Below are positions 1 through 21,614 of a stretch of DNA of 21,614 nt, in pieces. The notes under the pieces were generated by a model. That model was not told the origin of the DNA, ran no database searches, and worked only from the letters and a program-made list of their open reading frames with translations. Made by a program: the position numbers and the translations under genes. Position 1 is the stretch's first letter. Every line of letters begins with the position of its first letter. The DNA comes from a virus, in IMG/VR virus record IMGVR_UViG_3300042368_000874, positions 1 to 21,614 of that record. One strand, written 5' to 3'.

Positions 1-442
1 CCAGCGACCACTTTCCCACAGGCGGCGAGGAGGGCGCATCGGTTGCGGCTTCGAGACTTGAAGACACAATGTTTCGTCCGTCATGCTCGCACTCAAGAAC
101 GATGTAACGCAGTGACGTTTTTGGAATGGTTATTTCATCGCCCCAATCATCGGCAAGGATGCCGTTGATCGTTCCGGGGCGCACGGTGACGATGACTTGA
201 TTTGGTGCGTTGGGGTCTTGGCGGCTGGATATTTGGAAGGGGTGGGCGGTGGTGGAGGAAGATCCGCCGCGTTGCGGGGCTACGGTGATTTCGGTTCCGC
301 CCGGCAGCTTGCGAAATGTGCCGTTGACCACGCGGGTAATCCGCAGACTTTCCAATTCGCGCAGGATCTGGTTCAGCGTGCTTGCGCCTAACTGCCGATC
401 AAGCGGCTGGCGGGGCTGAAATTCTTTGATCCCGCTTCGCAT
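1..442 (-). CDS. Distal tail or fibre-region protein, partial (C-terminus beyond window)
   Basis: An open frame starts with ATG at 442 and runs without a stop through the left edge, giving at least 147 residues. It begins MRSGIKEFQPRQPLD and continues with a helical stretch (LNQILRELESLRI, about residues 20-32), then a Ser/Thr/Pro-rich beta-type region. It starts 3 nt after the stop of the preceding gene, with no clear Shine-Dalgarno sequence. No catalytic motif is visible. Its place, two genes downstream of the tape measure, fits a tail-tip, baseplate or fibre-associated protein, but that is inferred from position only. Confidence 0.6.
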   Translation of the reverse strand, partial: MRSGIKEFQPRQPLDRQLGASTLNQILRELESLRITRVVNGTFRKLPGGTEITVAPQRGGSSSTTAHPFQISSRQDPNAPNQVIVTVRPGTINGILADDWGDEITIPKTSLRYIVLECEHDGRNIVSSSLEAATDAPSSPPVGKWSL

Positions 443-445
443 AGA

Positions 446-1135
446 TTACTCGTAAATATCGAAATCCGCGTTCCATCCGCGATCCCCGCTGGCAAGCCAC
501 TCGCGGGTGACGCGCCAAAAACTTCCCCCGCTGTCGGGCTCGTAAAGTTTCTGAGCACGAATGCCGATCATTAGCCAGTTTGCTCCTTGTCTCAAGGTGG
601 GGGCGTCGGGAGGCGGGCGGTTTACGTTGCAAAGCTCGCTTAGATTTGGCTTGATAGTTTCATCGAATGTCTCGGAATAAGTAATGCCGCTCGGCGTAAA
701 AAAGTGCGTCACGCCTTTAAGCATCAGCGTGTAGAGATTTTGCGCGGCGATTAGGTCGGCTCCTGTTCCGGTAAGCTGCGGAGTCGATCCGTCGTTCAGC
801 GAGGCTTTGATGGCGGCAAGGTCGGCTTCAGACACGGTTCCGCCGCCTTGCGCTCCGTTAAATTTTGGGTGCGTCTCGATGGGTTCTTGCGCGGCTTGGC
901 CGTTAATCTGGATCTGTGCATCACCGGGGGCGCTGCCTGCGCTCTCGTAGGTGTAAACGTAATCGCGCCCGCCATCTGGTCGAATCGTGTATTCGTTGCT
1001 AACAAGGCGCATCCCGCTCGGCGCGGTTGGAACGGATGGCGCTGAGTCATCGGTAACGCTAACGGGAATTTGCACGATCTTCCGCCCTTCGGGCGTGATG
1101 GTGCTGCGGTATCCTGCTGTTTGAAATGAGGGCAT
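446..1135 (-). CDS. Putative distal tail / tail-tip protein, unknown function
   Basis: A 229-residue protein that follows the tape measure gene by 3 nt (TAA, then ATG at 1135). The N-terminal half is beta-prone and rich in Ser, Thr and Pro. The middle has a short helical segment (EADLAAIKASL, about residues 103-113), and the C-terminus is rich in Trp and Tyr (GSFWRVTREW). No transmembrane segment or enzyme motif is visible. Genes in this slot in siphophages usually encode distal tail or tail-tip parts. I do not recognise the family, so the role is inferred from gene order. Confidence 0.65.
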   Translation of the reverse strand: MPSFQTAGYRSTITPEGRKIVQIPVSVTDDSAPSVPTAPSGMRLVSNEYTIRPDGGRDYVYTYESAGSAPGDAQIQINGQAAQEPIETHPKFNGAQGGGTVSEADLAAIKASLNDGSTPQLTGTGADLIAAQNLYTLMLKGVTHFFTPSGITYSETFDETIKPNLSELCNVNRPPPDAPTLRQGANWLMIGIRAQKLYEPDSGGSFWRVTREWLASGDRGWNADFDIYE

Positions 1136-1138
1136 AGG

Positions 1139-2731
1139 TTAAGCGGGCATGAGCGCCATTTGCGGCGTCAGTTTTTGTTCGATGCGGGCGAGGAATCCGT
1201 TGGCTTTTTGCTGCTCGCGCAGTTGCTGCGCGGCGGGATTGGCCGCGTCGGAGAATCGGGCAAAGGCCGCCCCGCCGCCGACCTTTTGCAACGATTGGGC
1301 GATGATGCCCGTGTTGCTCCCGCGCTGCATACCGCCTTCTTCGTCCATGCCGGGGATCATGGTTTTGCTGGCTTCAAAGCGAGCGCGGGCGGCTTCTTGG
1401 TTGGTTTTAAGTTGCTCGCTGATCGTGTTGACGATGCCGTCGCGGGCGGCTTGCAGTTCGGAGGTGTCGATGGTTTCGCCTGCGGCTTCCATTGCGGCAG
1501 ACATGGCCGTCAGAGCATTGTCCATTGACAGAGCAATGCGGGCTTGAGCCTCGGCCAGCGGGCCGCTCAATAGGTCGCCTGCCTGCCCAAAGCTCGCGGC
1601 AGAGGCGGCGTCCATTTGGTCGGCGCTTTGGCGGTAGGTGTCGGCAAGGCCCGCCCCCCCACCAAGGCCCGGCACTTTGCTGACGGCCTCCAAGACGGCG
1701 GCGGCGGCACGTTGAATGATTGCGGCAAACTTTTGGGCTGCGCCGATTAGGCCATTGCCAAGCCCCTGCCAAAACTCGGCTTTGGAAACAATGGACATGA
1801 GCGTGACGAAATCGCCCGGAATATCGACAAGGCGCTGAGCCAAGAACGCGACCAAGCCGTAAAGACCTTTGACCAAGAGGTTGACGAACTCGGCCCCGGA
1901 CAACTTTAGTTGAGCGGCAAAAAGATTGCCGATCTGTCCGCTTGTGATTGCGGTAAGTCCAAAGGCAACGGCCTGCCCAAGCTCTTGCCCAAGACCCGCA
2001 AAGTCCAACCCATCCGCCGCTTCCAAAAGCGGCAAAATGGCAGGCACCACTTGATCGGCCACGCCGACAAAGAAACCTTCCAGCTTGGAGCCGATGGTGT
2101 TGAGAATGTCGGAAGCGCGGTCAAAGAGATTGGCATTGCGAGTGAGCAAATCGGCCTGCGAACCGATAGCGCGGGCGGCATCACCGAGCGCGCCTGAGTC
2201 TTTGAAGAGGGCCAGCATTTCGCCGCCAGAGCGTCCAAAGATTTGCATGGCGGCGGCGGCTTGGGCGGCAGGGTTGGAAATGCCATTGATTGCTTGGCCG
2301 ATGGCTTCAAATTGTTTGTCGGGCGACAGCCCGGATAGTTGCTCAACGGACAGGCCAAGGTTTGCCAGCGCATCCTGCGCGGTCTTGCTGCCCTGCCCCG
2401 CCTCGATGATGGCGCGCTGCATCTTGTTAATCGCGGGGCCAACTTTGTCCGCGCTCAACCCCGCCCGCTCAAAGGCCATTTGCAGGACGCGAAGCTCGCC
2501 AGCGGCAACGCCTGTGCGGGCGGACAGCTCGGAAAGCGCCCCGCCGATATCCACGGCCTTCTTGATGCCAACGGCCAATCCTGCGGCGGCTGCTGCGGCT
2601 GCGGCGAAGCCTGCGGCCATGACGGGAACGCCAATAGCCCCCAGCTTGCCGAGCGCGGCCTGCGCCTTGGTCAGTCCTGCGGTAAACCCGGAAGAATCGA
2701 GCGCGAGTTTGGCTGTTACGGTTGCGGCCAT
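1139..2731 (-). CDS. Tail tape measure protein (short)
   Basis: A 530-residue protein with the usual tape-measure makeup: very Ala/Gly-rich, almost wholly helical, with an N-terminal hydrophobic Ala-rich segment (about residues 35-56) and further hydrophobic helices near 285-305. The N-terminus (ATVTAKLALDSSGFTAGL) resembles the start of many tape measure proteins, in which a short beta stretch precedes coiled coils. The gene lies just after the tail chaperone pair and one minor tail gene, as expected. At about 0.15 nm of tail per residue, the family rule of thumb, the tail would be near 80 nm; lambda gpH is 853 residues. It starts with ATG 2 nt after the preceding stop, and no Shine-Dalgarno sequence is apparent. 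Confidence 0.9.
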   Translation of the reverse strand: MAATVTAKLALDSSGFTAGLTKAQAALGKLGAIGVPVMAAGFAAAAAAAAGLAVGIKKAVDIGGALSELSARTGVAAGELRVLQMAFERAGLSADKVGPAINKMQRAIIEAGQGSKTAQDALANLGLSVEQLSGLSPDKQFEAIGQAINGISNPAAQAAAAMQIFGRSGGEMLALFKDSGALGDAARAIGSQADLLTRNANLFDRASDILNTIGSKLEGFFVGVADQVVPAILPLLEAADGLDFAGLGQELGQAVAFGLTAITSGQIGNLFAAQLKLSGAEFVNLLVKGLYGLVAFLAQRLVDIPGDFVTLMSIVSKAEFWQGLGNGLIGAAQKFAAIIQRAAAAVLEAVSKVPGLGGGAGLADTYRQSADQMDAASAASFGQAGDLLSGPLAEAQARIALSMDNALTAMSAAMEAAGETIDTSELQAARDGIVNTISEQLKTNQEAARARFEASKTMIPGMDEEGGMQRGSNTGIIAQSLQKVGGGAAFARFSDAANPAAQQLREQQKANGFLARIEQKLTPQMALMPA

Positions 2732-2733
2732 GA

Positions 2734-3519
2734 TTAGCGGACGCCAAATCCCGAAGCCTTGGCGTTTTGTTTAAGGTAGTATTGGACGCGACGGGTAATG
2801 GCTCCCGTGCGTTTTGCCAGAACGGCCTTTAGACGGCGCTCGATGCTACCCCGTGCGCGGGCATAGACCCCGGCATTGGCAAGCTCAAGGACGCCACGGC
2901 TTCCTTGCTGCTTGTAGTTGATGTAGCCAGCGCGTTCGTGACGGGTGATCCATGCGGGCAGCTTGGCCCCAAGTTTGACGGCAGCGGCTTTCCAGCCTGC
3001 GGCCTGCTTGCCGACCATCTTAACTGCCTTTTTGATGTAAGCGGCTTTCTTGGCCTCGGTCGTGACGCCTCGATTGTAGGACTTGGAGCGGCCAATGTTT
3101 CGGTCGCCCGTCTGCCCTGCGCTGGTCACTCGTCCGTTGCGAGTCCTCTGGCTGCGGTGCCATTGAGCAAGATTGCTGACGGCAACGTCATTGTCGGACA
3201 CATAGACAGTCCCGTCTTTGCGGCGAAGTTCGCGACGATTGATGGAGCCGCCGAAGATTTCGACAAATTGCTCGTAAAGCCCTGGCGCGAGGCCGATGAG
3301 GATTTTGTTGATGTCGTTTGTGACGGCAATTTCGCCGCCTTTTTTGTTCCACTTCGCACCCTTGTTTGGCGGTGTGATCTTCGCGGCTTCGACAATGATG
3401 ATCTTCCCCTGCTCGTTGAGCAGTTCTTTGGTCGTGCGCTTGCTCGTGGCAATATAGCTCTGCATTGCCTTGTCGAACTCGGCAGAATCAATCGTAACAC
3501 TTTTGGCGCGGCGTCCCAT
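2734..3519 (-). CDS. Minor tail / HK97 gp10-like protein
   Basis: A 261-residue, strongly basic protein. Its first 50 residues (EFDKAMQSYIATSKRTTKEL, then KIIIVEAAKITPP) look like the N-terminal helix plus 'AP.dTG' region of HK97 gp10-type neck/tail proteins. The rest is Lys/Arg-rich, with a helix of the type EAKKAAYIKKAVKMVGKQAA. ATG at 3519 overlaps the TAA of the frameshifted chaperone reading frame as TAATG, so the two are probably translationally coupled. A TTTGACA element sits 20 nt upstream. Lambda has no gene at this spot between GT and the tape measure. Function is inferred from position and the weak gp10 resemblance. Confidence 0.65.
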   Translation of the reverse strand: MGRRAKSVTIDSAEFDKAMQSYIATSKRTTKELLNEQGKIIIVEAAKITPPNKGAKWNKKGGEIAVTNDINKILIGLAPGLYEQFVEIFGGSINRRELRRKDGTVYVSDNDVAVSNLAQWHRSQRTRNGRVTSAGQTGDRNIGRSKSYNRGVTTEAKKAAYIKKAVKMVGKQAAGWKAAAVKLGAKLPAWITRHERAGYINYKQQGSRGVLELANAGVYARARGSIERRLKAVLAKRTGAITRRVQYYLKQNAKASGFGVR

Positions 3520-4165
3520 TACTCTGCTGAAAACCTCTCTGTCAAAGCCGCCATGCGCTCAAAGGCATCCACCGTCTCGCCTGTCGGCGGGCCGGGCGGC
3601 ACTGTCCAAACGTCATTAGCCCGCAAGGCGCAATGCTGATATTGAAGCAGTCGGGCGAGCGGCAGTTCCCAAATGATGTAATGTTCGGGCCAGCCTGTCT
3701 CTCGCGCCAGCGTGAAAGCGAAAGTCGCAATCCACGCTGGCTCTGTCAGTTTCCCGGTGGCGAGGCTTGGGATGCGCCCGGTGCGGCGGGCTTTTCGACA
3801 ATCTCCACGGAGGCCGCGCCCGTCATGTCGCCGACGCGCTGAATCTCGTCCATGACTTGCGGCACGATCGAAAGCGGGATCTGCAACTGATAGCGAAGCA
3901 GTTCGTCCTCAAGGTGCTGCTTGTCGCGGACGGCGCGCAGCACTTTCTCGACGGGCTCGCAATGGATGAAAAGAAAGCCCGCCACTTGGCGTAGCTGCTC
4001 GACTTGATCCATCGGCTCGTCGGACTTCTCGCCCGTGAACTGCGACAGGCCGAGCTTTTTGCAGAGGGTAACGCTGCCAAGGGTAAAGGGCCGCAGCTTG
4101 AAATCGCCAATCTGCTTGAGCGAGGGTTCCAAAAACGCTTCTTCGGTTAGAGTAGTTTGAGCCAT
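3519..4165 (-). CDS. Tail assembly chaperone fusion (GT-like) made by -1 frameshifting
   Basis: The upstream 139-codon frame ends in CCG GGA AAC TGA. Slipping back one base on GGGAAAC (3749-3755) lets ribosomes continue as CTG ACA GAG and read 76 more residues (LTEPAWIATFAFTLARETG onward, ending ERFSAE) to TAA at 3519-3521, giving a 215-residue fusion. The extension has no plausible start of its own, is free of stops, and has protein-like content (Trp-rich, with LPLARLLQYQHCALRANDVW). Its stop overlaps the next ATG. This mirrors lambda G/GT, in which the fused product recruits tail tube protein to the tape measure during tail assembly and is absent from virions. The site is described in a separate entry. 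Confidence 0.85.
3540..3546 (-). promoter_or_regulatory. TTTGACA element before the gp10-like gene
   Basis: TTTGACA ends 20 nt before the ATG at 3519. It is inside the chaperone fusion frame (Leu-Thr codons). It is the widest spacing of the seven copies. Confidence 0.45.
3706..3755 (-). promoter_or_regulatory. -1 programmed ribosomal frameshift signal
   Basis: Read on the minus strand: heptamer GGGAAAC (3755-3749) in the zero frame as G GGA AAC, directly followed by the TGA stop. A 7-nt spacer TGACAGA comes next, then a perfect 9-bp stem GCCAGCGTG / CACGCTGGC (3741-3733 with 3714-3706). The 18-nt loop can form a further 4-bp stem (GCGA/TCGC). Heptamer type, spacer length and stem all match the canonical X XXY YYZ arrangement; lambda uses GGGAAAG. 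Confidence 0.88.
3746..4165 (-). CDS. Tail assembly chaperone (G-like, short product)
   Basis: A 139-residue acidic, helical protein, the unshifted product of the chaperone gene. It follows the usual layout of this class: a short beta N-terminus (FKLRPFTLGSVTLCKKLG, about 22-39), helices containing QLRQVAGFLFIHCEPVEKV, and a Pro/Ala-rich C-terminal linker leading into the slip site. The gene overlaps the preceding one by 19 nt. There is no clear Shine-Dalgarno sequence; a near match to the repeated upstream element (TTTGACT, 4183-4189) lies 17 nt before the ATG. Position before the tape measure and the frameshift signal at its 3' end make the assignment firm although sequence identity to known families cannot be checked here. 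Confidence 0.85.
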   Translation of the reverse strand: MAQTTLTEEAFLEPSLKQIGDFKLRPFTLGSVTLCKKLGLSQFTGEKSDEPMDQVEQLRQVAGFLFIHCEPVEKVLRAVRDKQHLEDELLRYQLQIPLSIVPQVMDEIQRVGDMTGAASVEIVEKPAAPGASQASPPGN

Positions 4166-4593
4166 TTTGCTTTCTCGTCGGGAGTCAAATCGGGGCGAAT
4201 CTTCAGCGTGCGTTGACCCTTGCGAAGCAGGATCATCGGGCGGTGCTTGCGGAAGTGATCGCGGAACTTGGAAAGGTTCTCGTGCGCGTGGCGTAGGTAG
4301 GCAATGGGGTGTTCCGGGTTAGCCTTGCACCACTTCAGATCGCGAAAGCGGACGAGAAATGCTTCCAGCGGCAGGCGCTCGTCGCCAAAGTTGGCGGTCA
4401 CGGTGTCATCGAAAACCCAAACGGTTTCTCGGATCAGTTCGCCTGTGCCTGTGTCCTCAACGTAGTCCTCAAAATTCTTGATTTGCTTGCCGTTAATGAG
4501 GCGGTAGCCAGCGGTCAAAGCGGCAACGCAAGACGCGCCTTCCAAGGAAGCGAGGGGCTGATCGTCCCTCGATTTGACCACTCGCACCTGCAT
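4147..4593 (-). CDS. Tail-region protein of unknown function
   Basis: A 148-residue protein encoded between the small beta-rich tail proteins and the tail chaperone. The N-terminal half looks beta-rich (VRVVKSRDDQPL; TGELIRETVWVFDDTVTANF). The C-terminal half is basic and helical (YLRHAHENLSKFRDHFRKH, then KIRPDLTPDEKAKWLKLL). ATG at 4593 is preceded by the neighbour's stop and by CCGCAAGG, which touches the start codon and is too close to act as a normal Shine-Dalgarno sequence. I do not recognise the family. The slot suggests a tail tube, terminator or assembly protein, but nothing in the sequence decides among them. Confidence 0.6.
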   Translation of the reverse strand: MQVRVVKSRDDQPLASLEGASCVAALTAGYRLINGKQIKNFEDYVEDTGTGELIRETVWVFDDTVTANFGDERLPLEAFLVRFRDLKWCKANPEHPIAYLRHAHENLSKFRDHFRKHRPMILLRKGQRTLKIRPDLTPDEKAKWLKLL

Positions 4594-4603
4594 CCTTGCG
4601 GGA

Positions 4604-4933
4604 TTAGCTCAAGGTCGCTCCGGGCCAGTTCCGCATGGTGAATGACCAATCGGGATAGTCTTCGTTGCGCTCGGTAATGGAAATGTTGGTGACAACGGAA
4701 GCGCCACCGCTGACGCCTGTGATTGTGGCTGTTTCACCAACGTCTAAACCGCTTGGGAAGTCGCCGCGTCCGCTGACCTGCACTTCAAAGGTCGGGTCAA
4801 AGGCTTTGCCTTGGCCGTAGGTGCCGTCTTTCTCGGCAATGTGTAGCTCTTCCAGGGTCTTGGTGATCTGAACGGATTGCGTCAGGTTATCGCTGTAAGC
4901 GGTGACGCCGATGTCTGCGACGGTGGAGGCCAT
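4604..4933 (-). CDS. Small beta-rich tail protein, paralogue of its upstream neighbour
   Basis: A 109-residue protein, Gly/Thr/Ser/Val-rich with predicted beta character throughout. Its C-terminal half (VSGRGDFPSGLDVGETATI, later ISITERNEDYPDWSFT) lines up by eye with the next gene upstream, which has RRGRGAGDLTGVTAGAI and SVSNTQTADDFPSYEIT. The two are likely diverged duplicates. Position before the tail chaperone suggests a tail tube or tube-associated role. The protein is shorter than typical tube subunits (lambda gpV has 246 residues). ATG at 4933 comes 6 nt after the preceding stop in an AT-rich spot (TAAAATATTATG) with no Shine-Dalgarno sequence. Confidence 0.65.
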   Translation of the reverse strand: MASTVADIGVTAYSDNLTQSVQITKTLEELHIAEKDGTYGQGKAFDPTFEVQVSGRGDFPSGLDVGETATITGVSGGASVVTNISITERNEDYPDWSFTMRNWPGATLS

Positions 4934-4939
4934 AATATT

Positions 4940-5251
4940 TTAGAGGTCGTCTTTGCGGACGGCAGTAATTTCGTAAGACGGGAAATCGTCCGCTGTTTGC
5001 GTGTTGGAAACAGAAATAATTTTGGCCGTGCCTTCGCTAATGGCCCCGGCGGTAACGCCTGTAAGATCGCCTGCCCCACGGCCACGGCGGGTAAAGTTGG
5101 TGGTGGAATAACCCAACTTGCTGACGTGCTTTGTCACGCCCGTTTTGTCGCGTATCGTGGCGACTTCAACCGTGCTGTCGGTCGTGAACTCCTCGGTCGT
5201 GGAGTTGGACGGCTCGGCAATGTCAGTGCTGGTAATTCCGATGGAAGGCAT
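4940..5251 (-). CDS. Small beta-rich tail protein, paralogue of its downstream neighbour
   Basis: A 103-residue protein rich in Thr and Ser (MPSIGITSTDIAEPSNSTTEE at the N-terminus), ending AVRKDDL. It has the same Gly-Arg-Gly ... Gly ... Asp-(Phe/Tyr)-Pro pattern as the 109-residue gene just downstream. The two genes are adjacent and similar in size, consistent with tandem duplication followed by divergence. It probably contributes to the tail tube or tail completion, judged by position. No enzyme motif or membrane segment is visible. ATG at 5251 lies 6 nt after the stop of the 33-codon gene; the leader has no clear Shine-Dalgarno sequence. Confidence 0.65.
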   Translation of the reverse strand: MPSIGITSTDIAEPSNSTTEEFTTDSTVEVATIRDKTGVTKHVSKLGYSTTNFTRRGRGAGDLTGVTAGAISEGTAKIISVSNTQTADDFPSYEITAVRKDDL

Positions 5252-5257
5252 GGCTGG

Positions 5258-5359
5258 TTATTTAGCGGACTTTTTGGCGAGACGGGCCTCGACGGCTGCA
5301 CCGCGAGGGCCAGTAACGGCGGCGGCTTTGGGCTGCTCTTTTGCTACGGGTTCGCTCAT
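5258..5359 (-). CDS. Small Ala/Lys-rich protein (33 residues), candidate
   Basis: A 33-codon frame from ATG at 5359 to TAA at 5258-5260, MSEPVAKEQPKAAAVTG through ARLAKKSAK. It fills the 124-nt space between two firm genes, leaving 16 and 6 nt. A TTTGACA element whose TGA is the stop of the preceding gene lies 14 nt before the start, the same arrangement as at five other structural genes. The composition is low-complexity and basic; no function can be proposed. The frame stays open far upstream inside the neighbour, but that extension is a shadow of the tail gene. Confidence 0.45.
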   Translation of the reverse strand: MSEPVAKEQPKAAAVTGPRGAAVEARLAKKSAK

Positions 5360-5373
5360 ACGCTTGCGTCGTG

Positions 5374-5380
5374 TGTCAAA
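5374..5380 (-). promoter_or_regulatory. TTTGACA element before the 33-residue gene
   Basis: TTTGACA, 14 nt before the ATG at 5359. Its TGA is the stop of the previous gene. CGCAAGCGT lies next to the start. Confidence 0.55.
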
Positions 5381-5789
5381 CGGCCACGCCAAGGGCCACT
5401 TGCAAAGTGTTGACCCATGCGCGGTCTTGAAAATCTGGCCCCGGCACGCTGGTGATGTAGCTGCCTGCAAAATCCACCCCTGACGCGGCGGCATCAAAGG
5501 CCGTGCGGAAGGAGCTTTGCGCCTCGATGGCGGTGACGAGCGTAGTGAAAAGACTGCTGTGGTCGGACAGGCTGACAGCCATTGACGGCGACCGCAGGCT
5601 AACGGTGAGATTGACCAAGAACGCGCCCGGCCCCCGGTGCTCGGCATCGCTGACCTCGACCACCACGGCCTGCTTCTCAAAGTCCAAGTCGGCGGCAGTG
5701 ACCGATTCGTGAACCTGTGTGCCTGCGGGAAGGTTGTTTAATGCGCGCAGGTAGGCCGCTACGCCCTTTTCTACTTCAAGCGGGTTCAC
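5376..5789 (-). CDS. Tail completion / tail terminator-like protein
   Basis: A 137-residue protein if translation starts at the GTG at 5789. That start overlaps the previous stop as GTGA and has GGAGG 10 nt upstream, the only clear Shine-Dalgarno sequence in the tail region. An ATG 24 nt further upstream (5813) has no well-spaced Shine-Dalgarno sequence. The protein opens with a helix (NPLEVEKGVAAYLRALNNL) and then beta strands (AVVVEVSDAEH; FLVNLTVSLRSP). It ends with helix and strand, ALGVAV. This size and helix-then-beta layout resemble tail terminator and minor tail U/Z-type proteins, which cap the tail or join it to the head. The assignment rests on layout and gene order. Confidence 0.65.
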   Translation of the reverse strand: MNPLEVEKGVAAYLRALNNLPAGTQVHESVTAADLDFEKQAVVVEVSDAEHRGPGAFLVNLTVSLRSPSMAVSLSDHSSLFTTLVTAIEAQSSFRTAFDAAASGVDFAGSYITSVPGPDFQDRAWVNTLQVALGVAV

Positions 5790-6121
5790 GGGTTGCCAAC
5801 CTCCACGATCCATTCCTGCGCGAGCGGGCTAAAGTTTTGCCGCACGGAGATGACGCGGTAGTTTTTGCCGTCAATCGTCACCGGGCTTTTCACTTCAGGC
5901 GCTTCGCACACATCGGTTTTGCTCACGCGCACCACGAAATCGACGGGTTGCTGATAGCCGCCCGACTCAAGGTTCAGTTCGGGCGTGCCTGTCGAGACGG
6001 CACAGGTGAAATTGCGGGGGGCTCCGTTCCACGCTTCGCCAAAGGTTACGGTCGTGCCGAAAGCGGATTTCATCTGCGCGGCAGCTTGACGGGCAAAGGC
6101 GGCTACGGAGGTGGCGTCCAT
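5786..6121 (-). CDS. Head-tail joining / head completion protein
   Basis: A 111-residue protein with a helical N-terminus (SVAAFARQAAAQMKSAFG) followed by beta strands (TVTFGEAW, VDFVVRVSKTD, KNYRVISVRQNF, EWIVEVGNP). Short proteins of this form between the capsid gene and the tail genes are typical head-tail connectors, similar in size to lambda gpFII (117 residues). ATG at 6121 lies 15 nt downstream of a TTTGACA element that also contains the stop of the glycosyltransferase gene. No family was identified from motif alone. Confidence 0.65.
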   Translation of the reverse strand: MDATSVAAFARQAAAQMKSAFGTTVTFGEAWNGAPRNFTCAVSTGTPELNLESGGYQQPVDFVVRVSKTDVCEAPEVKSPVTIDGKNYRVISVRQNFSPLAQEWIVEVGNP

Positions 6122-6136
6122 GTTTCAGAGGGCAAC

Positions 6137-6143
6137 TGTCAAA
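6137..6143 (-). promoter_or_regulatory. TTTGACA element before the head completion gene
   Basis: TTTGACA, 15 nt before the ATG at 6121. Its TGA is the stop of the glycosyltransferase. Confidence 0.55.
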
Positions 6144-7869
6144 GTTGATCGACCCACCCTTTTTCGATGGCGTCAGGGTTGCGGCGGCGAAAGACGGCCT
6201 TGCCGCGCTCGTTGGCCTCTGGGTTTTGCTGGCGCATATAAACCTCGTCCGAGGCCGCGCCCGTAAACGCGGGGTGATCGTGGAAAAATTTGATGTGGCG
6301 AGCGTCTTTGACTACCCCGTCCCGATAAGCCCGAAAGCTGAACTCCGTGTCGCTCCAGTAGCCGTCGAACTCTGGGCACAGCAACCACTCGCGGCCAAGC
6401 CACCAGCGCCAGTTGTAACACATGATGGTCATCAGCGGATCGGTCGGCCCACGGAATCCGTCCGAAACGTGCAGCACGGTGGGCGCGTCCATGTGCGGCT
6501 GCATAGCCTGGACAATCTGCTCGTCCCATCCGTGGGGCGGATAAACATCCGACTGCGCCATGATGAAGATCCGCGCACCCGATGCCGTAGCTGCGCGGGC
6601 GGCGGCGTTGTAGTTCGCCACGGCGCTACTGTGGCCCTCTGGAACAGCGGGCGCTAATCCGTGCGGGTAATGCTTCAACTGCTCGACAATCTCTTCGTCC
6701 GACTCGCAGATGCCGAAATAGTAGGCCACGCGCTCCGGGTGCGCGGCACGGCTTAACCACAAATCACGCACTTCAATGTCCTTGGCTCCCCTGCCCGCTG
6801 GATGCCCCACGGCAATGCGGGGCTTTAGCCTCTTAAGCCATTCTTTGCGGAGGCGCTCCGCTTCCTTGGTGTGGCCTGCTTTGGCGAGGGCCAGCGTCTT
6901 TAGGTCATGCGCCCGCCACCCGTAGAGCGAAGCATCATGCGTCCAGCTTGGTTCGTCTGGCATGGGCTGCGCTTCCATCGCGTTCGCGTAGGCCAGCGCC
7001 TTGTCGGCCTTGCCGCGAGCCAGATGCAGTTTCGCAAGCTCGGCGTATCCTTCCCGGCGCTGCGGCATGAGGCGAACAGCTTCCAGTAAAGGGCGCTCGG
7101 CCTCGTCCACATCCTTGAGCCAGCGGCCTATGGTTTGGTAGGCAACGAACTTTTCCTCGTTGCCCAGATCGTCGCGCCCGGTAGCGATGAGCGCGGCGTG
7201 CATCGCGGTCGGAATGTCCTGCTGAATCTCGCACTCTCTAAACAAAAACCACCATTCCCGCCCCGTGCGTTCTTCGGGCGGTATGCTCTCCAAGATATTG
7301 CGGTTCCGGGTGACGCTGCCGCGCTTGTTGTTTTCGGGCATATGCATGACTTGCATTTCCGAGCACCATGAGTTTTCCGTGCCTTCGTGCGTCTCGATGT
7401 CCTCGTGGACGGCATTGATCCAGCGTTTGTAGGCACTGGCTTTGACCAACCGAACGCGGCGGGCGTAGCTGCCGTTGGCGTTGGTGATGTAGGGCGAGAA
7501 AATAGCGCCCCCTTCCATCGGATGCCCCTCGCGTATCATCCGCAGGACTTCCGCGCCCGTAGGGGTCAGCAAATCGTCGCAATCGGCCCACATGAGCCAA
7601 TCCGTGCCTTCGGGCGCGAGGGCAAAGGTCTGGTTGCGGGCGGCGGCAAAGTTATCGACGTGGGGCCAATCCTTGCCAGCCTCGCCGTTGTGGTATTCGC
7701 CCACGATGCAGCCACGGGCTTTGGCGATGTCCAGCGTGGCGTCGGGCGGCTGGTTGCCACAGGCGCGGACTACGGAAACAGAATCAACGTGCGGCTGAAA
7801 GCTGTTGAGAAAGCGGGTGATGTTTTCCGCTTCGTTGCCGCAAATGATGCCGAGATGAATTTTCGCCAC
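6139..7869 (-). CDS. Two-domain glycosyltransferase with TPR-like middle
   Basis: A 576-residue protein starting with GTG. Residues 1 to about 200 form a GT2-type GT-A domain: MAKIHLGIICGNEAENITRF opening, DxD motif in WADCDDL (about 95-100), and the acceptor-side WINAVHE (150-156). Residues about 210-345 look like helical TPR repeats (EGYAELAKLHLARGKADKAL). Residues about 375-576 form a second GT-A-like unit, with IFIMAQSDVYPPHGW and YWSDTEFSFRAYRDG. Such enzymes transfer a sugar from a nucleotide donor, in the host cytoplasm. Lying between the capsid and connector genes, it may glycosylate virion proteins or host surface glycans; that is inference. It follows a strong terminator-like hairpin, so it may be expressed less than the capsid gene. 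Confidence 0.82.
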   Translation of the reverse strand: MAKIHLGIICGNEAENITRFLNSFQPHVDSVSVVRACGNQPPDATLDIAKARGCIVGEYHNGEAGKDWPHVDNFAAARNQTFALAPEGTDWLMWADCDDLLTPTGAEVLRMIREGHPMEGGAIFSPYITNANGSYARRVRLVKASAYKRWINAVHEDIETHEGTENSWCSEMQVMHMPENNKRGSVTRNRNILESIPPEERTGREWWFLFRECEIQQDIPTAMHAALIATGRDDLGNEEKFVAYQTIGRWLKDVDEAERPLLEAVRLMPQRREGYAELAKLHLARGKADKALAYANAMEAQPMPDEPSWTHDASLYGWRAHDLKTLALAKAGHTKEAERLRKEWLKRLKPRIAVGHPAGRGAKDIEVRDLWLSRAAHPERVAYYFGICESDEEIVEQLKHYPHGLAPAVPEGHSSAVANYNAAARAATASGARIFIMAQSDVYPPHGWDEQIVQAMQPHMDAPTVLHVSDGFRGPTDPLMTIMCYNWRWWLGREWLLCPEFDGYWSDTEFSFRAYRDGVVKDARHIKFFHDHPAFTGAASDEVYMRQQNPEANERGKAVFRRRNPDAIEKGWVDQL

Positions 7870-7876
7870 TGACTAC

Positions 7877-7912
7877 AAAAAGGAAGGGCCACGGCGAGTG
7901 GAACCGTGACCC
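7877..7912 (-). terminator. Rho-independent terminator-like hairpin after the capsid gene
   Basis: In the minus-strand transcript, GGGUCACGG (7912-7904) pairs with CCGUGGCCC (7894-7886) around a 9-nt loop: nine pairs including one G-U. The stem is followed by TTCC and then a run of five T (7881-7877). It lies between the capsid gene and the GTG start of the glycosyltransferase, so it could reduce read-through into the neck and tail genes. Confidence 0.7.
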
Positions 7913-7934
7913 CTGCTCGTAAGAGCAAATGAAA

Positions 7935-7964
7935 CTCCCGCCGCGTCCACTCACACGGCGGGAG
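7935..7964 (-). terminator. GC-rich hairpin directly downstream of the capsid gene
   Basis: A perfect 9-bp stem, CTCCCGCCG / CGGCGGGAG, around a 12-nt loop, 14 nt after the capsid stop codon. In the transcript it is followed by UUUCAUUU, a weak U-rich tail. A smaller 5-bp hairpin (7914-7927) sits between it and the next terminator-like stem. It may be a terminator or a 3' end that stabilises capsid mRNA. Confidence 0.6.
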
Positions 7965-7978
7965 ATGAACACACAGGA

Positions 7979-8830
7979 TTAGATGACCAGCGCCATCGTG
8001 TTGCTGGTGAGGCCGGGGGCCGCGCCGAACATAAGCTCGATGGAAGCGTTGACCTGACGGTTGTTGGTCGAACCCCACACGTTCCAGTAGACCGAGAGGC
8101 CCAACTGATCGAGGGTGACAACTTGGTCGCTGATCTGGAACTGCGAGGAAACCGCAGGGTCGATCATCGGCTTGGCCGAGGCAACGCACACCGCTTCGCG
8201 TGAGCAGGCGAAGCCGTCGAGGCCCGTGACCGCACCGCTGAAGCTGTTCGCGTAGTAGATGCCCTGATCGAAACCATAAGCACCGTTTTGGAGCGGCAGG
8301 AAGTCGGCGTTGGTCGGGATGAGCGCCGAGTAGATCGACGGAGTAACGACCAAGCCCTTGCTGGTGGATTTGCTGATCGCGCTCCACAGCGAGGCCAGAT
8401 GGCCGCTGCCCGGAGTGATCGTGGTCGTGGTGACAGTCGCCGCGCCGAAGTTGACCGTGGTCACGGGCGTAATGGCGATGCTCCAGAGCTTGTCGGCCAG
8501 AGCGTCCACGTTGATCTTGATGAGGTTCTCAAGGCGATGGCCGAGGGCGAGGTCGCTCTGGCTGATGCCGAAGAACTGAGCCACATGATCCAAGGTGACG
8601 GTGGCTTTGCCAACGGTCACATCGGAACCGGGTTCAAAATTGGTCGGGTTAACAGCGGTGGCGCTGGTTGCCGAAACGATGGGCACCTGAATGGTGTCCT
8701 TTGCTTTCTTAACTTCATTGCTGAAGTCAGTGGTGAAAAGGCGCAGAGGAGCGAGGCGGTTAGCCAAGACTGTCTGAACCTGTTGCGAGATGGTGGCGAC
8801 CACCAGCCCGGAATCGAATACGTTAGCCAT
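7979..8830 (-). CDS. Major capsid protein
   Basis: A 283-residue protein directly after the protease/scaffold gene. It has the feel of HK97-fold coat proteins of the P22-like type: an N-terminal helix (ISQQVQTVLANRLAPLRL), a strand region (DTIQVPIVS), then FEPGSDVTVGKATVTLDHVAQFFGIS with a long helix LENLIKINVDALADKLWSIA, a Thr-rich segment, and a C-terminal beta region. The neighbours (portal, protease, scaffold upstream; connectors downstream) place it firmly. There is no N-terminal delta-domain; scaffold function is supplied by the upstream gene. The leader is A/C-rich with no Shine-Dalgarno sequence (separate entry), and hairpins close the transcript. Confidence 0.85.
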   Translation of the reverse strand: MANVFDSGLVVATISQQVQTVLANRLAPLRLFTTDFSNEVKKAKDTIQVPIVSATSATAVNPTNFEPGSDVTVGKATVTLDHVAQFFGISQSDLALGHRLENLIKINVDALADKLWSIAITPVTTVNFGAATVTTTTITPGSGHLASLWSAISKSTSKGLVVTPSIYSALIPTNADFLPLQNGAYGFDQGIYYANSFSGAVTGLDGFACSREAVCVASAKPMIDPAVSSQFQISDQVVTLDQLGLSVYWNVWGSTNNRQVNASIELMFGAAPGLTSNTMALVI

Positions 8831-8874
8831 ATCTTTGGTTGATTAGGTTGGGTTTGTTGGTTGTTGGGTTTTCC
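8831..8874 (-). promoter_or_regulatory. A/C-rich leader of the capsid gene without a Shine-Dalgarno sequence
   Basis: The 44 nt between the protease stop and the capsid ATG read almost entirely as A and C on the coding strand, with CAAC/AACC repeats (for example CCCAACAACCAACAAACCC). I count only three G and three T. It has no purine-rich ribosome-binding site and can hardly fold, so it would be an open, unstructured landing zone for ribosomes on what should be the most translated gene. Confidence 0.6.
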
Positions 8875-9327
8875 TTAGCTGGTGGCTTTGGAAAGTGAGG
8901 CGCGAGCGGCCCAGATGGCTTTCTTGTGCTCGGCGTAAAGTTTGTTACTGACCGCGAAGTCCTTGGCCTCAACTGCGGCCATCCACTGCGCCACGGGGTC
9001 GGACTCTTCGGACTTGGCAACCGGGGCGACTGTTGCGGCGGAAACGCCTGCGGACTTCTCCAGCGCGGCGAAAGCGTCTTTGACTTTGGAAAGCTCGGCC
9101 TCGGCAGCTTCGGCGCGGGCGATGGCTTCGGCCTTCTCGGCTTCCAGCGCGGCGAGCTTTTCGGCGGAATCGTCGGCCTTGGCTTCGGGCGCAGCCTCTT
9201 CGGCGGCGGGATCTTCGGTGATTTCGGGCGCAACGGCCTCGACGGTGACGGGCGCTTCCTCAACGGCGACTTCGACCGCAGGCGCGGCGACTTCGGTTTC
9301 GGTGGCGACGGAGTTGGATTCGTCCAT
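8875..9327 (-). CDS. Nested scaffold protein from an internal in-frame start (candidate)
   Basis: An ATG at codon 199 of the protease gene (MDESNSVATETEVAAPAVEV) would yield a 150-residue protein made only of the scaffold domain. It is preceded, with a 14-nt spacer, by TTTGACA and GCAAGGCGC, the same arrangement as at true gene starts in this region. Lambda Nu3 is made in the same way from inside gene C. The position exactly at the domain boundary and the upstream motif are the support; expression is inferred. Confidence 0.55.
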   Translation of the reverse strand: MDESNSVATETEVAAPAVEVAVEEAPVTVEAVAPEITEDPAAEEAAPEAKADDSAEKLAALEAEKAEAIARAEAAEAELSKVKDAFAALEKSAGVSAATVAPVAKSEESDPVAQWMAAVEAKDFAVSNKLYAEHKKAIWAARASLSKATS

Positions 9328-9921
9328 GCGCCTTGCAAAAGTGTCAAACCTGTGGCGCAAATCCTTGGCGCTGGCGGCGGCAGGAATGCCGTCCTCGATG
9401 GCGTCCACAAAGCCGAGCGCGGTGGCTTCCAGCGCCGTCAGCCATGTCTCTTCGTCCATGAGTCGGCTGATCTCTTCGGCGGGCATCCCGCTCTTGCGCT
9501 GATACCCGCGCACCAGCGTGGACTTCATGGTGTCGAGCAAGTCGGCTTGCTTGCGGAGATCGTCAGCCTCGCCAGCGGCGAGCGTCCACGGGTTGTGGAT
9601 CATGAGCAGCGCGTTTTCGCTCATGTAAGTCGGCTTGCCCGACATGGCGATGTAGCTCGCCATCGAAGCCGCGAGGCCGTCGATGTGGACAGTGACGCCG
9701 CCTTCGTGGCGGTTTAGCGCGTTGGCGATGGCACTTCCGTCAATGATCTCTCCACCGGGGGAGTTGATGCGGACATGAACGTGCTGGCCTTTGTATTCGC
9801 GCAGTTCTGCGATGAACTCTTTTGCGCCGATGCCGAACGCACCGATTTCGTCGTAGATAGAAAGCTCAACCTCGCCGCTCTTGTCGGAAGAGTTTTTAAA
9901 CGCATACCACTTCTGGGTCAT
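8875..9921 (-). CDS. Head maturation protease (ClpP-type) fused to scaffold
   Basis: A 348-residue protein. Residues 1 to about 180 are a ClpP/S14-type serine protease: HVRINSPGGEIIDG (49-62), catalytic Ser86 in GLAASMASY, catalytic His109 in LLMIHNPW, and the family's ETWLTALEATALGFVD (158-173). Residues about 199-348 are a low-complexity Ala/Glu/Val domain ending in a coiled coil (EKLAALEAEKAEAIARAEAA) and a basic tail, as in phage scaffolds. Established role for such fusions: the scaffold directs procapsid assembly, then the protease digests it and trims the capsid protein. ATG at 9921 follows a TTTGACA element by 13 nt. The GAGGG before it is only 4 nt away. Confidence 0.9.
   Translation of the reverse strand: MTQKWYAFKNSSDKSGEVELSIYDEIGAFGIGAKEFIAELREYKGQHVHVRINSPGGEIIDGSAIANALNRHEGGVTVHIDGLAASMASYIAMSGKPTYMSENALLMIHNPWTLAAGEADDLRKQADLLDTMKSTLVRGYQRKSGMPAEEISRLMDEETWLTALEATALGFVDAIEDGIPAAASAKDLRHRFDTFARRMDESNSVATETEVAAPAVEVAVEEAPVTVEAVAPEITEDPAAEEAAPEAKADDSAEKLAALEAEKAEAIARAEAAEAELSKVKDAFAALEKSAGVSAATVAPVAKSEESDPVAQWMAAVEAKDFAVSNKLYAEHKKAIWAARASLSKATS
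9342..9348 (-). promoter_or_regulatory. TTTGACA element before the internal scaffold start
   Basis: TTTGACA, 14 nt before the in-frame ATG at 9327 within the protease gene; GCAAGGCGC precedes the ATG. Confidence 0.55.
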
Positions 9922-9934
9922 GCACCCTCGCGGG

Positions 9935-9941
9935 TGTCAAA
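9935..9941 (-). promoter_or_regulatory. TTTGACA element before the protease gene
   Basis: TTTGACA, 13 nt before the ATG at 9921. Its TGA is the portal stop codon. Confidence 0.55.
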
Positions 9942-11451
9942 CGTCGGCAGGCGGCACTTCTACTTGCGAGGGTTGTTCGGCATATTCCTCTGTCTCGTTG
10001 TGAACCATCGGCGTTGGTGATCCCGGCGCGGGCGGGAATACGTCCGTGACGCTCAACCCTGCGGCCTCGCACTTTTCCTTGCGGCGAACAGCGGCAGCAA
10101 TCGCCGCATCTTCTTCGGCCTCTTCGTCCAGCCCGTGCATCTCGGCAAAGCGGCGGGTGGACATTGCGCCTGTGCGGACAATCTCCAAGAGCGCCTTGGT
10201 GTCGCGGCCAAAGTCCACCGTGGCGCGGGCTGGCGGAATGAAATCCACTCTCCACCAATCGTCACGCAGCGGCAGACGCCCCGCTTGGATCTCCGACCAG
10301 ACCCAATACTTCCAGAAGCGGCGGCAAAACTGATTGATGAGCCATTCCTGCAATTCGGAGAAAAAGACCTGTGCATCGGCCAGCACATAGCGGGTATTGG
10401 CCCCGCCGATCCCGGCCACCGACCACAGCATTTCGGGCGATACGCCGATGCCCCAAGAGATATCGCGGGCAAGGAAGTCGAGGAACGCTTGGAAGTTGCT
10501 GCCGGGGTGCTCGTTCTTGAACTGCTGCAACTTGCTTCCGGGCGGCAACTGCACCACGCCCGATTGCGAGTAGAGCTTGTCGAGCGTCACACTTCCCGTG
10601 GAGGCATCCTGCTTTTTGAGCGCGGCCCCCATGCCGATCTGCATGGCATCGGGCGACTCGATGATGAATGCGGGCTGGCTTGCCAGCTTGAACGTCTGCT
10701 TGGTGAAGCTGACGATATCGGCCATGTCGTGCAGATGCAGGGCAGCGCGAGCCAGCCATGACGGACTGCGTGTGTAGCCAATGCGGACGGGGCGGCGGAA
10801 GTGCAGGATGTCATCGGCAGAGACATCGGTGAAACGCTGCGCGTCGGCGCTGCCAAGGATGCGGTATTGAGTCGGCCTGCCGTAGCGATCCGTCCGCACG
10901 CCGTCTTGCCATTCGTCCTGCGCCAGCGGGGTTGAGGCATTGCCCACTTGCTCGGCCCCCATAAACCGAACCAGAGCGCGCCCGCTCTCGCTTTTGATGA
11001 ACTGCCCGAAAAAGTCGCCGTCGATAGCAACGTGGCGGATGATGAAGCTCTGCGCTTCGTAGAAATTGACCTGACCGCCCGCGTCGAAACCAAACGCTTC
11101 GCGGCCTACCGAATCCTCAAAAAGTTCTTCCGCCTGTTTGTTCCACGCATCGTCCGAGGTGCGAGCGGCGGGGATGATGCCCGTGCCGCAGACATAGCGC
11201 GCCACGCCATCCACGGCGCGGGCGGCAAGGCCCACGTTGTTGTAGAGCCAGCGCGCCTTCCGCATGATGTTGACCCGCGTGCCGTTGGTAAGCTCGTTGC
11301 GCGGCTCCACCGTGGGCATATAGATGAACGTCCTGCCCGGCTGATAAAGTTCGCCCGCCTCATAGGCTGCATTTTTGGCATCGGGCTTGCGCGGCCTGCC
11401 TGCTCCGGGGCGCGCTCCGCCGCGCTTTGATTTCGTTTGAATTTCCGCCAC
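9937..11451 (-). CDS. Portal protein (lambda gpB-like)
   Basis: A 504-residue protein beginning at GTG 11451, with a Lys/Arg/Gly-rich N-terminal tail (SKRGGARPGAGRPRKPDAK). It continues with portal-type segments: RKARWLYNNVGLAARAVDGVARYVCGTGI-like helices (given here as positions about 64-92), HVAIDGDFFGQFI, ILHFRRPVRIGYTRSPSWLA, then the crown/stem region with QWLINQF-like helices. This pattern matches the lambda-family portal (Phage_portal_2), which forms the dodecameric DNA entry ring and docks the terminase and the gpW-like protein. It sits between the gpW-like gene and the protease, as in lambda. A TTTGACA element lies 13 nt before the start; no clear Shine-Dalgarno sequence. Confidence 0.9.
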   Translation of the reverse strand: MAEIQTKSKRGGARPGAGRPRKPDAKNAAYEAGELYQPGRTFIYMPTVEPRNELTNGTRVNIMRKARWLYNNVGLAARAVDGVARYVCGTGIIPAARTSDDAWNKQAEELFEDSVGREAFGFDAGGQVNFYEAQSFIIRHVAIDGDFFGQFIKSESGRALVRFMGAEQVGNASTPLAQDEWQDGVRTDRYGRPTQYRILGSADAQRFTDVSADDILHFRRPVRIGYTRSPSWLARAALHLHDMADIVSFTKQTFKLASQPAFIIESPDAMQIGMGAALKKQDASTGSVTLDKLYSQSGVVQLPPGSKLQQFKNEHPGSNFQAFLDFLARDISWGIGVSPEMLWSVAGIGGANTRYVLADAQVFFSELQEWLINQFCRRFWKYWVWSEIQAGRLPLRDDWWRVDFIPPARATVDFGRDTKALLEIVRTGAMSTRRFAEMHGLDEEAEEDAAIAAAVRRKEKCEAAGLSVTDVFPPAPGSPTPMVHNETEEYAEQPSQVEVPPADV

Positions 11452-11464
11452 GCCTGCGGCGGTC

Positions 11465-11471
11465 TGTCAAA
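11465..11471 (-). promoter_or_regulatory. TTTGACA element before the portal gene
   Basis: TTTGACA, 13 nt before the GTG at 11451, directly after the stop codon of the gpW-like gene; CGCAGGC touches the start. Confidence 0.55.
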
Positions 11472-11765
11472 TCACAGGCGCACGGGCGCTTCCGACCAAT
11501 CGGCGTAAACCATGCCCGCGCTGCGGACTTTCGTGGGCTCGGCAGACGGGGCGAGATCTTCGATCAAGTCTTCGACCAGATTCAGAATGTCGGCCTTGCT
11601 GTAACGCTTGGCCTGGCCGCTCGTGCTGCCACCCTCAAAGCCCGTCGAGGTGATGACCACTTCGCTTTCTGCCGAGGCAAACAGCGCGGTTGCCATCGTC
11701 TGCAATTCGGAAAGCGTCTTGGTGCGCTTCAAGAATTTGCGGATGCCAGCAAGCTCGGAGGTCAT
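11472..11765 (-). CDS. Head-tail joining protein, gpW-like
   Basis: A 97-residue protein between terminase and portal genes, the place of lambda W (68 residues). It starts with a helix (SELAGIRKFLKRTKTLSELQTM), has a short beta section (SEVVITSTGFEGG), and then a helix introduced by RYSKADILNLVEDLIEDL, similar in layout to gpW, in which a beta hairpin lies between two helices. gpW-type proteins fill the portal channel after packaging and prepare tail joining. ATG overlaps the terminase stop as ATGA, and a TTTGACA element lies 14 nt upstream, inside the terminase gene. The extra length at the C-terminus is unexplained. Confidence 0.7.
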   Translation of the reverse strand: MTSELAGIRKFLKRTKTLSELQTMATALFASAESEVVITSTGFEGGSTSGQAKRYSKADILNLVEDLIEDLAPSAEPTKVRSAGMVYADWSEAPVRL

Positions 11766-13483
11766 GCTTGGGCGTCGGCTGTCAAAGGTTGTGGTTGCGC
11801 CTCAAAGTGCTGCCGCATGACCCACCACGTCACCAAATGCAGCTTCGTGCAATCGCCGTAGTGGTCGCCCGCCACCTTCTTCCAGACTCGGCCTTTGGTC
11901 TTCTCGCTCTCGATGATCTTCTGCCCCATGTGCCCAAGCAAAAAGTCTTCACCCGTGTCGGACGGGAAATGCAAAAGCGGCGGCGATTTTTTGGCGATGC
12001 GCTCGATGTAAAGCGCCACCTTGGCCGAAAAGTCCACATAGCGGTAAAGCACCAGCGTCGGGTAATCCTTCAAGTGCGACGCGTCCCATGTGCCTGCCTG
12101 TGCCGCCGATCCCTTGGACGGAAAGAACACGCCACCCGAACGGGCGCACGTTGCATAGACGCGCTCGGTGAAGTCGCCCGAATCGACCAGCCCGCATTGG
12201 ATGCGGATTGGTTCTTCGCGTCCCTCGACGCGCCATTCCATGCGCGCCACGAGCGGGATCAAGTCCTCGATGGCAAAAGTTGTGCCGTAGTCGATCACAT
12301 AAGACTCGCCGCCTTCCGTCCACGCTTGCACGCTCCAGTGCGTTTGCATTTGTCCGGGGTCAGCACAAAGCGTGACCAGCGCGGGCTCGACGGGCATCTG
12401 GCCGCGCTTGTAAGTCGCATCACGCATCGCCACCACAGCATCGTCGCTAACGTGCGCCGTGCGGTCTTCCCATCGCTGCGCCATGCGCTTTTGCAGGAAT
12501 TGCTTGCGCGGCTCGCGGTCGCCGCGCTGCCAAGCCTCTTCGGCCCTGACCCACTCGGACGCCAACTTTGACCACGGCACCCACCACACCGTGAGCGCGT
12601 TGTAGTTGAACGCCAACCGCCCGGTCATGCCGTCAGCCACTTGGATGTATTGCCCCGTGGCGCAAAGTTGTCGGCGTTGCTCCGCGTTGTCTTCAAAGCG
12701 CGCATCGCACCCGGCGCAGACCATGTGCGTGGTGGCCGCGAGTCTGTCCCAATCCATTGACCCGTCCTTTTTGCGTTCCCGCTCAAAGCGCACCATCTCA
12801 AAGCGCCACGGTTGGCGACGTTGGCAATGCGGACACTCCCATTGCCATTGCCATTGCTCGCAAAGGTCTTGGGCCGCGTGGAAATCGTCGCCTTCTTCGC
12901 CGCCCTGGCTGACCAGCACCACCCGGCTATTCCATCGGTCGTGCGTGCGGCGGCGGAACTCCTCGACCATGCCGTGCTTCCAGCGCCACACCTCGTCACC
13001 GATACACCAGCGGATCGACTTTTCTTGGAGGTTGCTGATGTTAGCCCCGCCGATGAAGAGCGGCATATGGGGGAAAAGGATCTCGGTCTTTCGTTTTGCG
13101 TGGCGGTCTTTGGGGAATAGCCGCGCCACGGGTTCGGTGGCGTTGAAGACGGGAGCCAACCGCGTCTCGGCCCACTCTTTAGATAGCTCGTCCGTCTGCC
13201 CCGCAAAGAGGGACGGCCCCGGCGCTTGCGATACCACCCACGCCAGAAGGCACTCAAAGAGCGTGGTCTTGCCCGATCCGACCGGGGCGCAAATCACCAC
13301 CTCGTCATTGGTGTCTTTGGCGATCTCTTCCAGCGGCGCGTTTAGCCAAGGCGCGGTATCCCTGCGGAAGCGCGGGTTGCGCGCCGAGTGCGGAAGCTCC
13401 ACGTTGGCCTCAATCCAGTCAATGATGCCAAACTGCCTTTCGGGCGCGATCCGCTCTTGGAATATCTCATCGCTAATAATCAT
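11762..13483 (-). CDS. Terminase large subunit (GpA family)
   Basis: A 573-residue packaging motor. The N-terminal ATPase has Walker A APVGSGKTT (66-74), Walker B ending GDE (162-164) and coupling motif VLVSQGG (about 189-195). Two CxxC pairs, CPHC (217-220) and CAGC (256-259), may form a zinc-binding insert. The C-terminal RNase H-like nuclease shows acidic residues in LCADPG (Asp375), LVDSGD (Asp434) and GDHYGD (about 539-544). Layout matches the GpA branch (lambda gpA, 641 residues), which cuts concatemers and drives DNA into the procapsid through the portal. ATG overlaps the small subunit stop as ATGA. A hexanucleotide repeat encodes QWQWQW just before CPHC. Confidence 0.95.
   Translation of the reverse strand: MIISDEIFQERIAPERQFGIIDWIEANVELPHSARNPRFRRDTAPWLNAPLEEIAKDTNDEVVICAPVGSGKTTLFECLLAWVVSQAPGPSLFAGQTDELSKEWAETRLAPVFNATEPVARLFPKDRHAKRKTEILFPHMPLFIGGANISNLQEKSIRWCIGDEVWRWKHGMVEEFRRRTHDRWNSRVVLVSQGGEEGDDFHAAQDLCEQWQWQWECPHCQRRQPWRFEMVRFERERKKDGSMDWDRLAATTHMVCAGCDARFEDNAEQRRQLCATGQYIQVADGMTGRLAFNYNALTVWWVPWSKLASEWVRAEEAWQRGDREPRKQFLQKRMAQRWEDRTAHVSDDAVVAMRDATYKRGQMPVEPALVTLCADPGQMQTHWSVQAWTEGGESYVIDYGTTFAIEDLIPLVARMEWRVEGREEPIRIQCGLVDSGDFTERVYATCARSGGVFFPSKGSAAQAGTWDASHLKDYPTLVLYRYVDFSAKVALYIERIAKKSPPLLHFPSDTGEDFLLGHMGQKIIESEKTKGRVWKKVAGDHYGDCTKLHLVTWWVMRQHFEAQPQPLTADAQA
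11780..11786 (-). promoter_or_regulatory. TTTGACA element before the gpW-like gene
   Basis: TTTGACA, 14 nt before the ATG at 11765, within the last codons of the terminase large subunit; CCCAAGC touches the start. Confidence 0.55.
12839..12856 (-). repeat. Hexanucleotide tandem repeat in terminase
   Basis: Three copies of CAATGG on the coding strand, encoding alternating Gln and Trp just before the CPHC zinc pair. Confidence 0.7.
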
Positions 13484-13866
13484 GCCTTTGCCATCGCTTC
13501 CAAGGTGTTGTTCACCTCGCGCTCGATGATTGGGGCCATGTGTGCCGCTGTTAGTCCCTCCAGTTGGCCCGGCAACACGGCGATCAACGAGCCAAGGCAG
13601 GCTTTGATAACCGCCACATTTTTTATCGTCTGCTCTTGGACGCTGTCTTTGTGAATCCAGTTGCCAGCGTCGATCTCAAGTTGTCGCTCAATGCGCTGGC
13701 ACTCCAACTGAACCTTGCGGAGCTTGGCTCCCTCCAAGGTGCTAAGGTCGGCAAGTTCGGCGTCCGACATCCTGCGGGCGTGGCGCTCCGTAATGCCAAA
13801 CCTCTTGGCGGCATCCTTGACCTTTGCGGCCCTATCCTCGCGGACATTTTTTTGCCGTTTGCTCAT
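13480..13866 (-). CDS. Terminase small subunit candidate
   Basis: A 128-residue protein directly upstream of, and overlapping (ATGA), the terminase large subunit gene. The N-terminus is basic and helix-turn-helix-like (KVKDAAKRFGITERHARRMSD, about residues 15-35), suited to binding the packaging site. The middle is a helical segment (LRKVQLECQRIERQLEIDAG), and the C-terminal part has helices plausible for oligomerisation. Size and placement fit Nu1-type small subunits, which recognise phage DNA and recruit the large subunit. The ATG at 13866 has no Shine-Dalgarno sequence; translation may depend on the overlapping small frame upstream. Confidence 0.75.
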   Translation of the reverse strand: MSKRQKNVREDRAAKVKDAAKRFGITERHARRMSDAELADLSTLEGAKLRKVQLECQRIERQLEIDAGNWIHKDSVQEQTIKNVAVIKACLGSLIAVLPGQLEGLTAAHMAPIIEREVNNTLEAMAKA

Positions 13867-13942
13867 AAATCATGTGTAAATGACGCCCAAACCCCATTGG
13901 TTTGCGCTCCACGGAAGCCTTCTTACCGGGGGGGTGGGTCAT
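13832..13942 (-). CDS. Possible 36-residue leader peptide before terminase
   Basis: A small frame, MTHPPGKKASVERKPMGFG through KKCPRG, whose ATG overlaps the upstream stop as ATGA and has GGGGA about 9 nt upstream. It ends inside the terminase small subunit gene (35-nt overlap). It covers most of an otherwise empty 72-nt gap, and the next gene lacks a ribosome-binding site, so coupling is possible. The early codons include a run of seven C. It is short and unrecognised and could be chance. Confidence 0.3.
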   Translation of the reverse strand: MTHPPGKKASVERKPMGFGRHLHMIYEQTAKKCPRG

Positions 13943-14547
13943 GAGCCCAATTCCCCATAAAACTCCACGATCTCCCGCAGCGTCTCGCGGATGTCTTCCC
14001 TGTCTTGATCGTCCCACTTCTTCCAAGCCTCCCCAAGCTCTCGACGCCATGCGCGAAACTCCCTTTGCACAGCGTAAGGAGAAGGCAGGGAAACCGTGCG
14101 CTTGTCCATGTCGATGCGGATCACCTCATGCGCCCGAATGCTGGCCTGCAATTCCCTTGGGCTCAGTCCCTCGATGCTCGCGGTAGTCAGCCACACTTGC
14201 CTGTCCTTGTCGCTGTCGCACCGCTTGCTTGCCACAAGGTAATGCTCTTGGGTGAGGTTCTCGTGCCGATGCTCTGGCGATACCTCGGCAATCAGTTGGA
14301 GGTTCTCTTTGAATTTAAGATCAAACTCCATCTGCTCCAATGTCGCAGAAACAAACCCCGCCTCGTAGTTCGTGCGGCCATAGCGCAGCCAATCCGCATT
14401 CCACACCGTCAATGATTCCTGTGCGGTCTTTAGCCATTGGCCGAAATTGGCCCACTCTTCGCCGCTCATGCCTTCGGGCAAGATCAGCGATGTCTTCGTT
14501 GCGATGATCCCTTGCGGGACTTTGTATTGTGTCAGTTGTGTTCCCAT
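13939..14547 (-). CDS. Unknown protein between replication and packaging modules
   Basis: A 202-residue protein if it starts at MGTQLTQYK (ATG 14547, 8 nt after the previous stop). A longer frame upstream overlaps the neighbour and looks like shadow. It has Trp-rich helices (EEWANFGQWLKTAQESLTVW, about 29-48, with NADWLRYGRTNYEAG) and then HENLTQEHYLVAS and IEGLSPRELQASIRAHEVI. The latter resembles the short helical segment seen in several ParB/KorB-like and related DNA-binding proteins. The C-terminus is acidic and helical (DREDIRETLREIVEFYGELG). A regulatory or DNA-binding role is possible but I do not recognise the family. Confidence 0.6.
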   Translation of the reverse strand: MGTQLTQYKVPQGIIATKTSLILPEGMSGEEWANFGQWLKTAQESLTVWNADWLRYGRTNYEAGFVSATLEQMEFDLKFKENLQLIAEVSPEHRHENLTQEHYLVASKRCDSDKDRQVWLTTASIEGLSPRELQASIRAHEVIRIDMDKRTVSLPSPYAVQREFRAWRRELGEAWKKWDDQDREDIRETLREIVEFYGELGS

Positions 14548-14555
14548 AGATTTGT

Positions 14556-15218
14556 TTAGGCCGCTGCTTCCTTCTTCTTTTTGACGTAAGCCACCCGCGC
14601 CTCGCGGTATTTCACCCTGGCCTCTTCCGTCTTCGCGTAGGTCAGATCGTAAAGCCCAAGCTCCTTTTGCCATTCCTTCTGCCAATAGCTCATCAGAGCC
14701 CGCGTGACTCCGAGTTCGGTGGCCTTACTGTGCGGATTGTGCTGGGTCAGATGCCGAGCCACGCCTGACTGAAACGCCAGCGCCCAAAAGACCACCTTGG
14801 AATCTGCCGTCTTCTCGCCAAGGAACCGCCCCAATATCGCCCCCAGCACCTTGGCCTGCATCGAGCGGGCCGCGTCATGCTCCCGCTTGCGCGCCCAAGT
14901 CAGCACTCCGAGCGCCTGCCCCTCATGCAGCCCGAACCGCTCCATCAAATCCTCGTGGTCTTGGTCGATGGCCCCGGCCATGTCTGGCACTTCGCTTGCC
15001 TCGTTCCATTCCGCCGCGTCCTTTTCCTGCCCGGTGTGGTGCGCTTCACTTGCCAGCTTGGGCATTGCTTCAACCAGCCTCCGCTCCTTTTCGGGCAATG
15101 TCTTGGCCCAGTCGGCAATAAGCTGATCCTGTCGCTTTTCTGCCGATAACTGCGGAGGACAAACCCCTGTTGGCTGCATCCCCCACCATGTTTTGTCAAT
15201 TTGCGCTCGTTTTTTCAT
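14556..15218 (-). CDS. Unknown helical protein with a possible helix-turn-helix
   Basis: A 220-residue, mostly helical and charged protein. ATG at 15218 overlaps the previous stop as ATGA, with AAGG about 12 nt upstream. An acidic centre (DMAGAIDQDHEDLMERFGLH) is followed by helices (DAARSMQAKVLGAILGRFLG). A segment HSKATELGVTRALMSYWQKE (about 171-190) has the spacing of a helix-turn-helix: a first helix ending at ELGV, then a second ALMSYW helix. The C-terminus is Lys-rich (AYVKKKKEAAA). By place it might be a regulator of late genes or a packaging accessory protein; this is inference, and the family is not recognised. Confidence 0.6.
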   Translation of the reverse strand: MKKRAQIDKTWWGMQPTGVCPPQLSAEKRQDQLIADWAKTLPEKERRLVEAMPKLASEAHHTGQEKDAAEWNEASEVPDMAGAIDQDHEDLMERFGLHEGQALGVLTWARKREHDAARSMQAKVLGAILGRFLGEKTADSKVVFWALAFQSGVARHLTQHNPHSKATELGVTRALMSYWQKEWQKELGLYDLTYAKTEEARVKYREARVAYVKKKKEAAA

Positions 15219-15433
15219 TGTTTAAAAGCCTTGGAACTCAGGTGCCATCCCGCGCAGCATTTGCATTTGTAAGGACGCAACCCGCGCGCCTTTTTCGGCG
15301 ATGGTTTGGATGCATAGCGCACTTTCTCCGTGCATTGCCGCTCAATGGCCTCCAGCCGATAGCCCGCGGTCCCGTGCGGCTGGCTCAGGAAATTATCCCG
15401 CCACCATTGCCAAATGCCGGCTGTGGCATCCAT
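15215..15433 (-). CDS. Small Cys-containing protein (72 residues)
   Basis: The start is ATG at 15433, overlapping the previous stop as TGATG, with AGGAGGG about 8 nt upstream; a TTG one codon earlier is less likely. The C-terminal part is basic and carries a compact YKCKCCAGWHLSSK motif. The KVRYASK...Y.C..C.GWHL pattern is common in small phage proteins of unknown role and may bind a metal with its Cys and His residues. The Trp-rich N-terminus (GIWQWWRDNFL) is unusual. It is possibly a nucleic-acid-binding accessory protein. Confidence 0.65.
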   Translation of the reverse strand: MDATAGIWQWWRDNFLSQPHGTAGYRLEAIERQCTEKVRYASKPSPKKARGLRPYKCKCCAGWHLSSKAFKQ

Positions 15434-15633
15434 CAAGCCGCCCTCCTGACCGTCTCAGCCAACCTCACCGTCACCCCTTCGGTGACCAGCTCGACGGCCC
15501 GCGCGTCGAACAATACAGCCGCATCAGCCGCCTCTTGGCCCACGGCCGCGATCAGCCATTCGGCCGGGTGGCCGTAGCTCAAGATGGGTCGGCCTGTTCG
15601 TAGTTCGGCCAGTTTGATTCGTCTTTTTTTCAT
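15433..15633 (-). CDS. Small unknown protein (66 residues)
   Basis: ATG at 15633; the basic N-terminus MKKRRIKLAELRTGRPILSYG is followed by Ala/Val-rich helix and strand. It is the first gene after the AT-rich, hairpin-bearing gap downstream of the helicase. No Shine-Dalgarno sequence is seen (the leader is AAAAATTCACTATCAAATCA). It is coupled by TGATG to the next gene. Without a family match it stays hypothetical. Confidence 0.55.
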   Translation of the reverse strand: MKKRRIKLAELRTGRPILSYGHPAEWLIAAVGQEAADAAVLFDARAVELVTEGVTVRLAETVRRAA

Positions 15634-15663
15634 TGATTTGATAGTGAATTTTTAGCGGCCCAA

Positions 15664-15706
15664 CAGTCTTGAGACGGACAGGACTTTCTGTCTGTCCTCA
15701 AGACTG
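15664..15706. repeat. Strong inverted repeat (18-bp stem) in the intergenic gap
   Basis: CAGTCTTGAG pairs with CTCAAGACTG (10 bp), and beyond one bulged base ACGGACAG pairs with CTGTCTGT (8 bp with one mismatch in DNA; G-U if read from the plus strand). The loop is six bases. No T-run follows on either strand, so it is not a standard terminator. It sits 30 bp upstream of the 66-residue gene. Confidence 0.8.
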
Positions 15707-15714
15707 ATTGGAGT

Positions 15715-15756
15715 GCTTCATTCATCACATTTTTACTTAGTGATGATGAATGAAGC
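15715..15756. repeat. Second inverted repeat (13-bp stem) next to the helicase stop
   Basis: GCTTCATTCATCA pairs perfectly with TGATGAATGAAGC at the outer ends, with an AT-rich loop containing five T. It begins 9 nt after the helicase stop codon and lies 8 bp from the first inverted repeat, so the 132-bp gap carries two tandem stem-loops. Possible roles are transcript end, processing site or replication origin; none is proven. Confidence 0.75.
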
Positions 15757-15765
15757 TGAAGGGGG

Positions 15766-16977
15766 TCAAAATGGGTCATTTGATCTCCCATTCTTAAGCC
15801 GAAAAACGGCCTCCTTTGTTCCATTATTGATCTTCTCAATCCCATATTCGGCCAGCAAATGGCCGTGCCGATTGATCGACTGTTTCCACACGCCAGGGCT
15901 GTGACTGTCGCCCGTGATGGCCTTGGCCCGCAGGATCAATTCCGCGCTGCCCATCGAGCCATCGGAAGCGCCTTGCAGCACTTTCTGTATGGCCTCGGCC
16001 CTCGGTGTGAACGTGTCCTTGGTCTTCCCCGGCTGCCGCAGCTTGGCCGGGTCCAGGTCGCTCCGGGGATTCATCACCGGCGCCTCCCATTGCAGCACCA
16101 GCGGCGGTATCGGGGCAAACTCCCGCAGGATCGCATCCAGCGTGTAGCAATCCTCCTCCTCGTGGTTCGTGAACGTCATGATGGCGTCAGGATCGCGCGC
16201 CATGACCCCGCTACCCGAGATTCGGTCCATCGCCTCTTTGCCGCTTTGGTTGCCCTTGGAAAAGTGCGCCGCGAAGGCAATGGCCGCATTGCACTCATCG
16301 GCGAATCGCTCAATCTCCAGCATAAGAGCCGCCATATCGCCGGCAGAGTTTTCGTCCTTGTCGCCGTAGGTCTTGTAGATCGGGTCCAGGATGATGAGGG
16401 CAAACTTCGGTGCGTCCTTGTCCTTCAGCCGCATCCGCGCCGTCGAGAGCATCGTGACGAGGTCGTAGCACTTGCCGCGTAGATTCCATGTGTGGATGGC
16501 CGAGCTGACCTCGGGCTTCAGTCCCGTGCCCTTGCACAGCCCCCGCTTCTCCGCGATCCACCGCACCCGCCGGCCGGCGGTATGTCTGCGAAGCTCCAAA
16601 TTCACATACAAGACCGCCCCCTGCTTGCACTGGAAATGCCCGAGCCACTTTCCCCCCGAGGCCACGGCCAAGGCCAGATCGACCAAGCACCACGTCTTGC
16701 CCATCTTCGAGCCGCCGCCCACCACGAGCTTGGAGCCAAGCCGCAGCACCGCGCCCTCCTCCGAGCCGTCCGGCCCGCAGATCAGCACTTCCGGCGCCTC
16801 TTCTTCATAGGCCAGAAGTTCATTGCCATTGACCCAAGGCGGCAGCGAGTCCGAGTCGGGCGCGTCATCCGCCACCTCGAGCGTGTGGACATTGGCCGGC
16901 TCGCCCGCCGCGTCCATGTGTTCGGTTTCCTTGAAGGCTTGAAAGCCCGCCGGTTGTGCTTTGTGAACATTACGCAT
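15766..16977 (-). CDS. RepA/DnaB-like replicative helicase (AAA_25 type)
   Basis: A 403-residue ATPase from ATG 16977, which has GTGGAG about 8 nt upstream and overlaps the primase-like stop; an ATG 30 nt further upstream has GGGAG too close to the start. Walker A GGGSKMGKT (87-95), Walker B FALIILDPI (192-200), a sensor-like AAHFSKG (236-242) and DRISGSGVMARDPDA (251-265) match RepA-type hexameric helicases of plasmids and phages, which unwind DNA at the fork. The C-terminal part (about 310-395) looks like a winged-helix region. The last residues, SNDPF, are the same as those of the SSB-like protein. Together with the preceding gene it would form a helicase-primase pair. Confidence 0.85.
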   Translation of the reverse strand: MRNVHKAQPAGFQAFKETEHMDAAGEPANVHTLEVADDAPDSDSLPPWVNGNELLAYEEEAPEVLICGPDGSEEGAVLRLGSKLVVGGGSKMGKTWCLVDLALAVASGGKWLGHFQCKQGAVLYVNLELRRHTAGRRVRWIAEKRGLCKGTGLKPEVSSAIHTWNLRGKCYDLVTMLSTARMRLKDKDAPKFALIILDPIYKTYGDKDENSAGDMAALMLEIERFADECNAAIAFAAHFSKGNQSGKEAMDRISGSGVMARDPDAIMTFTNHEEEDCYTLDAILREFAPIPPLVLQWEAPVMNPRSDLDPAKLRQPGKTKDTFTPRAEAIQKVLQGASDGSMGSAELILRAKAITGDSHSPGVWKQSINRHGHLLAEYGIEKINNGTKEAVFRLKNGRSNDPF

Positions 16978-17866
16978 CGAAAAACTCCACTCGTTGAATT
17001 GTCCCATTCTCCCGCTGCCCGTTCGGCATCCGCACGAACTGCGACTTCAGCCAAGTCTTCGGATCGCCGCCCAGGCGGACGGCCTCCTCCATAAATTTCC
17101 GGTCACTGGCCTCATCGGTCGCCCGATACCAGCCATGCAGCGACTTGCTGCCGCTGAAGACCACCATCCGCAGATCGCGGAACTCTGAGAGCCAGATATG
17201 CCGCGCCGCCTGCTCGTCAGGCGTGGCACCGTCATCAAACTCCACCACGATGTTCTGTCGCGGCCCGGTGTTGTCCAAAGTGTGCGCGGAAAGCTCGCCG
17301 TCACTCTTGCGCTTGCCCTCGAGGGCCGACATCGCATTCGGCACGACGAACTCCCACATCCGCAACTGCCCGGCAAAAGCCGACATCGCCGCCGTCTCGA
17401 ACTTCGCCACCCCGAGCCCCACGCAGGCAAGCACCTCGCTGCCACCCAGCAATGAGCCAAGGAACCACTCAGGCGCGGTCTTCTCCATCTCCGCAGCATC
17501 CAGCGCCGACGCCTCCCGCAACTTCTCCAGCGACCACTCCCGCCGCTTAGAAAGCCGGCGGCACTCCGCCTGCAAAGTCTTATTCGGCACCGGCCACGGC
17601 CTCACCCGGGCGGTGCCCGTGCTCGGCGTCACTTCATACGCATATTGAATGGCGGACAGGATCTCGCGGTCAGGCGTGAACCGCCCGCCATTGTCCTCGC
17701 GCACCGCATCCACCATCCGCCGGATGATGTGATAGGCGCGGGCGTGGCCGATCCCGTCATCGCGCAGCATACAGGCCCAGGCATAAATCTGCCCGTGCAA
17801 GCTGGACGCCTGCCGCTTGCGCTTGTTGGGCGAACGGCACCAGGCGAGGAATTTGCTGTCGGTCAT
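16970..17866 (-). CDS. Primase-like protein (AEP motifs in the C-terminal part)
   Basis: A 298-residue protein starting at ATG 17866, which overlaps the methyltransferase stop (ATGA) and has a strong GGAGGGGGAGG upstream. The C-terminal third carries an archaeo-eukaryotic primase-like signature: VVEFDD (207-212) as the acidic metal-binding motif, SGSKSLHGW (238-246) with His244, and FVRMPNGQREN (277-287). The N-terminal 200 residues are helical, with a Lys/Arg-rich start, and were not recognised. Such proteins make primers for replication and are often encoded next to a RepA helicase, as here. Whether it is catalytically complete cannot be told. Confidence 0.7.
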   Translation of the reverse strand: MTDSKFLAWCRSPNKRKRQASSLHGQIYAWACMLRDDGIGHARAYHIIRRMVDAVREDNGGRFTPDREILSAIQYAYEVTPSTGTARVRPWPVPNKTLQAECRRLSKRREWSLEKLREASALDAAEMEKTAPEWFLGSLLGGSEVLACVGLGVAKFETAAMSAFAGQLRMWEFVVPNAMSALEGKRKSDGELSAHTLDNTGPRQNIVVEFDDGATPDEQAARHIWLSEFRDLRMVVFSGSKSLHGWYRATDEASDRKFMEEAVRLGGDPKTWLKSQFVRMPNGQRENGTIQRVEFFDA

Positions 17867-19242
17867 GCGACCTCCCCCTCCAGCGGCAACATCTGCCCGC
17901 GCTCCGCTTCCGCCGCCGCGATCCGCGCCTTGGCGATCTCGACGTATTCCGCCTCACGCTCTATGCCGATAAACTGAAAGCCCTCCAGCACAGCCGCCTT
18001 GCCCGTGCTGCCGCTGCCCATGAACGGGTCGAGCACCGCGCCGCCGGGCGGTGTGACGAGTCGGCAGAGGTAGCGCATGAGCGCGGCTGGCTTGACGGTG
18101 GGGCGGTTGTTTTTACGCCTGCCTTCGTATTTGTAATCTTCCCGCGTGTGCGGCCTCGCACCACCCAGACCGCCACCGTAACCACTGTCTATTTTTTCTT
18201 CCATCCAACCAAACAGCCCCTCATCCCTATCCTTCTTGCTTGCCTTGGCGCAGTAGAAGAAGCGGGCGGCGGAGCCGGTAGTCTTGTCCGTTCCGGCATC
18301 TTCCATGTCTTTCAAGCCGTGTTTATAGATTCCGCCATCTTTGGCCTGCTTGTATGACCAATGCCCGCCGCCGCTTTGCGGAAACAACCCCACCACCTCG
18401 TCGCTGCCGTCGTGGATCAGGTTTGCGGGCCAGCGGCCACTCTGAGACGGCTCAAACGTCCTACGCTCCCGCCTCGGTTCGTAGGACGTTTGAGCCGTGT
18501 TTACTCCTTGCGTGACAGCGTTTTCTGTATAGCCATCGCCCGCTGCGATCCTGCACCCATCCACATTCAGCGCCCCGGTGCCGTGCTCCAGCACGTTCTC
18601 GGCCACGGTGCCGGCCAGCGGCTTGCGGGCCATGGTGATCGGCTCCAGGGCGGGCTTTAGGGCGGTGCCCCAGCCTTGCCATTGGCGAGCAAAGACGGTG
18701 GCTGGCGCACTTTCGTCGGGGCGCGATGCTTTCCCGTAGCAATTTGCATTTTCTTTGCCGTTTAAGTGAGCAAAGCGATTCGGGCCAACAACCTCGCGCT
18801 CGGCACCAGCCGCTTTGTCTATCGCCTTGCTTACATCCAGCGACTTCGGAAACCCCGACCCGTAGACCCACGCAATCATGTCTCGAATCTCAAACCCCGC
18901 ATCCTCTATGCGAACGGCCATCCGATGCTGTGTGCGTGTTCCTGCAAACGCCAGCAAATGCCCGCCCGGCTTCAGCACCCGCAAACACTGGCGCCATATC
19001 TCCTCGCTCGGCACATCGTAGTCCCAGCGTTTGCCCATGAAGCTAATCCCGTAAGGCGGATCGGTGACGATGGAGTCCACGCTGGCATCTGCCATGCCGC
19101 GCAGGACTTTGAAGCAATCGCCGTGGTGCGTTTGCCAGCGAGGTGTATTGATGCTGGCCTCTGCCGTCGCATCTTCGTCGCGTTCGCGCTCAATCTGTTC
19201 GCGCTCCAATTCCTCGAGCAGCATTGTTTTAGTCGCGCCCAT
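17863..19242 (-). CDS. DNA methyltransferase, N6-adenine / N4-cytosine, beta class
   Basis: A 459-residue enzyme starting at ATG 19242, chosen for GGAAGGAGG 9-10 nt upstream; the frame is open further but that part is shadow of the neighbour. Motif IV DPPYG (61-65) precedes motif I DPFMGSGSTGKAA (405-417), the order of beta-class enzymes, and a long target-recognition region lies between (about 100-380). It would transfer a methyl group from S-adenosylmethionine to an adenine or cytosine amino group. No restriction partner is adjacent, so it is likely an orphan used for anti-restriction or regulation. The target site cannot be read from the sequence. The N-terminus is acidic and helical. The gene contains a perfect 19-bp inverted repeat. 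Confidence 0.9.
   Translation of the reverse strand: MGATKTMLLEELEREQIERERDEDATAEASINTPRWQTHHGDCFKVLRGMADASVDSIVTDPPYGISFMGKRWDYDVPSEEIWRQCLRVLKPGGHLLAFAGTRTQHRMAVRIEDAGFEIRDMIAWVYGSGFPKSLDVSKAIDKAAGAEREVVGPNRFAHLNGKENANCYGKASRPDESAPATVFARQWQGWGTALKPALEPITMARKPLAGTVAENVLEHGTGALNVDGCRIAAGDGYTENAVTQGVNTAQTSYEPRRERRTFEPSQSGRWPANLIHDGSDEVVGLFPQSGGGHWSYKQAKDGGIYKHGLKDMEDAGTDKTTGSAARFFYCAKASKKDRDEGLFGWMEEKIDSGYGGGLGGARPHTREDYKYEGRRKNNRPTVKPAALMRYLCRLVTPPGGAVLDPFMGSGSTGKAAVLEGFQFIGIEREAEYVEIAKARIAAAEAERGQMLPLEGEVA
18447..18498. repeat. Perfect 19-bp inverted repeat inside the methyltransferase gene
   Basis: Arms ACGGCTCAAACGTCCTACG (18447-18465) and its exact reverse complement (18480-18498) flank a 14-bp spacer. 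It encodes part of the target-recognition region (AQTSYEPRRERRTFEPSQ), so both arms are translated. A stem this long inside a coding region is very unlikely by chance. Confidence 0.9.
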
Positions 19243-19435
19243 TATCGCCGCCCTCCTTCCACTCCCTCGAGGCCCGGATGAACGCATAGTAAGCCGCATT
19301 GACTGACTGCTCGTCCATGTGACCGCCGCCGGCCGGCAAGGCCCAGAACAACTGCTTCGCCAGATTGCGCGCCTCGTTGCGCTCTTTGGCGAGACGCAGG
19401 ATGGCGCTGTCGATGGTGGGTTGTGCCGCAATCAC
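19229..19435 (-). CDS. Small unknown protein (68 residues)
   Basis: It starts at GTG 19435, overlapping the nuclease stop (GTGA), with GAGGAGGG upstream. It is helical: PTIDSAILRLAKERNEARNL, then MDEQSVNAAYYAFIRASREW. It ends 14 nt inside the methyltransferase gene. The strong ribosome-binding site and overlaps at both ends support a real gene; the function is unknown. Confidence 0.65.
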   Translation of the reverse strand: MIAAQPTIDSAILRLAKERNEARNLAKQLFWALPAGGGHMDEQSVNAAYYAFIRASREWKEGGDNGRD

Positions 19436-20274
19436 GCCGCCCTCCTCTCCCTGTATTGCTCCGGCCGTGGGTCATACCCCTTGCGGAAGCGCCACACCGC
19501 GCACATCTGCGTGAAGGCGTGGTAAGCCTCGACCAGCCGCGCCTTGTCGTGCTTCACCACCTCCATGCGTCCCGGCTCCGTGCTTGAGATGAAGAGATTG
19601 GCCGCCAGCACGCGGTCGAGATACTCGGCCCCGTAATGCGTGGCCGCGTAGGCCGCGAGTTGCAACGTGTGCTCGTCGTAGGCTTCGACCTTCTCGTCGG
19701 GCTTGGTCTTCTTCGTCTTGAAGTCGAGGATGCCCATGTTCGGCGCATCCACCGGCCCCCAGGTAAAAAGACTGTCCACCCTCCCGGCAAAGCCGTGGAT
19801 CGGATTGACCAGGACAATCTCCGAGTGCGTCACGCGGATGCCCTTCTCCCGCATCCAAGTGATGACCGGCTTGACGTAAGGGATGAGCTCGGCCGGCGCC
19901 TCCTCCGCGCTGCCGCGCATCAGATTCTCGATGGCCGTGTGAATCCGGCTGCCGAGATCGGCCGCCTCACCCACCTGACTCATCGCGTGCTCGATGGCCC
20001 GATCGGCAAACCGATCCAGCGGCTCCTCGCCCTGCGGTGGTGGCACGTTGAGCGCCGCCTTGGCCGCCTCGCGCATCTTCCACTTCGTCAGTTGCGGTTT
20101 GTCCAGGATACCGATAATCGTCGTGACCGACGGCAGCAGCCCCATCTTGCGCGCATCACGAATCGTCGTGGCGCGTGTTCCATCTCCGTCCTTGTTCGGC
20201 ACCGTGTGGCACGGCTTGCCGTCTAAGGAATACCAGTGACTTGAGCCCAGGCTGGGCTTCGTTAGGATAGCCAT
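19432..20274 (-). CDS. PD-(D/E)XK nuclease (RecB/Cas4-like)
   Basis: A 280-residue protein with the core nuclease motifs in order: GSRIHTAIE (108-116), Glu152 in SEIVLVNP, GRVD (164-167), ILDFKTKK (182-189; Asp184 and Lys186), and QLAAYA (205-210), the Q-xxx-Y helix typical of RecB-family exonucleases. Known relatives resect DNA ends for recombination or repair. Next to an SSB-like protein, it could serve as the exonuclease of a phage recombination system, although no annealing protein is recognised here. ATG at 20274 has no clear Shine-Dalgarno sequence and lies below a large hairpin in the 81-bp gap. Confidence 0.85.
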   Translation of the reverse strand: MAILTKPSLGSSHWYSLDGKPCHTVPNKDGDGTRATTIRDARKMGLLPSVTTIIGILDKPQLTKWKMREAAKAALNVPPPQGEEPLDRFADRAIEHAMSQVGEAADLGSRIHTAIENLMRGSAEEAPAELIPYVKPVITWMREKGIRVTHSEIVLVNPIHGFAGRVDSLFTWGPVDAPNMGILDFKTKKTKPDEKVEAYDEHTLQLAAYAATHYGAEYLDRVLAANLFISSTEPGRMEVVKHDKARLVEAYHAFTQMCAVWRFRKGYDPRPEQYRERRAA

Positions 20275-20292
20275 TGCAATCGTAAGGGTTGC

Positions 20293-20349
20293 GGGGCGGG
20301 GCGCTTGAGGATTCCCGTCGAAAGTTGTCCTCGATTGCGCTCCCGCCCC
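20293..20349. repeat. Long GC-rich stem-loop between the SSB-like and nuclease genes
   Basis: GGGGCGGG and GCGC pair with GCGC and CCCGCCCC (12 bp with one bulged base). Inside it GAGGA pairs with TCCTC. It fills most of the 81-bp gap. On the coding strand no T-run follows, so it may act as a partial terminator, mRNA stabiliser or translational control for the nuclease, whose start lacks a ribosome-binding site. Confidence 0.65.
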
Positions 20350-20355
20350 AATTCC

Positions 20356-20886
20356 TTAGAACGGATCGTTGCTGTCTTTGACCGGCCCGAGAAACTCCAA
20401 GTCCGAATCATCCGACTTGGCCGCCGATCCGCCGACCGAAGCAAACGCTTCGACCTTCGGCACCTTGTCCTCGAGACCATCCATGACCGGCGCGATGCCG
20501 GTGATGTTGTTGTAGGTCTTGCCGTTGCGGGACTCCTCGGCCGTCACCGTGATCTGGGCGCCCTTGCCCTTCAGCTCCTCGGTGTCCATGCCGGGCTTGG
20601 GGTTCTCGCCCGTCCAGGCTTTGAGGAACTTGGTCAGGTTGGCCTTCGGCCCGCCCGTGATCTTCATTTCCCGGGTGGCGAGCTTGTGCAACGCGCCGCC
20701 CTTCGTCTTCACGCCGAAGACAAAGCGCGTCACGTCCACCTTCTCCATCTCCTCGCTTTGGAACTTCGGGCGATCGACGCCGTAGCTGTCGATCACGTCC
20801 ACGCACACCGCGAGGTATGTTCCTGCCGGTGGCGGTTCCCCCAGCGCGCCGAGGCCGCTGCCCGTTGATTGTGGTATCTTAGCCAT
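20356..20886 (-). CDS. Probable single-stranded DNA-binding protein
   Basis: A 176-residue protein from ATG 20886, chosen for AAAGGAG 11 nt upstream. The sequence opens with a flexible Gly/Ser/Pro stretch, then beta strands (GTYLAVCVDVIDSYG; EKVDVTRFVFGVKTKGG), consistent with an OB-like fold. It ends in an acidic tail, DDSDLEFLGPVKDSNDPF, whose last residues resemble the bacterial SSB tip (DDDIPF) that recruits partner proteins. It would coat single-stranded DNA in replication and recombination. The same SNDPF ending occurs on the helicase. The fold assignment is inferred from tail, layout and context. Confidence 0.7.
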   Translation of the reverse strand: MAKIPQSTGSGLGALGEPPPAGTYLAVCVDVIDSYGVDRPKFQSEEMEKVDVTRFVFGVKTKGGALHKLATREMKITGGPKANLTKFLKAWTGENPKPGMDTEELKGKGAQITVTAEESRNGKTYNNITGIAPVMDGLEDKVPKVEAFASVGGSAAKSDDSDLEFLGPVKDSNDPF

Positions 20887-20917
20887 GTGTTCTTGTTCTC
20901 CTTTGGTGCTTAGTTGT

Positions 20918-21298
20918 TCAGCGATCCGGCGCACCAGGCGTCCCGCTGTTTTCGGTTGCCGCGAGCCGCTCGGCTTCGCGTAGCTTCCGCAAAAGTGCCA
21001 AAAAATCCTCACCGGCCATCGTCACCAGCCAGGGCTTGCTCGAGGTCTTGTGCGCCACGGCCGGCGGCACGCCGATCGGGCAAGCCGCCGCCGCCTGCTC
21101 ATAGGCCCGACGCACGTTGAGCACCTCGACAAACTTGACCTCCCACCACAGCCCCGAGTTGTCCTCCACATCGGCGCCCCCGCTTCCTAGGTGCGCCTGC
21201 TTGTAGCCAGCACGCTCGGCCTCGAAGCCAAACATCCGCAGCACGTCACGCCAAAGGCGCTCGCCCCTCTTGCCCTTCTCTCTTTGTGCGCGGCTCAT
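20918..21298 (-). CDS. Small PD-(D/E)XK endonuclease, resolvase-like
   Basis: A 126-residue protein starting MSRAQREKGKRGERLW, with ATG overlapping the upstream stop as ATGA and GGAGG upstream. Motifs: conserved Glu13 in KRGERLWRDVL, Asp43 in GGADVED, and Glu53-x-Lys55 in WWEVKF, the PD-(D/E)XK signature of Holliday-junction-resolvase-like (Hjc/VRR-type) nucleases. It probably cuts branched or structured DNA before packaging. The C-terminus is helical (FLALLRKLREAERLAA). Confidence 0.75.
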   Translation of the reverse strand: MSRAQREKGKRGERLWRDVLRMFGFEAERAGYKQAHLGSGGADVEDNSGLWWEVKFVEVLNVRRAYEQAAAACPIGVPPAVAHKTSSKPWLVTMAGEDFLALLRKLREAERLAATENSGTPGAPDR

Positions 21299-21543
21299 AT
21301 ATTCCCCCAACCTCCGTCTGCCGCCGCTTTGTCCCGGCACTTCTCCGCGCAAGCCGCATCCCGTGCGCGCTCGTCGGCCACCATTTCGCGCAGCCGCTCA
21401 AGCTCGCGCACCAGGATGCCGCGTTCAACTTCCCAAGTGGCGAGCGTGGCCTTGGCTTCCTCGGCTTCCTGTTCAAGCCGCACGATGCTCTGGCACGCTT
21501 TGTCGTAAAGCTCCCGCAGCGTCGGTTCATCATCGTGCCACAT
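21295..21543 (-). CDS. Small coiled-coil protein, start uncertain
   Basis: The frame ends at the TGA at 21295-21297, overlapping the next ATG. It encodes a long charged helix (ACQSIVRLEQEAEEAKATL, VRELERLREMVADERARD) ending in Gly-rich WGNI. ATG at 21543 gives 82 residues, but the frame stays open to the right edge, with a TTG at 21609, so the start may lie outside. It forms a probable coiled coil. Function unknown. Confidence 0.5.
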   Translation of the reverse strand: MWHDDEPTLRELYDKACQSIVRLEQEAEEAKATLATWEVERGILVRELERLREMVADERARDAACAEKCRDKAAADGGWGNI

Positions 21544-21614
21544 AGGCCCGAAGCCAACCTCGCCCACCGTCAGGGAATTAGCGGGGGCGGCATCAAACGT
21601 GCCGCGCAAGGCAC

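What the first reader, a model, noticed from the sequence alone, without database searches (positions are those of the whole stretch)
3540..11786. A 7-mer, TTTGACA, marks gene starts in the structural module
By eye I find seven exact copies on the coding strand (3540, 5374, 6137, 9342, 9935, 11465, 11780) and none on the other strand. About 1.3 per strand would be expected by chance in random sequence. All seven precede a start codon: six with spacers of 13-15 nt, one with 20 nt. Three supply the upstream stop codon. Several are also followed by a GCAAGGC-like stretch touching the start. A near copy (TTTGACT) precedes the tail chaperone. These starts mostly lack a Shine-Dalgarno sequence. It may be a non-canonical ribosome-recruitment signal or an RNA operator for a phage or host regulator of late translation.
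Basis: partly seen in the sequence, partly recalled or inferred. Interest (0 to 1): 0.78.

Follow-up and report, generated by a model that had tools for sequence, protein, structure and literature searches.

The report
Phage late-gene start signal: TTGACA plus hairpin
A family of viruses that infect Verrucomicrobiota bacteria puts the same six-letter signal, often followed by a small RNA hairpin around the start codon, just ahead of many virion genes, which suggests a previously undescribed way of controlling where protein synthesis starts.

Summary
All seven TTTGACA copies sit where stated on the minus strand, 13-20 nt before start codons. An eighth gene, 15179, has ATTGACA. In ten non-redundant relatives, a scan that ignored the motif ranked TTTGACA first of 16,077 7-mers near starts (Bonferroni 1e-30). 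The core is a strict TTGACA: 141 of 234 copies lie 13-17 nt before a start, against 11 expected. It recurs in prophages of Verrucomicrobiota genomes. It is absent from sampled host genes, from terminase relatives in other phyla, from Akkermansia-type relatives, and from most unrelated Verrucomicrobiota phages.

At these sites the spacer is complementary to the first ~20 nt of its own gene (z about -10; within protein families about -7; control starts about 0), so many sites can fold a hairpin around the start codon. About 30% of sites stand out individually.

I read it as an RNA element governing late-gene translation in a Shine-Dalgarno-poor phylum. A phage-dependent factor at UUGACA opening the start is my preferred but unproven mechanism. 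16S pairing, boxA, promoter and phage S21/S1 explanations were tested and not supported. Nearest known kind: start-associated sequences of cluster K mycobacteriophages.

The parts
15194..15200 (-). ATTGACA, eighth site, 14 nt before ATG 15179 of the helix-turn-helix-like gene c15 (14556-15179)
   Evidence: homologous sites in G001, G002, G004
11780..11786 (-). TTTGACA, 14 nt before ATG 11765 (97-aa gene between terminase and portal)
   Evidence: conserved in relatives
11465..11471 (-). TTTGACA, 13 nt before GTG 11451 of the portal gene
11445..11462 (-). Predicted start-codon hairpin of the portal gene, stem CCGCCGC/GTGGCGG, loop AGGC, GTG start in the 3' arm
   Evidence: different stems at the same place in other phages
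9935..9941 (-). TTTGACA, 13 nt before ATG 9921 of the head maturation protease gene; supplies the portal stop codon
9924..9935 (-). Predicted hairpin ACCC-GCGA-GGGT between motif and protease start
9342..9348 (-). TTTGACA inside the protease ORF, 14 nt before in-frame nested ATG 9327 (probable scaffold start, 150 aa)
   Evidence: conserved nested site in relatives
6137..6143 (-). TTTGACA, 15 nt before ATG 6121 of the head-closure-like gene (PHROG 82); supplies an upstream stop
5374..5380 (-). TTTGACA, 14 nt before ATG 5359 of a short gene; supplies an upstream stop
4183..4189 (-).
   Evidence: TTGACT is the one variant clearly enriched
3540..3546 (-). TTTGACA, 20 nt before ATG 3519 (261-aa gene)
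   Evidence: 17 nt in G002 and G004
13939..14547 (-). Gene c4, candidate regulator that co-occurs with the motif; no motif of its own in this window
14556..15179 (-). Gene c15, helix-turn-helix-like candidate regulator; carries the motif itself

Best explanation
A cis-acting RNA element of late-gene translation. UUGACA lies 13-17 nt upstream of the start codon, about where the upstream edge of a 30S subunit would lie, and is often followed by a short hairpin that holds the start codon in or beside its loop. Shown here: the element, its spacing, its strictness, its tie to gene starts, its hairpin tendency with covariation, and its restriction to one lineage of phages and prophages of Verrucomicrobiota. 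Inferred: in these Shine-Dalgarno-poor hosts the element replaces a ribosome-binding site; a phage-encoded or phage-induced factor binds UUGACA, brings the 30S subunit to the start or opens the hairpin, and so licenses translation of virion genes, including a scaffold nested in the protease gene. The factor is not identified; the neighbouring genes c15 and c4 are the only candidates found by co-occurrence, and both look more like DNA-binding than RNA-binding proteins.
For: Position and strictness: TTTGACA is the top 7-mer near starts in a motif-blind scan; TTGACA 141/234 at 13-17 nt against 11.2 expected, with single substitutions at background; spacing counts jump at 13 nt and decay by 18 nt. 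It tracks translation starts rather than operons: a nested in-frame start in the protease ORF carries it in all close relatives and in G149 and G352, and the opposite-strand copies in G001, G002 and G004 precede an opposite-strand gene at 13-14 nt. RNA structure: spacer plus own CDS folds better than with permuted CDSs (z -9.3), control starts z about 0; within-family swaps z -7.4, i.e. covariation; sequence upstream of the motif does not pair with the CDS. Phage-specific: no peak in host genes, in relatives from other phyla or in Akkermansia-type relatives. Host starts are Shine-Dalgarno-poor and motif starts even more so.
Against: No binding factor identified; no phage S21 or S1 domain on the available contigs. 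The hairpin is a tendency, not a rule: 30% of sites beat 90% of swapped CDSs, and with one site per family z is only -1.6 to -4.5; window sites 6121 and 5359 hardly fold. Several highly expressed virion genes, including major capsid and terminase, lack the motif. Activation rather than repression is a judgement, not a result. No expression data exist for these phages here.
Confidence: 0.5

Rival explanations
1. Translational repressor operator: a phage RNA-binding protein binds UUGACA plus the start hairpin and blocks initiation, for timing or autogenous control, in the manner of T4 RegA or an RNA-phage coat protein.
For: The hairpin tends to enclose the start codon, which would by itself hinder initiation. 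The first gene of the late cluster (c15) and, in prophages, c4 and the small terminase subunit carry the motif, as expected of autogenous control. Many targets share one operator, as with T4 RegA (PMC3014915).
Against: It would repress virion genes that must be made in bulk. Motif starts have no other visible ribosome-binding site. RegA-like operators overlap or adjoin the AUG and are unstructured, whereas this hexamer ends at least 13 nt upstream.
Confidence: 0.22
2. DNA-level element: TTGACA is a late promoter or activator site giving very short 5' leaders, read by a phage sigma factor or by the c4/c15 DNA-binding-like proteins.
For: TTGACA is the sigma-70 -35 hexamer. c15 and c4, which co-occur with the motif, resemble helix-turn-helix and ParB/Noc DNA-binding domains.
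Against: There is no -10-like element downstream (TA...T at 14-20 nt: 3.8% vs 2.8% in random windows) and no conserved base within 40 nt upstream except position -1. A -35 element here would start transcription inside the gene. Tight spacing to the start codon and covariation between spacer and coding sequence are not expected of a promoter.
Confidence: 0.13
3. Base pairing with ribosomal RNA or use of a host antitermination element: 16S helix 17 (as proposed for the T7 gene 10 enhancer) or NusB-S10 at boxA.
For: Some Verrucomicrobiota 16S have TGTCAAA in helix 17. Ribosomal boxA in this phylum is often GNTCTTTGACA, whose 3' half equals TTTGACA.
Against: Hosts whose prophages carry the motif have TGTCAC or TGTCAT in helix 17, and motif-less hosts have TGTCAT, so the invariant first T's would not pair. 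The phage motif lacks the TCT of boxA and does not tolerate TTGAAA, which ribosomal boxA does. Sampled host genes do not use it.
Confidence: 0.06
4. Chance plus common descent: a few copies inherited together with no function.
For: The phages are related, so sites are not all independent.
Against: The hexamer is invariant while flanks and spacers diverge. It precedes at least 38 protein families and persists between phages whose terminases are 31-45% identical.
Confidence: 0.01

Closest known systems
Start-Associated Sequences (SAS/ESAS) of cluster K mycobacteriophages (Pope et al. 2011, PMC3203893)
   Same: Short asymmetric repeat, one orientation, tied to start codons of many unrelated phage genes, sometimes containing the upstream stop codon, absent from the host genome; mechanism unknown, translation suspected
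   Different: SAS is 13 bp, contains AGGAG complementary to 16S, lies 3-7 bp from the start, is in non-structural genes, and the inverted repeats of ESAS were judged not to be RNA hairpins. Here: a 6-nt core without Shine-Dalgarno content, 13-17 nt from the start, in structural genes, followed by a covarying start-codon hairpin
T4 RegA operators (PMC3014915)
   Same: One phage factor acting at translation starts of many phage mRNAs
   Different: RegA sites are A+U-rich, loosely conserved, unstructured, at or immediately 5' of the AUG, and repress; no RegA-like protein was found or specifically searched for here
RNA-phage coat operator hairpin (own knowledge)
   Same: Hairpin holding or adjoining a start codon
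   Different: Single gene with conserved loop and stem; here the hairpin sequence is free and only the flanking hexamer is fixed
Phage-encoded bS21 late translation (PMC9723584)
   Same: Proposed preferential late translation of phage structural genes in freshwater, Shine-Dalgarno-poor hosts
   Different: No bS21 on the available phage contigs; that work describes no sequence motif
boxA / nut sites of ribosomal and lambdoid antitermination (own knowledge; boxA sequences)
   Same: TTTGACA resembles the 3' half of Verrucomicrobiota boxA, and a hairpin follows
   Different: 5' half of boxA absent, TTGAAA not tolerated, tied to start codons instead of leaders

Membership tests
Start-associated sequence (SAS), cluster K type | Repeated asymmetric sequence near start codons of many phage genes, mainly one orientation | tested here: met
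Start-associated sequence (SAS), cluster K type | Contains a Shine-Dalgarno core (AGGAG) 3-7 bp from the start | tested here: not met
   TTGACA 13-17 nt from the start; Shine-Dalgarno 4-mers at 6% of motif starts
Start-associated sequence (SAS), cluster K type | Restricted to non-structural genes | tested here: not met
   Mostly virion genes
Shine-Dalgarno site | Complementary to 16S 3' end ACCUCCUUU | tested here: not met
   16S tail is canonical GGATCACCTCCTTTCT; TTGACA does not match it
16S helix 17 enhancer (T7 gene 10 type) | Complementary to host 16S around E. coli 458-466 | tested here: not met
   TGTCAC/TGTCAT in G102, G182, G149
Sigma-70 promoter | -10 element about 17 nt downstream of TTGACA | tested here: not met
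Sigma-70 promoter | Transcription start downstream of the element | not testable with these tools
   No RNA data
boxA (NusB-S10 site) | Full GNTCTTTGA consensus | tested here: not met
   No conservation 5' of TTGACA beyond position -1; TTGAAA at background
Phage translational operator (RegA or coat-protein kind) | A phage protein binds the RNA and changes translation | not testable with these tools
   Needs binding and reporter assays
Phage translational operator (RegA or coat-protein kind) | Element at the initiation region with conserved RNA structure | tested here: met
   Start-codon hairpin tendency with covariation; individual sites vary
bS21/S1-directed late translation | Phage encodes bS21 or an S1 domain | tested here: not met
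   contigs may be incomplete
Known RNA family (Rfam 15) | Match to a curated family | tested here: not met
   No match in the window

The most novel reading that the evidence does not exclude
A new type of bacterial translation-initiation signal: a strict UUGACA about 13-17 nt before the start plus a start-codon hairpin, read by a phage-dependent factor, that gives late phage mRNAs privileged or timed access to ribosomes in a bacterial phylum that hardly uses Shine-Dalgarno sites.
Probability: 0.45. Interest if true: 0.86.

Novelty: new variant of a known kind. Interest (0 to 1): 0.74.

Why it matters
How ribosomes find starts in bacteria that hardly use Shine-Dalgarno sites is an open question. 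Here is a sharply defined cis signal, present in many divergent phages, with tight spacing and a testable hairpin, that separates phage late genes from host genes. It would let one look for the phage factor that reads it, improve start annotation in these phages (nested scaffold, short genes, c15 start), and could offer an orthogonal translation signal for Verrucomicrobiota.

Tried and rejected
1) Host-wide signal: samples of about 100-200 kb from each of five host genomes show no peak. 2) 16S pairing: no TGTCAAA in most 16S; the helix 17 idea failed on motif hosts. 3) boxA identity. 4) Promoter or upstream partner element. 5) Phage S21 or S1 domain. 6) Fixed-column covariation at spacing 13 was weak because stems sit in different registers; replaced by own-versus-swapped folding. 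7) Stop-codon or coupling model: the TGA in the motif is the upstream stop in 30 of 118 cases, with frames about random, so the motif is not primarily a stop signal. 8) The first genome-collection scan with the terminase profile found nothing; the phylum-restricted search did. 9) No paper was found for this motif in phages (open-access library only).
Full report
WHAT WAS CLAIMED. Seven TTTGACA copies mark gene starts in a phage structural module, perhaps as a ribosome-recruitment signal or RNA operator.

CHECK IN THE WINDOW. All seven are exactly where stated, all on the minus strand that encodes the genes, none on the other strand; 0 of 100 dinucleotide shuffles reach seven. Each is 13-20 nt before a start codon of an ORF. 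The module is identified by PHROG matches to terminase, portal, protease, head closure, tape measure and glycosyltransferase. One site precedes an in-frame ATG (9327) nested in the protease ORF, the usual place of a scaffold start in lambda-like phages (own knowledge). The window is a complete 21.6-kb virus record, classed as linear and possibly a fragment, with no tRNA or Rfam element.

RELATIVES. A terminase search gave viral contigs at 85-100%, about 45-53% and about 30% identity. Nearly all contigs above 40% identity, and L016 and L024 at 31%, carry TTTGACA one to seven times on the coding strand and almost never on the other, again mostly 13-20 nt before starts of corresponding genes, while the spacer sequence has diverged. 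A scan blind to the motif over ten non-redundant records ranks TTTGACA first of 16,077 7-mers near starts: 31 of 65 copies, 2% expected, Bonferroni 1e-30.

HOST AND SPREAD. The closest isolated phage is Akkermansia phage Moulinsart at 29%. A profile search of 388 Verrucomicrobiota genomes found terminase relatives in 37. Prophages in many of these show TTTGACA or GTTGACA at the same distance before most structural genes. Pooled, TTGACA has 73 of 120 copies at 13-17 nt in these prophages (5.6 expected) and 57 of 91 in the viral contigs (4.3 expected); samples of host chromosomes show no peak. Terminase relatives in Planctomycetota and Hydrogenedentes stretches and in Synechococcus, Roseburia and Paracoccus phages lack it, as do Moulinsart and Akkermansia-type prophages. 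Most of 20 Verrucomicrobiota phage regions with a Terminase_3-type terminase lack it; a few (L257, L263, L250) show weak signals. So the signal belongs to a phage lineage, not to the phylum at large. That the window's own host is a Verrucomicrobiota member is an inference.

SHAPE OF THE SIGNAL. The core is TTGACA with T (63%) or G (27%) before it. Single substitutions fall to or near background except T (17 vs 5.2) and weakly G at base 6; TTGCCA is marginal. 141 of 234 TTGACA copies are at 13-17 nt (11.2 expected). The spacing begins abruptly at 13 nt. Nothing else is conserved within 40 nt upstream, and there is no -10 element. In G001, G002 and G004 a TTGACA on the opposite strand lies 13-14 nt before a GTG-started gene on that strand (cluster 9, which looks like a metallophosphoesterase; not confirmed by a family search), so the signal follows the gene, not the strand. 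An eighth site in the window (15194-15200) precedes c15, a gene upstream of the terminase, with homologous sites in three relatives.

HAIRPIN. At 132 non-redundant sites the spacer folds with the start of its own gene better than with the starts of other genes: -7.71 vs -5.98 kcal/mol, z -9.3. Swapping only among homologous genes keeps the effect (-8.10 vs -6.67, z -7.4), as compensatory change would; portal genes form several different stems at the same place. Controls are flat or weak: 643 starts without the motif (z about 0), sequence upstream of the motif (z -0.8) and CDS shifted by 30 nt (z -2.6). Caveats: one site per family gives z -1.6 to -4.5, and only 30% of sites beat 90% of swaps (10% expected). 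In the window the portal and protease starts fold well, and 6121 and 5359 hardly at all.

MECHANISM. A start-codon hairpin that covaries with coding sequence, a minimum spacing that fits the upstream edge of a 30S subunit (own knowledge), and use before a nested start all point to RNA and translation. Sampled hosts have Shine-Dalgarno 4-mers at background and motif starts even fewer (start calls are approximate), in line with published low Shine-Dalgarno use in parts of this phylum (PMC10783764). Pairing with 16S, boxA and phage S21 or S1 were tested and not supported. Two adjacent genes upstream of the terminase, c15 and c4, were found by profile in most motif phages where that region is held (c4 and c15 both missing near G102; G008 and G009 are truncated or lack them), and not in most motif-less relatives, hosts or outgroups, apart from a weak c15-like match in G135 and G137. 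Their co-occurrence may simply reflect descent. c4, modelled at mean pLDDT 80, resembles ParB/Noc DNA-binding domains only at E 0.3-1; a c15 homologue has a helix-turn-helix match. I therefore prefer a phage-dependent activator of initiation at UUGACA, with repression and a DNA-level role as live rivals.

COMPARISON. The nearest described kind is the start-associated sequences of cluster K mycobacteriophages, also of unknown mechanism (PMC3203893). Sequence, distance, gene class and hairpin differ, so this is not a member. I call it a new variant of the kind 'phage start-associated signal'.

Noticed in passing
window 13939-15179 (-): Gene pair c15 and c4 upstream of the terminase, found by profile in most motif phages; c4 model weakly resembles ParB/Noc DNA-binding domains.
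   Followed up: partly
window 8875-9327 (-): Probable scaffold start nested in frame inside the head maturation protease ORF, with its own motif, conserved in relatives.
   Followed up: partly
window 6139-7869 (-): Glycosyltransferase-like gene inserted between capsid and head-closure genes; homologues at the same place in G001, G002, G004 and G010.
   Followed up: no
window 17863-19431 (-): DNA methyltransferase-like ORF (PHROG 67) in the early region, which has no motif.
   Followed up: no
L063, L138, L148, L153 (rRNA spacers): The ribosomal boxA of several Verrucomicrobiota reads GNTCTTTGACA, whose 3' half equals the phage motif.
   Followed up: partly
L148 and L134, 16S helix 17: Some Verrucomicrobiota 16S carry TGTCAA(A) in helix 17, complementary to the motif; motif hosts examined do not.
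   Followed up: yes
motif phages, 13-17 nt before starts: CCAGCA (60 vs 25 expected) and TTGCCA (36 vs 21) are mildly over-represented at the same distance; unexplained.
   Followed up: no
L257, L263, L250 (Terminase_3-type phages): Weak TTGAC/TTGACA peaks before starts in a few otherwise unrelated Verrucomicrobiota phage regions.
   Followed up: no
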